From assembly GCF_018457165.1 (NCBI RefSeq), contig NZ_JAFMNX010000001.1, positions 868,001-932,000 of the forward strand: a DNA stretch of 64,000 nt, written 5' to 3'. Of the stretch, positions 1 to 64,000 are shown piece after piece. Both the position numbers and the translations under genes were made by a program. The notes below the pieces were generated by a model. That model saw only the letters and a program-made list of their open reading frames with translations. It did no database searches and was not told the DNA's origin. Source of the stretch: Tianweitania aestuarii. GTDB taxonomy: Bacteria; Pseudomonadota; Alphaproteobacteria; Rhizobiales; Rhizobiaceae. Position 1 is the first letter of the stretch, and the number at the start of each line of letters is the position of its first letter.

Positions 1-65
1 GGTCTGCGCGGCGCGATGTGGCGCTGCGGCTGACCGGCACGGTGCCGGCCTTGTTGCAGCGCTGA
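1..65 (+). CDS. 3' end of an unidentified gene (partial)
   Basis: Frame 3 of the plus strand is open from the window edge to a TGA at 63-65 and reads SARRDVALRLTGTVPALLQR. The stop lies only 4 bases before the stop of the convergent DUF1254 gene, which is what one expects of a real convergent gene end. Twenty residues are too few to assign a family. The fragment could also be a chance open stretch in GC-rich DNA. Confidence 0.35.
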   Translation, partial: SARRDVALRLTGTVPALLQR

Positions 66-69
66 GGCT

Positions 70-618
70 TCAGCCCAGCGGCTCGCAGTCGAGGTCGCGG
101 AAGAAGCGGTCGGCGACGCCGGTCCAGCTTTGGTTGGGCACAAGCGCGCGCACGAGCACGATGCCCTGGCTGGTCGTGCTTTCGATGAACACGGCACGCT
201 CGAGCTCGGGCGGCATGGCGCGACGCATTTCGATCATCTGCATGGGCGACAGGATCACCACGTCGAGCGACCCGGTGGCGGAAGCGCGATCGGTGAGGCT
301 GTAGGTGGTCTGGCCGGCGCGGTCGTGGATCGACAGGCTCCAGAACGGCAGCTGATGCGGCGTGGACAGTTTCAGCCCGCCATCATCCAGATCGAAGCGG
401 CAGGCGGCGGCGCGAAACAGCGGATCGCCATCGCGCACCAGCGGCACGACATCGGCACCGGAACCCGTGGCCGGCGTGACCTGATAAAGCTCGCCGGCAG
501 CTTCCAGCTGGCTCCAGGCATCGCGGCTGGTGGTGGTGGGAATGAGAAACAGGATCGCGATGTGGATGATCGCGGCACCCACCAGGCCAACGAGGATCGC
601 GTAAAGCAGCTTACCCAT
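70..618 (-). CDS. DUF1254-family membrane-anchored protein
   Basis: This 182-aa protein begins with an N-terminal membrane segment (about residues 5-27, LLYAILVGLVGAAIIHIAIL) followed by a soluble domain resembling the short rhizobial DUF1254 proteins; its function is not known. I chose the ATG at 618 over an upstream TTG at 627. With that start it overlaps the end of the upstream DUF1214 gene by 8 bases, so the two are probably translationally coupled. DUF1254 and DUF1214 domains are usually found together, either fused or as neighbouring genes, and here they are split. The family call comes from the pairing and general composition, not a diagnostic motif. Confidence 0.6.
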   Translation of the reverse strand: MGKLLYAILVGLVGAAIIHIAILFLIPTTTSRDAWSQLEAAGELYQVTPATGSGADVVPLVRDGDPLFRAAACRFDLDDGGLKLSTPHQLPFWSLSIHDRAGQTTYSLTDRASATGSLDVVILSPMQMIEMRRAMPPELERAVFIESTTSQGIVLVRALVPNQSWTGVADRFFRDLDCEPLG

Positions 619-1198
619 CGCAGGCAATCCGGCGAATGGAAGGAAGCACGCTGTCGGTGAGGTCGGTTCGGTTGGCGATCGGCGTGTCGTAGAGCGTCAG
701 AACGAGCTGCATCGAGCCGGTGCCGGAAACGGGCAGCCAGTTTCCGGCAACAGGCTCGGCGCCGACTTCCAGAACAAAGCGCGTCGTTTCGGCTTCGCGC
801 AGAATGGCCAGCGAACTGGTCGCGGCGGCGCGCTCGCCGATGCCATCGAGCAGCGCGTGTTTTTCATCCGTGGCATAGAGCGTCCAGAAGCGAGCCGGCG
901 GCGTTTCGCCTTCAACTCGATAACGGCACCGGATGCTGAGCGGCTGGTTCTCCGTATCTTCTGACGCGCGGAACTCCACGCCTTCGGCGCGACCAAGCGC
1001 CAGCCCGCCTTCGCGGGCATAACGCGCCTGCATGTAGGGATCGGCATCGGGCGTGCCGATATCGGGGAAGGCCACCCACGGGCCGACGTGGATCGCGCCG
1101 AAGCTCGCGCTGTGGTTGAGCGCATAAAGCACGCTGCCAGCACCGCCGCCGATGGCGATGGCGAGAGCGAGACAAACGAGAAGAACGGTTTTCAGCAT
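611..1198 (-). CDS. DUF1214 domain protein with N-terminal membrane anchor
   Basis: This 195-aa protein has a hydrophobic N-terminus (MLKTVLLVCLALAIAIGGGA) that should act as a signal anchor. It is followed by an extracytoplasmic domain ending in a beta-rich stretch with the LVLTLYDTPI pattern seen in DUF1214 proteins. It is the first gene of a two-gene unit with the DUF1254-like gene, which it overlaps by 8 bases. Rhizobial genomes often carry this pair beside cell wall genes; here a class A penicillin-binding protein lies directly upstream on the same strand. The biochemical role is unknown. Confidence 0.65.
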   Translation of the reverse strand: MLKTVLLVCLALAIAIGGGAGSVLYALNHSASFGAIHVGPWVAFPDIGTPDADPYMQARYAREGGLALGRAEGVEFRASEDTENQPLSIRCRYRVEGETPPARFWTLYATDEKHALLDGIGERAAATSSLAILREAETTRFVLEVGAEPVAGNWLPVSGTGSMQLVLTLYDTPIANRTDLTDSVLPSIRRIACDG

Positions 1199-1279
1199 GC
1201 AGACGCCGTGGCGAGGTGTCCCGCCTTAGCGTGAGCCGGGTTGCCGCCGCAAGCGGCGTGATGGGTCAAGCCGCAGGCC

Positions 1280-3427
1280 TCAAAGAGCGGACAGCTTGCC
1301 GCTGGCCGAGACCTGAGCCGGCGCCGCGCCCGAGAAGGCGGCTTCGATTTCGGCCAGAACCCGTGTCGTGTCGGGCGACAGAATGCGCGGGGGTTCGCCG
1401 ATCGTGCTGTCGCCGGCCGATGATGCGATGCTGGCGATCGCCTGGTCGTCGGCGGGCTTGTCGATGAACGGCTTCTCAAGGCCGGGGATCGGTTTCACTT
1501 CCACATTGCGATGCGCATAGGCCATCAGGCGCTGCCAGACCATGGCGGGCAGGGAGCCGCCGGTCATCTCGTTGGAGGAGGTGAAGTCGTCATTGCCGAG
1601 CCAGACGGCGGCGAGATAGTTGCCGGTGAAGCCGACATACCAGGCGTCGCGATAAGCCTGCGTCGTGCCCGACTTGCCGCCCGAACGAATGCCGGGCAGG
1701 GCGGCGCGCCGGCCGGTGCCGATTTCCGGAACCTGCGCGAGCATCGTGTTCATCGACGCGGTCGCCTGTTCGGACAGAACACGGTGCGGCGGCGGCGCGT
1801 CACGGTCGTGATCGTAGAACACCTTGCCGGAATGGTTGGACAGCTGCGTGATGCCGTGGCGCATGCCGGCATAACCACCATTGGCAAAGACCTCGTAGCC
1901 GGTTGCCTGATCCATCACGGTCATGCCGGATGTACCGAGCACCATCGTCTTGTGGCCTTCGAGCTTCGATTCCACGCCGAAGGATTCCGCCATCGCCTTG
2001 ATCGGCCCAATGCCGAGATGATCCTTGGCAAGACGCACGGGCACGGTGTTGATCGACTTCACCAGAGCGGTGGTCAGCGACATGCGGCCGTTGAAGGAAC
2101 GGGCGTAATTCTTCGGCGACCAGCCGTTCCAGTTGATCGGACCGTCGGACACGACGGAGTCGGGCTTGAAGCCGTGTTCCATGGCCGTGGCATAGACATA
2201 GGGCTTAAACGACGAGCCCGTCTGCCGCAGCGCCTTGGTGGCGCGGTTGAACTGCGACGTGCCGTAATCGCGACCGCCGACAATGGCGCGCACGGCGCCG
2301 TTGGTTTCGAGCATCACCAGCGCGCCCTGGTCGACACGGTACTGCTTGCCGTGCTGGCGCAGCATGAATTCGAGCGACTCTTCGGCCGCATGTTGCAGGT
2401 TCAGGTCGATCGTGGTGCGCGCGACCATGGAGCGGATGCCGTAGGGTTCGGCGATCTGCTTGGCCTGTTCGAACGCCCAGTCGAGGAAATAATCGGGGCT
2501 CTGGCGTTCGCCGCGATCCACCACGCTTGCCGGATGCAAACGCGCGGACAGGACTTGGCCTTCGGTGAGGAAGCCGCCCTGAACGAGATTGCTCAGCACC
2601 TCGTTGGCGCGACCGCGCGCGGCCGGCAAATTGATGTGCGGCGCGTATTTGGCGGGCGCCTTGAACAGGCCGGCCAGCATCGCGGCTTCCGACAGGTTGA
2701 GGTCCTTCACCGACTTGCCGAAATAGAAATCCGCCGCAGCCGTGATGCCGAAGGTACCGCCGCCCATGTAGCCGCGGTCGAGATAGAGCTGGAGGATCTC
2801 CTTCTTGGAAAGGTTGGTTTCCAGCCAGATCGCGAGAAAGGCTTCCTTGATCTTGCGATCGAAGGTGCGCTCGTTGGTCAGAAACAGGTTCTTGGCGAGC
2901 TGTTGCGTCAGCGTCGAGCCGCCCTGCACCACGCCGTTGGCGCGCATGTTTTCGCTCATGGCGCGGGCGAGGCCGAGAAAATCGATGCCCCAATGGCTGA
3001 AGAAGCGGCGATCCTCGGTGGCAAGCAGCGCCTGGATCACGTGATCGGGCATCTCGTCCACGGGCACGGAATCGCGCTGGATGATGCCGCGCTGGCCGAT
3101 TTCGTTGCCGAAGCGATCGAGAAAGGTGACGGCGAAATCGCCCTGATTGCGCCAATCGGTCTTGGTTTCCTCGAAAGCGGGCATGGCGAGCGCCAGCATC
3201 ACCACGGCGCCGGCCGCGCCAAAGGTGAAGCCTTCGGACGCGATCTCGACCAGACCGCGCCGCCAGCCGCGCACGCGAAAGCGGCGTGAAAAGATGGTGA
3301 CGTTTTCCCAGCCGCGAGCGAGATGAAACCGCGCCTCGTAAACGGTGGAATCGAGCCACGCATCTGCCGCAAGCATTGCGGCAGACAGGCGACCGCGATT
3401 TCCGCGGGGTTTGTTTGGCTCATCCAT
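1280..3427 (-). CDS. Bifunctional class A penicillin-binding protein (transglycosylase/transpeptidase)
   Basis: It polymerises and cross-links peptidoglycan at the periplasmic face of the inner membrane. With the ATG at 3427 it is 715 aa: a cytoplasmic N-terminus, one membrane segment (about 67-84), a GT51 glycosyltransferase domain with catalytic Glu in TEDRRFFSH (E138) and the GGSTLTQQLAKNLF motif, then a transpeptidase domain. The transpeptidase motifs are all visible: SxxK as SSFK (S405), SxN as SIN in LVKSINTVPV, and KTG-type as KSGTT. The frame stays open up to 3697, but the upstream residues look non-coding (Cys- and His-rich), so the MDEPNKPRG start is preferred. It diverges from the GTA cluster. 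Confidence 0.9.
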   Translation of the reverse strand: MDEPNKPRGNRGRLSAAMLAADAWLDSTVYEARFHLARGWENVTIFSRRFRVRGWRRGLVEIASEGFTFGAAGAVVMLALAMPAFEETKTDWRNQGDFAVTFLDRFGNEIGQRGIIQRDSVPVDEMPDHVIQALLATEDRRFFSHWGIDFLGLARAMSENMRANGVVQGGSTLTQQLAKNLFLTNERTFDRKIKEAFLAIWLETNLSKKEILQLYLDRGYMGGGTFGITAAADFYFGKSVKDLNLSEAAMLAGLFKAPAKYAPHINLPAARGRANEVLSNLVQGGFLTEGQVLSARLHPASVVDRGERQSPDYFLDWAFEQAKQIAEPYGIRSMVARTTIDLNLQHAAEESLEFMLRQHGKQYRVDQGALVMLETNGAVRAIVGGRDYGTSQFNRATKALRQTGSSFKPYVYATAMEHGFKPDSVVSDGPINWNGWSPKNYARSFNGRMSLTTALVKSINTVPVRLAKDHLGIGPIKAMAESFGVESKLEGHKTMVLGTSGMTVMDQATGYEVFANGGYAGMRHGITQLSNHSGKVFYDHDRDAPPPHRVLSEQATASMNTMLAQVPEIGTGRRAALPGIRSGGKSGTTQAYRDAWYVGFTGNYLAAVWLGNDDFTSSNEMTGGSLPAMVWQRLMAYAHRNVEVKPIPGLEKPFIDKPADDQAIASIASSAGDSTIGEPPRILSPDTTRVLAEIEAAFSGAAPAQVSASGKLSAL

Positions 3428-3599
3428 GGCGACGTCCGGCAAGCTTTTCGACGCGATACAAACAGGTGCATGCAGGTCAGGCGCGTCCCTTCGCCCGGAC
3501 TTACGATGGCAGGCTTTCATGTCACACTTCAAGGAGAAACGGGACAGAGCAGCAGATCTACCTGAAAGGGATGAATCAACGATGATAGGAAAATAGTCC

Positions 3600-3628
3600 T
3601 TGACACCGTGACGGTGCTCGGGTAGGTT
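3600..3628 (+). promoter_or_regulatory. Putative sigma-70-type promoter of the GTA cluster
   Basis: A perfect TTGACA (3600-3605) is followed after exactly 17 bases by TAGGTT (3623-3628), about 93 bases before the first GTA gene. The spacer begins with the small inverted repeat CACCG-TGA-CGGTG (3604-3616), which overlaps the -35 box and could bind a regulator. The -10 box is a weak match. This is an assignment by pattern only. Confidence 0.45.
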
Positions 3629-3720
3629 TCCCTTATCGTCACACAGTTGCGACCAAGGCGGGCGGCGCGCTCGATGCCTGGCAGTGTGGCACGACACTCA
3701 AGACACGTGGATGGATTTTC

Positions 3721-4191
3721 ATGGGAGCAAAGGCCGAGAAGGTCTGGGCTGCCCTTCGTGCGCTTTACGAAGGGGAGACGGTGGGGTTTGGCCTGTTGGC
3801 GCAAGTGGCTGAAATGAATGAAGTCCGGCTCCAATGCCGGGCGGAGCGGGAAGGTTGGATCGAGGGTGGCGCCTTGGCGGTCCAGCGCAAGCAGAAGGGC
3901 CGTCTGCTGAAATCGATCGAAAAGCTGGAAGGTCAGGTCGACCTTCTGATCGAAGGCAGTGCCGAGAACGAGGGGAGGATCGACAAAGCCAAGCTCGACC
4001 TTCTGAACCTGCTTCTGCGCTCGGTCGAGAAGCTGAAGGAGATGCTGCCGTCCGAACCGGAAAAGGCAAAACTGAGGGTCAGGGATCGAGATGTCCGCGT
4101 TTCAAAAATATTGCAGCATCTCGATGGACGAATTTCAGAGCTCGCTCGGCATTTCGCTGCCGCGATGGTCGAAGCGGATCGGAGCAAGTGA
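3721..4191 (+). CDS. GTA small terminase-like protein (g1)
   Basis: This 156-aa, highly charged and largely helical protein is the first gene of the GTA operon, where g1 encodes the small terminase subunit that regulates packaging. An N-terminal stretch (KVWAALRALYEGETVGFGLLAQVAEMNE) looks like a helix-turn-helix used by rhizobial g1 homologues. The middle (about 60-120) is coiled-coil-like, rich in Lys, Glu and Leu. In RcGTA the small terminase lacks sequence-specific DNA recognition, which underlies random packaging; that is family knowledge and not visible here. The ribosome binding site is weak. The 3' end overlaps the terminase gene by 101 bases if the terminase starts at 4091. Confidence 0.7.
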   Translation: MGAKAEKVWAALRALYEGETVGFGLLAQVAEMNEVRLQCRAEREGWIEGGALAVQRKQKGRLLKSIEKLEGQVDLLIEGSAENEGRIDKAKLDLLNLLLRSVEKLKEMLPSEPEKAKLRVRDRDVRVSKILQHLDGRISELARHFAAAMVEADRSK

Positions 4192-5437
4192 CGCAAGCCT
4201 GATCGCGGCCGAATGGGTGATGACCGCCCGGCCGCAGCAATATCCGCTGTTCGACGACAAGCCCGACACCTGGCTGGTGATCGGCGGGCGGGGGTCGGGC
4301 AAGACGCGATTGGGCGCAGAATGGGTGAATGCGATGGTGCGGGGCTTCCCGCCCTTCGCGGAGCTTGGCGACCGGCACGGACAGATCGCGCTGGTGGGGG
4401 AAACGCTGGGCGATGTGCGCGAGGTGATGATCGACGGGCCGTCCGGTCTGGTGACGATCGCCCGGCATGACCGGCCGCGCTTCGAAGCCACGCGGCGCAG
4501 GCTCGTTTGGGACAACGGCGCGGTGGCGCAGATCTTTTCGTCCGAGGATCCGGAAAGTCTTCGCGGACCGCAGTTCGCGGCGGCCTGGTGCGATGAAGTC
4601 GCCAAATGGAAGAACGCCGATGCGGTGTTCGACATGCTGCAGTTCGGGCTTCGATTGGGCAATCGGCCGCGGCAGATTTTGACCACGACGCCGAAGCCGA
4701 CGCCGCTGATGAAGCGGCTGCTTGCTGATCCCACGATCGCCGTGACGCGGATGAAAACGAGCGACAATGCCGACAATCTCGCGCCGAGCTTCATGGCCAC
4801 GATGAACAGGCTTTATGGCGGCACGCGGCTGGGACGGCAGGAGCTGGAGGGCGAGCTGATCGAAGATCGCGCCGATGCGCTTTGGACGCGCGCTCTGCTG
4901 GAAGGGGCGCGGCGGCCGGTTGGCGAGATCGGGCGCATCGTTGTGGCCGTCGATCCGCCGGCGGGTGGCCAGGGCAAGGGCAACCGCTGCGGCATCGTTG
5001 CGGCTGGCCTGGATGCCGAAGGGCATGCCGTGGTGCTGGCGGATGCGACGGTTTCGGGCGTCGGACCGAACCAGTGGGCGGCGGCGGTGGTGCAGCTTTA
5101 CGCCAAACTCGACGCGGATTGCATCGTGGCGGAAGTAAACCAGGGCGGCGCGATGGTGGAAAGCGTGCTGCGCGCGGTGGATGCTGATGTGCCGGTCAAG
5201 CCGGTGCGCGCCAAACGGGGCAAGTGGCTGCGGGCCGAACCGGTCGCGGCGCTTTATGCGCAGGGTCGCGTGATCCATGCGGAGCGCTTTCCCGAACTGG
5301 AAGACGAAATGTGCGACTTCGGCGCGGATGGTTTGGCTGATGGCCGCTCGCCGGATCGGGTGGATGCGCTCGTCTGGGCGATCAGCGAACTGACCGCGGC
5401 CGAGAGTGCCGCGCCGCGCATCCGGCAGATGCGCTGA
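4091..5437 (+). CDS. GTA large terminase (g2)
   Basis: This is the ATP-driven packaging motor and headful nuclease. It has 448 aa: a Walker A motif GGRGSGKT (65-72), a Walker B-like stretch with catalytic acid in AAWCDEVAKW (D168-E169), and a C-terminal RNase H-like nuclease whose first acid is in VVAVDPPAGG (D288). Size and architecture match the DNA-packaging family of RcGTA g2. The ATG at 4091 follows a purine-rich stretch ending GGATCGAG and gives a 101-base overlap with g1. Later in-frame ATGs at 4124 and 4220 are possible; the last still keeps the whole ATPase domain. The true start is therefore uncertain, while the family assignment is secure. Confidence 0.92.
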   Translation: MSAFQKYCSISMDEFQSSLGISLPRWSKRIGASDASLIAAEWVMTARPQQYPLFDDKPDTWLVIGGRGSGKTRLGAEWVNAMVRGFPPFAELGDRHGQIALVGETLGDVREVMIDGPSGLVTIARHDRPRFEATRRRLVWDNGAVAQIFSSEDPESLRGPQFAAAWCDEVAKWKNADAVFDMLQFGLRLGNRPRQILTTTPKPTPLMKRLLADPTIAVTRMKTSDNADNLAPSFMATMNRLYGGTRLGRQELEGELIEDRADALWTRALLEGARRPVGEIGRIVVAVDPPAGGQGKGNRCGIVAAGLDAEGHAVVLADATVSGVGPNQWAAAVVQLYAKLDADCIVAEVNQGGAMVESVLRAVDADVPVKPVRAKRGKWLRAEPVAALYAQGRVIHAERFPELEDEMCDFGADGLADGRSPDRVDALVWAISELTAAESAAPRIRQMR

Positions 5438-5463
5438 CCTGAACTCAATAAAACAAGGCTGGG

Positions 5464-6621
5464 ATGATGAAGGCTTGGAACTGGCCGTGGCGGAGCGTGG
5501 CCGTAAGCCCCGAGCGCAAGGAGGCCGGCGGGATCGGCTTCGTGGCGCTGCATGGGCAAGCCGCCGCACACTGGACGCGGCGCGATTACGGAGCGCTGGC
5601 GCGCGAAGGTTACATGAAGAACCCGATCGTGCATCGCTCGGTGCGCATGATCGCGGAAGCGGCGGCGGCGGTGCCGTGGCTGCTGTATCAGGGCGTCACC
5701 GAGCATGACGCGCATCCGCTGCTGTCGCTTCTGGCGCGTCCGAACCGGCGCATGGCGGGTGCGGCCTTCATGGAGGGGCTGTACGGGCACCTGCTCTTGT
5801 CGGGCAATGCCTATATCGAGCTGGTGAGCGCGGGCGAGCGGCATGAGTTGCATCTCTTGCGGCCGGATCGAACGCGGGTGGCGACCGACGAACGTGGCTG
5901 GCCGGTGGCGCTTAACGTCGGCGAAGGGCGCGACAAGCGCTCCGTGCCGTTGGGGTCGGACGGGGCGCTGCAGCTGCAGCTGTTTCATCCCGTGGATGAT
6001 CATTACGGCTTCGCGCCCTTGGAGGCGGCATTGACGGCGCTCGATACGCATAATGCGGCGGGGCAGTGGAACAAGGCGCTGCTCGACAATTCGGCGCGGC
6101 CATCGGGTGCGCTGGTTTATGCGCCGAAAGAAGGCGGCAATCTCACCGACGAGCAGTTCGAGCGGCTGAAGGCGGAGCTGGAGGATGGCTATTCCGGTGC
6201 CAAGCGCGCCGGGCGTCCGCTGCTTCTGGAAGGCGGGCTCGACTGGAAGGCGATGGGCTATTCGCCCAAGGACATGGACTTCATCGAGGCCAAGAATGCC
6301 GCAAGCCGCGACATTGCGCTGGCCTTCGGGGTCCCGCCGATGCTGCTCGGGATCCCCGGCGACAACACCTATGCGAATTATCAGGAAGCCAACCGCGCCT
6401 TCTACCGCCTGACGGTGCTGCCGATGGTGGCGAAGACGGCGCGGGAGTTGTCGGCCTGGCTCGGGCCGACCTTTAGCGAAGGCTTGAGGCTCTGGTTCGA
6501 TGCCGACCAGATCGAGGGTCTGGCAGCCGAGCGCGAGGCGCTGTGGTCGCGGCTGAGTGCGGCGACGTTCCTGACCGACGACGAGAAACGCGAGGCGGTC
6601 GGTTATCGGCCGCTGGCCTGA
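5464..6621 (+). CDS. GTA portal protein, HK97 family (g3)
   Basis: This 385-aa protein would form the dodecameric ring through which DNA enters the capsid and to which the tail joins. The HK97-portal fold is recognisable from the N-terminal NPIVHRSVRMIAEAAAAVPW segment, the central GNAYIEL motif, and the C-terminal GVPPMLLGIPGDNTYANYQ stretch typical of this family. The start is one of two adjacent ATGs (5464 or 5467). It lies 26 bases after the terminase stop and 25 bases before the next gene, consistent with one operon. Confidence 0.93.
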   Translation: MMKAWNWPWRSVAVSPERKEAGGIGFVALHGQAAAHWTRRDYGALAREGYMKNPIVHRSVRMIAEAAAAVPWLLYQGVTEHDAHPLLSLLARPNRRMAGAAFMEGLYGHLLLSGNAYIELVSAGERHELHLLRPDRTRVATDERGWPVALNVGEGRDKRSVPLGSDGALQLQLFHPVDDHYGFAPLEAALTALDTHNAAGQWNKALLDNSARPSGALVYAPKEGGNLTDEQFERLKAELEDGYSGAKRAGRPLLLEGGLDWKAMGYSPKDMDFIEAKNAASRDIALAFGVPPMLLGIPGDNTYANYQEANRAFYRLTVLPMVAKTARELSAWLGPTFSEGLRLWFDADQIEGLAAEREALWSRLSAATFLTDDEKREAVGYRPLA

Positions 6622-6646
6622 AGAGCGGGCCTTAAGGACAATCATC

Positions 6647-6970
6647 ATGAATGATACGGCCATGATCTGGCTGGCGCGTGGGCTTGGTGCCGCGGCCGGC
6701 TCGGCGATTTCGCTCGCCTATATCCTGCCGCGCGGACGGCGCGAGGCGGCGGTGCGCTTTGCGGTGGGGCTCGTCAGCGGCGTCGTGTTCGGCGGCGGCG
6801 TGGGGCTGAAGATCGCCGGGGAACTTGGGCTCGGCGCCGATCTCGCGCAGTTCGAACTGATGCTGATGGGCTCGGCCGCTGCCAGCCTTTGCGCCTGGTG
6901 GGCGCTGGGCTTTTTGATGCGGCTGTTCGAGCGCGGCACCAAACCAACCAATACAAGCGAGGCGCAATGA
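6647..6970 (+). CDS. Small membrane protein between portal and protease (g3.5 position, DUF6107-like)
   Basis: The 107-aa protein has about three hydrophobic segments (roughly 5-27, 38-60 and 73-95) separated by short charged loops. It occupies the position of RcGTA g3.5 between portal and protease. Rhizobial proteins of this place and size are annotated as DUF6107; their role is unknown. Its stop overlaps the start of the prohead protease in an ATGA (6967-6970), so the two are translationally coupled. I infer a membrane role, perhaps in assembly or release, but nothing in the sequence proves it. Confidence 0.7.
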   Translation: MNDTAMIWLARGLGAAAGSAISLAYILPRGRREAAVRFAVGLVSGVVFGGGVGLKIAGELGLGADLAQFELMLMGSAAASLCAWWALGFLMRLFERGTKPTNTSEAQ

Positions 6971-7626
6971 GCGGGATCGAAACCAAGCGCGTGGCGCTCA
7001 GCGTGGAAGAGGTGGACGCCGAAGGCTCGTTCACCGGCTATGCCAGCCTGTTCGGCGCGCCGGACCTCGGCCGCGACATCGTGGAACGCGGGGCGTTCGC
7101 GAAGTCGCTGCGGGCGCGTGGGGCTTCTGGCGTGCGGATGCTGTTCCAGCACGATCCGGCGCAGCCGATCGGCGTGTGGACCGAGCTGCGCGAAGACGAG
7201 CGCGGGCTCTTTGTGCGCGGCCGGCTGCAGACCGAAGTGGCGCGGGGGCGCGAGATCCTGGCGCTGATGAAAGCGGGTGCGCTGGACGGTTTGTCGATCG
7301 GCTTTCGGGCCGTGAAGGCGCGCAAGGAAGCGGCGACCGGGTTCCGGCGCATTCTGGAAGCGGACCTCTGGGAAATTTCGGTGGTGACGTTTCCCATGCT
7401 GCCGGGCGCGCGCATCCGCCAGGTGAAGAGCGGAGCGCAAAGCCTTCCCACGGTCAGAGAATTCGAACGCTGGCTCACGCAGGATGCTGGGCTGTCGCGG
7501 GCGCAAGCCAAGCTGGTGATCGCCAAGGGCTTCGCCGAACTGAAGCGCGAGCGAGACGCCGCGCATGGAACTCCCATCGGCGTGGCGGACACGATCCGCG
7601 CCGCCGCAAACCTGTTTCAGATTTGA
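6967..7626 (+). CDS. GTA prohead protease, HK97 family (g4)
   Basis: With the ATG at 6967 (4-base overlap with the preceding gene) this is a 219-aa serine protease that matures the capsid. The herpesvirus-type catalytic His is in MLFQHDPAQPIG and the catalytic Ser in LDGLSIGF, and the EISVVTFPMLPGARI segment is characteristic of the family. The frame is also open upstream to 6889 inside the membrane-protein gene, but the coupled ATG is clearly better. The C-terminal 70 residues (DAGLSRAQAKLVIAKGF) lie outside the protease fold and may act as a scaffold-like extension. The capsid gene follows 9 bases later. Confidence 0.93.
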   Translation: MSGIETKRVALSVEEVDAEGSFTGYASLFGAPDLGRDIVERGAFAKSLRARGASGVRMLFQHDPAQPIGVWTELREDERGLFVRGRLQTEVARGREILALMKAGALDGLSIGFRAVKARKEAATGFRRILEADLWEISVVTFPMLPGARIRQVKSGAQSLPTVREFERWLTQDAGLSRAQAKLVIAKGFAELKRERDAAHGTPIGVADTIRAAANLFQI

Positions 7627-7635
7627 GGACAAGAC

Positions 7636-8901
7636 ATGCAGACCATGCAGAAGCCAACTATGACGGCTGGGCGTGCGCCGGAGATCAAGAGCGCCGGTTC
7701 CTATGACGTGAAGGGCGCGTTCGACGATTTCATGGGCGCCTTCGAGGCGTTCAAGGACGCTAACGACACCCGGCTCGGCGAGCTCGAAACGCGTATGACG
7801 GCCGACGTGCTGTCGACCGACAAGGTCGATCGCATTTCGAGGGCGCTCGATGATCAGAAGCGCAAGCTGGACGAGCTGCTTTTGAAGAAGGCCCGCCCGA
7901 CGCTGGGGCGCAGCATTGAGGTTGGCGCCAGCGAACACAAGGATGCGTTCGAGGCCTATGTGCGTTCGGGTGACGAGCGCGGCATCCGCTCCGTTGAAGC
8001 CAAGGCGATGAGCCTGGGCACTGGTTCCGACGGCGGCTATCTCGTGCCGCGCGAAACGGAAACGGAGATCGCCAAGCGGTTGGCGGTTCTGTCGCCGATC
8101 CGCTCGATTGCGTCGGTGCGCCAGGTGTCCACGGCGGTTCTGAAGAAGCCGTTCGCCTTGACCGGTCCGGCAACGGGCTGGGTGGGCGAAACGGCGGCGC
8201 GCACGCAGACCGCAAGCCCGACGCTGGCCGAACTCGAGTTTCCGGCGGCCGAGCTCTACGCCATGCCTTCCGCCACGCAGGCGCTTCTGGAAGACAGCGC
8301 GATGGATCTCGACACCTGGCTGTCGGACGAAATCGAGCTCGCCTTTGCCGAACAGGAAGGCACAGCTTTCGTCCTCGGCAACGGCGTCAACAAGCCGAAG
8401 GGCTTTCTCGCCTATGACAAGGTTGCGGATGCCAACTGGTCCTGGGGTTCGCTCGGCACGATCGCGACGGGTACGGCCGGTGCCTTTGCCGCGACCAACC
8501 CGGCCGACAAGCTCGTCGATCTCATCTACGCGCTGAAGGCAGGCTATCGCGAAAACGCGTCTTTCGTGATGAACCGCAAGACGCAGGCCGCCGTGCGCAA
8601 GATGAAGGACGGCGACGGCAATTACCTCTGGCAGCCGCCGGCGGCTGTCGGTCAGAAGGCCTCGCTGATGGGCTTCCCCGTAGTGGAAGCCGAGGACATG
8701 CCGGATATCGCGGCGGATTCGACGGCGATCGCCTTCGGTGACTTTGCCCGCGGCTATCTGATCGTCGACCGCACCGGCGTGCGCGTGCTGCGCGATCCGT
8801 ATTCCGCCAAGCCCTATGTCCTGTTCTACGTGACCAAGCGCGTCGGCGGCGGCGTGCAGGACTTCAGCGCGATCAAGCTCCTGAAGTTCGCGACGGCCTG
8901 A
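7636..8901 (+). CDS. GTA major capsid protein, HK97 family (g5)
   Basis: The 421-aa capsid precursor has an N-terminal helical delta/scaffold region (about 20-85, rich in Asp, Lys and Leu) followed by the HK97 core, which opens with the characteristic SLGTGSDGGYLVP segment. The neighbouring prohead protease probably removes the N-terminal region at a site before that segment, as in RcGTA and HK97; the exact site cannot be read here. The protein ends in a family-typical FYVTKRVGGGVQDFSAIKLL stretch. A strong terminator hairpin starts 28 bases after its stop, the only such signal inside the cluster. Confidence 0.95.
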   Translation: MQTMQKPTMTAGRAPEIKSAGSYDVKGAFDDFMGAFEAFKDANDTRLGELETRMTADVLSTDKVDRISRALDDQKRKLDELLLKKARPTLGRSIEVGASEHKDAFEAYVRSGDERGIRSVEAKAMSLGTGSDGGYLVPRETETEIAKRLAVLSPIRSIASVRQVSTAVLKKPFALTGPATGWVGETAARTQTASPTLAELEFPAAELYAMPSATQALLEDSAMDLDTWLSDEIELAFAEQEGTAFVLGNGVNKPKGFLAYDKVADANWSWGSLGTIATGTAGAFAATNPADKLVDLIYALKAGYRENASFVMNRKTQAAVRKMKDGDGNYLWQPPAAVGQKASLMGFPVVEAEDMPDIAADSTAIAFGDFARGYLIVDRTGVRVLRDPYSAKPYVLFYVTKRVGGGVQDFSAIKLLKFATA

Positions 8902-8926
8902 TCGGGCCGCGCCTGAAGAAACACAT

Positions 8927-8963
8927 GAGCCCCGGCATCATCTGCCGGGGTTCTTTTCTTTTC
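8927..8963 (+). terminator. Factor-independent terminator between capsid and connector genes
   Basis: A perfect 8-bp stem CCCCGGCA (8930-8937) and TGCCGGGG (8943-8950) has a 5-base loop. It extends to 11 bp with one G-U pair (8927-8929 with 8951-8953) and runs straight into TTCTTTTCTTTT. The signal sits in the 85-base gap between g5 and g6, in the middle of the structural operon. Partial read-through would give more capsid than tail protein. Confidence 0.85.
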
Positions 8964-8986
8964 CGCCAGTTGCTTGAGGGATTTTC

Positions 8987-9556
8987 ATGACTCTGTTTCG
9001 CACCGTCGAGCCGGCGGCCGAACCTGTAACCGTCGCCGATGTGAAGGCGCATCTGCGGCTCGATCACGCGAGCGAAGACGGGCTGATCGTCGACCTGATC
9101 CGGGCTGCGCGCGAAGAGGTGGAGCAGGCCACGGGCTGCGCGCTGATCGAGCAAAGCTGGCGGCTGACACTCGATCGCTGGCCCCAATCCAACCGCGTGC
9201 TCATCCACAAACATCCGGTGAAGCAGATCCTGTCGGTGACGATCTATGGCCGCGAAGGTGGTGCGGCGATCGTGGATCCGGCGATCATGCTGCTGGATGG
9301 TCGGTCGCGGCCGGCGCGGCTGCATTTTGACCAAGCACCGCAGCCGGGGCGGGCGATGAATGGGATCGAGGTGGATTTCACGGCGGGCTTCGGTCCGGCC
9401 GGAACGGATGTGCCGGATCTTCTCAAGCGCGCCGTGATCATGCTGGCGAGCCACTGGTTCGAGTTTCGCGCGGTGTTGTCTGCGAGGGATCAGCCGGCGT
9501 CTTACCCCAAGGGTTATGAGCGGCTGATCGGGCCGTATCGATCGCGGAGGCTCTAG
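8987..9556 (+). CDS. GTA head-tail connector protein (g6)
   Basis: This 189-aa protein belongs to the gp6-type connector family that binds below the portal. It shows the typical N-terminus PVTVADVKAHLRLDHASEDG, a long helix of the LIRAAREEVEQATG type, and a C-terminal helix LLKRAVIMLASHWFEFR, all standard for this fold. It is the first gene after the internal terminator, with a GAGGG ribosome binding site about 7 bases before the ATG. Its TAG is immediately followed by the ATG of the next gene. Confidence 0.88.
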   Translation: MTLFRTVEPAAEPVTVADVKAHLRLDHASEDGLIVDLIRAAREEVEQATGCALIEQSWRLTLDRWPQSNRVLIHKHPVKQILSVTIYGREGGAAIVDPAIMLLDGRSRPARLHFDQAPQPGRAMNGIEVDFTAGFGPAGTDVPDLLKRAVIMLASHWFEFRAVLSARDQPASYPKGYERLIGPYRSRRL

Positions 9557-9889
9557 ATGGTGGATTTCATTGGGCCGGGAAGCCTGCGCACGGAACTGGC
9601 GCTGGAAGACGTGACGCTGACGCAAGACGGCGCAGGTGGGCATGTGGAGACCTGGGCGGAGGTGGCGACGGTGTTTGCGCGGCTGGAGCCGGTGCGGGCC
9701 GACGCTCGCTTTGCCGGCGATCAGACGCTGGAAAGCGTGACGCATCGCGTGACGCTGCGGTTTCGAGACACGGTGAAGAGCGGCATGCGCTTTCGATGGG
9801 GCGAGCGGGTGTTCGCGATCCAGACCGTTCATGATCCGGATGAAACCCGTCGCTACCTTCTTTGTCGAACGCGGGAACAGGGCCGATGA
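9557..9889 (+). CDS. GTA head-closure (stopper) protein (g7)
   Basis: The 110-aa, beta-rich protein matches the phage head-tail adaptor family (HK97 gp10/SPP1 gp16 type), which caps the connector. Family-like features are the N-terminal LRTELALEDVTLTQDGAGGH segment, the W-EVATVFARLEPV strand and the HRVTLRFRDTVKSGMRFRW segment, followed by a segment on converting the measured value (ERVFAIQTVHDPDE). It starts directly at the connector stop and its own TGA overlaps the next ATG (9886-9889), so it is tightly coupled on both sides. Confidence 0.85.
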   Translation: MVDFIGPGSLRTELALEDVTLTQDGAGGHVETWAEVATVFARLEPVRADARFAGDQTLESVTHRVTLRFRDTVKSGMRFRWGERVFAIQTVHDPDETRRYLLCRTREQGR

Positions 9890-10068
9890 AGGTGGATTTT
9901 GCCCTGACGCTGGATGGCATGCTGCGCGCCTTGCGCACCAGACTGCATCATGTGCAGGATGAACTTCAATGGAACGGGCGAGAAGATGCAGTGGCGGGTC
10001 GCGCAAACACGAGGCGCGATCGTTCGATCGAGATGAGGGAGGAGCGCGATGGCAGCCGCGGCGGTTGA
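9886..10068 (+). CDS. Unrecognised 60-aa ORF between stopper and tail terminator genes
   Basis: An ATGA overlap with g7 starts this frame, which ends 20 bases inside g8, so it bridges the two genes without a gap. The product begins MKVDFALTLDGMLRALRTRL and is very basic in its second half (GRANTRRDRSIEMREERDG). No family is recognised and RcGTA has no named gene at this exact place. The GGGAGGAG ribosome binding site of g8 lies inside its 3' end. It may be a real small assembly factor, or only a leader frame that carries ribosomes across the gap to g8. Confidence 0.5.
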   Translation: MKVDFALTLDGMLRALRTRLHHVQDELQWNGREDAVAGRANTRRDRSIEMREERDGSRGG

Positions 10069-10456
10069 ACTGCAAAGGGCTATCTTTGCTGCCCTGAAGG
10101 GGGATGCTGACGTGACCGCGCTTGTGGGCGAGCGCATCCACGACCATCCGCCGGCCAAGATCCGCTTTCCTTATCTCACCTTCGGGCGCTCCAACTCCTA
10201 TGACTGGAGCACGGGCACGGAGATCGGCACCGAGCATCTGTTTTCGATCCATGTCTGGTCGAAGGCCACCGGCAAGACCGAGGTGCTGGAGCTGATGGGC
10301 CATATCGAAGCGCTGTTGCGCGAAGGCGCCTTCGACCTGGGCGAGCACCATCTGGTGAACATGACGCCGAGCTTTGCCGAAACGCGCTTCGATGAAGACC
10401 AGGCGCTGCATCATGGGCTGTTGCGGTATCGCGCCGTGACCGAGCCGGCGGCCTAG
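10049..10456 (+). CDS. GTA tail terminator protein, DUF3168 (g8)
   Basis: This 135-aa protein matches DUF3168, the tail-completion/terminator family that caps the tail tube at its head-proximal end. Typical elements are the N-terminal ELQRAIFAALKGDADVTALV helix, the RFPYLTFGRSNSYDW strand, the EHLFSIHVWSKATGKTEV segment and the C-terminal LRYRAVTEP strand. A strong GGGAGGAG lies about 6 bases before the ATG, inside the small upstream ORF, so g8 has its own good initiation signal besides possible coupling. Confidence 0.88.
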   Translation: MAAAAVELQRAIFAALKGDADVTALVGERIHDHPPAKIRFPYLTFGRSNSYDWSTGTEIGTEHLFSIHVWSKATGKTEVLELMGHIEALLREGAFDLGEHHLVNMTPSFAETRFDEDQALHHGLLRYRAVTEPAA

Positions 10457-10490
10457 CCCTCAATCTAACGCACAATCTGGAGACTGTTTC

Positions 10491-10901
10491 ATGGGTGCTC
10501 AACGGGGCAGGGATCTGCTTGTCAAAATGGATGCGGGAGGCGGCAGCTTCACCACGGTGGCGGGGCTGCGCACCAAGCGGCTCGCCTTCAACAGCGAAAC
10601 GGTGGATGTGACCGACTCGGACTCGGCCGGACGCTGGCGCGAGCTGCTGGCGGCCGCTGGTGTGCAGCGGGCGTCGGTGAGTGGTGCGGGCATCTTCAAG
10701 GATGCGGCTTCGGATGCGGCGATGCGCGCGGCGTTCTTTTCGGGCGCGATCGGGCGCTGGCAGTTCCTGGTGCCGGACTTCGGCACCGTCGAAGGGCCGT
10801 TTCAGATCACCGCGCTGGAATATTCCGGCGCGCATGACGGCGAAGTGACCTTCGAGGTTTCGCTGGAATCGGCCGGCGCTGTCGGGTTCTCAGGCCTATG
10901 A
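10491..10901 (+). CDS. GTA major tail tube protein (g9)
   Basis: The 136-aa protein is of the TP901-1 major tail family and would stack as hexamers to form the tail tube. Diagnostic features are the N-terminal GAQRGRDLLVKMDAGGG strand, the ETVDVTDSDSAGRWRELL segment with the loop between strands, and the VSGAGIFKDAASDAAMR segment. It starts 34 bases after g8 and its TGA overlaps the g10 start (ATGA at 10898-10901). The length matches other GTA tail tube proteins. Confidence 0.9.
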   Translation: MGAQRGRDLLVKMDAGGGSFTTVAGLRTKRLAFNSETVDVTDSDSAGRWRELLAAAGVQRASVSGAGIFKDAASDAAMRAAFFSGAIGRWQFLVPDFGTVEGPFQITALEYSGAHDGEVTFEVSLESAGAVGFSGL

Positions 10902-11224
10902 GCGTGAACCGGCGACGCGGCGAAGTGGCCGCCGTTCTGGACGGGCGCGAGTATCGGCTGTGTCTCACGCTTGGCGCGCTGGCCGAACTCGAACATGCCT
11001 TTGCGGCGGATGATCTCGGTGCGCTGGTGCAGCGCTTTTCCGGTGGAACGCTGTCGGCCGGCGACATGATCGCGGTGATCGGCGCGGGTTTGCGCGGTGG
11101 CGGCAACGATGTGGCGGATGGTGCCGTCCGCAGCATGACGGCCGACGGCGGCGTGGCCGGCTTCGCGCAGATCGTCAGCGATCTCCTGCAGGCGACGTTC
11201 GGAGCGCCTTCGCCAAACCCTTGA
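10898..11224 (+). CDS. GTA tail assembly chaperone-like protein (g10)
   Basis: The 108-aa protein matches the GTA-specific g10 family, thought to be a tail assembly chaperone that coats the tape measure protein. It starts with a beta hairpin (GEVAAVLDGREYRLCLTLGA) and continues as the LAELEHAFAADDLGALVQRF helix typical of this family. It is coupled on both sides: ATGA with the tail tube gene, and TTGA (11221-11224) with g10.1. In phages two chaperone forms often come from one frameshifted gene; here they are two overlapping genes. Confidence 0.85.
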   Translation: MSVNRRRGEVAAVLDGREYRLCLTLGALAELEHAFAADDLGALVQRFSGGTLSAGDMIAVIGAGLRGGGNDVADGAVRSMTADGGVAGFAQIVSDLLQATFGAPSPNP

Positions 11225-11454
11225 AGGCCGCAGCAGGTGGGGGTGCGCAGCAAAGTGCTGCCTTTCCGTGGGACCAGGCGATGGCGCTTGGTTTCGGCCT
11301 GCTGCGGCTTGCACCCAGCCAGTTCTGGGCGATGACGCCGATCGAATTGGCAGTGGCGATCAAACCGCTGTTTCCTGCCGGCGGCGAGCCGCTTGGGCGG
11401 GCCGACTTTGACCGGCTGATGCAGCAATTCCCCGATGGAGGATCTTATGGCTGA
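11221..11454 (+). CDS. GTA second tail chaperone (g10.1, rcc01693-type)
   Basis: The 77-aa protein carries the FPWDQAMALGFGLLRLAP and FWAMTPIELAVAI motifs of the small rcc01693-like phage tail assembly chaperone family. The only start that keeps the conserved FPW motif is TTG at 11221, overlapping the g10 stop as TTGA; the first in-frame ATG (11281) would cut the motif off. Expression therefore seems to depend on ribosomes terminating at g10. The gene ends 8 bases inside g11, whose ribosome binding site it contains. Confidence 0.82.
   Translation: MKAAAGGGAQQSAAFPWDQAMALGFGLLRLAPSQFWAMTPIELAVAIKPLFPAGGEPLGRADFDRLMQQFPDGGSYG
11437..11441 (+). promoter_or_regulatory. Ribosome binding site fixing the g11 start
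   Basis: A consensus GGAGG lies 5 bases before the ATG at 11447. An in-frame ATG at 11435 overlaps this signal and has no good site of its own, so 11447 is taken as the start of the tape measure protein. Confidence 0.75.
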
Positions 11455-11992
11455 TGATGTTTCAATCCGCATCGAGGCGGATGCGGCGCCGTTTCTCCAG
11501 ACGCTCGACCAGCTGCGCACGCTGTCGCAAGGTTTCGGGCGCGACCTGACCGGAGCGCTGAAAAGTGCGGCGGTGAGCGGCAAGTCGCTGGACGATATTC
11601 TGAGGCGGATGGGCTCGAACATGGCGGGCCGGGCCTTGTCGGCAGGCCTGGCCCCGTTGAGCCAGCTGACCGGCTCGTTGATGTCGAACATTCTTGGCGG
11701 ACTGATGGGCGGCGTGACGCCGTTTGCCAAGGAGGGCGTGGTGTCGACGCCGTCTTACTTCCCGATGGCTGGTGGCACCGGGCTGATGGGCGAGGCGGGG
11801 GCGGAAGCGATCCTGCCGTTGGCGCGCGGCTCGGACGGGCGGCTGGGCGTCGCATCCGGCGGCGGGGGATCGGCGCCGGTGAACATCACCTTCAATGTGA
11901 CAACAAGCGATGCGGCCTCGTTCCGCAAATCGGAAGCGCAGATCACCGGCATGCTGGCGCAGGCCGTGTCGCGCGGCGCACGCGGACGTTAA
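11447..11992 (+). CDS. GTA short tape measure protein (g11)
   Basis: This 181-aa protein occupies the tape measure position. It has an N-terminal amphipathic, coiled-coil-like part (VSIRIEADAAPFLQTLDQLR), a central Gly- and Met-rich hydrophobic stretch (about 80-100), then a segment common at the C-terminus of tape measures (FAKEGVVSTPSYFPMAGG and GEAGAEAILPLARG) and a final beta strand region. It is short even for a GTA; the R. capsulatus protein is about 220 aa. The start at 11447 is set by a consensus GGAGG. Confidence 0.85.
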   Translation: MADDVSIRIEADAAPFLQTLDQLRTLSQGFGRDLTGALKSAAVSGKSLDDILRRMGSNMAGRALSAGLAPLSQLTGSLMSNILGGLMGGVTPFAKEGVVSTPSYFPMAGGTGLMGEAGAEAILPLARGSDGRLGVASGGGGSAPVNITFNVTTSDAASFRKSEAQITGMLAQAVSRGARGR

Positions 11993-12004
11993 TCAGGAGC
12001 GGAA

Positions 12005-12637
12005 ATGGCTGAGTTTCATGACGTGCTGTTTCCCGCAGCCGTGTCTTTCGGTGCGACTGGGGGACCGGAACGGCGGGTCGAAATCGTACAGATGACGTCG
12101 GGCAAGGAGCAGCGCAATGCCAGGCTGCGCCATTCGCGCAGGCACTACGATGCGGGTACCGGCGTGCGCTCGCTCGGTGACCTCTACGAAATCATGGACT
12201 TCTTCGAAGCGCGGCGAGGATCGCTGCACGGGTTCCGCTTTCGCGATCCCTTCGACATGAAATCGTGCCGGCCGGATGGGGTGATCGGGGCGCGGGATCA
12301 GCGGATCGGCACCGGTGATGGTGTCGTGAAGGCGTTCCAACTGGCGAAGACCTATGGGGCTGGCGAGGACGCTTATGTCAGGCCGATCCGCAAGGTGTTG
12401 GCGGGCAGTGTGCGCGTGGCAGTGGCGGGTGGTGAGCTCGCTGCGAACCGGTTTGCGGTGGACTGGGCTACGGGCCTGGTGACGCTCGTCCAAGCGCCGG
12501 CTGCGGCTGCTGCGGTGACGGCCGGCTTCGAGTTTCATGTGCCGGTGCGCTTCGACACCGAGCGCATCGCCATCAGTCTGACCGCATTCAAGGCCGGGCA
12601 GATCCCTTCCATTCCCCTGATCGAGGTGAGCGCATGA
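12005..12637 (+). CDS. GTA distal tail protein, DUF2460 (g12)
   Basis: The 210-aa protein belongs to the DUF2460 family, which forms the distal tail ring linking tube and baseplate. Visible family features are the N-terminal FHDVLFPAAVSFGATGGPER, the RHYDAGTGVRSLGDLYEIMD segment, the FRFRDPFDMKSC motif and the C-terminal FEFHVPVRFDTERI. An AGGAG lies 6 bases before the ATG. The end overlaps g13 by 4 bases (ATGA at 12634-12637). Confidence 0.92.
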   Translation: MAEFHDVLFPAAVSFGATGGPERRVEIVQMTSGKEQRNARLRHSRRHYDAGTGVRSLGDLYEIMDFFEARRGSLHGFRFRDPFDMKSCRPDGVIGARDQRIGTGDGVVKAFQLAKTYGAGEDAYVRPIRKVLAGSVRVAVAGGELAANRFAVDWATGLVTLVQAPAAAAAVTAGFEFHVPVRFDTERIAISLTAFKAGQIPSIPLIEVSA

Positions 12638-13521
12638 ATGTGAGCGACGAGTTTCGTGTCCATCTCGGAGGCGCCACGACGACGCTGTGCCATTGCTGGC
12701 GCGTCACCCGGCGCGACGGGTGGGTGGCAGGCTATACCGATCATGACGAGCGGCTCGTGGTGGACGGCACGGTGTTTCAGCCGGAAACCGGGTTCTCGGC
12801 CAGCGAAGCGCGCGACCGCTTGGGCCTGAGCACGGATACGGTGGACATCGACGGTGCCCTGTCTTCGCTCGACATTTCGGACGAGGAGATCGCGGCGGGC
12901 GCGTTTGACAGGGCGGGGGTGGAAACGCTGCTGGTGAACTGGAGCGATCCCGACCAGTGGACGCTGCTGCGCAAGGCGGTGATCGGCAAGATCACGAGGC
13001 AGGACGGTCAGTTCACGGCGGAACTGCTCAGCCCGACGGAAAGCCTCGACCGTGTGAACGGGCGATACATTCGCCGGGAATGCGATGCGGTGCTGGGGGA
13101 TCAGCGCTGCAAGGTCGCGCTGGATCGGCCGGGCTTTCACGCCAGTGGTGTCGTGCTGGAGGTCGAGGGGCGCGATGCCGTGCTGGTTTCCAGGCTGGAT
13201 GATGCGGAGGCCGGCTGGTTTTCGCACGGGCGGCTGTTCTGGACATCGGGCGCCAATGCGGGGCGAACGGAGCAGGTTCTGGATCATGCGCGCAGGCTGG
13301 ACGGGGTGCGGCTCGTGCTTTGGCGCGACGGCACGATCGTTTCGGCACCGGGCGATGCGTTCACGGTGGAAGTAGGCTGCGACAAGCTGTTTGCGACCTG
13401 CAAGGCGAAGTTCGGCAACAGCGCGAACTTCCGCGGCTTTCCGCATCTGCCGGGCAATGATGCCGCTTACGGCTATGTCACGGACGGCGTCACCTTCGAC
13501 GGCGCACCGATCGTGCCATGA
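12634..13521 (+). CDS. GTA tail hub protein, DUF2163 (g13)
   Basis: The 295-aa protein has an N-terminal DUF2163 domain and a C-terminal phage BR0599-type domain. Recognisable pieces are LCHCWRVTRRDGWVAGYTDH near the N-terminus and the Cys-containing C-terminus (EVGCDKLFATCKAKFGN). RcGTA g13 is a baseplate hub component that binds an iron-sulfur cluster through cysteines. This protein has Cys residues in YIRRECDAVLGDQRCKV and VGCDKLFATCKAKF, which is compatible with such a cluster (inference). Both ends overlap neighbours by 4 bases. Confidence 0.9.
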   Translation: MNVSDEFRVHLGGATTTLCHCWRVTRRDGWVAGYTDHDERLVVDGTVFQPETGFSASEARDRLGLSTDTVDIDGALSSLDISDEEIAAGAFDRAGVETLLVNWSDPDQWTLLRKAVIGKITRQDGQFTAELLSPTESLDRVNGRYIRRECDAVLGDQRCKVALDRPGFHASGVVLEVEGRDAVLVSRLDDAEAGWFSHGRLFWTSGANAGRTEQVLDHARRLDGVRLVLWRDGTIVSAPGDAFTVEVGCDKLFATCKAKFGNSANFRGFPHLPGNDAAYGYVTDGVTFDGAPIVP

Positions 13522-13949
13522 GTGCTGATCGAATTGTGGCCGAAGCGATGACATGGCTCGGCACGCCCTACCGGCATCAGGGGCGAAGGCGGGGCGTCGG
13601 GTGCGATTGCCTGGGGCTCATCATGGGTGTTTGGGACAGGGTTTACGGCAACATTCCCGAACAGCCGGGTGCTTATGCGGCGGACTGGGCGGAAGCTGGC
13701 GGGGGTGATCCGCTGCTGGAAGCCGCGCGACGGCAATGCCGGGAGAAGCCGGTCGGTGAGATGGCGGCGGGCGATCTGATCCTGTTTCGATGGCGTCCGG
13801 ATCTGCCGGCCAAGCATTGCGCGATCGCGGTCGGCGGAACCCGCATGATCCATGCCTATGAAGGCCATGCGGTTCTTCTTTCGCCGCTCGGCTCACACTG
13901 GAAGCGCCGCATCGCCGGCGTGTTTGTTTTTCCCGAACTGAAACACTGA
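13518..13949 (+). CDS. GTA cell-wall peptidase, NlpC/P60 family (g14)
   Basis: The 143-aa protein is an NlpC/P60 cysteine peptidase that would cut peptidoglycan cross-links at the tip of the tail during DNA entry. The catalytic Cys is in GVGCDCLGLIMG and the His in LPAKHCAIAVGG, followed by the IHAYEGHAVLLSPL strand. It starts with a 4-base overlap with g13 and lies 7 bases before the tip protein gene, the same order as in R. capsulatus. It is not a lysis endolysin; that gene is normally elsewhere. Confidence 0.92.
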   Translation: MSADRIVAEAMTWLGTPYRHQGRRRGVGCDCLGLIMGVWDRVYGNIPEQPGAYAADWAEAGGGDPLLEAARRQCREKPVGEMAAGDLILFRWRPDLPAKHCAIAVGGTRMIHAYEGHAVLLSPLGSHWKRRIAGVFVFPELKH

Positions 13950-13956
13950 GGTTTCG

Positions 13957-16900
13957 ATGGCGACGATCGTTTTGCAGGCGGCCGGGGCGTTTCTCGGCGG
14001 CATGCTGGGGCCTGTCGGCGCGGTGGTGGGCCGCGCGGCCGGTGCCTTGGCGGGCTATGCCGTGGATCAGGCCGTCATCAACGGCACGCGGCGTCTGGAA
14101 GGTCCGCGCCTCAACGATCCGCGCCCGTTCACGGCGGAAGACGGAGCTGCGCTGCCGCGTATCTATGGCAGCGTGCGGGTGAACGGGACGCTGATCTGGG
14201 CGACGCGGTTCGAGGAAGAAACGACGTCCGAACGCGCTGGCGCCAAGGGCGGGCCGAAGGTCACCAGCTACACCTATTTCGCCAATCTGGCTTTCGCCCT
14301 GTGTGAAGGGCCGATCGCGGGTGTTCGGCGGATCTGGGCGGATGGACGCGAGCTCGACCAGACACGCTATGAGATCCGCTGGTATCGTGGCGATGAGGCG
14401 CAGGAGCCCGATCATCTGATCGAGGCAAGGCAGGGCGCGAACAATGCGCCGTCTTATCGCGGCACGGCCTATGTGGTGTTCGAGCGCTTTCCGCTCGCCG
14501 ACTACGGCAATCGCGTGCCGCAGTTTTCCTTCGAGGTGATGCGGCCGGTCGGGGGATTGAGCGCCAATATCCGGGCGGTGACGCTGATCCCCGGCTCGAC
14601 GGAATATGGCCTTTCGCCATCCTTGGTGACGCTGAAGCATCGACCGGGTGAAACGGAAGCGCTCAACCGGCATGTGCTGCATGCCGGAAGCGATCTGGTA
14701 GCGGCACTCGATGAGCTGCAGGCACTGTGCCCGAAGCTCGAACATATCGGGCTGGTGGCGACTTGGTTCGGCAATGATCTGCGCGCGGGTGATTGCACCA
14801 TTCGGCCGATGGTGACGCAGAAAACGGCGGGCGGGCAATCACAGCCGTGGCGCGTGTCGGGCCTGGACCGAGCCGACGCGGCGGTCGTGTCGCGCCATGA
14901 CGGGCGTGCGGCTTATGGCGGTGCGCCGTCCGATCGGTCGGTCATTGAGGCCATTCGCGAGATCAAGGCGCGCGGGCTGAAGGTGACGCTTTATCCGTTC
15001 ATCATGATGGATGTGCCCGAAGGCAATGCGCTGCCGAACCCATGGGGTGGGGCGGGTCAGCCGGCCTATCCCTGGCGCGGGCGGATCACTTGTCATCCCG
15101 CGCCTGACCAGGCGGGAACGGCGCAGGGCAGTGCGGCGGCAGGCGTGCAGATCGCGACCTTTGTGGGAGAAGCGGCACGCGGGGCATTCCGGACGGAGAA
15201 GGACACGATCCGCTTTACCGGGCCGGCGGACGAATGGAGCTATCGCCGCTTTCTGCTGCATTTCGCGCATCTGGCGAAGGCGGCGGGCGGGGTGGAGGCG
15301 TTTCTGATCGGCTCGGAACTGCGCGGGCTGAGTTGCGTGCGCGATGGGTCGGGCGCGTTTCCCTTTGTTCATGCCTTGATGCGGCTGGCGGAAGATGTGC
15401 GGGCGATCCTCGGGGCGGACACCAAGATCAGCTATGGCGCGGACTGGAGCGAGTATTTCGGGCACCAACCGGCGGGCACCGGTGACATCCTCTTTAACCT
15501 CGACCCGCTTTGGGCACATCCGGCGATCGATGCGATCGGCATCGACAATTACATGCCGCTGTCGGACTGGCGCGATGCGGATGCCAGCGGTGGCAATCCG
15601 GATGGGTTCGGCAGCGCCTATGATCCCGATGGGTTGCGCAGCCAGATCGCGGGCGGCGAGGGGTATGACTGGTATTATGCCAGCCTGGATGATCGGCATC
15701 AGCGCAAGCGCACGCCGATCACCGATGGCGGTTACAACAAGCCGTGGGTGTATCGCTTCAAGGATCTCCGCAACTGGTGGGCGAATCCGCATCGTGATCG
15801 CGTGGGCGGTGTCGAGGTGCGGCAGGCAACGGGTTGGGTGCCTTGCTCGAAACCGATCTGGTTCACGGAGCTCGGTTGTTCGGCAGCCGACAAGGGGCCG
15901 AACCAGCCGAATGTGTTTCCTGATCCGAAATCGACGGAAAATGGTCTGCCTTATTATTCGACCGGAGGGCGGTCCGATGTGGCGCAGCAGAACTTCCTCC
16001 AGGCACATCAGGCGCATTGGGACCCGGATGTCGCGGGCTTCCGCGAGGCCGACAATCCCCTTTCGCCGCTTTATGGCGGGCGGATGGTGGATGCGGAACG
16101 CGTTTATCTCTGGGCCTGGGATGCCCGGCCCTTTCCGGCCTTTCCCCAGCGCGGCGATGTTTGGGCCGATGGCAACAACTGGCTGCTCGGGCATTGGCTG
16201 AACGGGCGGTTGAATGCCGTGACGGTGGCCGATCTGGTCAGCGCGATCCTGGCCGATCATGGTTTGCCGGCGGCGGATGTGGCGGGCGTGGATGGGTCGG
16301 TGCACGGCTTCATCGTGGAAGAGCCGGGCACGGCCCGGGCAGCGCTTGAGCCGATCGTCAACCTGTTCGGTTTGGGCGCGCGCGACGATGGCGAGCGCCT
16401 GCGTTTTGGCGGCACAAGCACGGCGGCAGCGGTTGATGTCACCGACTTCGTACTTGAGGACGGCGGCGCAATCCTGGAAACGAGCCGTGTGCCGGATGGC
16501 GAATTGCCGACGGAACTGACGCTCGCATTTCGCGATCCGTTCGCCGATTATCAGGCTGCAACGGTGCGCAGCATTGATCCGCGCGAAACGGAAACACGGC
16601 AGCAGGCGCTGGCAATGCCGGTCGTGCTGGAACCGGCGAGTGCGGCGGCGCTGGCGGCGGATCGGTTGCGCGATTTCTGGGCCGGGCGGGAAGAGGTGGC
16701 GTTTGCCGTTCAAAGCGGCGCGGTGGATCTTCAGCCGGGAACGGTGATCCGGCTGCCGGACACCAAGCCGGGGATCGAGTACCTCGTGACCAGCGCCGAA
16801 ACGGGCGCGAAGCGCAGCCTGCGCGCCAAGCAGATCCGGCGTGTGCCGGCGTCGCCGTGGCGGGTGCAGAAGCCGGTCGAAACGGTGATCACACAACCGG

Positions 16901-17847
16901 TGGCGGGTGCGCCGTTCGTGGTGTTTCTCGATGTGCCGATGCTGCCGGGCGAAACGCTGCCCGAAAACCAGCTGCGGATCGCGGCCTATGCCAAGCCCTG
17001 GAAGACGCTGTCGGTGATGGCTTCGCCGGAAGGCAGCGGATTCGGCGAGCGCGGTATTGTGGCGGCGCCGGCGGTCATCGGCACGTTGGTGGCGGCGTTG
17101 CAGCCGGGCGTCGTGGGACGCCTGGACCGCGCCAATCGTATCGCGGTGGATCTGCTGGCAGGATCGCTTGCCAGCCAATCCATGGGGCAGATGCTGAACG
17201 GTGGCGGGACGGCGGCCGTGCAGGCGGATAATGGCGCCTGGGAGATCCTGCAGTTCAGCCAGGCCGAAGAAGTGGCGGCGGGGCGCTGGCAGCTCAGCAA
17301 CCTTCTGCGGGCGCAGCTTGGAACGGAGGATGCGATGATTGTCGGTGCGTCTGCCGGACAGGCGTTCGTGCTGCTGGATGAACGCGTGAAGCCGGCTGGG
17401 TTGCGTTCCGCCGAGCTTGGGCTGGAGCGGCAATGGCGGGTGGGCCCGACGAGCTATCCCATTTCGGACGGGCTGTTCGTGACGCAAAGCCTGATCGGCG
17501 GTGAACGGTCGCGCCAGCCCTTGTCGCCGGTTCATCTTCGCTGCTCGCCGCAAATGGATGGCTGGCGCTTTTCGTGGATCCGGCGCGGTCGGCTCGATGC
17601 GGATGATTGGGCGGCGAGCGACATCCCGTTGGGCGAGACGACGGAGGCCTACGAGATCGCCATTGCCGACGCTGCGGGCGTGGTGAAGCGGCGTGTGCAG
17701 ATGCAATCAGCCGCGCTTTTCTACGATCGAAACGATGCGGTTCGCGACTTCGGACGCGTGCCGGCTCAGCTGCGGGTGACGGTCCGCCAGATCAGTGCAG
17801 CGGTGGGTCTCGGCATGCCGGCAAGCGCCGCATTCGCACTATTGTGA
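13957..17847 (+). CDS. GTA tail tip (megatron) protein with TIM-barrel glycosidase-like domain (g15)
   Basis: This 1296-aa protein is the largest tail component and forms the tip that contacts the recipient cell. It opens with a hydrophobic Gly- and Ala-rich stretch (residues 1-45), then a phage hub-like region. About residues 390-740 form the GTA TIM-barrel domain, with segments such as ISYGADWSEYFG, DAIGIDNYMPLSDWR and WFTELGCSAADKGPN carrying conserved acids of a glycoside-hydrolase-like pocket. A second tail domain follows (DAERVYLWAWDARPFPAFP, then beta-rich repeats). Length and order match GTA g15. Whether the barrel is enzymatically active is unknown. Confidence 0.93.
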   Translation: MATIVLQAAGAFLGGMLGPVGAVVGRAAGALAGYAVDQAVINGTRRLEGPRLNDPRPFTAEDGAALPRIYGSVRVNGTLIWATRFEEETTSERAGAKGGPKVTSYTYFANLAFALCEGPIAGVRRIWADGRELDQTRYEIRWYRGDEAQEPDHLIEARQGANNAPSYRGTAYVVFERFPLADYGNRVPQFSFEVMRPVGGLSANIRAVTLIPGSTEYGLSPSLVTLKHRPGETEALNRHVLHAGSDLVAALDELQALCPKLEHIGLVATWFGNDLRAGDCTIRPMVTQKTAGGQSQPWRVSGLDRADAAVVSRHDGRAAYGGAPSDRSVIEAIREIKARGLKVTLYPFIMMDVPEGNALPNPWGGAGQPAYPWRGRITCHPAPDQAGTAQGSAAAGVQIATFVGEAARGAFRTEKDTIRFTGPADEWSYRRFLLHFAHLAKAAGGVEAFLIGSELRGLSCVRDGSGAFPFVHALMRLAEDVRAILGADTKISYGADWSEYFGHQPAGTGDILFNLDPLWAHPAIDAIGIDNYMPLSDWRDADASGGNPDGFGSAYDPDGLRSQIAGGEGYDWYYASLDDRHQRKRTPITDGGYNKPWVYRFKDLRNWWANPHRDRVGGVEVRQATGWVPCSKPIWFTELGCSAADKGPNQPNVFPDPKSTENGLPYYSTGGRSDVAQQNFLQAHQAHWDPDVAGFREADNPLSPLYGGRMVDAERVYLWAWDARPFPAFPQRGDVWADGNNWLLGHWLNGRLNAVTVADLVSAILADHGLPAADVAGVDGSVHGFIVEEPGTARAALEPIVNLFGLGARDDGERLRFGGTSTAAAVDVTDFVLEDGGAILETSRVPDGELPTELTLAFRDPFADYQAATVRSIDPRETETRQQALAMPVVLEPASAAALAADRLRDFWAGREEVAFAVQSGAVDLQPGTVIRLPDTKPGIEYLVTSAETGAKRSLRAKQIRRVPASPWRVQKPVETVITQPVAGAPFVVFLDVPMLPGETLPENQLRIAAYAKPWKTLSVMASPEGSGFGERGIVAAPAVIGTLVAALQPGVVGRLDRANRIAVDLLAGSLASQSMGQMLNGGGTAAVQADNGAWEILQFSQAEEVAAGRWQLSNLLRAQLGTEDAMIVGASAGQAFVLLDERVKPAGLRSAELGLERQWRVGPTSYPISDGLFVTQSLIGGERSRQPLSPVHLRCSPQMDGWRFSWIRRGRLDADDWAASDIPLGETTEAYEIAIADAAGVVKRRVQMQSAALFYDRNDAVRDFGRVPAQLRVTVRQISAAVGLGMPASAAFALL

Positions 17848-17870
17848 TGAACAAAGCAAAGGAGTTTGTA

Positions 17871-18077
17871 ATGGAAAGCTCGAAACCCTGGTATCTCTCG
17901 CGTACGGTTTGGGCGTCGCTGGTCACGGTTGCCGCGGCGGCTGGTGGTTTGATGGGCATGTCGATCGGGTCATCCGATCAGGCTCTGATGACGGAAGCGC
18001 TGCTGCAGATCGTGACGGCGGTGGGTGGTGTGATCGCGGTGCTGGGCCGCTTGTCGGCAACCGAGAAAATCGGCTAG
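17871..18077 (+). CDS. Small two-span membrane protein, holin-like
   Basis: The 68-aa product has two hydrophobic segments (about 13-30 and 44-60) joined by a short polar loop, with a charged end SATEKIG. Its opening KPWYLSRTVWASLV and closing GRLSATEKIG resemble small proteins often found near the lysis or tail-end modules of proteobacterial prophages. The AAAGGAG 7 bases before the ATG at 17871 favours this start over an in-frame ATG at 17847. It lies 23 bases after g15 and is probably co-transcribed. In R. capsulatus the GTA holin is unlinked, so a linked one would be notable. A holin role is inferred from topology and place. Confidence 0.6.
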   Translation: MESSKPWYLSRTVWASLVTVAAAAGGLMGMSIGSSDQALMTEALLQIVTAVGGVIAVLGRLSATEKIG

Positions 18078-18311
18078 GCGCGTTTCTGGATTTGGCACTG
18101 ACCAATCGGGGTGGTGAGGGTCGAAGGGCAACGGAAACGTTCATGACGCGTTCAGCCCTCCTGCGATAGGTTCAACGAAACTGGAGTGAAAGATGGCGGT
18201 GAACCGAGGCGAGAAGGTCCTTTTTCCGGATCGATTGCCGGGCAAAAAGCCTTTGCCAAATCGACTGCCGTCTTTGCTCCAACCATGAACTGCTTTTCCT
18301 CGACGGGAACC

Positions 18312-18575
18312 ATGAAGCTCACACGCGCTCTCACTTTCGCATCGCTCGTCGTGCTCGGTTCGTTGGCGGCATCACCTTGGCCATCGACAGCCTATGCCGA
18401 TGATTGCTATGCGATCGGGGTGAAGCTGGCAGCCGACAAGGATGGCCAGCTCGCCCGCGCCATGCCAGGCATTCAGGACGGGAAGCAGGTCTGCCGGATC
18501 GTGATTCTGCTTCCTGGCAAAGATGGCGCTCGTCCGCGGCGCGCGGAGTTTGTGGTGCCCGCCGACAAGAACTGA
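18312..18575 (+). CDS. feuN: Small periplasmic protein upstream of feuPQ (FeuN-like)
   Basis: The 87-aa product has a clear Sec signal peptide (residues 1-29, ending STAYA before DDCYAIG) and a 58-residue mature part with two Cys (C32 and C61) that could form a disulfide. It lies 41 bases before a FeuP-like regulator and its kinase. In Sinorhizobium meliloti the small periplasmic FeuN is encoded just upstream of feuPQ and restrains the kinase from the periplasmic side. The identification here rests on position, size and signal peptide, not on a remembered sequence match. A longer frame opens at 18186 but its extra N-terminus looks non-coding. Confidence 0.6.
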   Translation: MKLTRALTFASLVVLGSLAASPWPSTAYADDCYAIGVKLAADKDGQLARAMPGIQDGKQVCRIVILLPGKDGARPRRAEFVVPADKN

Positions 18576-18616
18576 TTTCTTGCGGCGTTAAGTGAAGTCG
18601 GGCCTGGGGTGAGGGC

Positions 18617-19288
18617 ATGCGCATATTGGTCGTCGAAGACGACAAGGACTTGAACCGGCAGGTGTCCGACGCTCTCACGGATGCGGGCTATGTGGTCGAT
18701 CGCGCCTATGACGGCGAGGAAGGACACTTTCTCGGCGACACGGAACCCTACGACGCCGTGGTGCTCGATATCGGCCTGCCGCAGATGGACGGCATCAGCG
18801 TGATGGAACGGTGGCGTCGCGCCGGTCGCAAGATGCCGGTGCTGATTCTCACCGCGCGCGATCGTTGGAGCGACAAAGTCCAGGGCATCGACGCCGGAGC
18901 TGACGATTACGTCACCAAGCCATTCCACATCGAAGAAGTGCTGGCGCGTGTACGCGCGCTGATCCGGCGTGCTGCCGGACATGCGTCTTCGGAACTGTCT
19001 TGCGGACCGCTGCGTCTGGATATCAAGGCGTCGAAGGCCGATGTCGATGGCGTTCCGTTGAAGCTCACCTCGCACGAGTTTCGGCTGCTCGCCTACCTCA
19101 TGCACCACACCGGCGAGGTGGTGTCGCGTACCGAACTGGTCGAGCATTTGTATGATCAGGACTTCGACCGCGATTCCAATACGATCGAAGTGTTTGTCGG
19201 GCGACTGCGCCGCAAGATGGGCGTCGATCTGATCGAAACGGTGCGCGGCATGGGCTACCGAATGCGCGATCCCGGCCACGCGGCCTGA
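18617..19288 (+). CDS. feuP: OmpR-family response regulator, FeuP-like
   Basis: The 223-aa protein has a receiver domain (acidic pair D9-D10, phosphoacceptor D51 in AVVLDIGLPQMDG, T and K in LTARDRW and VTKPF) and a winged-helix DNA-binding domain ending RTELVEHLYDQDFDRDSNT and GRLRRKMG. In Sinorhizobium FeuP, phosphorylated by FeuQ, activates cyclic glucan export and other envelope genes. The match to FeuP is supported by the small secreted gene upstream, the kinase 10 bases downstream, and the ccm genes beyond, as in rhizobia. The ATG follows a GGGTGAGG-type site. Confidence 0.82.
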   Translation: MRILVVEDDKDLNRQVSDALTDAGYVVDRAYDGEEGHFLGDTEPYDAVVLDIGLPQMDGISVMERWRRAGRKMPVLILTARDRWSDKVQGIDAGADDYVTKPFHIEEVLARVRALIRRAAGHASSELSCGPLRLDIKASKADVDGVPLKLTSHEFRLLAYLMHHTGEVVSRTELVEHLYDQDFDRDSNTIEVFVGRLRRKMGVDLIETVRGMGYRMRDPGHAA

Positions 19289-19298
19289 TCGCTCGACC

Positions 19299-20672
19299 AT
19301 GATCCGGCTTCCGCGCTCGCTGACAATCCGCGTTCTCGCGCTGTCGACGCTGTGGGCGGTGCTTTCGCTCGTGGCGATCGCGACCGTGATCTCCGCGCTT
19401 TACCGGCAAGCGAGCGAAAAGAGCTTCGACAGTCTTCTGTCGGCGCATCTGTTCAACCTCATCGGTGCGGTTGGCGTGAGCGACGAAGGTCGTTTGCAGG
19501 GCTCGCCCGATCTGGGCGATGTGCGCTACGTCATTCCGCGGTCCGGCTGGTACTGGTCGGTGGAGCCGATCTCCGAGAACCTTCAGGGCCGGCTGCGGTC
19601 GCTGTCCTTCAGCGGCAACATCGATTCGCCGACGCTGGTGCAGGTGCCGTTCGATGGCCGCTTCCAGCGCTCCTATGCCGCCAACGGTTTGGCCGGCGAG
19701 CGGGTCAAGGTTTTCGAAAACGAGTTCGTGCTCGATGACCAGAACCGCATCGCGCGCTTTCGCGTCATGGGCAACCTGACCGAACTCGAAGACGAGATCA
19801 GCGAGTTCGAGCAGCGGCTTTACTTCTACCTTTTCATGTTCGGCCTTGGTACGGTTGCGTTCAACGCAGCCGCCATCATCTTCGGTTTGCGGCCCTTGGC
19901 GAAAGTGCGGGCCGCCTTGTCGAAGGTGCGCGAAGGCTCGGCGCAGCGGCTTGAAGGTGCGTTTCCGCCCGAGATCGAGCCGCTTGTGCAGGAAACAAAC
20001 GCGCTGATCGACAACAATCGCCGCATTGTGGAGCGCGCCCGCACGCAGGTCGGAAACCTCGCGCATTCCTTGAAAACGCCCTTGGCCGTGATCATGAACG
20101 AAGGGCGATCGATGGGGACCGAGCAGGGGCAGTTGCTGGGCGACCAGGCGACCGCCATGCGCCAGCAAATCGACAACTATCTTCAGCGTGCCCGGATCGC
20201 GGCGCAGCGCGACAGCGTGGTGTTCCGCACGCCGCTGCGGCCGTCCATGGAACGCTTGCTGCGCGTGATGGAGAAGCTCAATCCCGCCATCGCCACGCGT
20301 CTCGACATGCCGAACGGCGAGATCATCTTTGCCGGCGAAGAAGGGGACTTCGAGGAAATCTCCGGCAACCTGATCGAGAACGCCGTGAAGTGGGCGCGCT
20401 CAAGGGTGCAGGTTACCATGCGCGACGCCGTCAGCGATGAACGGGCGGAGCGTCTGGTGCTGATCATCGAAGACGACGGTCCGGGAATTCCCGACGAAGA
20501 ACGGCGCGAGGCGTTGAAGCGGGGCAAGCGTCTGGATGAAACCAAGCCGGGTTCAGGACTTGGTTTGTCGATCGTGTCGGACTTGGTGGCGCAGTATGGC
20601 GGAGCCCTGACGCTCGATCGTTCGGAACTTGGCGGGCTCAAGGTGATTGTAGAACTGCCCCGCGCGCATTAG
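19299..20672 (+). CDS. feuQ: Sensor histidine kinase, FeuQ-like
   Basis: The 457-aa inner-membrane kinase has a first membrane segment (about 9-32), a periplasmic domain of roughly 130 residues, a second span (about 168-192), a linker, then the phosphoacceptor His in VGNLAHSLKTPLAV and an ATPase domain with N box (NLIENAVKWA), G1 (EDDGPGIP) and G2 (GSGLGLSIV). Its periplasmic domain would sense envelope conditions and could be the partner of the small secreted protein encoded upstream. It belongs to the PhoQ-like group in which rhizobial FeuQ falls. It starts 10 bases after the regulator gene. Confidence 0.82.
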   Translation: MIRLPRSLTIRVLALSTLWAVLSLVAIATVISALYRQASEKSFDSLLSAHLFNLIGAVGVSDEGRLQGSPDLGDVRYVIPRSGWYWSVEPISENLQGRLRSLSFSGNIDSPTLVQVPFDGRFQRSYAANGLAGERVKVFENEFVLDDQNRIARFRVMGNLTELEDEISEFEQRLYFYLFMFGLGTVAFNAAAIIFGLRPLAKVRAALSKVREGSAQRLEGAFPPEIEPLVQETNALIDNNRRIVERARTQVGNLAHSLKTPLAVIMNEGRSMGTEQGQLLGDQATAMRQQIDNYLQRARIAAQRDSVVFRTPLRPSMERLLRVMEKLNPAIATRLDMPNGEIIFAGEEGDFEEISGNLIENAVKWARSRVQVTMRDAVSDERAERLVLIIEDDGPGIPDEERREALKRGKRLDETKPGSGLGLSIVSDLVAQYGGALTLDRSELGGLKVIVELPRAH

Positions 20673-20731
20673 CTTATGATAGAAGCATGACGTGCATGGA
20701 TGCACCTTTGCGATCGGCAGCACCTACGACC

Positions 20732-21163
20732 ATGATGAAAAACGTTCTTTCGGCATTGCTTCTGACTGTTCTTGCTGGTTGCTCGACCAGCGGGCTGCGC
20801 GTGCCCGCGAGCAGCTTCGTGCAGCCGGCCGTTGCGGAAAAGCCGGTCGGTGCAGCGCTTCTCGATCAGATGGCGGGCGGCCTTGTCGGCGGAACGATCG
20901 GCAAGGAGCTGGACAATCGCGACAAGCGCAGCGCTCTGGAAGCCGAATATCGGGCGCTGGAATACACGCCGAGCGGTCAGCCCGTGACGTGGCGGAACCA
21001 GAAGGCCGGACATTACGGCGAAGTCGTTGCGGCTCAGCCTTACCGCGTCGGGTCGCAGGACTGCCGCCAGTATAATCATACCGTCTTTGTCGGTGGTGCT
21101 CCGCGCACGGCGCGTGGCTCGGCCTGCCGCAATGCGGATGGCAGCTGGACGCCGCTGACCTGA
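20732..21163 (+). CDS. RT0821/Lpp0805-family outer-membrane lipoprotein
   Basis: The 143-aa product has a lipoprotein signal peptide with lipobox LAGC (acylated C17). A short Gly-rich segment (MAGGLVGGTIGKELD) resembles the 17-kDa surface antigen family glycine-zipper, and a conserved C-terminal part contains the W-RNQKAGHYGEV and CRQYNHTVFVGG segments. Such proteins sit in the inner leaflet of the outer membrane and are commonly found between feuQ and ccmI in rhizobia. I chose the first of two adjacent ATGs (20732/20735). The longer frame from 20687 lacks a signal peptide at its start. Confidence 0.78.
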   Translation: MMKNVLSALLLTVLAGCSTSGLRVPASSFVQPAVAEKPVGAALLDQMAGGLVGGTIGKELDNRDKRSALEAEYRALEYTPSGQPVTWRNQKAGHYGEVVAAQPYRVGSQDCRQYNHTVFVGGAPRTARGSACRNADGSWTPLT

Positions 21164-21247
21164 CATCTGTGTGAGTTCCGTCTCCTAGACGGAGTGCCGC
21201 ACCCGCCTGGTGTTGGCGAAGGCAAAGGCGCGGCGTAAAAGACGCGC

Positions 21248-22387
21248 ATGTTGTTCTGGATCCTCGCTGCCCTGCTGACATTTGGCGCCTGCGTCAGCGT
21301 TCTGTTGCCGTTCATGCGGCGCACCGCTGAGGCTGCGCCCGACAGCGCTTTCGATCTGATGATCTACAAGGATCAACTCGATGAATTGGAGCGGGATCAA
21401 AGCCGCAACCTAATCGGCCGGGCCGAAGCCGAGCAAGCGCGCAACGAGATTTCACGCCGTATCCTCAAGGCGGATCAGACGCAGGATTCGGGTGCCGGTC
21501 GAACCGGATCGGCTGGCCGCTGGCTGGCTATGGCGGCCGTGCTTTCGGTTCCGCTGGTGAGCTGGGGCGTTTATGCCGCGACGGGTTCGCCCGACCAGCC
21601 ATCGCAGCCGCTGCAGGCACGCATGCAGCAGAACCCGGCTGAAAGTCCCGTCAGCGAACTGGTCGCGCGCGCCGAAGCGCATCTGCAGGCCAATCCGCGC
21701 GACGGCAACGGCTGGGAAGTGCTGGCGCCGATCTATGTTCGCGTCGGCCGTGCCAACGATGCGGTGACCGCTTATCGCAACGCGATCGAATATCTCGGAC
21801 CAACAGCGCCGCGCGAAAGCGGCCTCGGCGAAGCGTATGTAGCCGTTGCAGGTGGCGCGATTTCGCCCGATGCCAAAGCGGCCTTCACGCGGGCACTGGC
21901 GATTGCGCCGACCGACGGAAAGGCGCGTTTCTATCTAGCCTTGAGTGCCGCTCAGGACGGCCGGTTCGACGAGGCGAAGGCCACCTGGACTGCCATGCAG
22001 GCCGATCTTCCCGATGACTCGTCCTGGAAGAATGCGGCCACGGCTGCCCTTGCGCAAGCCGACAAGATCCAGGCCGAAGCGGCGGCTACGGGACAGCCAG
22101 GCCCGAGCACGGCTGATATCGACAATGCCAGCGACATGACGGCGGAAGATCGCACGGCCATGATCGAGGGCATGGTCGCCAGTCTCGATGCCAAGCTGAA
22201 GGACAATCCGAACGACCGCGCGGGATGGGAGCGGCTCATTCGATCCTACATGGTGTTGAACAAGCCGGATCAGGCGCGCGATGCCTTGCAGCGCGGCACG
22301 GCTGCCTTGGGCAACACGACGCGGGAGGCAGCGGCGCTGCAGACATTCGCAACGTCGCTCAACATTCCCGAAGTGAGCCAGCCATGA
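21248..22387 (+). CDS. ccmI: Cytochrome c maturation protein CcmI
   Basis: The 379-aa inner-membrane protein has two membrane segments (about 1-20 and 95-113) around a leucine-zipper-like cytoplasmic loop (IYKDQLDELERDQ), then a periplasmic tetratricopeptide-repeat region. CcmI chaperones apocytochrome c to the haem ligation complex. Its stop overlaps the ccmE start (ATGA at 22384-22387), and ccmF and ccmH follow, the usual rhizobial order (cycHJKL). Confidence 0.93.
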   Translation: MLFWILAALLTFGACVSVLLPFMRRTAEAAPDSAFDLMIYKDQLDELERDQSRNLIGRAEAEQARNEISRRILKADQTQDSGAGRTGSAGRWLAMAAVLSVPLVSWGVYAATGSPDQPSQPLQARMQQNPAESPVSELVARAEAHLQANPRDGNGWEVLAPIYVRVGRANDAVTAYRNAIEYLGPTAPRESGLGEAYVAVAGGAISPDAKAAFTRALAIAPTDGKARFYLALSAAQDGRFDEAKATWTAMQADLPDDSSWKNAATAALAQADKIQAEAAATGQPGPSTADIDNASDMTAEDRTAMIEGMVASLDAKLKDNPNDRAGWERLIRSYMVLNKPDQARDALQRGTAALGNTTREAAALQTFATSLNIPEVSQP

Positions 22388-22821
22388 CCCGCAAGCAAAA
22401 GCGTTTGTCCGTTATCCTCGGCGCGCTGGCCTTTCTAGGCATGGCAACCGGCTTGACCTTCTACGCGCTCGGGCAGCGCACATCGTTCTTTTACATGCCG
22501 GAAGACCTTCAAACCGCAGCAGTGCCTGCCGGCCAGCGCATCCGCTTGGGCGGTTTGGTCGAGGCCGGAACCGTTTTGCGCGGGCAGGGCACGGATGTTG
22601 CCTTCTCGGTCACGGATGGCACCGACTCGGTGAAAGTCGTTTATGCCGGCATTCTTCCCGACCTGTTTCGCGAGGAACAAGGCGTGGTCACAGAAGGCGC
22701 GTTTCGCGAGGACGGCACCTTTGTGGCCGACAGCGTTCTGGCCAAGCATGACGAGAACTACATGCCCAAGGAAGTCGCCGAGGGCCTGAAGGCCAAGGGC
22801 GTTTGGCAGGAAGAACAATGA
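22384..22821 (+). CDS. ccmE: Haem chaperone CcmE
   Basis: This 145-aa protein is anchored by one N-terminal span (about 8-28) and carries haem in the periplasm. The covalent haem-binding His is H122 in LAKHDENYMP, with Y126 as axial ligand, in the family order HxxxY. It takes haem from CcmABCD and delivers it to the CcmF/H ligase. A 4-base overlap links it to ccmI, and ccmF starts 9 bases later. Confidence 0.95.
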   Translation: MTRKQKRLSVILGALAFLGMATGLTFYALGQRTSFFYMPEDLQTAAVPAGQRIRLGGLVEAGTVLRGQGTDVAFSVTDGTDSVKVVYAGILPDLFREEQGVVTEGAFREDGTFVADSVLAKHDENYMPKEVAEGLKAKGVWQEEQ

Positions 22822-22830
22822 TGGGCGGAC

Positions 22831-24816
22831 ATGCCAATGGTTGAACTCGGCCACTTCGCCCTCGTTCTGGCCTTCGCGCTGACGCTGGTTCAGTCGATCA
22901 TTCCCATTATCGGCAGTCAGAGGAACGATGCCCGCCTGATGGCGGTGGCAAGCCCTGTGGCCGTCGCCGTTTTCGCCCTGATCGCAATGGCTTTCATCGC
23001 GCTCACCTGGGCTTACGTCGTGTCCGATTTCTCGGTGCGCAACGTCTACGAAAACTCCCATTCCATGAAGCCGATGCTCTACAAGATCACGGGAACATGG
23101 GGCAACCATGAGGGCTCGATGCTGCTCTGGGTGCTGATCCTGACCTTGTTTTCGGCCCTGGTCGCCGTGTTCGGCCGCAATCTGCCCGCGACGCTTAAGA
23201 CCAATGTTCTGGCCGTGCAGGGCTGGGTGGGTGCCGCTTTTCTCCTTTTCATCCTTGCGACATCTAACCCGTTCGCGCGTCTGGTGCCGGCGCCGTTCGA
23301 GGGGCAGGACCTGAACCCGATCCTTCAGGACATCGGCTTGGCGATCCATCCCCCGATGCTTTACCTCGGCTATGTCGGCTTTTCCGTCAGCTTCTCCTTC
23401 GCCGTGGCAGCCCTGATCGAGGGCCGCATCGATGCGGCCTGGGCGCGCTGGGTGCGGCCATGGACGCTTGGGGCCTGGATTTTCCTCACCGGCGGCATCG
23501 CGATGGGGTCGTACTGGGCCTATTACGAACTGGGCTGGGGCGGGTTCTGGTTCTGGGATCCGGTTGAGAACGCGTCCTTCATGCCCTGGCTGGCCGGCAC
23601 GGCGCTGCTGCATTCCGCGCTCGTGATGGAAAAGCGGTCGGCGCTGAAGATCTGGACGGTGCTGCTTGCCATCATAACGTTCTCCTTGTCGCTGCTCGGC
23701 ACCTTCCTGGTGCGCTCGGGCGTGCTGACATCGGTGCATGCGTTCGCGACCGATCCGACGCGCGGCGTGTTCATTCTGATCATCCTCAGCCTGTTTGTCG
23801 GCGGATCATTCGCGCTGTTTGCGTTTCGGGCGCCAAGTCTGACGGCAGGCGGCGTGTTTCAGCCGATCAGCCGCGAAGGCTCACTGGTGCTGAACAACCT
23901 GTTTCTCACCACAGCCACGGCAACCGTTCTGATCGGCACGCTCTATCCCCTGCTGATCGAGGCCGTCAGCGGCGATAAGATCTCTGTTGGCGCGCCGTTC
24001 TTCAACCTGACCTTTGGTCCTTTGATGATCCCGCTTCTGGCGCTGGTGCCGTTTGGGCCCTTGTTGGCCTGGAAGCGCGGCGACCTTTATGCGGCCGCGC
24101 AGCGCCTGTCCTGGGCGCTTGGCGGCGCGATCCTCGCCACGCTGGTGGTCATGATCTTCGTTGACCGCACCATGCTGTTTGCAGCGCTTGGCATCGGTCT
24201 TGCCGTTTGGTTGTTTCTTGGCGCACTCACCGATATCGCGCTGCGCTCCGGCTTCGGGAACACGTCCTTCGCCAATATGCGCCGCCGCTTCTTCGGCCTG
24301 CCAAGGTCGGCCCATGGTGGAGCTCTGGCGCATCTTGGTCTCGGCGTAGCCCTTCTCGGCATCGTTGCGACCACCGCGTTCCAAAGCGAACATATCGTCG
24401 CGTTGAAGCCGGGCGAGAGCGCCGACATTGCCGGCCGCACGCTGCGGTTCGAACGCCTGACGCCTTTCCAGGGACCGAACTACACCGAAGATCAGGCGCG
24501 CTTCACCTTGATCTCCGGCAATCGCGAAGTCGGATCGGTGATGTCTGCGAAGCGGCTCTACACCGCCCGCCAGATGCCGACCACCGAGGCCGGCATCATG
24601 ACGCGCGGCTTCAGTCAGCTTTATGTCGCGTTGGGCGATCCGACGCCCGATGGCGGCATCGTGGTGCGCATCTGGTGGAAGCCGATGGTCACCATGATCT
24701 GGCTCGGACCGCTCCTGATGATGATCGGCGGCATCCTTTCGATCTCGGATCGGCGTCTGCGGATCGGCGCGCCAGCGCGTCGCAAGGTACCCACGACACT
24801 CCAGCCGGCAGAATAG
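22831..24816 (+). CDS. ccmF: Cytochrome c haem lyase subunit CcmF
   Basis: The 661-aa polytopic protein holds the tryptophan-rich WWD-type motif (GWGGFWFWDPVENASFMPWL) that binds haem. It also has the conserved His-containing loops (HPPMLYLGYVGF, and LHSALVMEKR) of the haem lyase family. It catalyses stereospecific thioether bond formation between haem and apocytochrome c with CcmH and CcmI. The length equals that of other alphaproteobacterial CcmF/CycK. A start at 22837 is an alternative. The ccmH gene follows 9 bases later. Confidence 0.96.
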   Translation: MPMVELGHFALVLAFALTLVQSIIPIIGSQRNDARLMAVASPVAVAVFALIAMAFIALTWAYVVSDFSVRNVYENSHSMKPMLYKITGTWGNHEGSMLLWVLILTLFSALVAVFGRNLPATLKTNVLAVQGWVGAAFLLFILATSNPFARLVPAPFEGQDLNPILQDIGLAIHPPMLYLGYVGFSVSFSFAVAALIEGRIDAAWARWVRPWTLGAWIFLTGGIAMGSYWAYYELGWGGFWFWDPVENASFMPWLAGTALLHSALVMEKRSALKIWTVLLAIITFSLSLLGTFLVRSGVLTSVHAFATDPTRGVFILIILSLFVGGSFALFAFRAPSLTAGGVFQPISREGSLVLNNLFLTTATATVLIGTLYPLLIEAVSGDKISVGAPFFNLTFGPLMIPLLALVPFGPLLAWKRGDLYAAAQRLSWALGGAILATLVVMIFVDRTMLFAALGIGLAVWLFLGALTDIALRSGFGNTSFANMRRRFFGLPRSAHGGALAHLGLGVALLGIVATTAFQSEHIVALKPGESADIAGRTLRFERLTPFQGPNYTEDQARFTLISGNREVGSVMSAKRLYTARQMPTTEAGIMTRGFSQLYVALGDPTPDGGIVVRIWWKPMVTMIWLGPLLMMIGGILSISDRRLRIGAPARRKVPTTLQPAE

Positions 24817-24825
24817 GTGAGCGTG

Positions 24826-25281
24826 ATGCGAGGCTGGCTGGCGACAATCCTGATCCTGATCGGCATGAGCTTCCCGGCCTTTGCCGTGCAGCCCGACGAA
24901 GTTCTGGCGGACAAGGAGCTGGAAGCCCGCGCCCGCACCATTTCCGCCGAGCTGCGCTGTCTGGTCTGCCAGAACCAGTCGATCGACGACTCGGATGCCG
25001 ATCTCGCCAAGGACCTGCGCATCATCGTGCGTGAACGGCTGACCGCCGGCGACGATGATGAAGAGGTCATGAACTACGTCGTTGCCCGCTACGGCGAATT
25101 CGTTTTGCTGAAGCCGCGCTTTACGCTGCGAACGGCGCTGCTTTGGGGCGCGCCTTTGCTGATCCTGCTTGTTGGTGCGACCGTTCTCTTCATGAACCGC
25201 CGCCAGCAAACCACTGACGCCTCCGCCGAACTGAGTTCGGATGAACGCAAGCGGTTGGATGCCATCCTGAAGGACGGCTGA
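24826..25281 (+). CDS. ccmH: Cytochrome c maturation thiol reductant CcmH
   Basis: The 151-aa protein has a signal peptide (residues 1-20, ending PAFA), the redox motif RCLVCQN (C45 and C48) that keeps apocytochrome thiols reduced, and a C-terminal membrane anchor (about 103-123) followed by a short cytoplasmic tail. AGGTGA before the ATG at 24826 makes this start better than an in-frame GTG at 24817. It closes the four-gene ccm operon. Confidence 0.94.
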   Translation: MRGWLATILILIGMSFPAFAVQPDEVLADKELEARARTISAELRCLVCQNQSIDDSDADLAKDLRIIVRERLTAGDDDEEVMNYVVARYGEFVLLKPRFTLRTALLWGAPLLILLVGATVLFMNRRQQTTDASAELSSDERKRLDAILKDG

Positions 25282-25424
25282 GCGGCGGCTGCCTGAAAAA
25301 CGGTTCGGCTGCCGCAGATTACGAAAGTTTCATGCGCCGGACAGCGTCCTGTAAGGAACGCTACCCTATCTCTCTCCTCAACGAAGTACGGAACAGTATT
25401 TCGATGGCAAGGAGATCCGAGATC

Positions 25425-26966
25425 ATGAGCAACTCCAGCAAATCATCCCTCAGCGTACGCAGCCGCTTCCTGGCAGCTGCCGCTTCGCTGGCAATCATCG
25501 CAGGCACGGGCTTCGGCGTCGTGACCAGCGGCACAGGTCAGGTGTTGGCGGAAGCGGTCACCGTTGCACCGCAGAACCAGACGACGGGCTTCGGCGACGT
25601 CGTGGAAAAGGTCAGCCCGGCCGTTGTCAGCGTGATGGTCAAGGGCAAGACCCAGACCGCCTCGAACAACAGTGGCCCGTCGCAGATCCCCGGCTTCGAC
25701 GACCTTCCGGACAATCATCCGCTCAAGCGCTTCTTCCGTGAATTCGGCGGACCGGATGGTCGCGATCAGGGCCGCCGCTTCGAGCGTCGTGGCGAACGCC
25801 GTCACAACCCGGAACGTCCGATCGCACAGGGCTCCGGCTTCTTCATTTCCGAAGACGGCTATCTCGTCACCAACAACCACGTTGTTGAAGGCGGCGACGC
25901 TTACAGCGTCAAGATGGACGATGGCGCCGAGTACGACGCCAAGCTGATCGGCCGCGATCCGCGCACCGACTTGGCCGTTCTCAAGGTCGACAACAAGGAT
26001 CGCAAGTTCACCTATGTCGGCTTTGCCGATGATTCCAAGGTGCGCGTCGGCGATTGGGTCGTGGCAGTCGGCAACCCGTTCGGTCTGGGCGGCACGGTGA
26101 CGGCTGGTATCGTGTCGGCCCGCGGCCGTGACATCGGCGCTGGTCCTTACGACGACTTCCTGCAGATCGACGCTGCCGTTAACCGCGGCAACTCCGGTGG
26201 TCCGGCCTTCAACACCAATGGTGAAGTGGTTGGCGTGAACACCGCGATCTTCTCGCCATCGGGCGGCAATGTCGGCATCGCCTTCGCCATTCCGGCGACC
26301 ACCGTGAAGGACGTCGTCACCACCCTGATGGAAGGCAAGTCGATCGAGCGCGGTTGGCTGGGCGTTCAGATCCAGCCGGTTACGCCGGAAATCGCCGAAT
26401 CCATCGGTCTGGATGACGCGAAGGGCGCGATCGTTGCTTCGGCACAGGATGACAGCCCTGCAGCCAAGGCCGGCGTGAAGGACGGCGACGTCATCACCGC
26501 GGTTGATGGTGAAAGCGTTTCGACGCCGCGTGAGCTTGCCCGGGTGATCGGTTCGGCACGTCCTGGCAAGGATGTGAAGATCGACCTGTGGCGCAACGGC
26601 AAGGCTGAGACCATCAACGTGAAGCTCGGCGTGCTGCCAGGCGACGACAAGCTTGCTTCGCAGGGCAACGACGACCAGCAGGACGAAGACCAGACGAGCT
26701 CGCTCGACGACTTCGGCATGACCGTCGCTCCCGCTGACGACGGCAAGGGCGTGGTGATCACGCAGGTCGATCCCGACAGCGATGCCGCGTCCCGTGGTCT
26801 GGCTTCCGGCGACGTGATCGTGTCCGTGAACTCCAAGGAAGTCACGAGCCCGGATGATGTCGAAGCCGCCATCAAGGAAGCCGCCAAGGCCGGCCGCAAG
26901 CAGGTGCTGGTTCAGGTGACCCGCGACGACGTCAACCGCTTCGTCGCCCTTCCAACCGATCAGGGC
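25425..26966 (+). CDS. degP: Periplasmic serine protease DegP/HtrA family
   Basis: It degrades or refolds damaged envelope proteins. The 514-aa precursor has a Sec signal peptide (cleavage near LAEA at 41-44), a trypsin-like domain with triad H152 (NNHVVEG), D182 (RTDLAVLK) and S257 (GNSGGPAF), and two PDZ domains (about 350-440 and 460-510). A linker rich in Asp, Gln and Ser lies between the PDZ domains. The ATG at 25425 has AAGGAG upstream; an ATG at 25404 (MARRSEI) is possible. The position after ccmH and before a two-component pair is the rhizobial arrangement of degP1. The TGA occupies the next three bases. Confidence 0.93.
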
Positions 26967-26978
26967 TGATCGCCCTGT

Positions 26979-27016
26979 ACGATCCGGCAGGCTTTCCCTT
27001 GACCCTGCCGGATCGT
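26979..27016 (+). repeat. Perfect 13-bp inverted repeat after degP
   Basis: ACGATCCGGCAGG (26979-26991) pairs exactly with CCTGCCGGATCGT (27004-27016) across a 12-base loop. It begins 10 bases after the degP stop. No T-run follows, so it is not a classic intrinsic terminator; it may protect the degP message, bind a regulator, or terminate with help. Confidence 0.6.
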
Positions 27017-27155
27017 GACCAAGACCGCCTCCTTCGCGAGGCCGATGGCAGCAGCGGGCGTTCTGTTCGCTGCTGCACGCTTTTGGGGAAAGGATACGAT
27101 CATGCTGAACGATTCTTCTTTCCAGCTTCCCGACCTGTCTTCATATACTGGTGGC

Positions 27156-27830
27156 ATGAAAATCCTTCTCATCGAAGATGATCGCGAAGCCGCGGACTAT
27201 CTGGAAAAGGCGCTGAACGAGGTCGGGCACACCGTTCATGTCGCGCGTGACGGCGAATCCGGTTTTGTGCTGGCCGACAATGGCGACTACGATGTCATGG
27301 TGGTCGACCGCATGTTGCCCAAGCGGGACGGCCTTTCGGTGGTCGCGGGGCTGCGTTCGCGCGGCAACGATACGCCCGCGCTGATTCTTTCGGCGCTCGG
27401 CCAGGTGGACGACCGCGTCACGGGCCTGCGGGCCGGCGGCGACGATTATCTGACCAAGCCCTATGCCTTTTCCGAACTGCTTGCTCGCATCGAAGTGCTG
27501 AACCGCCGCAGCGGCGCCAAGGAGGTCGAAACGACCTACCGCGTCGGCGATCTCGAGCTCGACCGTTTGTCGCATGTCGTGAAGCGGGCAGGGCAGGAAG
27601 TGACCTTGCAGCCGCGCGAGTTCCGCTTGCTGGAATACCTCATGCGCCATGCCGGCCAGGTGGTGACGCGCACGATGCTGCTCGAAAATGTCTGGGATTA
27701 TCATTTCGACCCGCAGACCAACGTCATCGACGTGCATGTGTCGCGGCTGCGCTCCAAGATCGAAAAGGGCTTCGAAGGCCCCGTTCTGCATACGGTGCGT
27801 GGCGCCGGCTATATGCTCAAGGCGAGCTGA
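27156..27830 (+). CDS. OmpR-family response regulator downstream of degP
   Basis: The 224-aa protein has a receiver domain (E7-D8-D9, phosphoacceptor D51 in VMVVDRMLPKRDG, then LILSALG and LTKPYAF) and a winged-helix output domain (QPREFRLLEYLMRHAGQVVT and HVSRLRSKIEKG). It is paired with the kinase that starts 9 bases later. In rhizobia an equivalent pair lies between degP and glnE. Longer frames begin at 27102 (MLNDSS) with an AAAGGA upstream, and at 27015; the domain starts cleanly at 27156. Target genes are unknown. Confidence 0.88.
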   Translation: MKILLIEDDREAADYLEKALNEVGHTVHVARDGESGFVLADNGDYDVMVVDRMLPKRDGLSVVAGLRSRGNDTPALILSALGQVDDRVTGLRAGGDDYLTKPYAFSELLARIEVLNRRSGAKEVETTYRVGDLELDRLSHVVKRAGQEVTLQPREFRLLEYLMRHAGQVVTRTMLLENVWDYHFDPQTNVIDVHVSRLRSKIEKGFEGPVLHTVRGAGYMLKAS

Positions 27831-27839
27831 GTTTTTCTT

Positions 27840-29318
27840 ATGTTTGCCCGCCTTTCGGCCACGATGAAGACCACTGCGGCCCGGCTGTCGGCGCTATATC
27901 TCCTCCTCTTCGCCGGCTGCGCCATTCTTCTCGTTGTTTATATGACGTCCTTGTCCGGCCGAATGCTGGTTGGGCAGATCCAGGACACGATCAACGAAGA
28001 AATGGCCGGGCTCGGTCGTGCTTACCAGCGCGGCGGCCTGACGACGCTGGTGCGGGTGATCGAGATGCGCTCGCGGCAACCCGGGGCCAATCTCTACCTC
28101 ATCACCGATCCACAAGGGCGCATTCTCGCGGGCAACGTGCAGAGCCTGCAGCCTGGCGTTCTGGACGAACAGGGCTGGACGAACCGCCCTTTCAATTATC
28201 AGCGCTATGGCGAAGCGGAGGGTGAGGGACGCGCGCCGCGCTATGGCGAGGAAGCGGCCGTCGATGTTGATCCGAAGCTGCCGGTGCATTCCGCGACCGC
28301 GCTCGTGTTGCGCCTGCCCAACCAGATGATCGTCATGGTTGGCCGCGATCTCGGCGAACCGGAGCGCTTTCGTCAGGTGGTGCAGCGCGCGCTGATCGTG
28401 ACGCTCGGCATCATGGGGCTGGGTGCGCTGTTGATCTGGTTCTTCGTCGGACGGACAGCGCTGCGCCGCATCGACCGCATCTCGGAAGCCAGCCGCCGCA
28501 TCATGGGCGGCGACCTCAGCGGCCGTCTGCCGGTGGAAGGCAGCGGCGACGAATTCGACCGCCTGTCGGAAAACCTCAACGAGATGCTGGCAAAGATCGC
28601 CGCCTTGAACGAAGGGCTGCGGCAGGTTTCCGATAACATTGCCCATGATCTGAAAACCCCGCTGACCCGTTTGCGCAACCGCGCCGAGGCCGCATTGGCA
28701 ACATCGAAGGACAGCGCCGAATATCGTGAAGTCCTTGAAGGCACGATCATCGAATCCGATCAGCTGATCCGCACCTTCAACGCCATCCTGATGATCTCGC
28801 GCCTTGAAGCCGGTTATTCCGCTGAAGCGATGGTGGATGTGGATCTGACCGCGATCGCCAGGGACGTGGCCGAGCTCTACGAGCCTGCAGCCGAGGAAGT
28901 CGGCGTCGTCATGGAAAGCGCTGTCGATGTTTCGGCGACCGTGCACGGCAATCGCGAACTGATCGGACAGGCGCTGTCCAACATCGTCGATAACGCCATC
29001 AAATATTCGGCGAGTGCCGATGGCGGCTCGCGGGTCGTAGTAACCCTGACCGCCGATGATGTCGAAGCAAGGCTGACGGTACGCGACACCGGTCCAGGCA
29101 TCCCGGAAGACGATCGTGCGCGCGCCACCGAGCGGTTCGTGCGACTGGAAAAGAGCCGCTCGCAGCCGGGCTCGGGTCTGGGGTTGAGCCTGGCCAAGGC
29201 GGTGATGGGCTTCCACCAAGGTCGTTTGGAACTGGCTGACGCCGAGCCGGGTTTGCTGGTATCGATGATTTTTCCGATGATCAGGAAACCGGATGAAGCA
29301 GCGGACAAACCGGGATAG
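27840..29318 (+). CDS. Sensor histidine kinase, partner of the preceding regulator
   Basis: The 492-aa membrane kinase has spans at about 17-38 and 180-203 flanking a periplasmic domain of about 140 residues. A HAMP linker (RTALRRIDRISEASRRIMGG), a phosphoacceptor His in SDNIAHDLKTPLTRL, and an ATPase domain with N box (NIVDNAIKYS), G1 (RDTGPGIP) and G2 (GSGLGLSLA) follow. Its last 26 bases overlap the start of glnE, so expression of the two may be coupled. The signal is unknown; proximity to degP suggests an envelope signal. Confidence 0.88.
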   Translation: MFARLSATMKTTAARLSALYLLLFAGCAILLVVYMTSLSGRMLVGQIQDTINEEMAGLGRAYQRGGLTTLVRVIEMRSRQPGANLYLITDPQGRILAGNVQSLQPGVLDEQGWTNRPFNYQRYGEAEGEGRAPRYGEEAAVDVDPKLPVHSATALVLRLPNQMIVMVGRDLGEPERFRQVVQRALIVTLGIMGLGALLIWFFVGRTALRRIDRISEASRRIMGGDLSGRLPVEGSGDEFDRLSENLNEMLAKIAALNEGLRQVSDNIAHDLKTPLTRLRNRAEAALATSKDSAEYREVLEGTIIESDQLIRTFNAILMISRLEAGYSAEAMVDVDLTAIARDVAELYEPAAEEVGVVMESAVDVSATVHGNRELIGQALSNIVDNAIKYSASADGGSRVVVTLTADDVEARLTVRDTGPGIPEDDRARATERFVRLEKSRSQPGSGLGLSLAKAVMGFHQGRLELADAEPGLLVSMIFPMIRKPDEAADKPG

Positions 29319-32256
29319 GCAAGCAGAAGACGGCACGATCTGGTTCAACCAACCCGTGCAGCCCCTGCCGCCGCTCGATGCCGAAGACGCCAGGGAAGCG
29401 CTTGGCGAACTGGCCTCTGCCGCGCAGGAGCAGGACGCTCTTCAACTCGCTCAGCTGTGTGCCGGCGAGAGCCCGCTTTCCACGTTCCTTGGCAGCGTCC
29501 TGTCGCTCTCGCCTTTTCTGAAGAGCGCCTTCCTGCGCCGGCCGCAGATCCTCGAAGCCTTGTTCACGCAGTCGCTTTTCGATCGCCTGGTTAAGATCGA
29601 AGCTGAAATCCTGGAACCGGTCGAGGGCGAGACGGAAAGCCGGTTAATGACGCGCCTGCGCCGGCTGAAGGGCGAAGCGCATGCGCTGATCGGTTTGGCG
29701 GATCTGGCGCGCACCCAGGACACGCAGGCCACCATCCACCAGCTGTCGAGCCTCGCCGATGCCTGCCTCCGTGCAGCGGTTCGATATCTGCTGCGGGATG
29801 CACACACCAGCGGCAAGCTGAAACTGCCGGACCCGGACAAGCCGGAAGAAAACAGCGGCTGGATCCTGCTCGGCATGGGCAAGCTCGGCGCGCGGGAGCT
29901 GAACTTCTCCTCCGACATCGATCTGATCGTGCTGTTCGATCCGGCAGCGCCCGCCATCACCGAGCCCGATGAAGCGGGTGAGCTGTTCATGCGGCTGACG
30001 CGCCGGCTGGTGCGCATTCTTCATGACCGAACCGGCGACGGCTACGTTTTCCGAACCGATCTGCGTTTGCGGCCGGACCCCGGCTCGACACCCCTCGCGA
30101 TCTCCGTTGACGCCGCGCTTTCCTATTACGAAGCACGCGGCCAGAACTGGGAACGTGCCGCCATGATCAAGGCGCGGCCGGTTGCGGGCGACGAACAGGC
30201 GGGCACGCGCTTTCTTGGCGAGCTGCGCCCTTATGTCTGGCGCAAATATATGGACTACGCGGCGATCGCCGATGTGCATTCCATCAAGCGCCAGATCCAT
30301 GCTCATCGCGGCCATGGCGATGTCGCCGTGCGCGGCCACAATGTGAAGCTCGGCCGTGGCGGCATTCGCGAGATCGAGTTCTTCGTTCAAACCCAGCAGC
30401 TGATCGCTGGTGGCCGCTTTCCCGAGCTGCGCGGACGCGAGACCGTCGCGATGCTGGACATGCTGGCAGACCAGAACTGGATTACGGCCGATGCAGCCGC
30501 GACCCTGCAAAGGCTTTACTGGTATCTGCGCGATGTCGAACATCGCATCCAGATCGTGGCCGATGAGCAAAGCCATGTTCTGCCCGAAGACGATGAGGGC
30601 TTTTCACGAATTGCCCGCCTCATGGGCTGCGAGCAGGACGAAGCCTTTGCCGCCGACTTTCGCGCTGCGCTGCACGCGGTCGAGCAGCACTACGCCGCCC
30701 TGTTCGAAACCGCGCCGAAGCTGTCGGACAAGGTCGGCAATCTCGTTTTCACAGGCGATGTTGACGATCCCGATACGCTGCACACCCTGACGGGCCTCGG
30801 CTTCGAGCGACCGTCCGACATGATCCGGCTGATCCGCGGATGGCACTTCGGCCGCTACCGCGCGACCCGCTCGGCCGAAGCGCGCGAGCGACTGACCGAA
30901 CTGACGCCGGCCCTTCTGCAGGCTTTCGGCGAAACGCGGCGTGCGGATGATGCGGCGATCCGCTTCGATGCCTTCTTGTCCGGCCTGCCTGCCGGCATCC
31001 AGCTGTTTTCTCTCCTGCAGAACAACCCGTCGCTGCTGCGCCTGCTTGTCACGATCATGGGGGCGGCACCACGGCTTGCCGAAACGGTCACCCGCAGCCC
31101 GCATGTGTTCGATGGCCTGCTCGATCCCTCGCTTTTGTCCGAACTGCCCAACCGCGACTATCTGTCCGGTCGGCTCACGACCTTTCTTGAAGGCGCGATC
31201 AGCTTCGAGGAAGCGCTTGATCGGCTGCGCATCTTTGCCGCCGAACAGCGCTTCCTGATCGGCGTGCGGCTTCTCACCGGCTCGATCGATGCACCGCGTG
31301 CAGGTCGCACCTTTTCCGATCTGGCCGATCTCACCATCGGCCATGCCTTTTCCGCCGTGGAAGCCGAGATGGCGCAGAAGCATGGCCGCATCCCGGGCGC
31401 GCGTGCGGTGATCCTTGGCATGGGCAAGCTCGGCAGCCGCGAACTGACGGCAGGGTCCGATGTCGACCTGATCCTGATCTACGATCACGACGAAAAGGCC
31501 GACTGGTCGGATGGCTACAAGCCGCTGGAGCCGACACGCTATTTCGCTCGTCTGACGCAGCGACTGATCGCGGCGGTGTCGGCGCCGACCTCGAAGGGCA
31601 TCCTCTACGATCTCGATTTGCGTTTGCGCCCGTCCGGCAACAAGGGGCCGGTGGCGACCCACCTCGATGCCTTCCGCAAATACCAGCAGCACGACGCCTG
31701 GACCTGGGAGCATATGGCGCTGACCCGCGCGCGCCCGATCTCCGGCGACACCACCCTGGCATCCGAACTGCAGGAAGACATCGTAGCCATCATTGCAACG
31801 TCGCGAAACGCAGCTGAGGTGAAGGCCGCGGCAACCGAGATGCGCGACCTGCTTGAGCAGGAAAAGCCCGCAACCGATCGATGGGACCTCAAGCTCGTTC
31901 CCGGCGGCGTGATCGATCTCGAATTCATCGCGCAGGTCGCGAGCCTGATTGGTGCCGTTCAGGATGACACCGAGCGGGAAACAGGCACGGCGGCGGTTCT
32001 CGCCCATATCGACCCGGTTTTCGCCGATGCCGGCGACGTCGACACGCTCGTCGCCGCCCATCAGCTCTACACAGCCGTCATGCAGGTCATCAGGCTTTGC
32101 GTCGTCGGTACCTTCGACAAGACCGACATGCCGCCGGCCCTGTCCGATATCCTTCTCCGGGCGACCGACACGCCTGAAATGTCGGTGCTCGATGCGCTGC
32201 TTGTTGAAACACAAACAAATGTGCGCGCCATCTTTGACCGGCTGCTTCGCTCGTAG
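29293..32256 (+). CDS. glnE: Bifunctional glutamine synthetase adenylyltransferase/deadenylase
   Basis: The 987-aa enzyme adds AMP to, or phosphorolytically removes it from, glutamine synthetase in response to PII state and glutamine. It carries two nucleotidyltransferase domains with their metal-binding motifs: GMGKLGARELNFSSDIDLIV near residue 200 (deadenylase) and GMGKLGSRELTAGSDVDLIL near residue 715 (adenylylase). Each is followed by a conserved helical GlnE domain. The length is typical. The ATG at 29293 lies inside the 3' end of the upstream kinase gene in another frame. Confidence 0.95.
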   Translation: MKQRTNRDRQAEDGTIWFNQPVQPLPPLDAEDAREALGELASAAQEQDALQLAQLCAGESPLSTFLGSVLSLSPFLKSAFLRRPQILEALFTQSLFDRLVKIEAEILEPVEGETESRLMTRLRRLKGEAHALIGLADLARTQDTQATIHQLSSLADACLRAAVRYLLRDAHTSGKLKLPDPDKPEENSGWILLGMGKLGARELNFSSDIDLIVLFDPAAPAITEPDEAGELFMRLTRRLVRILHDRTGDGYVFRTDLRLRPDPGSTPLAISVDAALSYYEARGQNWERAAMIKARPVAGDEQAGTRFLGELRPYVWRKYMDYAAIADVHSIKRQIHAHRGHGDVAVRGHNVKLGRGGIREIEFFVQTQQLIAGGRFPELRGRETVAMLDMLADQNWITADAAATLQRLYWYLRDVEHRIQIVADEQSHVLPEDDEGFSRIARLMGCEQDEAFAADFRAALHAVEQHYAALFETAPKLSDKVGNLVFTGDVDDPDTLHTLTGLGFERPSDMIRLIRGWHFGRYRATRSAEARERLTELTPALLQAFGETRRADDAAIRFDAFLSGLPAGIQLFSLLQNNPSLLRLLVTIMGAAPRLAETVTRSPHVFDGLLDPSLLSELPNRDYLSGRLTTFLEGAISFEEALDRLRIFAAEQRFLIGVRLLTGSIDAPRAGRTFSDLADLTIGHAFSAVEAEMAQKHGRIPGARAVILGMGKLGSRELTAGSDVDLILIYDHDEKADWSDGYKPLEPTRYFARLTQRLIAAVSAPTSKGILYDLDLRLRPSGNKGPVATHLDAFRKYQQHDAWTWEHMALTRARPISGDTTLASELQEDIVAIIATSRNAAEVKAAATEMRDLLEQEKPATDRWDLKLVPGGVIDLEFIAQVASLIGAVQDDTERETGTAAVLAHIDPVFADAGDVDTLVAAHQLYTAVMQVIRLCVVGTFDKTDMPPALSDILLRATDTPEMSVLDALLVETQTNVRAIFDRLLRS

Positions 32257-32261
32257 CGCGA

Positions 32262-34592
<2,331 letters not shown>

Positions 34593-34729
34593 CAATGGGC
34601 CCCCGAATTGCTCTTGCTACTGAAACGATCCGAGAACGCCGCACTGCCGAATCTAACCTAAAGAATCAGACCTGATTCGCCGTGTCCAGCCCTTTGCGCG
34701 CCTTTGAAGACGAGCGTTGCAAAGAAGAC

Positions 34730-37372
34730 TCAAGCCAGCGTTCGTTCCACGATGTCGCGCAGGTCCGACGACAGGTCCTTGTGCTGGCTAATCGCGACCA
34801 AAGCTTGGCGGGCTTTGTCCTGTCTTTCCGGCTCGAGCGAGCGCCACGACCGGAAAGCGGTGGCGATGCGGGCGGCCACCTGTGGATTGCGGCGCTCCAC
34901 CTCGATCACGGCATCGGCAAACAGCGTGTAGCCGGACCCATCAGCCGCATGGAACGCGGTCTGGTTGGCCGCCGCAAACGCGCCCACCAGCGATCGCACG
35001 CGGTTGGGGTTGTCGATCGAGAAGCCTTCGTGGCGCATCAGGCGGCGCACGGCGTCCACGGTTGCAGCGCCAGGAACCGTCGCCTGGATCTGGAACCACT
35101 TGTCCATGACGAGCGGTTCGGTGCGGAAGCGGTGTTCGAAATCGGCAAGCGCGGCAACGGCTTCCGGTGATCCGCTCTGGCGATGCGCAAGCACAGCCAA
35201 AGCTGCTGCGCGATCCGTCATGTTGGTCGCGCGCTCATACTGGCTGGCAGCGCGCTCCACCGCGCCTGCCGGTGTCGAAAGGTAATCGAGCAGCACGTTG
35301 CGCAATGCGCGCTTGCCGGCACTGGCGGCGTCGGGGCTGAAGGCTCCGCTTGCCGCCATTTCCTCGTAGATCAGGGCAAAGCGGTCCGCATTGGCCGAAG
35401 CAATGGCAAGCACCAGCGCGTTGCGTGCGCCAAGAATGGCATCGGGATCGATGCCTTGTCCGATCTCGCGCGCGATATCGCCTTCACCCGGCAAAGACAG
35501 CGCCAGCGCGCGGTACGCAGGCTCGAGCGACGCATCGCTTGCCGTGTCGCCCACCAGGGCCAGCAGCGCTTCATCGAAAACCGGCGTGTCACCGCCGCGG
35601 ATCGTGCGATAGGCCTGCGTCAAAGCCTGCGTGGCGAGCGTGGTCATGGATTGCCAGCGGGCAAACAGATCGCTGTCGTGGCGCGCAAGAAACATCCGGT
35701 CCTCCGCCGTTTGCTCCATCGCCAGCATGATCGGCGCGGAAAATCCGCGATTGATCGAAAGCACCGGCCGCTCGGCCACATCCGTAAAGCGAACGGTCTG
35801 CTGGCGCTTGCGCAGGTGGATGACGTCGCCCTCGACGCTGTCATCTGCGGCATGCACGGCCATGTCATGACCGTCCGGTCCCACTAGGCCGAACTGCAGG
35901 GGAATGTGCATCAGCCGCTTGCTGCTTTCCGTTGGCGTCGGTGCCAGCGCCTGTTCCAGATGCAGGGTCACTTCGCGCTTGGCGGCGTCATGGCGCAGGG
36001 CGACCTGAACGCTCGGCGTGCCGGCCTGATGATACCAGAGTGCGAACTGCTGGAGATCGCGGCCGGACACATCCTCAAAAACCTTCAGGAAATCCTCGAT
36101 CGTCGCCGCGTCGCCATCATGGCGTTCGAAATAAAGATCCATGCCGCGCCGAAAGTCAGCGGCGCCCAGAATGGTGCGGATCATGCGCACCACTTCCGAA
36201 CCCTTTTCGTAAACGGTCGACGTGTAGAAGTTGTTGATCTCGCGATAACGGCGCGGCCGCACGGGATGCGCGAGCGGTCCCTGATCTTCGGGGAATTGCT
36301 GTGCCCGCAGACCCCGCACTTCGGCAATGCGCTTCACCGCCCGCGAGCGCTGGTCGGCGGAGAACTCATGATCGCGATAAACCGTCAGCCCTTCCTTGAG
36401 GCAAAGCTGGAACCAGTCGCGGCAAGTGATTCTGTTGCCTGTCCAATTGTGGAAATACTCATGCGCGATCACCGCTTCGATGCCGGCGTAATCGGCATCC
36501 GTTGCGGTGACTTCGTCGGCCAGAACATATTTGTCGTTGAAGATGTTGAGACCCTTGTTCTCCATCGCGCCCATGTTGAAGTCTGACACGGCGACGATGT
36601 TGAACACGTCCAGATCATATTCCAGCCCGAACACCTCCTCGTCCCAGCGCATGGAGCGCTTCAGCGCGTCCATCGCATAGGCGGCACGCGCTTCCTTGCC
36701 ATGTTCGACATAGATGCCGAGCTCGACCTCACGGCCGCTCATGGTCGTGAAGCTGTCGGTGATCACACCGAGATTGCCGCCAACAAGCGCGAAGAGATAG
36801 GACGGCTTGGGGAAGGGGTCATGCCACACGGCGTAATGTTGGCCGTCTGCCAGCGATCCGCTTTCCACGGGATTGCCGTTGGATAGCAAAAGCGGCGTTT
36901 CGCTGGCGTCGGCTTCCAGCCGCACCGTGTAAACCGACAGAACATCGGGGCGATCAAGGAAATAGGTGATGCGCCGGAAGCCTTCCGCTTCGCATTGCGT
37001 CGTGTAGTTGCCGCTTGAACGATAAAGGCCGGACAGTGCCTTGTTGTTTTCTGGCGCGATCTCCGTTTCGATCTGCACGGTGAACGTGTCGGCTTGCGGC
37101 AGCGCGTTGATGGTCAGGCGGTCCGGCGTCGCCTGATAGCTTGCCGCGTCTAGAACCGTTCCGTTGATCGAAAGCGAACGCAGTTGCAGTTCGTCGCCAT
37201 CCAGAACGAGTGCTGCATTGCTCGGCCCGCCGCTGCGCGTGCGGATCGTCAGATCAGCCTGAACGAGCGTCCTGGTGGGGTGCAGCTTGAAGGTAAGCCG
37301 GGTTTCCGGGATCAGGAACTCGCTTGGCCTGTAATCCTCAAGCTTGAACACCTGACCTGTGTCGACGCGCAT
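34730..37372 (-). CDS. pepN: Aminopeptidase N (M1 family)
   Basis: The 880-aa zinc metallopeptidase removes N-terminal residues from peptides in the cytoplasm. The GAMEN exopeptidase motif is in NMGAMENKGLNIF, and the zinc site is HEYFHNWTGNR plus the downstream Glu in LKEGLTVYRDHEFS. The DUF3458-type middle domain and helical C-terminal domain follow. Length and start (MRVDTGQVFKLEDYRP) match proteobacterial PepN. The coding strand is the same as the upstream kinase gene's but they are separated by about 137 bases, so they may be separate units. Confidence 0.95.
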   Translation of the reverse strand: MRVDTGQVFKLEDYRPSEFLIPETRLTFKLHPTRTLVQADLTIRTRSGGPSNAALVLDGDELQLRSLSINGTVLDAASYQATPDRLTINALPQADTFTVQIETEIAPENNKALSGLYRSSGNYTTQCEAEGFRRITYFLDRPDVLSVYTVRLEADASETPLLLSNGNPVESGSLADGQHYAVWHDPFPKPSYLFALVGGNLGVITDSFTTMSGREVELGIYVEHGKEARAAYAMDALKRSMRWDEEVFGLEYDLDVFNIVAVSDFNMGAMENKGLNIFNDKYVLADEVTATDADYAGIEAVIAHEYFHNWTGNRITCRDWFQLCLKEGLTVYRDHEFSADQRSRAVKRIAEVRGLRAQQFPEDQGPLAHPVRPRRYREINNFYTSTVYEKGSEVVRMIRTILGAADFRRGMDLYFERHDGDAATIEDFLKVFEDVSGRDLQQFALWYHQAGTPSVQVALRHDAAKREVTLHLEQALAPTPTESSKRLMHIPLQFGLVGPDGHDMAVHAADDSVEGDVIHLRKRQQTVRFTDVAERPVLSINRGFSAPIMLAMEQTAEDRMFLARHDSDLFARWQSMTTLATQALTQAYRTIRGGDTPVFDEALLALVGDTASDASLEPAYRALALSLPGEGDIAREIGQGIDPDAILGARNALVLAIASANADRFALIYEEMAASGAFSPDAASAGKRALRNVLLDYLSTPAGAVERAASQYERATNMTDRAAALAVLAHRQSGSPEAVAALADFEHRFRTEPLVMDKWFQIQATVPGAATVDAVRRLMRHEGFSIDNPNRVRSLVGAFAAANQTAFHAADGSGYTLFADAVIEVERRNPQVAARIATAFRSWRSLEPERQDKARQALVAISQHKDLSSDLRDIVERTLA

Positions 37373-37614
37373 ACCTGTTTCCTCGGGAAGGGCCGCGCCA
37401 GCTGAAACAAGGGCGGCGGGATCGCTGATCCGGCGTTCTTATTACGGATGCCGTTTTGAAACAAATCGGCAACAGCGTCTTGGCCTACCACTTTCGCCCT
37501 CATGAATGCTGGCTTGCTCCGGCGGATTCACTTAAGCGGGGTGCAACGCAAATTCGAGCCTGTTCAGCCTCGTTGTTCGAGCATGGCATTCCACCGACAG
37601 CCGCGGACGCGACA

Positions 37615-38586
37615 GTGAAATCTTCCAGCAAAGCCGCTTCCAGGCGCCACGAACCGAGCGACTCGCGACCCTTGCTGGCGATCGGGCTGAAGGTCGCGTC
37701 GATCCTGTTCTTTCTCGGCATGAGCATCTGCTTGAAGGCGGCGGGCGACGTGCCGTTGGGCCAGCTGGTCTTCTATCGCTCGGCTTTCGCCATAGTTCCG
37801 ATCATGCTGATGCTGGCCTGGCACAGGAAGCTGTTGAGCGGGATCAAGACCAATCATGCCGCAAGCCACGTGCTGCGCGGTCTGGTCGGTGTCGCCTCCA
37901 TGGGGCTGCAGTTCTTTGCCCTCATGCATCTGCCTTTGCCCGAAGCCGTGACACTGAACTACGCGCAGCCGCTTTTCGTGATCGTCTTCAGCGCGGTGTT
38001 CCTGGGCGAGGTCGTGCGCGCCTATCGCTGGGGCGCGGTGATGATCGGCCTGGTGGGCGTCATCATCATCTCCTGGCCGAGCCTGTCGCTTTTCACGTCC
38101 GGCCAAGGCTTCACCAACGGGCAGGCCGCAGGCGTGACCGCCGCGTTGACGGCAACGGCCGTTTCCGCCGTGGCGCTGTTGCTCGTGCGACGTCTGGTGA
38201 AAACCGAAGAGAGCGGCACCATCGTTCTCTGGTTTTCGCTGACATCCACCGTGGTCGGCCTTCTGACTTTGCCCTTCGGCTGGATTTCGCTCAGCTGGAC
38301 CCAGTTCACCGTGCTCATAACGGCGGGGCTCTGCGGTGGTGTTGCGCAGATCCTGATGACCGAAGGCTACCGCCACGCCGAAGTTTCGACCGTCGCGCCA
38401 TTCGAATACACGTCCATGATCTGGGCAATCGCCGCCGGTTACTTCCTGTTCGGAGAAGTGGCTTCGATCAACATGCTGGTCGGCGGTGTGATCGTGATCA
38501 TCGCGGGACTGTTCATCATCTGGCGCGAGCGTCGTCTTGGACTGGAGCGCGCTGCCGCCAAGCGGGTCACGCCGCCGGGGCCATGA
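37615..38586 (+). CDS. EamA-type drug/metabolite transporter permease
   Basis: The 323-aa polytopic protein has about ten membrane segments in two EamA halves, e.g. AIGLKVASILFFLGMSICLK at the start, EAVTLNYAQPLFVIVFSAVF in the first half and VAPFEYTSMIWAIAAGYFLF in the second. It would export a small metabolite; the substrate cannot be told. I chose GTG at 37615 because it gives the usual length and puts the first span close to the N-terminus; the frame remains open to an ATG at 37456, but those extra 53 residues are Cys- and His-rich and look non-coding. The ribosome binding site is weak, so the start is uncertain. Confidence 0.8.
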   Translation: MKSSSKAASRRHEPSDSRPLLAIGLKVASILFFLGMSICLKAAGDVPLGQLVFYRSAFAIVPIMLMLAWHRKLLSGIKTNHAASHVLRGLVGVASMGLQFFALMHLPLPEAVTLNYAQPLFVIVFSAVFLGEVVRAYRWGAVMIGLVGVIIISWPSLSLFTSGQGFTNGQAAGVTAALTATAVSAVALLLVRRLVKTEESGTIVLWFSLTSTVVGLLTLPFGWISLSWTQFTVLITAGLCGGVAQILMTEGYRHAEVSTVAPFEYTSMIWAIAAGYFLFGEVASINMLVGGVIVIIAGLFIIWRERRLGLERAAAKRVTPPGP

Positions 38587-38732
38587 AGCAGGTCACGCCG
38601 CCCGGCCCATAATGCCGCAGCAACGGCTGATCGCCTGGTCCAATCTTTACTTCTGGATGAAGATGCTTCGATCTTGATCCCGTGTCGGGCGAGTGCCACG
38701 ACAGTATCGCTAAGGCAGGGAAGACTTTGATC

Positions 38733-39962
38733 ATGGCGGATTGCATTGTTCTCGGCGCGGGGATGGTGGGCGTCAGCACCGCGCTCGCTTTGCAGGCGAA
38801 GGGACGTTCGGTTGTTCTGGTCGATCGTCGCGGCGCTGGCGAAGAAACCAGCTACGGCAATGCCGGCATCATCCAGGGCGAAGCGGTCGAGCCTTACGCC
38901 TTTCCGCGTGATCTCGGCTCCATGGTATCGATCGCGCTCAAGCGCGGCAACGAGGTCAACTGGAACCTGTCCGCACTGCCGAACTGGGCCGCACCCGTTC
39001 TGCGCTACTTCCGCCATTCCAGCCCGTCGCGCTACAAGACGATCTCGCAGACCTATTCGCAGCTGATCCATCGGGCCACCGCCGATCATGCCCCGCTGAT
39101 CAAGGCCTCGGGCTCCGACAATCTCATCCAGCGCGACGGCTTCCGTCAGGTGTTCCGCACGCCCAAGCGCATGGAAGAGGGCGCCCGCACGGCCGAGCGT
39201 TTGAACGAAGCCTACGGCGTCGGCATCAGCATCGAAACCGCAAGTGAGTTGAAGGCGGCCGAGCCCAATCTGCGCCGCGAGCTTCAGGGTGCCGTGCGCT
39301 GGACCGAGCCATGGACCTGCTCCAGCCCCGGCGGTCTGACGGCCAATTATGCGCGGCTGTTCCAGGAGCGCGGCGGGCGTTTCATCAGCGGCGATGCCAC
39401 GACGCTTCAGCAGGTCGGCTCCGGCTGGCGGGTCAAAACGGATGACGGCGTCATCGAAGCGTCCGATGTCGTGGTGGCTCTCGGCCCATGGTCACCGCAA
39501 CTGCTGAAGCATTTCGGCTACAAAATCCCCATGCTGTTCAAGCGCGGCTATCATCGCCATTACCAAGGCGGCAAAAGCCCGACCGTCGCCGTCATGGATG
39601 CCGAAAACGCTGCCATCATCGCCCCGATGATCGCCGGCTCGCGCGTGCTTACCGGCGCCGAGCTGACCCACTTCGACGCCGCACCCGCTCTGCGCCAGCT
39701 CAACCGGGCCGAAAGCAGCATCCGCGAACTGTTCGACCTCGGCGAGCCAGTGGAAAACGAACCCTGGTGGGGCAACCGGCCCTGCATGCCCGACATGCTG
39801 CCAGTTGTCGGCGCCGCGCGCCGTCACAAAGGCCTCTGGTTCAACTTCGGCCACGGCCATCAGGGCTTCACGCTCGGCCCCACAACGGCAGCGCTCCTTG
39901 CCGACAAGATGGCGGGCGAGGGCGATCCGGCGCTGGTGGATCGCCTGTCGCTGGATCGCTGA
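38733..39962 (+). CDS. DadA-like FAD-dependent D-amino-acid dehydrogenase family protein
   Basis: The 409-aa flavoprotein has an N-terminal Rossmann FAD motif (VLGAGMVGVSTALALQAKG) and a DAO fold with the ETSYGNAGIIQGEAVEPYAFP segment. The C-terminal FAD contact is GNRPCMPDMLPVVGAARRH and NFGHGHQGFTLGPTTA. It probably oxidises a D-amino acid or an N-substituted amino acid, passing electrons to the respiratory chain. The start is the ATG at 38733, immediately before the FAD motif; the longer frame to 38682 has no good site. It converges on the glycosylase gene with no gap. Confidence 0.88.
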   Translation: MADCIVLGAGMVGVSTALALQAKGRSVVLVDRRGAGEETSYGNAGIIQGEAVEPYAFPRDLGSMVSIALKRGNEVNWNLSALPNWAAPVLRYFRHSSPSRYKTISQTYSQLIHRATADHAPLIKASGSDNLIQRDGFRQVFRTPKRMEEGARTAERLNEAYGVGISIETASELKAAEPNLRRELQGAVRWTEPWTCSSPGGLTANYARLFQERGGRFISGDATTLQQVGSGWRVKTDDGVIEASDVVVALGPWSPQLLKHFGYKIPMLFKRGYHRHYQGGKSPTVAVMDAENAAIIAPMIAGSRVLTGAELTHFDAAPALRQLNRAESSIRELFDLGEPVENEPWWGNRPCMPDMLPVVGAARRHKGLWFNFGHGHQGFTLGPTTAALLADKMAGEGDPALVDRLSLDR

Positions 39963-40805
39963 TCAGGCTTCTTTAAGCCGCGCCTTGATCTCCAGAAGGT
40001 CGCGCCAGGCGAGCTTCTTGTGCGCGGGCGTTTGCAGCAAGCGCTCGGGGTTCAGGGTCGGCATGCCCGGAATCTCCACCCCACCGGCTGTCGGATGCAC
40101 CGTCCACGTGCCGCGAGTGCGCATCAGGTTGGCCTTGGTGTGCAGGATCGTGCGCGCCGAGCAGTTGCCGAGCGTCACCAGGATCTTCGGCGCAACAAGC
40201 TCGATCTGGCGTTCGATGAACGGCCGGCAGATCTCGATCTCGAGCTGCGAAGGATCGCGATTGCCCGGCGGCCGCCACGGGATGAACGTCGCGAGATAGG
40301 CCTGATCGCGATCAAGCCCGATCGCCGCCAGCATGCGGTCGAGCAGCTGTCCGGCGCGCCCTAGAAACGGCAGCCCTTCCATATCCTCGTCACGCCCCGG
40401 CGCTTCGCCGATAAACATGATCGGCGCTTGCGGATTGCCATCCGAAAACACCGTCTGCTTGGCCGTGAATTTCAGATTGCAGCCGTCGAAACCGTCCAGC
40501 ACGCCGCGCAACTCGTCCAGGGTGGACGCCGCTTGCGCCAGCTCCCGCGCACGTGCCGCCTGTGCTTCGGCCGGAATGGTCGGCTGGCCGGCGGGCGCGA
40601 AGATGGCAGGGGGAGCAACAGGTTGCGTTTGAACGACAGGTCGCGCTTGTTGCGTGCTAGGTTCGGCAGCGCTTTGCCGCGGCATCACCCGCTTGGCACT
40701 TTCGGCGAACCGATCATGCGGCTCGTCGTCCAGCGCATCGCTGTAGCCGGCATCGGCATAAAAGCGCAGCAGCGCTTCAATATCGGCTTCGATCCTGTCG
40801 GGCAT
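39963..40805 (-). CDS. Uracil-DNA glycosylase superfamily protein, family-4-like with altered motifs
   Basis: This 280-aa protein has the family 4 uracil-DNA glycosylase fold: motif [20 protein letters not shown] (133-152) and the C-terminal [11 protein letters not shown] poorly ordered Pro/Gln-rich N-terminus (about 45-85) precedes it. Of the four cysteines that hold the [4Fe-4S] cluster in family 4 enzymes, only those matching C109 and C193 are present; the others appear replaced (F106 and W177). The usual HPxxLL motif reads LNPERLL, with Asn at 252 instead of His. It would excise uracil or a related base, but specificity and cluster content are doubtful. Phage SPO1 polymerase-like annotation is also common for it. 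Confidence 0.83.
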
Positions 40806-41018
40806 GATCTCCTTTTCAACTTCTCTGTGTAAGGATGCAAGCGCCTGATCGTGACGGGCAGGACAGAGCGGCGCATTCGGTTTAGAAAACGGTCAAAGAC
40901 GCGACGTTTTGCGCCGTGGGAGTTGCGAAAAAGACGTGCTTCCGCACCAAAACATGCGTTATGCACGATGAAACAGGAGCTTGGAGGCGCTTGGGACCTG
41001 CGCCCCGGAGGAAAATAC

Positions 41019-42743
41019 ATGGACGAGATCGAACGCGAAAGCATGGAATTTGACGTGGTGATCGTCGGCGCCGGTCCCGCCGGTCTCGCCGCCGCCATCC
41101 GCTTGAAGCAGGTCAATCCCGATCTTTCGGTCGTGGTGCTGGAAAAGGGCGGCGAAGTCGGTGCCCATATTCTGTCAGGCGCCGTTGTCGATCCAACCGG
41201 CATCAATCAGCTGCTTCCGGACTGGCGCGAAGATCCCGAGCATCCGTTCAAGACGCCGGTCACGAAAGACCAGTTCTTCCTGATGGGGCCGGCGGGCTCG
41301 CTGCCCCTGCCGAACTTCATGATGCCGCCGCTGATGAACAATCACGGCAACTATGTCGTGTCGCTCGGCAATATGTGCCGCTGGCTGGCCACGAAGGCCG
41401 AAGCGCTGGGCGTCGAAATCTATCCCGGCTTCGCGGCCTCTGAAGTCATGTATAATGACGAAGGTGCGGTTATCGGCGTCATCACCGGCGACATGGGCGT
41501 GGAGCGCAACGGCGAGCCCGGCCCGAACTTTGCGCCCGGCATGGCACTGCTCGGCAAATACGTGCTGTTGGGTGAGGGCGCCCGCGGTTCGCTGTCCAAG
41601 GTCGTGATCAAGAAGTTTGGTCTTGATGAAGGACGTGAGCCCGGCAAATACGGCATCGGCCTCAAGGAGCTCTGGCAGGTCAGCCCGGAAAAGCATCAGC
41701 CCGGCCTCGTTCAGCACTCATTCGGCTGGCCGCTCGATCGCGCTACCGGTGGCGGCTCGTTCCTGTATCACCTCGAGAACAACACCGTCGCCGTCGGCTT
41801 CGTGGTGCATCTCAACTACAAGAACCCCTACATCTCGCCGTTCGAGGAATTCCAGCGCTTCAAGGCGCATCCGCGCGTCCGCGACACATTCGAAGGCGGC
41901 AAGCGCCTGTCCTACGGCGCGCGTGCGATCACCGAAGGCGGCTATCAGTCGGTGCCGAAACTGTCCTTCCCGGGTGGCGCGCTGATCGGGTGTTCGGCCG
42001 GCTTCGTCAACGTCCCCCGCATCAAGGGTTCGCATAACGCCGTTCTGTCCGGCATGATGGCTGCCGAGCATGCGGCGGAAGCCATCGCGGCCGGTCGGAC
42101 CAATGACGAACTGGTTGCTTACGAAAACGCCTGGCGTGGTTCGGCCATCGGCAAGGACCTCTACAAGGTTCGCAACGTCAAGCCGCTCTGGTCGAAGCTG
42201 GGCATCGCCGGCATCGCGCTGGGTGGCCTCGATATGTGGATGAACACGCTGTTCGGCTGGTCGCCGTTCGGCACGATGAAGCATGGCAAGCCGGACTACG
42301 CTTCCACCGAACCCGCTTCCAAGCACCGCCCGATCGATTACCCCCGCCCGGACGGTGTTTTGACCTTCGACCGCCTGTCGTCGGTCTTCCTGTCCAGCAC
42401 CAACCACGACGAGAACGAGCCCGTTCATTTGCAGGTGCTCGATCCCGCCTTGCAGAAGCAATCCGAATTGGGCGTCTTTTCCGGACCTTCGACCCGCTAC
42501 TGCCCAGCCGGGGTTTATGAGTGGGTGGATGAAGACGGCAATTCCGTTGCCGGTGGTCCAGGTTCGCCGAAGGGCGAAAAGGGCAGTGAAAACCGCGCTG
42601 ACGGCGATGCCAGCCAGGCCCGCTTCGTGATCAACGCGCAGAACTGCGTCCACTGCAAGACCTGCGACATCAAGGACCCCAACCAGAACATCAACTGGGT
42701 CCCGCCCCAAGGCGGCGAAGGTCCGGTCTACGCCAACATGTAA
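41019..42743 (+). CDS. Electron transfer flavoprotein-ubiquinone oxidoreductase
   Basis: The 574-aa enzyme takes electrons from ETF and passes them to ubiquinone in the inner membrane, serving acyl-CoA dehydrogenases such as the isovaleryl-CoA dehydrogenase encoded about 9 kb downstream. It has an N-terminal FAD motif (DVVIVGAGPAGLAAAIRLKQ), the ubiquinone-binding central part (YGIGLKELWQVSPEKHQPG), and a C-terminal [4Fe-4S] site with cysteines in RYCPAGVYEW and NCVHCKTCDIKDP. GGAGG stands 7 bases before the ATG, so the extra 56 codons of the longer frame from 40851 are discarded. A terminator follows. Confidence 0.96.
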   Translation: MDEIERESMEFDVVIVGAGPAGLAAAIRLKQVNPDLSVVVLEKGGEVGAHILSGAVVDPTGINQLLPDWREDPEHPFKTPVTKDQFFLMGPAGSLPLPNFMMPPLMNNHGNYVVSLGNMCRWLATKAEALGVEIYPGFAASEVMYNDEGAVIGVITGDMGVERNGEPGPNFAPGMALLGKYVLLGEGARGSLSKVVIKKFGLDEGREPGKYGIGLKELWQVSPEKHQPGLVQHSFGWPLDRATGGGSFLYHLENNTVAVGFVVHLNYKNPYISPFEEFQRFKAHPRVRDTFEGGKRLSYGARAITEGGYQSVPKLSFPGGALIGCSAGFVNVPRIKGSHNAVLSGMMAAEHAAEAIAAGRTNDELVAYENAWRGSAIGKDLYKVRNVKPLWSKLGIAGIALGGLDMWMNTLFGWSPFGTMKHGKPDYASTEPASKHRPIDYPRPDGVLTFDRLSSVFLSSTNHDENEPVHLQVLDPALQKQSELGVFSGPSTRYCPAGVYEWVDEDGNSVAGGPGSPKGEKGSENRADGDASQARFVINAQNCVHCKTCDIKDPNQNINWVPPQGGEGPVYANM

Positions 42744-42750
42744 ATGCGAA

Positions 42751-42778
42751 AAGCCGGGCCAAACGCCCGGCTTGTTTG
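42751..42778 (+). terminator. Terminator of the ETF-ubiquinone oxidoreductase gene
   Basis: A perfect 9-bp stem AAGCCGGGC (42751-42759) and GCCCGGCTT (42765-42773) with a 5-base loop begins 7 bases after the stop codon and is followed by GTTTGT, a short T-rich tract. Confidence 0.78.
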
Positions 42779-42846
42779 TCGATCAGCATTCGCATTGCCT
42801 CCTGGTGGACGGAGCATCATGATGTCAGACACTTCAACGGAGGAGA

Positions 42847-43299
42847 ATGCGCATGATCAGCCAACAGGAAGTGAAGCGTGATGCGGCGTTGCGGGAAGGC
42901 GGCTGCTTGTGCGGACGCTTGCGCTACCGCGTGACAGGCGAGCCGAAAGCGGTGAACGCCTGTCACTGCCGCGATTGCCAGCGCATCACCGGTTCGGCCT
43001 TCGCAATCAATGCCATGTTTGAAACGGCTTCGGTGGAAACACTCGGATCATCCTGGTCTGGTCATGACCAGATCGGAAGCGAGTTCGGGCAGCGCAAGTG
43101 GCAATGCGCGGAATGCGGCGTGCTGCTCTTTGCCGATCATCCCTTCTACGGAGATGACATGCGGTTCATCCGGGTCGGGACGCTCGATCATGGAGAGCAA
43201 ATCCAACCGGACGCACACTACTTCGTACGCAGCAAACATCCGTGGGTGGTGATCCCGTCGGGCCTGCCTCAATACGAGACGCTGCCGGACGGGGTCTGA
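42847..43299 (+). CDS. GFA/CENP-V-type zinc-binding protein
   Basis: The 150-aa protein has the GFA fold with zinc-ligand cysteines in GGCLCGRLRYRV, CHCRDCQRITGSAF and QCAECGVLLF. Family members include glutathione-dependent formaldehyde-activating enzyme, but most are uncharacterised and this one has no formaldehyde pathway genes beside it. GGAGGAGA lies just before the ATG at 42847; another in-frame ATG at 42853 is also possible. It converges on the AMP nucleosidase gene. Confidence 0.87.
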   Translation: MRMISQQEVKRDAALREGGCLCGRLRYRVTGEPKAVNACHCRDCQRITGSAFAINAMFETASVETLGSSWSGHDQIGSEFGQRKWQCAECGVLLFADHPFYGDDMRFIRVGTLDHGEQIQPDAHYFVRSKHPWVVIPSGLPQYETLPDGV

Positions 43300-43311
43300 G
43301 ACCAAAAGGTT

Positions 43312-44814
43312 CTACTGAAACGCCGTTTCCGAAAATGAGCGCAGCTTGCGCGAATGGAGCCGTTCCAGCGGCATGTCGGCGAGCTTTTCCAGTGCGCGGA
43401 TGCCGATTGTCAGGTGCTGTGACACTTGCCGCTTGTAGAAGTCCGTTGCCATGCCGGGAAGCTTCAGCTCGCCATGCAGCGGCTTGTCGGACACGCAAAG
43501 CAGCGTTCCATAAGGCACGCGGAAGCGGAAGCCATTGGCCGCGATGGTCGCGCTTTCCATGTCGAGACCGATCGCACGGGATTGCGACAGGCGCTGCACC
43601 GGCCCTTTCTGGTCCCGCAGTTCCCAGTTGCGATTGTCGATCGTTGCAACCGTGCCCGTGCGCATGATGCGTTTCAGTTCATAGCCGGACAGTCCGGTGA
43701 CCTCAGCCACAGCCTCCTGCAGCGCGACCTGAACTTCAGCCAAAGCGGGGATCGGCACCCAGACCGGCAGGTCGTCGTCGAGCACATGGTCTTCTCTGAC
43801 ATAAGCATGCGCCAGAACATAGTCACCCAGCGCCTGCGTGTTGCGAAGCCCGGCGCAATGGCCCAGCATGAGCCAGACATGCGGCCGCAGCACCGCGATA
43901 TGGTCGGTAATCGTCTTGGCGTTGGAAGGGCCGACGCCGATATTCACCATCGTGATGCCGGCATGGCCGGGCTTGGCCAGGTGATAGGCCGGCATCTGCG
44001 GCAAGCGGATCGGCATCGCGCCCTCGCGGGCCTCGCTCTGGCCCGGAAGCGTGACGAGGTTGCCGGGCTCCACGAAGCTCTCATAGCCTCCACCACCCTC
44101 GGCCATCAGCTTGCGGGCATAGGCGCAGAACTCGTCGATATAGAACTGGTAGTTCGTGAACAGCACGAAGTTCTGGAAATGCTGCGGCCCGGTTGCGGTG
44201 TAATGCGCCAGCCGATGCAGCGAATAATCGATGCGCTGCGCCGTGAAGGGCGCCAGCGGTGCGGGCTCGCCGGGGGCAGGCTCATAGGTCCCGTTGGCGA
44301 TCAGATCGTCCGTCGCGTTCAGGTCCGGCACGTCGAACATGTCGCGCAGCGGCCGGGTGATCCGCTCCGCCGCAGCACCTTCCACATAGGTCCCTTCGAA
44401 GAAGGCGAAATGCAGCGGGATCGGCGTCTCCGATTCCTGAACGATGATCGGCACACCGTGATTGCGGATGATCAGATGCAGCTGCTCGACGAGGTAGTGC
44501 CTGAACAGGTCCGGGCGCGTCACCGTTGTCGTATATTGCCCCGGCGCCGGCATGTGACCATAGGCATGCCGCGAGTCGATCAGGGCAAAGGATGAGGTGG
44601 TGACCGAGATTTCCGGATAAAAGGCGCGATAGCGATGATCCGTGCTTCCGCCGTCAGCCAGTGCCGAAAAGCTGTCGCGCAGGAACCGGGTGTTGCGCTC
44701 GTAAAGCCAGATCAGCGCGTCCACGGCCTCTTCGGCATTGGTGAAGCTCTTGCGCCCGTAGGCTTCGGGACCGGAGATATCCTGGATCGGTGTCGGGTAG
44801 ATTCGCTTTTCCAT
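43312..44814 (-). CDS. amn: AMP nucleosidase
   Basis: The 500-aa enzyme hydrolyses AMP to adenine and ribose 5-phosphate and so helps control adenylate levels. It has the N-terminal AMP nucleosidase domain (ISGPEAYGRKSFTNAEEAVD) and a C-terminal phosphorylase-like catalytic domain with TMVNIGVGPSNAKTITDHIA and the LDMESATIAANG motif whose Glu and Asp contact the ribose and base. The length matches bacterial Amn. Nothing clearly co-transcribed lies next to it. Confidence 0.94.
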   Translation of the reverse strand: MEKRIYPTPIQDISGPEAYGRKSFTNAEEAVDALIWLYERNTRFLRDSFSALADGGSTDHRYRAFYPEISVTTSSFALIDSRHAYGHMPAPGQYTTTVTRPDLFRHYLVEQLHLIIRNHGVPIIVQESETPIPLHFAFFEGTYVEGAAAERITRPLRDMFDVPDLNATDDLIANGTYEPAPGEPAPLAPFTAQRIDYSLHRLAHYTATGPQHFQNFVLFTNYQFYIDEFCAYARKLMAEGGGGYESFVEPGNLVTLPGQSEAREGAMPIRLPQMPAYHLAKPGHAGITMVNIGVGPSNAKTITDHIAVLRPHVWLMLGHCAGLRNTQALGDYVLAHAYVREDHVLDDDLPVWVPIPALAEVQVALQEAVAEVTGLSGYELKRIMRTGTVATIDNRNWELRDQKGPVQRLSQSRAIGLDMESATIAANGFRFRVPYGTLLCVSDKPLHGELKLPGMATDFYKRQVSQHLTIGIRALEKLADMPLERLHSRKLRSFSETAFQ

Positions 44815-44888
44815 GCCTTTATATAAGACGACGCCCCTCTTTGTGGGAGAGGCGTAGCGGCATTAGATGGCGCTGGAATGACGCCTGG

Positions 44889-45047
44889 TTACGGCTTGTC
44901 CCATCGGCAAGCATAGTCGTTGAACCAGGTGCAGGAAATGCTGCCGTCGTTGACGCGCCCGCGCGTTGTTTCGGCCACCACCATGGAAAGCATCATCCCG
45001 AAGATCATGGTCATCAGACAAACGATGGCGAAGCGGCGGGCGAGCAT
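44889..45047 (-). CDS. Small exported or single-span membrane peptide of 52 aa
   Basis: The product has a basic start (MLARRFAIVC), one strongly hydrophobic stretch (about 7-24, with many Met) and a short polar tail with two cysteines in CTWFNDYACRW. TTGGAGGAACG precedes the ATG at 45047, a consensus ribosome binding site, which is better than the in-frame start at 45077. It resembles small conserved rhizobial proteins of unknown function. It could be a membrane peptide with the Cys pair in the periplasm. Confidence 0.62.
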   Translation of the reverse strand: MLARRFAIVCLMTMIFGMMLSMVVAETTRGRVNDGSISCTWFNDYACRWDKP

Positions 45048-45215
45048 GGTTGCGTTCCTCCAAAGGTGTTGGACCAACTATGAGGCTGGCGCGCTGAATT
45101 CTCCCTGAGATTGCCGTTCATCCTGCGTTCAACAAAATTGAGCCGCATTTCAGCCTTGGTGGCTCGAAACCTCTAGGGATGGCGCCATATCAGGTCGAAC
45201 CGAAGGAGAGCTGCC

Positions 45216-45917
45216 ATGCCCGAACAAACAAAGCCGATCGAACTCCATTACTGGCCGACGCCCAATGGCTGGAAGGTCTCCATCATGTTGGAGGAGCTCG
45301 GCGTCCCCTATGACCTGAAGCTCGTGAACATCGGCAAGGGCGAGCAGTTCGAGCCGTCTTTCCTGGCGATCTCCCCCAACAACCGCATGCCCGCGATCGT
45401 GGATCCGGAAGGTCCGGACGGTCAGCCGATTTCGGTGTTCGAGTCCGGTGCGATCCTGCAATATCTCGGACGCAAGTTCGGCAAGTTCTATCCAAGCGAT
45501 GAGCGTAGCCGTGTGGAAGTCGACCAGTGGCTGTTCTGGCAGATGGGCGGTCTTGGACCGATGGCCGGACAGGCCCACCACTTCCGCCAATATGCGCCGG
45601 AAAAGATCGAATACGGCATCAACCGCTACACCAATGAGGTGAACCGGCTTTATGGCGTCATGAACAAGCGTTTGGCGGATCGCGACTATCTCGCCGGTGA
45701 GTATTCCATCGCTGACATGGCCTGCGTCGGCTGGATCAAGCCGTACAAGAACCAGGGTCAGGACCTGAACGACTTCCCGAACCTCAAGCGCTGGTTCGAG
45801 GCCGTGACCGCGCGTCCGGCCGTCGAGCGTGGTCTGGCAGTGGCTATTGAAGCGCGCTCCAACCTTGCCGATGACAAGGAAGCGCAGAAAATCATGTTCA
45901 ACCAAAAGGCGCGCTGA
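45216..45917 (+). CDS. Glutathione S-transferase, YghU/YfcG-like
   Basis: The 233-aa cytosolic enzyme has an N-terminal thioredoxin-like domain with the active-site stretch HYWPTPNGWKVSIMLEELGV and the cis-Pro region NNRMPAIVDPEG, then the glutathione-contacting FESGAILQYLGRKFGKF and an all-helical C-terminal domain. These features point to the disulfide-bond reductase type of GST (YfcG, YghU). AAGGAG lies 9 bases before the ATG. No functionally linked neighbours are seen. Confidence 0.9.
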   Translation: MPEQTKPIELHYWPTPNGWKVSIMLEELGVPYDLKLVNIGKGEQFEPSFLAISPNNRMPAIVDPEGPDGQPISVFESGAILQYLGRKFGKFYPSDERSRVEVDQWLFWQMGGLGPMAGQAHHFRQYAPEKIEYGINRYTNEVNRLYGVMNKRLADRDYLAGEYSIADMACVGWIKPYKNQGQDLNDFPNLKRWFEAVTARPAVERGLAVAIEARSNLADDKEAQKIMFNQKAR

Positions 45918-45954
45918 CGTCTCAAGAACGGCAGCGCGCGAAGCGTTGCCGTTC

Positions 45955-46299
45955 TTACAAACGCTTCCAGTTCTGGCCGCGGCAGATCAACCCGCCCAGA
46001 ACGCAGCCCTTCATGGACAAGCCATTGCCGGACAGGGTCGCCTTGCCCGCATAGGTCTTGTCGTTGGTCGGATCGGTCACTTCACCGGAATAGCGGTTGT
46101 CGCCATCGGCATTCATGCGGCCGATCTGCTTGCCCTTATACTTGCCGCTGCGCACCGTGATGCAGAACGCTTTGCCACAGGACGCGATCTCGGCGGTCTC
46201 ACCATTGTCGGTCTTCCACTTGCCTTCAATGTCATCGGCGAAAGCCAAGCCCGGCGCCGCGATCATTGCCAGCACAGAAACGATTATCAGACGCTTCAT
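45955..46299 (-). CDS. DUF2147 secreted protein
   Basis: The 114-aa precursor has a Sec signal peptide (residues 1-21, ending GLAFA) and a DUF2147 domain: it starts DIEGKWKTDNGETAEIASCG, continues with ITVRSGKYKGKQIGRMNADG and ends in GNGLSMKGCVLGGLICRGQ. Cys pairs (C41 with C46, and C98 with C105) suggest disulfides in the periplasm. The family is common in alphaproteobacteria and of unknown function. It converges on the GST gene. Confidence 0.86.
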   Translation of the reverse strand: MKRLIIVSVLAMIAAPGLAFADDIEGKWKTDNGETAEIASCGKAFCITVRSGKYKGKQIGRMNADGDNRYSGEVTDPTNDKTYAGKATLSGNGLSMKGCVLGGLICRGQNWKRL

Positions 46300-46656
46300 T
46301 CACTCCTCCCCAGACGCTTCCTCGAGAACGCTGCGGAGTGAGCTTAATGAGAACATCGCGCTTGCGGAAGCAGCGTTTTGTGCTGCGAGATGGGCAAGTC
46401 GCGTTCTGACATGTGCAAGTCACGGTTATCAAACCGTCACTCAGCGGCTGCCGGAGTTCCGCACGTTTTTACCGAAATGCCAGCATCCGCGCGGGTTCTC
46501 ATCCTTAAGAATGAGTCACCTTTACTTCTTGTTTTATGTTTGTTTTCCGGGGGTTAAGCACATGGCTTAACGACAGATTCAAGCCGAAGGTGCATTCTCG
46601 AACCATCAGAAAGAGGCCGGAAAACAAGGTCTCAGGGGCTAACAGGGATCGAGACA
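46300..46656. other. Intergenic region between divergent DUF2147 and Sel1-like genes
   Basis: These 357 bases hold no convincing gene. The 3' half is relatively AT-rich and contains the palindrome at 46553-46571. Frames found here are short and lack ribosome binding sites. Promoters for both flanking genes, and possibly a small RNA, would lie here; I cannot place them firmly. Confidence 0.4.
46553..46571. repeat. 19-base palindrome upstream of the Sel1-like gene
   Basis: GTTAAGC (46553-46559) and GCTTAAC (46565-46571) are exact inverted repeats around a 5-base spacer, 85 bases before the ATG of the Sel1-like gene. The shape is that of an operator for a dimeric regulator. Confidence 0.45.
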
Positions 46657-46923
46657 ATGGCACGCTTTGAAATCCTCGACGACCAACCATCTTCGATGGC
46701 CACCACCACCCACGCCGACATCCTTTTCGACCTCGGCTTGATGTACACCACCGGCCGCGATTGCCCGGTTGATCTGGTTGCCGCGCACAAATGGTTCAAC
46801 ATCGCGGCCATCAAGGGCTGCGAACGCGCCAGCAGCATGCGGGCTGAAGTGTCGGCCAGCATGAACAAGGCCGATCTCGCCAAGGCGCTTCGTCAGGCGC
46901 GCGACTGGATGACGGTGCACTAA
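46657..46923 (+). CDS. Short Sel1-repeat-like protein
   Basis: The 88-aa product contains one Sel1/TPR-like motif (DILFDLGLMYTTGRDCPVDL followed by VAAHKWFNIAAIKGCERA), and a final helix (LAKALRQARDWM). One motif and a half is too little for a solenoid, so it may act by binding a partner. It is recognisable as a small protein widely conserved in rhizobia. There is no signal peptide. A GC-rich hairpin with a preceding A-run lies just after its stop. Confidence 0.78.
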   Translation: MARFEILDDQPSSMATTTHADILFDLGLMYTTGRDCPVDLVAAHKWFNIAAIKGCERASSMRAEVSASMNKADLAKALRQARDWMTVH

Positions 46924-46960
46924 AAACAAAAAGGGAGCAGCGCGTTATGCGCCGCTCCCC
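46922..46960 (-). terminator. Terminator of the secreted Pro/His-rich protein gene
   Basis: GGGAGCAGCGC (46933-46943) pairs with GCGCCGCTCCC (46949-46959) with a single A-C mismatch and a 5-base loop. Read on the minus strand it is followed by TTTTTGTTTTTA, so it fits the end of the minus-strand gene that stops at 46994. On the plus strand it may also slow transcription from the Sel1-like gene. Confidence 0.75.
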
Positions 46961-46993
46961 ATCTTGATCTCGGTCCTGGGACCTCAGCGATCC

Positions 46994-47506
46994 TTACTGA
47001 TCGTTGCGATCTTCGCTGGACATATCATCGTTGCTCAAGCGATCGAGCATGCCGTTGACGATGTCGGCACAAGCCTGCATCGGCTCATTGGCCGCGCAGC
47101 GCACATCAAGCTCGACACTGCCATCGTCCTTGGTGTTCAAGCGGAAGCGAGCGCCTTCGTTGCCGCGGGCATGTCTCGGACCACCGCGCCAGTGATGACG
47201 CCCGGGACGATCGCGATCCCAATGGTGTCGACCGGGGCCGCGGCGGGCTTCGTTCTTCATCGCATCGGGCTTGCCGTCATCGGAACCCATGCCATCCATT
47301 TCATCGTCCATCCCGTTGGAGGACTGCGAGTTCTGGCTACCGTTCTGCGCGTCGGCACCCGGAGCAAGTTCTTCCGGCGGTGCTGGCGGCATTGGAGCGG
47401 GTGCAGCTTGCGTCGGAGCAGGTGGTGGGGTGGGGGCAGCGTTCTGAGCATAAGCCGAGCTGGCGAGCAGGGTGAGCGCTGTTGCGGAGGCAATTAGATA
47501 TTTCAT
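46994..47506 (-). CDS. Secreted proline-, His- and Asp-rich protein of unknown function
   Basis: The 170-aa precursor has a Sec signal peptide (residues 1-21, ending SSAYA). A Pro/Ala-rich stretch (about 25-47) is followed by a Ser/Asn/Asp/Met-rich acidic part (NGMDDEMDGMGSDDG), a basic His/Arg/Trp part (RHHWDRDRPGRHHWRGG), and a more ordered C-terminus (RFRLNTKDDGSVELDVRC and CADIVNGMLDRLS) with two Cys that may pair. AAGGAG lies 9 bases before the ATG at 47506, so the longer frame from 47545 is discarded. No family recognised. Metal binding is possible but unproven. Confidence 0.72.
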   Translation of the reverse strand: MKYLIASATALTLLASSAYAQNAAPTPPPAPTQAAPAPMPPAPPEELAPGADAQNGSQNSQSSNGMDDEMDGMGSDDGKPDAMKNEARRGPGRHHWDRDRPGRHHWRGGPRHARGNEGARFRLNTKDDGSVELDVRCAANEPMQACADIVNGMLDRLSNDDMSSEDRNDQ

Positions 47507-47575
47507 GGGGCAGATCTCCTTGTTCCGATCTGCCTGACCAACCACCGGGACTCCCGATGGTTCCTGTAAAACTCT

Positions 47576-48193
47576 TCAACTCATTCCGACATAGCGCCCA
47601 GGACGATGATTGATCGCCAGGATCATGTTGAACATGACAGCACCGATCACGGACAGCACCACTTGCGGCAAGGTCAGCACGGTGAGCGCAATCAGCAGGA
47701 TCACCAGGTCCACTGCGAGCTGGAAGTATCCGGCACGAATGCCGTAGCGATCCTGCAGGTACAGCGCCAAGATGGAAAAGCCGCCAAGGCCCGTTCGGTG
47801 CCGCGCCAGGATCAGCAAGCCCATGCCCTGCAACCCGCCGCCAACAAAGGCTGCGAATAATGGGTCGAGATGAGAAAAGCCGATGAACAGCGGAAAGATC
47901 CGGCTCATGGCGGAGATCAGCACCACCGCGATGAAGGTGCGCACCGCAAAAGGCCAACCCATGCGTGCGACCGCGAAAGCATAGAAGGGCAGGTTGATGA
48001 CGAAGAAGATCGTCCCGAACCCGTAGCCGGTCATATATTGCAACAGCAAGGCCAGACCGGCAGCGCTGCCGGTGGTCAGATGCGTTTGCGTGTAGAAGGT
48101 CAAACCGAGTGCTGCAAAGCCGGTGCCTATGAGAAGTGCAAGCACATCCTCATACAAGCGGTGGCGGCTGGCACTCTCTTCGGTGATCGTCAT
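47576..48193 (-). CDS. YitT-family integral membrane protein
   Basis: The 205-aa protein has about five hydrophobic segments and the YitT features: an N-terminal span with GTGFAALGLTFYTQTHLTTG, the FFVINLPFYAFA span, and the GMGLLILARHRTGLGGFSIL stretch. The family's substrate is unknown; some members are thought to be transporters. It lies just 44 bases beyond the end of the methylcrotonyl-CoA carboxylase alpha gene on the same strand and may be the last gene of that unit. Confidence 0.84.
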   Translation of the reverse strand: MTITEESASRHRLYEDVLALLIGTGFAALGLTFYTQTHLTTGSAAGLALLLQYMTGYGFGTIFFVINLPFYAFAVARMGWPFAVRTFIAVVLISAMSRIFPLFIGFSHLDPLFAAFVGGGLQGMGLLILARHRTGLGGFSILALYLQDRYGIRAGYFQLAVDLVILLIALTVLTLPQVVLSVIGAVMFNMILAINHRPGRYVGMS

Positions 48194-48237
48194 GGCTGGA
48201 CGTTATTCAGCAGAGGCGAAGGCAGCAAGGCTTACGT

Positions 48238-50193
48238 TCACGCTGCCCCCGCTTCTTCGAAAGTAACGAGCACTGTACGATCCTCGACCTGTTCGCCTTG
48301 ACCAACGATGGAGGCAACCACAGCATCGCCCGGCGCGGTGATCGTGTGCTCCATCTTCATGGCTTCGAGCACGAGCAGCGGCTGACCCTTGCTGACCTGA
48401 TCGCCCGGCTTGACGCGCACCAGCTTGACCAGTCCCGGCATTGGGGCGCGAAGACCACCGGAAGCCGCCGCGCTTTCCGCAGCCTGTTCGAGGGGATCTC
48501 GCGAGGCGAGGCTGTAACCGACAGCGCCATCGAACACGGTAAGATGTCCCGGCCAGCGCACTACGTCTTGAACCGCGCTTGCGGGCAGGACGACGGTCCC
48601 GGCATCCGCAAGGCCGACAGTCCAGCGACCACCGGCAAGCGCCGAAATCGTCGCCGTGATCTCGGCGTCTCCTGCGCCGATCTTCACCTGCCGTTGCACG
48701 GGATGGAAATGGGAGTAGCCGCGCAAGCTGGTCCACGGATTGTCCGCAGTCTCTGCCAAGATACCGGCCGCCGAGAGTGCCGCCATGGCTTTGACCGTTT
48801 CCGTCGGCTCAGGCAGCGCGGTCAGCGTGTCTGCCTTGCGCTCGATAAGCCCCGTATCCACGCGCCCAGCCGCGAAATCCGCATCATCAGCCAGCTCGCG
48901 CAGGAACACCGTGTTCGTCACCGATCCCGCGATCTGCGTCGTGTCGATGGCGTCCACCAGTGCGTCCAACGCCGCACGCCGGGTTGGTCCATGCGTCACC
49001 AGCTTGGCGATCATAGGATCATAGAAGGGCGAGATCTGGTCACCGGCGCGCACACCAGTTTCGACACGCAGATCCGGACTTGCGACCGGGAAGGCGAGGT
49101 GGTGCAGGGTGCCGGTTGCCGGCAGGAAGCCCTTTGCAGCATCTTCGGCATAAACACGCGCTTCAAAGGCATGGCCATTGAGCGCGATTTCGTTCTGCGC
49201 CTTTGGCAGCGCTTCGCCTGCAGCAACCCGCAGCTGCCATTCCACGAGATCGATGCCCGTCACCATCTCGGTCACGGGATGCTCGACCTGAAGCCGCGTA
49301 TTCATTTCCATGAACCAGAAGCGGTCGGGATGCAGACCATTCGCACCATCGACAATGAACTCGATCGTGCCGGCGCCGGAATAGCTGATCGCCTGCGCGG
49401 CCTTTACAGCCGAGTTCGTCATGGCAGCGCGCATCTCCGGCGTCATGCCGGGAGCGGGCGCTTCCTCGATCACCTTCTGGTGGCGGCGCTGCGCCGAGCA
49501 GTCGCGCTCGAAGAGATGCACGACATTGCCGTGATTGTCGCCGAACACCTGCACCTCGATGTGGCGCGGCGACAGGATGTATTTTTCCACCAGCACCCGA
49601 TCGTCGCCGAAAGCCGCCTTGGCTTCGCGCCGGGCAGAGGCCAAGGCTTCAGGGAAGGCGTCGGGATCATCCACACGGCGCATGCCCTTGCCGCCGCCGC
49701 CAGCGCGCGCCTTAATGAGCACGGGATAGCCGATCTCGCGCGCCTTGCTGGCCAGCACGACGATCTCCTGCGCTTCGCCGTGATAGCCTGGCACGACTGG
49801 CACGCCGGCTTTCTCCATCAAGCGCTTGGCCGCGTCCTTCAGGCCCATGGCACGGATCGAGTCGGCGGATGGTCCGATGAAGGTGAGGCTGGCAGCCGTC
49901 ACCTGTTCCACGAAGTCCGGATTTTCCGACAGGAAGCCGTAGCCGGGATGGATGGCTTGCGCGCCTGTCTTCTTTGCGGCCTCGATGATCGTGTCGCCGC
50001 GAAGATAGCTTTCGCCCACTGGCGATCCGCCGATATGCACGGCTTCATCCGCCATTTCGACATGCAGCGCGCGCGCGTCAGCATCGGAGTAAACGGCAAC
50101 CGTGCGGATGCCCATGTGGCGAGCGGTGCGGATCACGCGGCAGGCGATTTCGCCGCGATTGGCGATGAGGATCTTGCTGAAAGGCTTTGACAT
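48238..50193 (-). CDS. mccA: Methylcrotonyl-CoA carboxylase biotin-containing subunit
   Basis: The 651-aa subunit has a biotin carboxylase domain (KILIANRGEIACRVIRTA start, ATP-binding RAGGGGKGMRRV, VEHPVTEMVTGIDLVEWQL) and a C-terminal biotinyl domain with the acceptor Lys in VLEAMKMEHTI. With the beta subunit it carboxylates 3-methylcrotonyl-CoA in leucine breakdown. I chose the ATG at 50193, preceded by GAGGTGAGAG, over a GTG at 50202. It lies 10 bases after the beta-subunit gene. Propionyl-CoA carboxylase alpha is similar, but the neighbours fix the substrate. Confidence 0.92.
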   Translation of the reverse strand: MSKPFSKILIANRGEIACRVIRTARHMGIRTVAVYSDADARALHVEMADEAVHIGGSPVGESYLRGDTIIEAAKKTGAQAIHPGYGFLSENPDFVEQVTAASLTFIGPSADSIRAMGLKDAAKRLMEKAGVPVVPGYHGEAQEIVVLASKAREIGYPVLIKARAGGGGKGMRRVDDPDAFPEALASARREAKAAFGDDRVLVEKYILSPRHIEVQVFGDNHGNVVHLFERDCSAQRRHQKVIEEAPAPGMTPEMRAAMTNSAVKAAQAISYSGAGTIEFIVDGANGLHPDRFWFMEMNTRLQVEHPVTEMVTGIDLVEWQLRVAAGEALPKAQNEIALNGHAFEARVYAEDAAKGFLPATGTLHHLAFPVASPDLRVETGVRAGDQISPFYDPMIAKLVTHGPTRRAALDALVDAIDTTQIAGSVTNTVFLRELADDADFAAGRVDTGLIERKADTLTALPEPTETVKAMAALSAAGILAETADNPWTSLRGYSHFHPVQRQVKIGAGDAEITATISALAGGRWTVGLADAGTVVLPASAVQDVVRWPGHLTVFDGAVGYSLASRDPLEQAAESAAASGGLRAPMPGLVKLVRVKPGDQVSKGQPLLVLEAMKMEHTITAPGDAVVASIVGQGEQVEDRTVLVTFEEAGAA

Positions 50194-50203
50194 CTCTCTC
50201 ACC

Positions 50204-51811
50204 TCACATCCGGAAGAGGCCGAACTTGGTTTCGGGGATCGGCGCGTTGAGCGTCGTCGCCAGGCTCAGCGCCAGCACGTCTCGGGTTTTTGCAGGATCG
50301 ATGATGCCATCATCCCAAAGGCGCGCCGAAGAATAGAGCGGGTGGCCTTCGCGCTCATACTTGTCGAGGATCGGCTGGCGGAACGCCGCTTCTTCGTCCG
50401 CACTCCATTCGCCGCCGCGTCGCTCGATGCCTTCGCGCTTGACGATAGAGAGCACCGTCGCTGCCTGTTCGCCCCCCATGACGGATATGCGGGCGTTCGG
50501 CCACATCCAAAGGAAACGCGGGGAATAAGCGCGACCGCACATGCCGTAATTTCCCGCACCGAACGAGCCACCGATGATAACGGTGAGCTTCGGGACCTGC
50601 GCGGTGGCGACGGCCGTGACCAGCTTGGCGCCGTCCTTGGCGATGCCGCCTGCCTCGTATTTGCGGCCCACCATGAAGCCTGTGATGTTCTGCAGGAACA
50701 CCAATGGAATGCGTCTTTGGCAACACAATTCGATGAAGTGAGCGCCCTTTTGGGCCGACTCGGAAAACAGAACACCGTTGTTGGCGATGATTCCGACCGG
50801 CATTCCATGGATATGGGCAAAGCCCGTCACCAGCGTCGTGCCGAAGTTCTGCTTGAACTCGTCGAGCTCCGATCCGTCCACAATGCGGGCGATGATCTCG
50901 CGCACGTCATAGGGCTGGCGCGTGTCTTCCGGCACGATGCCGTAAATCTCATCAGCTGCACGAAGCGGCTGAATCACCTCTCGAAGTTTGAGTGGCATCT
51001 CCCGCTTTCGATTCAGGTTTCTGACGATCCGCCGAAGCTGGGCGAGGGCATGGTCGTCGTTCAGCGCATAATGATCCGCCACGCCTGAAAGCCGCGTATG
51101 CGTATCGGCACCGCCGAGATCTTCAGCCGACACCACTTCGCCGGTTGCAGCCTTCACCAAAGGCGGGCCGCCGAGGAAGATCGTCGCCTGGTTCTTGACC
51201 ATGATGGCTTCGTCGGACATGGCCGGCACATAAGCGCCGCCTGCCGTGCAGGAGCCCATGACGCAGGCGAGCTGCGGAATGCCTCGGGCGCTCATATTCG
51301 CCTGGTTGAAGAAGATGCGGCCGAAATGTTCGCGATCCGGGAACACCTCATCCTGATTGGGAAGGTTCGCTCCGCCGGAATCCACGAGGTACAAACAAGG
51401 AAGATCATTTTCGGCCGCGATCTCCTGCGCCCGCAGGTGCTTCTTGACCGTGAGCGGGTAGTAGGTGCCACCCTTCACCGTGGCATCGTTGACGACGATC
51501 ATGCAGGGCGTGCCCTCGACCATGCCGACACCCGCAATCATCCCGGCCGACGCGATGTCGCCGCCATACATGTCCCAAGCCGCGAACTGCCCTATCTCCA
51601 GGAACGGCGATCCGGCGTCGAGCAGCTGCGCCAGCCTTTGGCGAGGCAGGAGCTTGCCGCGCGCGGCATGACGCTCGCGCGCTTCGACCGGCCCCCCTTG
51701 TTCGACGATGGCTGCCTTGTCCTCCATCTCGGCGACAAGCGCGCGCATGCGCTCTGCATTCGCCTTGAAGCTTTCGGAGGAGGGCGAAATCTGCGTCTGG
51801 ATCACGGACAT
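50204..51811 (-). CDS. mccB: Methylcrotonyl-CoA carboxylase carboxyltransferase subunit
   Basis: The 535-aa subunit carries the two crotonase-like halves of the acyl-CoA carboxyltransferase fold. Motifs typical of the MCC branch are [38 protein letters not shown] and [20 protein letters not shown], the last two forming oxyanion holes for the CoA and biotin substrates. It is encoded between isovaleryl-CoA dehydrogenase (4 bases upstream) and the biotin subunit (10 bases downstream), so the three are one operon. Confidence 0.94.
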
Positions 51812-51815
51812 GGGA

Positions 51816-52976
51816 TCAGCCTTCTTCCATCATCTCGCGGCCGATCAGCCAGCGGCGGATTTCGCTGGTGCCGGCCCCGATCTCATAAAGCTTGGCATCG
51901 CGCAGAAGGCGGCCGGTCGGATAATCGTTGATATAGCCGTTGCCGCCAAGCAGCTGGATCGCATCCAGCGCGCACTGCGTTGCCTTTTCCGCGGCATAAA
52001 GAATGCAGCCGGCGGAGTCCTTGCGCGAAGTCTTGCCCTCATCGCAGGCACGCGCGACGGCATAGACATAAGCGCGGCAGGCGTTCAGCGTCGTGTAAAG
52101 GTCAGCCATCTTGCCCTGCACCAGCTGAAAGGCGCCGATCGGCTGGCCGAACTGCTTGCGCTCGCGAACATAAGGCACGACAGCGTCAAGGCAGGTCGCC
52201 ATGATGCCGAGCGGGCCGCCCGACAGAACCACGCGCTCGTAATCCAGGCCTGACATCAGCACCTCGACGCCGCGCCCTTCTTCGCCGAGCATGTTCTCGT
52301 AAGGCACTTCGACATCCTCGAAGACGAGCTCGCCGGTGTTGGAGCCGCGCATGCCAAGCTTGTCGAGCTTTTGCGCGACCGAAAAGCCGGCCATGTCCTT
52401 TTCGATCAGGAAGGCCGTGATGCCGCGCGATTTCCGCTCCGGATCCGTTTTGGCGTAAACCACCAGCGTTTCGGCATCGGGACCATTGGTGATCCACATC
52501 TTGGTGCCGTTGAGCACGAAGCGGTCGTTGCGCTTTTCGGCCCGCAGCTTCATCGACACGACATCGGACCCCGAGCCGCTTTCCGACATGGCGAGCGCGC
52601 CGACATGTTCGCCGGAACACAGCTTCGGCAAGTATTTCTGTTTCTGCTCCGCCGTTCCCCAGCGGTTGATCTGGTTGACGCACAGATTGGAATGCGCGCC
52701 GTATGACAGGCCGACGGATGCCGAAGCGCGGCTGATTTCCTCGATAGCCACGACATGGGCGACATAGCCCATGCCCGACCCGCCAAAATCGGGGTCGGCG
52801 GTCATGCCGAGGAGGCCGAGTTCGCCCATCTCCTTCCAGAGCGGGGCAGGGAACTCGTTGCTCCGATCGATCTCCGCGGCTTGTGGCGCAATGCGATCCT
52901 GCGCGAAGCGGCGAACCGTGTCGCGCAGCGCCTCGATGTCTTCGCCAAGGCCGAAATCCATGCTGTTCGTATACAT
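51816..52976 (-). CDS. ivd: Isovaleryl-CoA dehydrogenase
   Basis: The 386-aa FAD flavoenzyme oxidises isovaleryl-CoA to 3-methylcrotonyl-CoA and passes electrons to ETF. It has acyl-CoA dehydrogenase signatures ([17 protein letters not shown], and near the end [20 protein letters not shown]). The catalytic base is E247 in [16 protein letters not shown], the position characteristic of isovaleryl-CoA dehydrogenases and unlike the C-terminal Glu of short- and medium-chain enzymes. It is the first enzyme gene of the unit; the TetR gene lies 15 bases upstream. Confidence 0.95.
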
Positions 52977-52991
52977 GCTGCCTCCCGGTAT

Positions 52992-53603
52992 TCAGTCTGT
53001 ATGATCGTGTGCTGCGCCAACAAGGCGCAAGGTCATGATGCTGTAATGGGCAATCAGTTCGTCAACGCTCAGGCGGTCCTGCGGACGGTACCAGACGATA
53101 ACGCCGGTGATCATCTGAATGATCGCCATGGTCGTAAGCGCAGTATCCTCGATGGCAAAGCGGCCAGCGTCAGCGCCTTCTTGAAGGATCGTGCGCAGTT
53201 CGGTTTCATACCGAGCGCGTAAGGCAAGGATCGGCGTCAACTGCTCCGGTGACAGGCTGCGAAGCTCCAGATTGCTGACATGCGTGGTTTCGCGCCGTCC
53301 CAGGTGAAAGCGGATATGATGTTCAACGAAGGCGGATAAACGCTCCGTCGGCTGGTCGACGCCTTTGCTGACCGCACCGTTCCAAGACGTCAGAAGCTCT
53401 TCCATGTGGCGGGACATCAGCTTGAAAAGCAGATCCTGCTTGGTCGGAAAATAGCGGTAAAGCGCTGCAACCTGAACGCCGACTTCGCTGGCAAGCTGGC
53501 GCATGGACACAGCCTCGAAGCCGTGCCGCGCGATAAGACCGGCTGCCGCCAGACGGATCGCCGCTTCCGTTTTTCCCCCGTCTGATCCGATCGTGCGCGC
53601 CAT
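52992..53603 (-). CDS. TetR-family regulator of the isovalerate operon
   Basis: The 203-aa protein has an N-terminal TetR helix-turn-helix (IRLAAAGLIARHGFEAVSM then RQLASEVGVQVAALYRYFPT) and a helical ligand-binding part. It lies 15 bases before ivd on the same strand, so it heads the operon and probably represses it, with an acyl-CoA such as isovaleryl-CoA as likely inducer (inference). The AACGATCGTT palindrome just upstream of its start is a plausible operator. Other bacteria use a MerR-type LiuR for this job. Confidence 0.85.
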   Translation of the reverse strand: MARTIGSDGGKTEAAIRLAAAGLIARHGFEAVSMRQLASEVGVQVAALYRYFPTKQDLLFKLMSRHMEELLTSWNGAVSKGVDQPTERLSAFVEHHIRFHLGRRETTHVSNLELRSLSPEQLTPILALRARYETELRTILQEGADAGRFAIEDTALTTMAIIQMITGVIVWYRPQDRLSVDELIAHYSIMTLRLVGAAHDHTD

Positions 53604-53627
53604 CGATCCTCCTATTGCAAAGAATAA

Positions 53628-53637
53628 AACGATCGTT
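53628..53637. promoter_or_regulatory. Palindrome likely bound by the TetR regulator
   Basis: AACGATCGTT is a perfect 10-base palindrome, 25 bases upstream of the TetR start and about 140 bases before the divergent FadL-like gene. TetR-family operators often have such an ACGNNCGT-like core. A single copy is seen. Confidence 0.45.
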
Positions 53638-53772
53638 CACTTAATTCAAGTGGTGCCTTTAAAGGCGAATTCGTTCCATTCCTGCGCAAAGAATGATCAA
53701 GCGTTGTATTCTTGCACTTCTTAGAAGGTGAGGAGCTTGTTAGGTTCGAGTCACTCAGTTTGGGAGGGGCTT

Positions 53773-55002
53773 ATGTCGACACGCACCGTGGCAACTTTGG
53801 TGTCCGCCGGTATCGCATCCATTTTGCTCGCTGCGCCGTCGCAGGCCGGCGGCTTCAATCGCGGCATCGCGAACCTTGATCCGCTTTATTATACGACCGG
53901 CTTCGGCCTCACGAGCTCGATCACTTACGTGTCGCCGGCACGGTCCTTCTCGAGCGTTTCGGGTGGCCGTATCGTTGCGGGTCGTCCAGGTGCTTTCACG
54001 CAAGGCGAAACCGACATCGTCGAGGATTTCGCTGTTCCCTCGGTGACAGTCGGCGGTCGCGTTGTCGGCGATCTGAGCTGCGCAGGCTCCTACACCCAGC
54101 CCTACGGCGTGGAAGCCAACTATGACGGCCCGATCCGCTTCAACATCGCCCAGCAGAAGCTGGATACGGATGAATACGGCCTGACCTGCGGTTACGGGTT
54201 CGACCTTTCAAAGGGTCGCCTGATGCTGATCGGCGGCGTGTTCTATGAAACGGTGGACTTCACCCAGGCGCGCGATTTCTCGCAGGCGTTCGGCACGGTG
54301 GGCACGAGCCGCATCAAGGTTGAATCCGAAGACGTTGGTTACCGTCTCGGCGTCGGCTACGAGATCCCGGAAATCGCTCTGAAAGCGCAGCTGCTTTACC
54401 GTTCGGAAACGAACCATGATGCGACAGGCGAATATTACAACACGCCTTTCGCGACGCTCGCGACCCTGACTGGACTGACACCACGCCAGGCAGCGGCCAT
54501 CTATGGCAACGCCATGGCTACGTCCGCGAGCACTTCGGCAACCTTGCCGCAGAACCTCGAATTCAGCCTTCAGTCCGGTATCGCGCCGGGCTGGCTGGCG
54601 TTCGGTTCCGTGAAGTGGACCGACTGGAGTGTGTTGAAGCGGATCGAGCTGGTTGAAGGCATCGCCAACCAGACCTTCTCGTCCACCAACTTCTATTTCG
54701 AAGATGGCTGGACGGTCACCGGCGGTGTTGGACACAAGTTCAACGACAAGCTGGGTGCGTCCGTTTCCGTGACCTGGGATAAGGGTGTTACCACCGGTTG
54801 GGACACGCTAACTGACACTTGGAGCTTTGGCGGCGGCGTCGCCTATGACTTCTCCGACAAGTTCCAGCTGCGTGCAGGTGGCGCGGCGATCTATTTCACC
54901 GATGGCGACAAGGACAAGGTCGCCAACGCGCTTGATTACACCGCGACGTCCGACAACGAATGGGGCTACGCCCTTTCGCTGAGCGGCGCGCTGAAGTTCT
55001 AG
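53773..55002 (+). CDS. FadL/OMPP1-family outer membrane transport protein
   Basis: The 409-aa precursor has a signal peptide (residues 1-26, ending PSQA), an N-terminal hatch-like region and an antiparallel beta-barrel ending in the aromatic GALKF expected of outer membrane proteins. The family imports long-chain fatty acids and other hydrophobic substrates. GGGAGGGG precedes the ATG at 53773, so the longer frame from 53728 is not used. It diverges from the TetR-ivd-mcc unit and might share its regulator, which would couple uptake of branched or fatty acids to breakdown (inference). Confidence 0.88.
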   Translation: MSTRTVATLVSAGIASILLAAPSQAGGFNRGIANLDPLYYTTGFGLTSSITYVSPARSFSSVSGGRIVAGRPGAFTQGETDIVEDFAVPSVTVGGRVVGDLSCAGSYTQPYGVEANYDGPIRFNIAQQKLDTDEYGLTCGYGFDLSKGRLMLIGGVFYETVDFTQARDFSQAFGTVGTSRIKVESEDVGYRLGVGYEIPEIALKAQLLYRSETNHDATGEYYNTPFATLATLTGLTPRQAAAIYGNAMATSASTSATLPQNLEFSLQSGIAPGWLAFGSVKWTDWSVLKRIELVEGIANQTFSSTNFYFEDGWTVTGGVGHKFNDKLGASVSVTWDKGVTTGWDTLTDTWSFGGGVAYDFSDKFQLRAGGAAIYFTDGDKDKVANALDYTATSDNEWGYALSLSGALKF

Positions 55003-55011
55003 GCATAAGAA

Positions 55012-56118
55012 CTACGCTTTGCCGGCAGCATCGAGTGCAGCCGGCAAAGCCTTCGCAAAGAGATCGATCTCCGCATCCGGACCGCAGCTGACGCGGATAT
55101 AATGATCGAGCCCTGGTGTCATTGGCTTGCGCACGAAAATTCCGCGCTGGCCGAGTTCCTGCAGAACCCGCATGGCAAACGCGCCATCGGAGCCGCAATT
55201 GATAGCCACGAAGTTTGTGGCCGAAGGCAGGGCTGTGAGACGGTTGTCTTCGGCGATACGGTAAAGCCGTTCCCGGCACCGTTCCACCTTCTTCACCGTT
55301 TCCGCGAGATGCGCCTGATCCTTTAGTGCCGCCAAGGCTGCGACCTGTGTCATGCGCGATATTCCGAAGTGATTGCGCACACGGTCGAACGCGCGGATCA
55401 TCTCGACGTCCCCGATCGCATAGCCGCAGCGCATGCCGGCGAGGCCATAAGCCTTGGAGAAGGTGCGCATGCGCAGCATGTTTGGCCGGATCACGTCGAT
55501 CGGCGGCAAGGTCCCAACCGGCGCGAATTCACCATAGGCTTCATCGAGAATGAGCATGACGTCATCGGGAACCCCGTCGATGAGGCGCATGACATCTTCT
55601 GCCGGCCAGCATGTGCTCATCGGATTGTCGGGATTGGCAAAGTAAACCATTGCCGGCTTCATCTTCAGAACGGCCGCCAGAAGAGCATCGGGATCTTCGT
55701 AATTGCCCTTATACGGTACCGTATGCAGCTGCGCCCCGAAGCCTGCGACATGGTAGTTGAAGGTTGGATAGCCGCCGAGCGAGGTGACAACGGTGGCGCC
55801 GGGCTCAACGAAAAGCCGCACGGCCAGTCCGAGCAGGCCATCAATGCCTTCACCAACGGCAATCTGGCCAGGCTGAATTCCGAGATGGTGCGCCAGTGCT
55901 TGCGTCAGCTCGTAGTTTTCCGGATCGCCGTATTTCCACATCTCATCCGAAGCTGCGGCCATTGCAGCAGCCACTTTCGGCGATGCGCCGAAGCCATTTT
56001 CGTTGGCTCCAAGACGCGCCTTGAAGGAGCGGCCGTTGTTCCGCTCCTGAGTTTCCGGCCCCACGAACGGGACGGTGGACGGCAGCGACTTGGCGAGATT
56101 GGTGAGATGGGGCGGCAT
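55012..56118 (-). CDS. HisC-like PLP aminotransferase
   Basis: The 368-aa fold-type I aminotransferase shows a conserved N-terminal ANENGFGASP loop, FANPDNPMST, LDEAYGEF and the PLP-binding Lys in RTFSKAYGLAGMRCGY. It resembles histidinol-phosphate aminotransferase, but with no other his genes nearby it may work on aromatic amino acids or another substrate. A 10-bp inverted repeat (55017-55026 with 55040-55049) lies inside its last codons and may end transcription of the convergent FadL gene. Confidence 0.85.
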   Translation of the reverse strand: MPPHLTNLAKSLPSTVPFVGPETQERNNGRSFKARLGANENGFGASPKVAAAMAAASDEMWKYGDPENYELTQALAHHLGIQPGQIAVGEGIDGLLGLAVRLFVEPGATVVTSLGGYPTFNYHVAGFGAQLHTVPYKGNYEDPDALLAAVLKMKPAMVYFANPDNPMSTCWPAEDVMRLIDGVPDDVMLILDEAYGEFAPVGTLPPIDVIRPNMLRMRTFSKAYGLAGMRCGYAIGDVEMIRAFDRVRNHFGISRMTQVAALAALKDQAHLAETVKKVERCRERLYRIAEDNRLTALPSATNFVAINCGSDGAFAMRVLQELGQRGIFVRKPMTPGLDHYIRVSCGPDAEIDLFAKALPAALDAAGKA

Positions 56119-56425
56119 CGGAAAACCTTTGGGATCGTAGAGGCGGCTTAGCGAGGATTATCGCCAGCCGCAACGCACCCGTTTGTTGAAGAGCTACGAT
56201 GGTCAGCCTAGGCGTGAATGCGTCTGGAACCTGTTTGCGCCTCGCGGATTAGCAGCCTGTAGTCGCGATCTTCGTGCCTGCCACCACATGATTGACCAAT
56301 CGACGGGCGCAGCTGGCGCGTGGTCGAGGAACGCAGCTCTGCTAGACACTGAGCAACGCCTCGTCCCGCCTTTGGAGCTCTCTCCACAGCGTCGTGTCCC
56401 TTTCGCAAGAGACCACGAGGATCGC
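56119..56425. other. Intergenic region upstream of the molybdenum hydroxylase operon
   Basis: These 307 bases between two divergent genes should hold the promoters of both. The frame of the first hydroxylase gene stays open back to 56183, but its translation there is Cys/Arg-rich and not protein-like. No operator or riboswitch was recognised. Confidence 0.4.
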
Positions 56426-56947
56426 ATGGATCACATCACCGGCTCACAGGAACAAGCGGCGGGCACGGAGCTGCCCGGAATTCCCATCACACTGACGATC
56501 AACGGCCGAAAGCGCGAACTGAGTGTTGCGCCTTGGGTCACGCTTCTGGATCTGCTGCGTGAACGGCTCGATCTGACGGGTTCCAAGAAGGGCTGCGATC
56601 ACGGCCAATGCGGCGCGTGCACGGTGCTCGTGGATGGCAAGCGGATCAACAGCTGTCTGAAGCTCGCCGTCGCCTATGATGGTGCGGAGATCACCACGAT
56701 CGAAGGGCTGGCGCAGGGCGAGACGCTGCATCCCTTGCAGCAGGCCTTCATCGACAGGGACGCTTTCCAGTGCGGCTACTGCACGCCTGGCCAGATTTGC
56801 TCCGGCGTTGGTCTCATGAACGAAGGTCGTGCCAGCACACGCGACGAGGTCCGCGAGCTGATGAGCGGCAACATCTGCCGCTGCGGTGCTTATACGAACA
56901 TCACCGATGCGGTGATGGATGTGCTGGAGAAGGAGGGCGCGAAATGA
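56426..56947 (+). CDS. Aldehyde oxidoreductase iron-sulfur subunit, PaoA-like
   Basis: The 173-aa subunit carries two [2Fe-2S] clusters: a plant-ferredoxin-type set in GCDHGQCGACTVLVDGKR plus NSC, and a second helical set in QCGYCTPGQ and NICRCGAYTNI. It relays electrons from the molybdenum centre to FAD. GAGG lies 6 bases before the ATG at 56426. A PaoA-type Tat signal would be expected at the N-terminus if the enzyme were periplasmic, but this protein begins MDHITGSQEQAAG and lacks a twin-arginine signal, so the enzyme is probably cytoplasmic. Its stop overlaps the next ATG. Confidence 0.92.
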   Translation: MDHITGSQEQAAGTELPGIPITLTINGRKRELSVAPWVTLLDLLRERLDLTGSKKGCDHGQCGACTVLVDGKRINSCLKLAVAYDGAEITTIEGLAQGETLHPLQQAFIDRDAFQCGYCTPGQICSGVGLMNEGRASTRDEVRELMSGNICRCGAYTNITDAVMDVLEKEGAK

Positions 56948-57957
56948 ACCGCTTTTCTTATCATCGTGCCGGCGACATTGCCGAAGCCGCTCAGATGGGC
57001 GCGGAACCGGACACACGTTTCCTCGCAGGCGGGACCAATCTGGTTGACCTGATGAAGGCCAATGTCGAGCGCCCGACGCGGCTGGTCGACATTTCGCGCC
57101 TTTCGCAAAACACGATCGAGGATCTGCCGGAAGGTGGTTTGCGCCTCGGCGCCTTCGCGACGAATGCCGACACCGCCTATGACGAGCGCGTCGAACAGCG
57201 CTACCCGCTTCTCAGCTCGGCCATTCTGGCCGGTGCCAGCCCGCAGCTGCGCAATGCCGCGACGAATGGTGGTAACCTGAACCAGCGCACGCGTTGTTAT
57301 TATTTCTATGACACGGAAACGCCCTGCAATAAGCGCGAGCCGGGCTCCGGCTGCAGCGCGATTGGGGGCGTGAACCGCATTCATGCGATCCTCGGAACGA
57401 GCGAAGCCTGCATCGCCACGCATCCGTCGGATATGTGCGTGGCGCTCGCCGCTCTTGAAGCCGAGGTTCGCGTTCAAGGTCCTGCTGGCGAGCGCGTGAT
57501 CGCCTTCGCCGACTATCATCGGCTTCCAGGTGATGAACCGTGGAAGGATAACACCCTGCAGCCCGGCGAGATCGTGACCGCGATTGACCTGCCGGCCGAC
57601 AGCTTCACCGAAAACTACACCTATCTGAAGCTGCGCGACCGGTTGTCTTATGCCTTTGCGCTTGTTTCGGTGGCCGTTGGTTTGAAGATGGAAGGCGGCA
57701 AGATCGCCAAGGCGCGTCTTGCGCTTGGTGGTGTCGCGCACAAGCCTTGGCGCGTTCCGGCAGCGGAAGCGCTGCTTGAGGGGCAGGAGCCATCGGCGGA
57801 CCTTTTCGCCCAGGCTGCTGATGCCATGCTCCAGGGAGCGGTTGGTCAGGGCACAAACGACTTCAAGATCGAACTGGCACGCCGGGCGATCCGCCGGGCG
57901 CTTCGTCAGGCAGCTGCGGGAACGCCGCAGTCGCAAACCAACAAGCAAGTGGCTTGA
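56944..57957 (+). CDS. Aldehyde oxidoreductase FAD subunit, PaoB-like with extra Fe-S site
   Basis: The 337-aa subunit has the FAD-binding motifs of the xanthine dehydrogenase family (FLAGGTNLVDLMK, and RNAATNGGNLNQRTRCYYF). Between them and the C-terminal domain is an insertion with four cysteines (C in RTRCYYF, TPCNKREPGSGCSAIGG, and SEACIATHPS) that in Escherichia coli PaoB binds a [4Fe-4S] cluster. It starts in an ATGA overlap with the iron-sulfur subunit gene and leads directly into the large subunit. Confidence 0.92.
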   Translation: MNRFSYHRAGDIAEAAQMGAEPDTRFLAGGTNLVDLMKANVERPTRLVDISRLSQNTIEDLPEGGLRLGAFATNADTAYDERVEQRYPLLSSAILAGASPQLRNAATNGGNLNQRTRCYYFYDTETPCNKREPGSGCSAIGGVNRIHAILGTSEACIATHPSDMCVALAALEAEVRVQGPAGERVIAFADYHRLPGDEPWKDNTLQPGEIVTAIDLPADSFTENYTYLKLRDRLSYAFALVSVAVGLKMEGGKIAKARLALGGVAHKPWRVPAAEALLEGQEPSADLFAQAADAMLQGAVGQGTNDFKIELARRAIRRALRQAAAGTPQSQTNKQVA

Positions 57958-57968
57958 GGAGGTCGGCT

Positions 57969-60221
57969 ATGACAACACATGCCAACGCACCCGCTCGTAT
58001 CGGTGAACCGCTCAGCCGCGTGGACGGTCGCTTGAAGGTGACAGGCCATGCCCGCTATGCAGCCGAACATCCCGTCGCCGACCTGCTTTATGGCTGGGTA
58101 GTTTCCAGCGGCATCGCCCGCGGTCGCATCACAGCCATTCATGAAGACGCTGCCCGCGCCGTTGCCGGCGTGGTCGAGATCATCACCCACAAGAACCGCC
58201 CGGACCTCGCTGGGTCTGACAGCGCATACCAGGAACAGGTGTCGCCTCCAGGCAAGCCGTTCCGCGCGCTCTATGATGACGAAGTACAGTTCAGCCTTCA
58301 GCCCATCGCCCTTGTGGTGGCTCAGGACCTTGAAACGGCCCGCTACGCCGCATCGCTGATCAAGGTCGAGTATGAAGCTGCCGAGCACAACACGGACTTC
58401 CGCGCCGCTCAGGCTGAGCGCTTCATGCCATCCAAGAAGCGCAACAACTATCTCGGCTTCAAGAACCGTGGCGATGTCGATGCCGGAATGGCGCAGGCGA
58501 CCCACAGGATTGCCGAAACCTACCACATGGGTGTGCATGTCCATAATCCCATGGAAATGCATGCAACGACTGCGGTCTGGGAAAACAAGGACAGCCTCAC
58601 TCTCTACGACAAGACACAAGGGTCGCAGAACACTCAGACCTACATCTCAAACATCTTCGGCTTGAAGTCGGATAATGTGCGCGTGCTCAATCCGTTTGTC
58701 GGCGGCGCTTTCGGTTCGGGGCTGCGGCCGCAATATCAGGTCTTCCTCGCAGCGCTGGCTGCCACGATGCTGGAACGTTCGGTGCGCGTGGTTCTGACGC
58801 GTCCGCAGATGTTCAGCCACGTTCACCGTCCCGAAGCGCTCCAGGCGGTTTCCCTGGGTACGGATGCAAGCGGCCAGCTGACCGCAATCCGCAACGAAGC
58901 GACGACCTCCACGTCCCGCTTCGAGAACTACATGGAAAACGTCGTGAACTGGGGCTTGATGGCTTACGCCTGTCCCAACGCAGCCGGCGACTACACGATC
59001 TCGCCTATGGATACCTACACGCCAGGTGACATGCGTGCGCCTGGTGCGGCCACAGGCATGACCCTGTTCGAAATTGCGATGGACGAGATGGCCTACGAGG
59101 CCGGCCTCGACCCACTGGAATTCCGGCTTCGCAACTATTCCGAAAAGGATGCGATGAACGACACGCCTTTCACGTCGAAGGCGTTACGGGAAGCCTATGC
59201 TGAAGGCGCGGCATCCTTCGGTTGGGACAAGCGGAGCATGGAGCCGCGCTCGATGCGCGACAATCATGAACTCGTCGGCTGGGGTATGGCGACCGGTATG
59301 TGGGACGCCATGTTCCAGAAGACGGCGGCACGCGCCAAGCTCTCGGCCAACGGCAATCTCGTGATCGAAACGGCCTCGTCCGATATCGGCACGGGTACCT
59401 ACACGATCCTCGCGCAGATCGCGTCCGATACGCTGGGCATCCCAGTTGATCAGATCTCGGTCAAGATCGGCGACAGCAGTCTTCCGATGTCACCGATCGA
59501 AGGTGGATCCTGGACCGCTGCTTCAGCAGGCGCTGCAATCGAGGCGACCTGCCAGAGCTTGGGTAAAAAGCTGCTCGATGCGGCGGAGAAGGTGCGTAAC
59601 TCACCGCTGGAGGGCGCCAAGTTCGACGACGTCGTGTTCGACAATGGGCGTATCGTTTCAAAGGCCGATCCCTCGAAGAACGTTTCCTACGGCGAAGCGA
59701 TGGCTGCGGCCGAACAAGGAAGCCTGGAAGCCGAAGAAACGGTTTCCGCGGGTATTTCAGGCATGATCAGCCAGATGCGCAAGTCGCGCAACACGCACAG
59801 TGCCGTCTTCGCCGAAGTGAAGGTGGACGAGGAGCTTGGCGTCGCGCGTGTGACACGCGTGGTGTGCTCGGTGGCGGCAGGCCGGATCATCAACCCGAAA
59901 ACGGCACGTAGCCAGATCCTGGGCGGCGTGGTGATGGGGATCGGCATGGGGCTCCATGAAGAAACCTTCGTGGATCACCGCATCGGCCGCATCATGAACC
60001 ATGACCTCGCTGAATATCATGTGCCCGCCAATGCCGACATTCACGACATCGAGGTGATCTTCGTCGATGAGCCGGATCCGGAGGTGACGCCGATGGGCGT
60101 GAAAGGCGTGGGCGAAATCGGCATCGTTGGAACGGCTGCGGCAGTGGCCAACGCCATCTTCCACGCCACGGGCAAGAGATTTCGCGATCTCCCAATTACC
60201 ATCGACAAGATCCTGGAGTGA
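57969..60221 (+). CDS. Aldehyde oxidoreductase molybdenum-binding subunit, PaoC-like
   Basis: The 750-aa catalytic subunit belongs to the xanthine dehydrogenase family and would oxidise aldehydes or aromatic aldehydes with Mo-cofactor. Recognisable are the N-terminal RVDGRLKVTGHARYAAEHPV, the Mo-pterin segments FVGGAFGSGLRPQYQVF and GDMRAPGAATGMTLFE, and the catalytic Glu in KGVGEIGIVGTAAAVANAI close to the C-terminus. AGGAGG is 7 bases before the ATG at 57969. No PaoD-like insertion chaperone (XdhC family) follows; a terminator ends the operon. Confidence 0.93.
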   Translation: MTTHANAPARIGEPLSRVDGRLKVTGHARYAAEHPVADLLYGWVVSSGIARGRITAIHEDAARAVAGVVEIITHKNRPDLAGSDSAYQEQVSPPGKPFRALYDDEVQFSLQPIALVVAQDLETARYAASLIKVEYEAAEHNTDFRAAQAERFMPSKKRNNYLGFKNRGDVDAGMAQATHRIAETYHMGVHVHNPMEMHATTAVWENKDSLTLYDKTQGSQNTQTYISNIFGLKSDNVRVLNPFVGGAFGSGLRPQYQVFLAALAATMLERSVRVVLTRPQMFSHVHRPEALQAVSLGTDASGQLTAIRNEATTSTSRFENYMENVVNWGLMAYACPNAAGDYTISPMDTYTPGDMRAPGAATGMTLFEIAMDEMAYEAGLDPLEFRLRNYSEKDAMNDTPFTSKALREAYAEGAASFGWDKRSMEPRSMRDNHELVGWGMATGMWDAMFQKTAARAKLSANGNLVIETASSDIGTGTYTILAQIASDTLGIPVDQISVKIGDSSLPMSPIEGGSWTAASAGAAIEATCQSLGKKLLDAAEKVRNSPLEGAKFDDVVFDNGRIVSKADPSKNVSYGEAMAAAEQGSLEAEETVSAGISGMISQMRKSRNTHSAVFAEVKVDEELGVARVTRVVCSVAAGRIINPKTARSQILGGVVMGIGMGLHEETFVDHRIGRIMNHDLAEYHVPANADIHDIEVIFVDEPDPEVTPMGVKGVGEIGIVGTAAAVANAIFHATGKRFRDLPITIDKILE

Positions 60222-60244
60222 TCCAGGCAGCTGCAGAACAGGAA

Positions 60245-60275
60245 CAGGGGCGCTTCGGCGTCCTTGTTTGTTTTT
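60245..60275 (+). terminator. Terminator of the molybdenum hydroxylase operon
   Basis: A 9-bp stem (CAGGGGCGC 60245-60253 with GCGTCCTTG 60258-60266, including two G-U pairs) is closed by the very stable UUCG tetraloop and followed by TTTGTTTTT. It starts 23 bases after the stop of the PaoC-like gene. Confidence 0.85.
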
Positions 60276-60624
60276 AGCACTCGCCGACTCGATTCGACGT
60301 CAAAACTGCCGTGCCGCCACGATTCTCGGGCTCGTGAGGCGCCTACAGGTTCGCATTTGACGCTTTAGCGATCCCAAATGTTAACCAGATCTTACCCGAC
60401 CCCCTCAATTCGTGTCTTTTGTGCAACAAGGTGTTCTCATAGGGGCGACTTCAAGGTCACTCGGTCACAATCCCAGTTGAACGGTTCAACGAAGCGGGGG
60501 TACACCTCTGATCAGAAGAAGGGGCGAACAACGCAGCTTTTTCGGCCATAGGGGATGGGGCAGGGAACGCTGTCCTTCAGCAAAATACCCAGACCCACTA
60601 TCAACTTTGACTGGAGGTCAGAAA
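60276..60624. other. Leader and promoter region of the porin gene
   Basis: About 350 bases separate the terminator from the porin start and contain no convincing gene. A 15-base palindrome GTTGAACGGTTCAAC (60476-60490) is the only clear symmetric element. The region is comparatively AT-rich around 60360-60440, so a promoter there would give a long untranslated leader. I could not name a riboswitch or small RNA. Confidence 0.4.
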
Positions 60625-61710
60625 ATGAACATTAAGAGCCTGCTTCTCGGCTCCGCAGCGGCCATGATCGCTGTCTCCGGCGCACGCGCTGCTGACGCTA
60701 TCGTGATCGCAGAACCAGAGCCCGTCGAATACGTTCGCGTTTGCGACGTTTACGGCACCGGCTACTTCTACATCCCGGGCACCGAGACCTGCTTGAAGGT
60801 TGGTGGCTACGTTCGCTTCGAAGTTCGCAACATCGGTGGCGACGACGAAGACTTCAACAACGACGGTTACGACACCCGCGCTCGTTTCGCTCCGACCTTC
60901 ACCGTGAAGTCGGAAACCGAACTCGGCACCTTGACCGGTTATGGCCGTATCTTCGCTCAGTACGACTCCAACGGCACGTCGCCGACTGGCTTCGACTCCG
61001 GCACCGGTGAGCTCGTCTTCTCCGAGACCGGCAGCAACTCCACTGTAATCGAGCATGCTCAGATTTCGTTGGCGACTGCTACGGGCACCTTCCTCGTCGG
61101 CTACGGCGACACGCCTTACTCGCGCTTCCTCGACTACGGTGGTCCGACCATCAACGACGGTTCGTATGGCGACCGCAACGCTTCCGAAATCTCGTACACC
61201 TTCACCGGTGGTAACGGCTTCTCCGCAATCATCGCTGCCGTCGACAACGACGAAAACGGCGATTGGGACACGAACTTCGAAGGCGGCGTGCGCTTCACGC
61301 AGGCTTGGGGTTGGATCGGCGGTATGGCCGGTTACGACGGCGTTGCTGACGAATGGGGCGGCAAGGTCGGTGTTGGCTTCAAGATCCCGAACACGGCTAT
61401 CGAGCTGACGGTTCAGGGCTTGTACTCCAGCGATACCGACGTCGAGAACTACTACTCGCTGCTCGACAACGGCAATGCATACGGCACTGCAGAACTGGCT
61501 GAATGGGCTGTTCTCGCCGGCGCATCGGTTGCCTTCAACGAGAAGGTTGGCCTGGCTGGTACGTTCCAGTACTTCGACACCGAAGAGTGGTTCGCTGCTG
61601 TTTCGCTGCCGATCTCGCCAGTTGCTGGCCTGTCGATCACGCCAGAAGTCAACTACGTGTCGCGCGACGAAGCCTTCAACGGCATCCTGCGCTTCCAGCG
61701 TTCGTTCTAA
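60625..61710 (+). CDS. Major outer membrane porin (rhizobial Porin_2 family)
   Basis: The 361-aa precursor has a signal peptide (residues 1-22, ending GARA) and a mature part beginning ADAIVIAEPEPVEYVRVCD, then the hallmark GTGYFYIPGTETCLKVGGYV of rhizobial porins, with two Cys flanking it. A beta-barrel of alternating strands follows, ending in RFQRSF with the terminal Phe needed for membrane insertion. GGAGGTCAGAAA before the ATG at 60625 is a strong ribosome binding site. A strong terminator follows. Codon use is markedly more restricted (e.g. GGC, GTT, AAC) than in neighbours, as expected for a highly expressed gene. Confidence 0.95.
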   Translation: MNIKSLLLGSAAAMIAVSGARAADAIVIAEPEPVEYVRVCDVYGTGYFYIPGTETCLKVGGYVRFEVRNIGGDDEDFNNDGYDTRARFAPTFTVKSETELGTLTGYGRIFAQYDSNGTSPTGFDSGTGELVFSETGSNSTVIEHAQISLATATGTFLVGYGDTPYSRFLDYGGPTINDGSYGDRNASEISYTFTGGNGFSAIIAAVDNDENGDWDTNFEGGVRFTQAWGWIGGMAGYDGVADEWGGKVGVGFKIPNTAIELTVQGLYSSDTDVENYYSLLDNGNAYGTAELAEWAVLAGASVAFNEKVGLAGTFQYFDTEEWFAAVSLPISPVAGLSITPEVNYVSRDEAFNGILRFQRSF

Positions 61711-61734
61711 TCCACTCGCAAGAGTTGGTTACGG

Positions 61735-61769
61735 AAAGCCCGGCGGTAACGCCGGGCTTTTTGTTGTTT
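61735..61769 (+). terminator. Terminator of the porin gene
   Basis: AAAGCCCGGCG (61735-61745) and CGCCGGGCTTT (61750-61760) form a perfect 11-bp stem with a 4-base loop, followed by TTGTTGTTT. It begins 25 bases after the porin stop. Confidence 0.9.
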
Positions 61770-62162
61770 AGGCAGGCTTGTCGCCCGACAAAGGTCGTCC
61801 ACCAAGCTTCTCAACGGCATGACGCTTGTGAGTTTATGGTCTGACGGTTCTTGCAATGTGTTTTCGAGCTGCCTGTGTCTCCGGCAATGATCGGCGGGCC
61901 AGGGGGCCGTCTAACAACAGCTACGCGGCGCTATAAGCCCGGTACTCGATGGCGCAGAAGACGTAGTCCAATGCGGCAATGTCAGGCCGATAGACTCGGT
62001 CTGTGTTCGCCTGCAGCTATGCTGAGCTAAGCTTGACGATCAGTCATGACGCGCCTTGCTCTCTCCTATGAGGAGGGCTCGTCGTCATTGGACGCCGGTC
62101 AGGTAAACTGCAGCGCCGTCGCTGTTCGCCTGACTACGCCCCCTCTTTCAGAAGCACAAAGC
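61770..62162. other. Long intergenic region between porin and lytic transglycosylase
   Basis: About 390 bases without a convincing gene. On the minus strand a short open stretch (61921-62016) reads like coding DNA (e.g. TDRVYRPDIAALDYVF and AIEYRAYSAA before a TAG) and may be the tail of a decayed gene; it has no start. The rest shows no pattern I could name. Confidence 0.4.
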
Positions 62163-62190
62163 AAAACGCCCCCAAGAAGGGGGCGCTTTT
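62163..62190. terminator. Hairpin terminator at the end of the lytic transglycosylase gene
   Basis: CGCCCCC (62167-62173) and GGGGGCG (62179-62185) form a 7-bp GC stem with a 5-base loop. On the minus strand it is followed by TTTTGC, ending the gene that stops at 62212; on the plus strand it is followed by CTTTT, so it may work both ways. Confidence 0.78.
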
Positions 62191-62211
62191 ATACGGGAGC
62201 GTCGGGTCTGT

Positions 62212-64000
62212 TTAGCGGCCGCGCGATAGGTCGCCGGCAATATCCATCGAACCGGCCAGACGCATCTTGTAGATCTGGTAGTTTTCCATGACGCGCTGCA
62301 CGTAGTTCCGCGTTTCGGTGAAGGGAATGCGCTCCACCCAATCCACGACGGTATCGATGTTCTGGCCGCGCGGATCGCCATAGCGCTTCGCCCATTCGGC
62401 TGCACGCGACGGGCCGGCATTATAGCCGGCGAAGGTCATGACATAGGAGCCATCGAATCGGTCGAGCTGTGTCGACAGATAGGCCGCTCCGAGTGTCGCA
62501 TTGTAGCCGGCGTCGGTGGTGAGCCGGTCAGCGGAATAAGCAAGCCCGCTCTTGCGCGCCATTTCCTTGGCCGTACCTGGCAGAAGCTGCAACAAGCCTC
62601 TTGCACCCGCGCCGGAGACCGCGCCGGCGTTGAATTCACTTTCCTGTCGCGCAATCGCATAGGCCAGCGCCTTGCCAGCGGTCGACATCTTTGCCGAGGA
62701 GGGAATGGCGCCGGTCGGATGAGCGAGGGCGCCAATGTCGAGGCCGCGCTGTCCGGCGATCTTACCGACACGCAAAGCGAGATAATGGTTGCCGCGCTTT
62801 TCCGCCTGAACTGCCAGAAGCGCCAATTCGCCTGGGCTCGTCAGCTGCTCGGCCAGATCCCGGTAAAGACCGTCCGCACGCCAGGCATGGCCGGCAGCTT
62901 CAAGACGTTGAATGGCTTGGACGGCTTCGCGGCCGGCAAAGTTCTGCCGATCGGTAAGCGTGGGTGAGGGGTATTCGGCCGTGATCGTATGGCGACCGAG
63001 CTTGGCGGAAGCCAGCTGCCCGTAATAGGTCGCGCCATAGCGTGCCGACTGCTGGTAATAAGTTTGCGCGCTGCCCGGTCCGCCGGCTTCCGCTGCTCGT
63101 CCCAACCAGTAATACGCACGAGACAAGGAGATCGGCGTGCTGGAAATCTTGGCGATGCGCGCGAAATGCGCAGCGGCAGTCTTGGCGTTTCCGAGGCTAC
63201 GTAGCGCATACCAGCCGGCGTGAAACTCTGCATCCGCGGCACTCGTCGCGCTTTCGGCGGCGTGAGAGGCCGCAACACGATAGGCGAGGTCCGGCTTTCC
63301 GATGTCGAGGAGCTCGCGCGACAACACGCGCCGCTCGATCCACCATGCATCGGGATCCACAAGCGCGCTGCGCTCCTTGGGGGCCCGCAGCATTGCCGCG
63401 GCAGCCAGCGTGTATTTTTCTGCCCGGCGCAGACTTTTGGCCTGCGCATAATAGAAGCCGGTTTCGCGCTGGGCTGCCGGAACCTGTTCGAGCAGGCTGG
63501 TGGCGTTGCGCTCATCACGAATCACGGCGGCCCACGCCTTGAAAAGCGCCTGCGCGCCGCTCAAGCCCGCAACACGTTCCGCAGAAGAAACGCGCTCATG
63601 GTAGAGCATCTGTTCCATGCGGGTACGATGATCCGACGTCGTCAGGATCTTGCCGAACTCGCGAATGATGGCCTGCTCGTCAGAGGCTTCGAGCTTCTCC
63701 GAGCGCCAATACGGAGCCAGCACAGCGCGGGCGCCCTTGGCATCGCCAATCGCAACATGGGCGCGGGCCAGCAGCAAGGTGCCGTCCTGTGTCAAAGGCG
63801 TGGTGCCGCCAAACGCATTGATGACGATGCGCGGCGCCGGCTTTTCGCGGGCGAGGGCGCGTTCGCTGTTGCGGCGAAGGGCAGCCATTCCCGGCCAGTT
63901 GGGCAGCATCGCCGCAGCATTCGCGATTTCATCGCTGCCCACGCCCGGATCAGCCGACAAGGCGATCGCCCAGGCAAGAATGTGCCGGTCCAGCGAGTTG
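62212..64000 (-). CDS. Soluble lytic murein transglycosylase (5' end outside window)
   Basis: The frame is open through 64000, so about 596 residues of the C-terminal part are visible and the start lies beyond the window. A helical superhelix-like domain is followed by a Slt-type catalytic domain (about the last 150 residues) with catalytic Glu in AIARQESEFNAGAVSGAGAR, GLLQLLPGTAKEMARKSG and the NATLGAAYLSTQLDRF and YVMTFAGYNAGPSRAAEW motifs. It cleaves glycan strands in the periplasm to form anhydro-muropeptides. LNDRHILAW-like sequence near the edge (SLDRHILAWAIALS) matches rhizobial homologues. Confidence 0.93.
   Translation of the reverse strand, partial: NSLDRHILAWAIALSADPGVGSDEIANAAAMLPNWPGMAALRRNSERALAREKPAPRIVINAFGGTTPLTQDGTLLLARAHVAIGDAKGARAVLAPYWRSEKLEASDEQAIIREFGKILTTSDHRTRMEQMLYHERVSSAERVAGLSGAQALFKAWAAVIRDERNATSLLEQVPAAQRETGFYYAQAKSLRRAEKYTLAAAAMLRAPKERSALVDPDAWWIERRVLSRELLDIGKPDLAYRVAASHAAESATSAADAEFHAGWYALRSLGNAKTAAAHFARIAKISSTPISLSRAYYWLGRAAEAGGPGSAQTYYQQSARYGATYYGQLASAKLGRHTITAEYPSPTLTDRQNFAGREAVQAIQRLEAAGHAWRADGLYRDLAEQLTSPGELALLAVQAEKRGNHYLALRVGKIAGQRGLDIGALAHPTGAIPSSAKMSTAGKALAYAIARQESEFNAGAVSGAGARGLLQLLPGTAKEMARKSGLAYSADRLTTDAGYNATLGAAYLSTQLDRFDGSYVMTFAGYNAGPSRAAEWAKRYGDPRGQNIDTVVDWVERIPFTETRNYVQRVMENYQIYKMRLAGSMDIAGDLSRGR

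Follow-up and report, generated by a model that had tools for sequence, protein, structure and literature searches.

A conserved terminator-type hairpin directly after the capsid gene of the GTA cluster of Tianweitania aestuarii

Gene transfer agents (GTAs) are domesticated phages that carry host DNA from one bacterium to another. Their genes are read from one promoter, yet about 145 capsid subunits are needed for 1–6 copies of several tail proteins. In the RcGTA particle, g5 is present in 145 copies and g12–g15 in 1–6 copies each (PMC9765227). How can a single operon serve such unequal demands? The question is raised by a 64,000-nucleotide stretch of Tianweitania aestuarii DNA (hereafter the window), in which an earlier note had placed an intrinsic terminator inside a GTA operon, directly after the capsid gene. 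The operon had been correctly recognized. Profiles matched the portal, capsid, connector, distal tail, hub and megatron genes, and the HK97-type portal and capsid, the Rcc01695-family protein and the GTA hub and megatron matches mark the genes as a GTA structural cluster (Table 1). Its g7–g15 region encodes head-closure and tail-tube proteins, an Rcc01695-family distal tail protein, the GTA baseplate hub, an NlpC peptidase and, up to its end at 17847, the GTA megatron.

Table 1 Coordinates of the GTA cluster and post-capsid hairpin in the window, with examples of the Rhodobacteraceae RNA
Feature	Position	Strand	Basis
g2 terminase, g3 portal, g3.5 and g4 protease, upstream of the hairpin and co-directional	4091–7626	+	
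Terminase	4091–5437	+	
Portal	5464–6621	+	
Protease	6967–7626	+	
g5 major capsid protein, HK97 type	7636–8901	+	Pfam PF05065, 8.5e-96; TIGR01554, 6.3e-126
5′ arm of predicted terminator stem, GAGCCCCGGCA	8927–8937	+	sequence, pattern scan, folding
Hairpin loop, TCATC (UCAUC in RNA)	8938–8942	+	sequence, folding
3′ arm of predicted terminator stem, TGCCGGGGTTC	8943–8953	+	sequence, scan, folding; T. populi and T. sediminis preserve the pairing
U-rich tail, TTTTCTTTTC	8954–8963	+	T-rich in all three Tianweitania species; enriched across family
Probable Shine-Dalgarno of g6, GAGG	8976–8979	+	sequence; GAGGG kept in genus
g6 head-tail connector, first gene past hairpin	8987–9556	+	TIGR02215, 5.4e-67
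g7–g15, head-completion, tail and baseplate genes downstream of hairpin	9557–17847	+	
Rhodobacteraceae RNA, locus L262	2589–2666		model R1
Rhodobacteraceae RNA, locus L141	9910–9991	−	model R1
Rhodobacteraceae RNA, A1, A3 and A5			model R1

The predicted hairpin (8927–8953) begins 25 nt past the g5 stop codon and consists of 11 pairs, eight of them G–C and one G–U, closed by a 5-nt loop. Folding gave −21.2 kcal/mol (z = −5.8), and none of 200 shuffles was equally stable (0/200). Directly 3′ of the stem lies the tail TTTTCTTTTC, with 8 T of 10, and the g6 ATG follows 33 nt after the hairpin end, the whole g5–g6 gap being 85 nt. The earlier note had described a GC stem of 8–11 bp with a T-rich tract; the stem is 11 bp exactly, and the tract is there but interrupted by C. 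With its tight loop and T-rich tail, the window element has the textbook form of a terminator, and we identify it, as predicted from sequence and comparison, as a real and evolutionarily maintained intrinsic (Rho-independent) terminator-type hairpin. The gap that holds it had been called the only sizeable one in the cluster, which is true once small ORFs in g7–g8 and g10–g11 are counted. A 60-aa ORF at 9886–10068 overlaps the end of g7 and occupies the apparent g7–g8 gap; the g10–g11 gap is occupied by a g10.1-like small ORF at 11202–11446.

Terminator-like sites were at chance level overall in an 18-kb pattern scan, with 17 found against 14.1 ± 4.3 expected; the g5–g6 site was the sole 11-pair match. 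On the + strand of the GTA cluster, no second match had a short stem-loop and a comparable tail, and the remaining top matches in the cluster were long imperfect hairpins with 5 T in 8. Hairpins with ΔG ≤ −20 and at least 7 T in 8 occurred four times in 464 kb of the Tianweitania genome, both strands included, a density at which 0.0004 would be expected per 85 nt. An Rfam 15 search of window positions 3000–19000 (E ≤ 1) matched no family, and 14 relatives gave only sub-threshold chance matches; assignment of the post-capsid hairpins to a known RNA family was accordingly rejected.

Is the element maintained in relatives? A capsid match was present in 114 of the 151 Rhizobiaceae genomes, and 80 fetched clusters plus the window made up the family comparison set of 81. 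A g5–g6 gap of 71–905 bp with a strong hairpin was found in 81/81 of these clusters, and it was the sole gap always present without a small-ORF explanation. Strict terminators (ΔG ≤ −12 with at least 5 T of 8) occurred in 38/79 g5–g6 gaps, in 13/75 g8–g9 gaps, in only 9/61 g10–g11 gaps despite a median length there of 208 bp, and elsewhere at 0–9%. Among 76 named Hyphomicrobiales loci, including Mesorhizobium, Rhizobium, Shinella, Nitratireductor, Aurantimonas and Phyllobacterium, a hairpin of −15 kcal/mol or better was present in 76/76 and a strict terminator in 33/76. Conservation in related clusters, the check that the earlier note had itself proposed, came out in its favor, with these counts joined by a covarying stem and a U-tract signature. 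Across 35 relatives, compensatory changes affected 9/9 stem pairs, with 92.5% paired (shuffles, 0/500; slid controls, 37–57%), and the family hairpins had a mean z of −2.5 against dinucleotide shuffles of their own gaps. In 49 hairpins, the 10 nt past the stem contained 4.76 T compared to 1.93 elsewhere in the gap, and at least 5 T of 10 were found in 53% compared to 2.6% elsewhere; the enrichment drops after +9. No A-tract was seen upstream of the stem in family hairpins (A 20%), indicating that the terminator signature is one-directional with the operon. The stem and T-tract are also preserved in the congeners T. populi and T. sediminis; the pre-stem sequence of T. sediminis is divergent. 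About half of the Rhizobiaceae members have a poor U-tract despite the constant hairpin.

C-rich loops (UUCCCUCCC, CUCCUCC) were found in 24/81 Rhizobiaceae post-capsid hairpins compared to 3.2 expected in shuffles. C-rich-loop gaps include L033, L034, L038–L042, L045, L049, L052, L059, L064, L068, L074 and L090. These loops are anti-Shine-Dalgarno-like, and Tianweitania has none. A possible link of C-rich (CCUCC) loops to cuckoo RNA was considered; the window loop is UCAUC, and Rfam matched no family. Enlarged g5–g6 gaps of up to 905 bp (L036, L044, L046, L065 and L096) harbor extra palindromes that resemble dispersed intergenic repeats.

A post-capsid gap of 41–73 nt with one strong hairpin was also present in 7/7 inspected phages with homologous capsids (Bcep176, ST64B, SfII, the Pseudomonas phages D14E and VW-6S, a Desulfofustis phage and ctuI7215), which are not mutually independent. 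Given a hairpin at the equivalent place in these related phages, the post-capsid hairpin was probably inherited from a phage ancestor. The HK97-type phages Bcep176, ST64B, SfII, D14E and VW-6S resemble the window in their homologous capsid and strong hairpin; unlike the window they have mostly weak U-tracts, although the Bcep176 hairpin has a U-rich tail. The wider class was patchy. A hairpin of −15 or better lay within 150 nt in 18 of the 25 complete clusters, four with a U-tail, a count that is weaker than the family covariation because −15 hairpins are not rare in such G+C-rich DNA. Clusters L129, L137, L113 and L115 have gaps of only 6–35 nt and no hairpin, indicating that the hairpin is inessential to GTAs in general; in several short-gap clusters an extra gene following the capsid gene accounts for its absence. 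In L113, L115, L117, L123 and L147, from other alphaproteobacterial families, this extra gene lies 12–35 nt past the capsid gene and the hairpin is missing. The product of the extra gene begins M-R/Q-D-L-….

In Rhodobacteraceae, the site after the capsid gene is occupied by a different element, a structured RNA about 79 nt long that is apparently undescribed. A first hairpin, which lacks a U-tract, is followed by an outer stem of 10–11 bp, an asymmetric internal loop, an inner stem of 9 bp and a loop, CUAGCUGCUCCCCUCCGUCCGAG, that is nearly invariant. RNAalifold gave 27 pairs with compensatory changes in 22. In 58 distinct IMG/VR sequences, taken from loci other than the records that built covariance model R1, 96.7% of cells pair and 18/22 pairs have double changes (0/500 shuffles), in an alignment that was fitted to R1. 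The model matched 76 of 150 sampled Rhodobacteraceae genera, with a single match per genome save one genome with two; for 75/77 matches a listed capsid match lay 35–83 nt upstream, and the coordinates of one further match place it likewise. R1 had no matches in 288 other genomes of the class, and none in the window or in the scanned Rhizobiaceae clusters. Since the model finds nothing there, the Rhizobiaceae hairpin and the Rhodobacteraceae RNA are treated as analogous, and a homologous relationship was rejected. Rfam 15 contained no match for the RNA. It is carried by the locus nearest RcGTA (93% capsid identity), and most sampled Rhodobacteraceae genera without the R1 RNA have a plain hairpin past the capsid gene. 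In two such loci, L495 and L277, the plain hairpin is followed by a pyrimidine-rich tail and is window-like. At least 120 IMG/VR contigs, most of them GTA clusters catalogued as viruses, contain the exact loop 21-mer GCTGCTCCCCTCCGTCCGAGC; many "viral" contigs of about 14 kb (L283, L285, L287, L288 and others) are Rhodobacteraceae GTA clusters that the 21-mer marks.

If transcription terminates after g5, how would g6–g15 be expressed? A consensus promoter scan of the + strand of 2000–20000, the g5–g6 gap included, found none. In the family, the hairpin end precedes g6 by a median of 30 nt, which hold the U-tract and ribosome site, so that no promoter fits in between. With no consensus match and no room, a promoter in the gap was rejected, and g6–g15 would be reached by read-through only, unless a non-consensus promoter lies inside g6 or beyond. 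By analogy with Caulobacter, the likely source of read-through at the hairpin is a gafYZ-like pair about 11 kb upstream of the GTA cluster (G000:C1; L281:782–1989), in which a DnaA-C HTH ORF (PF08299) and a DUF6456 ORF (PF20057) overlap by 4 nt. We liken these ORFs to gafA/gafYZ because they have the same make-up; gafA is listed as a DUF6456 protein. GafZ, the processive anti-terminator of the Caulobacter GTA, appears to travel with the polymerase and lets part of it past terGTA and rrnB T1; bypass is incomplete, and terGTA still lowers expression about 8-fold with GafYZ present (PMC11150451). The Caulobacter crescentus system is similar to the window in having a terminator inside a homologous GTA cluster and GafY/GafZ-like genes in the genome. 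However, read-through is partial in Caulobacter crescentus and a prediction in the window, and terGTA consists of three 150-bp GC-rich repeats after gtaT whereas the window element is one short hairpin that follows g5. The earlier note had remarked that a control point at this place is not usually listed for GTAs. This is consistent with the open-access literature searched, which yielded no description of an element following a GTA capsid gene; the internal terminators of the Caulobacter GTA sit after gtaT, its first gene (PMC11150451).

From the computed hairpin, U-tract, position, conservation, covariation and gafYZ-like genes, we infer, with somewhat better than even confidence, an intrinsic and leaky terminator that is partly anti-terminated by GafZ-type action and favors capsid mRNA over tail mRNA. 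A share of polymerases would stop at the g5–g6 hairpin, yielding capsid mRNAs that carry a stable hairpin at the 3′ end, and the remainder would continue into g6–g15. In the GTA-on state, the GafY/GafZ-like pair would probably raise the read-through share; with the GTA off, the hairpin would also keep leaky transcription out of the tail genes. The net outcome would be more capsid mRNA than tail mRNA, matching the RcGTA copy numbers. That partial termination would set this ratio had been proposed in the earlier note, an interpretation that is plausible and gains from the comparison. In phage T7, a partial terminator inside the structural operon, Tphi, immediately follows capsid gene 10 and yields an excess of capsid mRNA. 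Like the window hairpin, Tphi comes right after the major capsid gene in a co-directional operon; it acts on phage RNA polymerase, whereas the window hairpin would act on host polymerase, probably with a GafZ-type anti-terminator, and no homology is claimed. RcGTA g5 also has higher codon adaptation (PMC9765227), itself a documented way of obtaining more capsid, and transcription may thus not be the only contributor.

The same excess could arise after transcription. If the transcript were cleaved within the gap and its hairpin then blocked 3′–5′ exonucleases, the capsid segment would outlive the tail segment and the U-tract would be secondary. We regard this account of the element as the main rival, although an unlikely one; it has a precedent in the puf operon of Rhodobacter, where an intercistronic hairpin separates cistrons needing very different protein amounts and acts via segmental mRNA stability. 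The window hairpin is likewise between cistrons of one operon and adds a terminator-typical U-tract. Consistent with protection, the stem is universal (81/81 and 76/76) and the U-tract is not. Poor U-tracts in about half of the family count against pure termination, which does not predict them, and the Rhodobacteraceae element, which is built of stems but lacks a U-tract, counts against termination as the shared function. Because of the many weak U-tracts and this RNA, 3′-end protection or processing of mRNA could be what post-capsid elements have in common. For RcGTA, where transcript abundance is uneven within a single primary transcript, "segmental differences in mRNA stability" were suggested (PMC3423380). 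However, T enrichment exactly behind the stem is unneeded for protection, and the window element has the textbook form of a terminator, 8 T in 10.

Clearly less probable than protection is a role as an off-switch only, in which stray transcription is blocked, GafYZ-modified polymerase passes fully and the capsid:tail ratio is unaffected. GafZ-type anti-termination does exist in GTAs, and gafYZ-like genes are present in the window's genome. Yet bypass in Caulobacter is incomplete, with the roughly 8-fold effect of terGTA persisting in the presence of GafYZ (PMC11150451), and a guard terminator would be expected ahead of the first structural genes rather than past the capsid gene. That the hairpin has no function, as a chance palindrome or palindromic repeat in a tolerant gap, strikes us as very improbable: repeat-like palindromes do occur in the enlarged gaps of some relatives (L036 and L044), but covariation, constant presence, closeness to g6, the U-tract and the 0.0004 expected by genome density all argue against it.

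Returning to the leaky, partly anti-terminated terminator that we favor for Tianweitania, we put the chances only slightly above even that the post-capsid gap is a dedicated, phage-inherited RNA control point of alphaproteobacterial GTAs. It would hold a terminator hairpin in Rhizobiaceae and, in Rhodobacteraceae, a structured RNA that would tune capsid versus tail by mRNA processing or stability, or by a CUCCG loop that masks the g6 CGGAG ribosome site. The Shine-Dalgarno GGAG is nearly without variation, and covariation is therefore uninformative on its pairing with the loop. The Rhodobacteraceae RNA indicates that this site matters in GTAs well beyond Tianweitania, and, as Rhodobacteraceae is the family of the model RcGTA producer, the question is testable in the best studied GTA system. 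The conserved element at the capsid/tail boundary is a concrete, deletable candidate cause of uneven transcripts. If GafZ-type anti-termination sets read-through, the GTA on-switch and particle stoichiometry would be linked.
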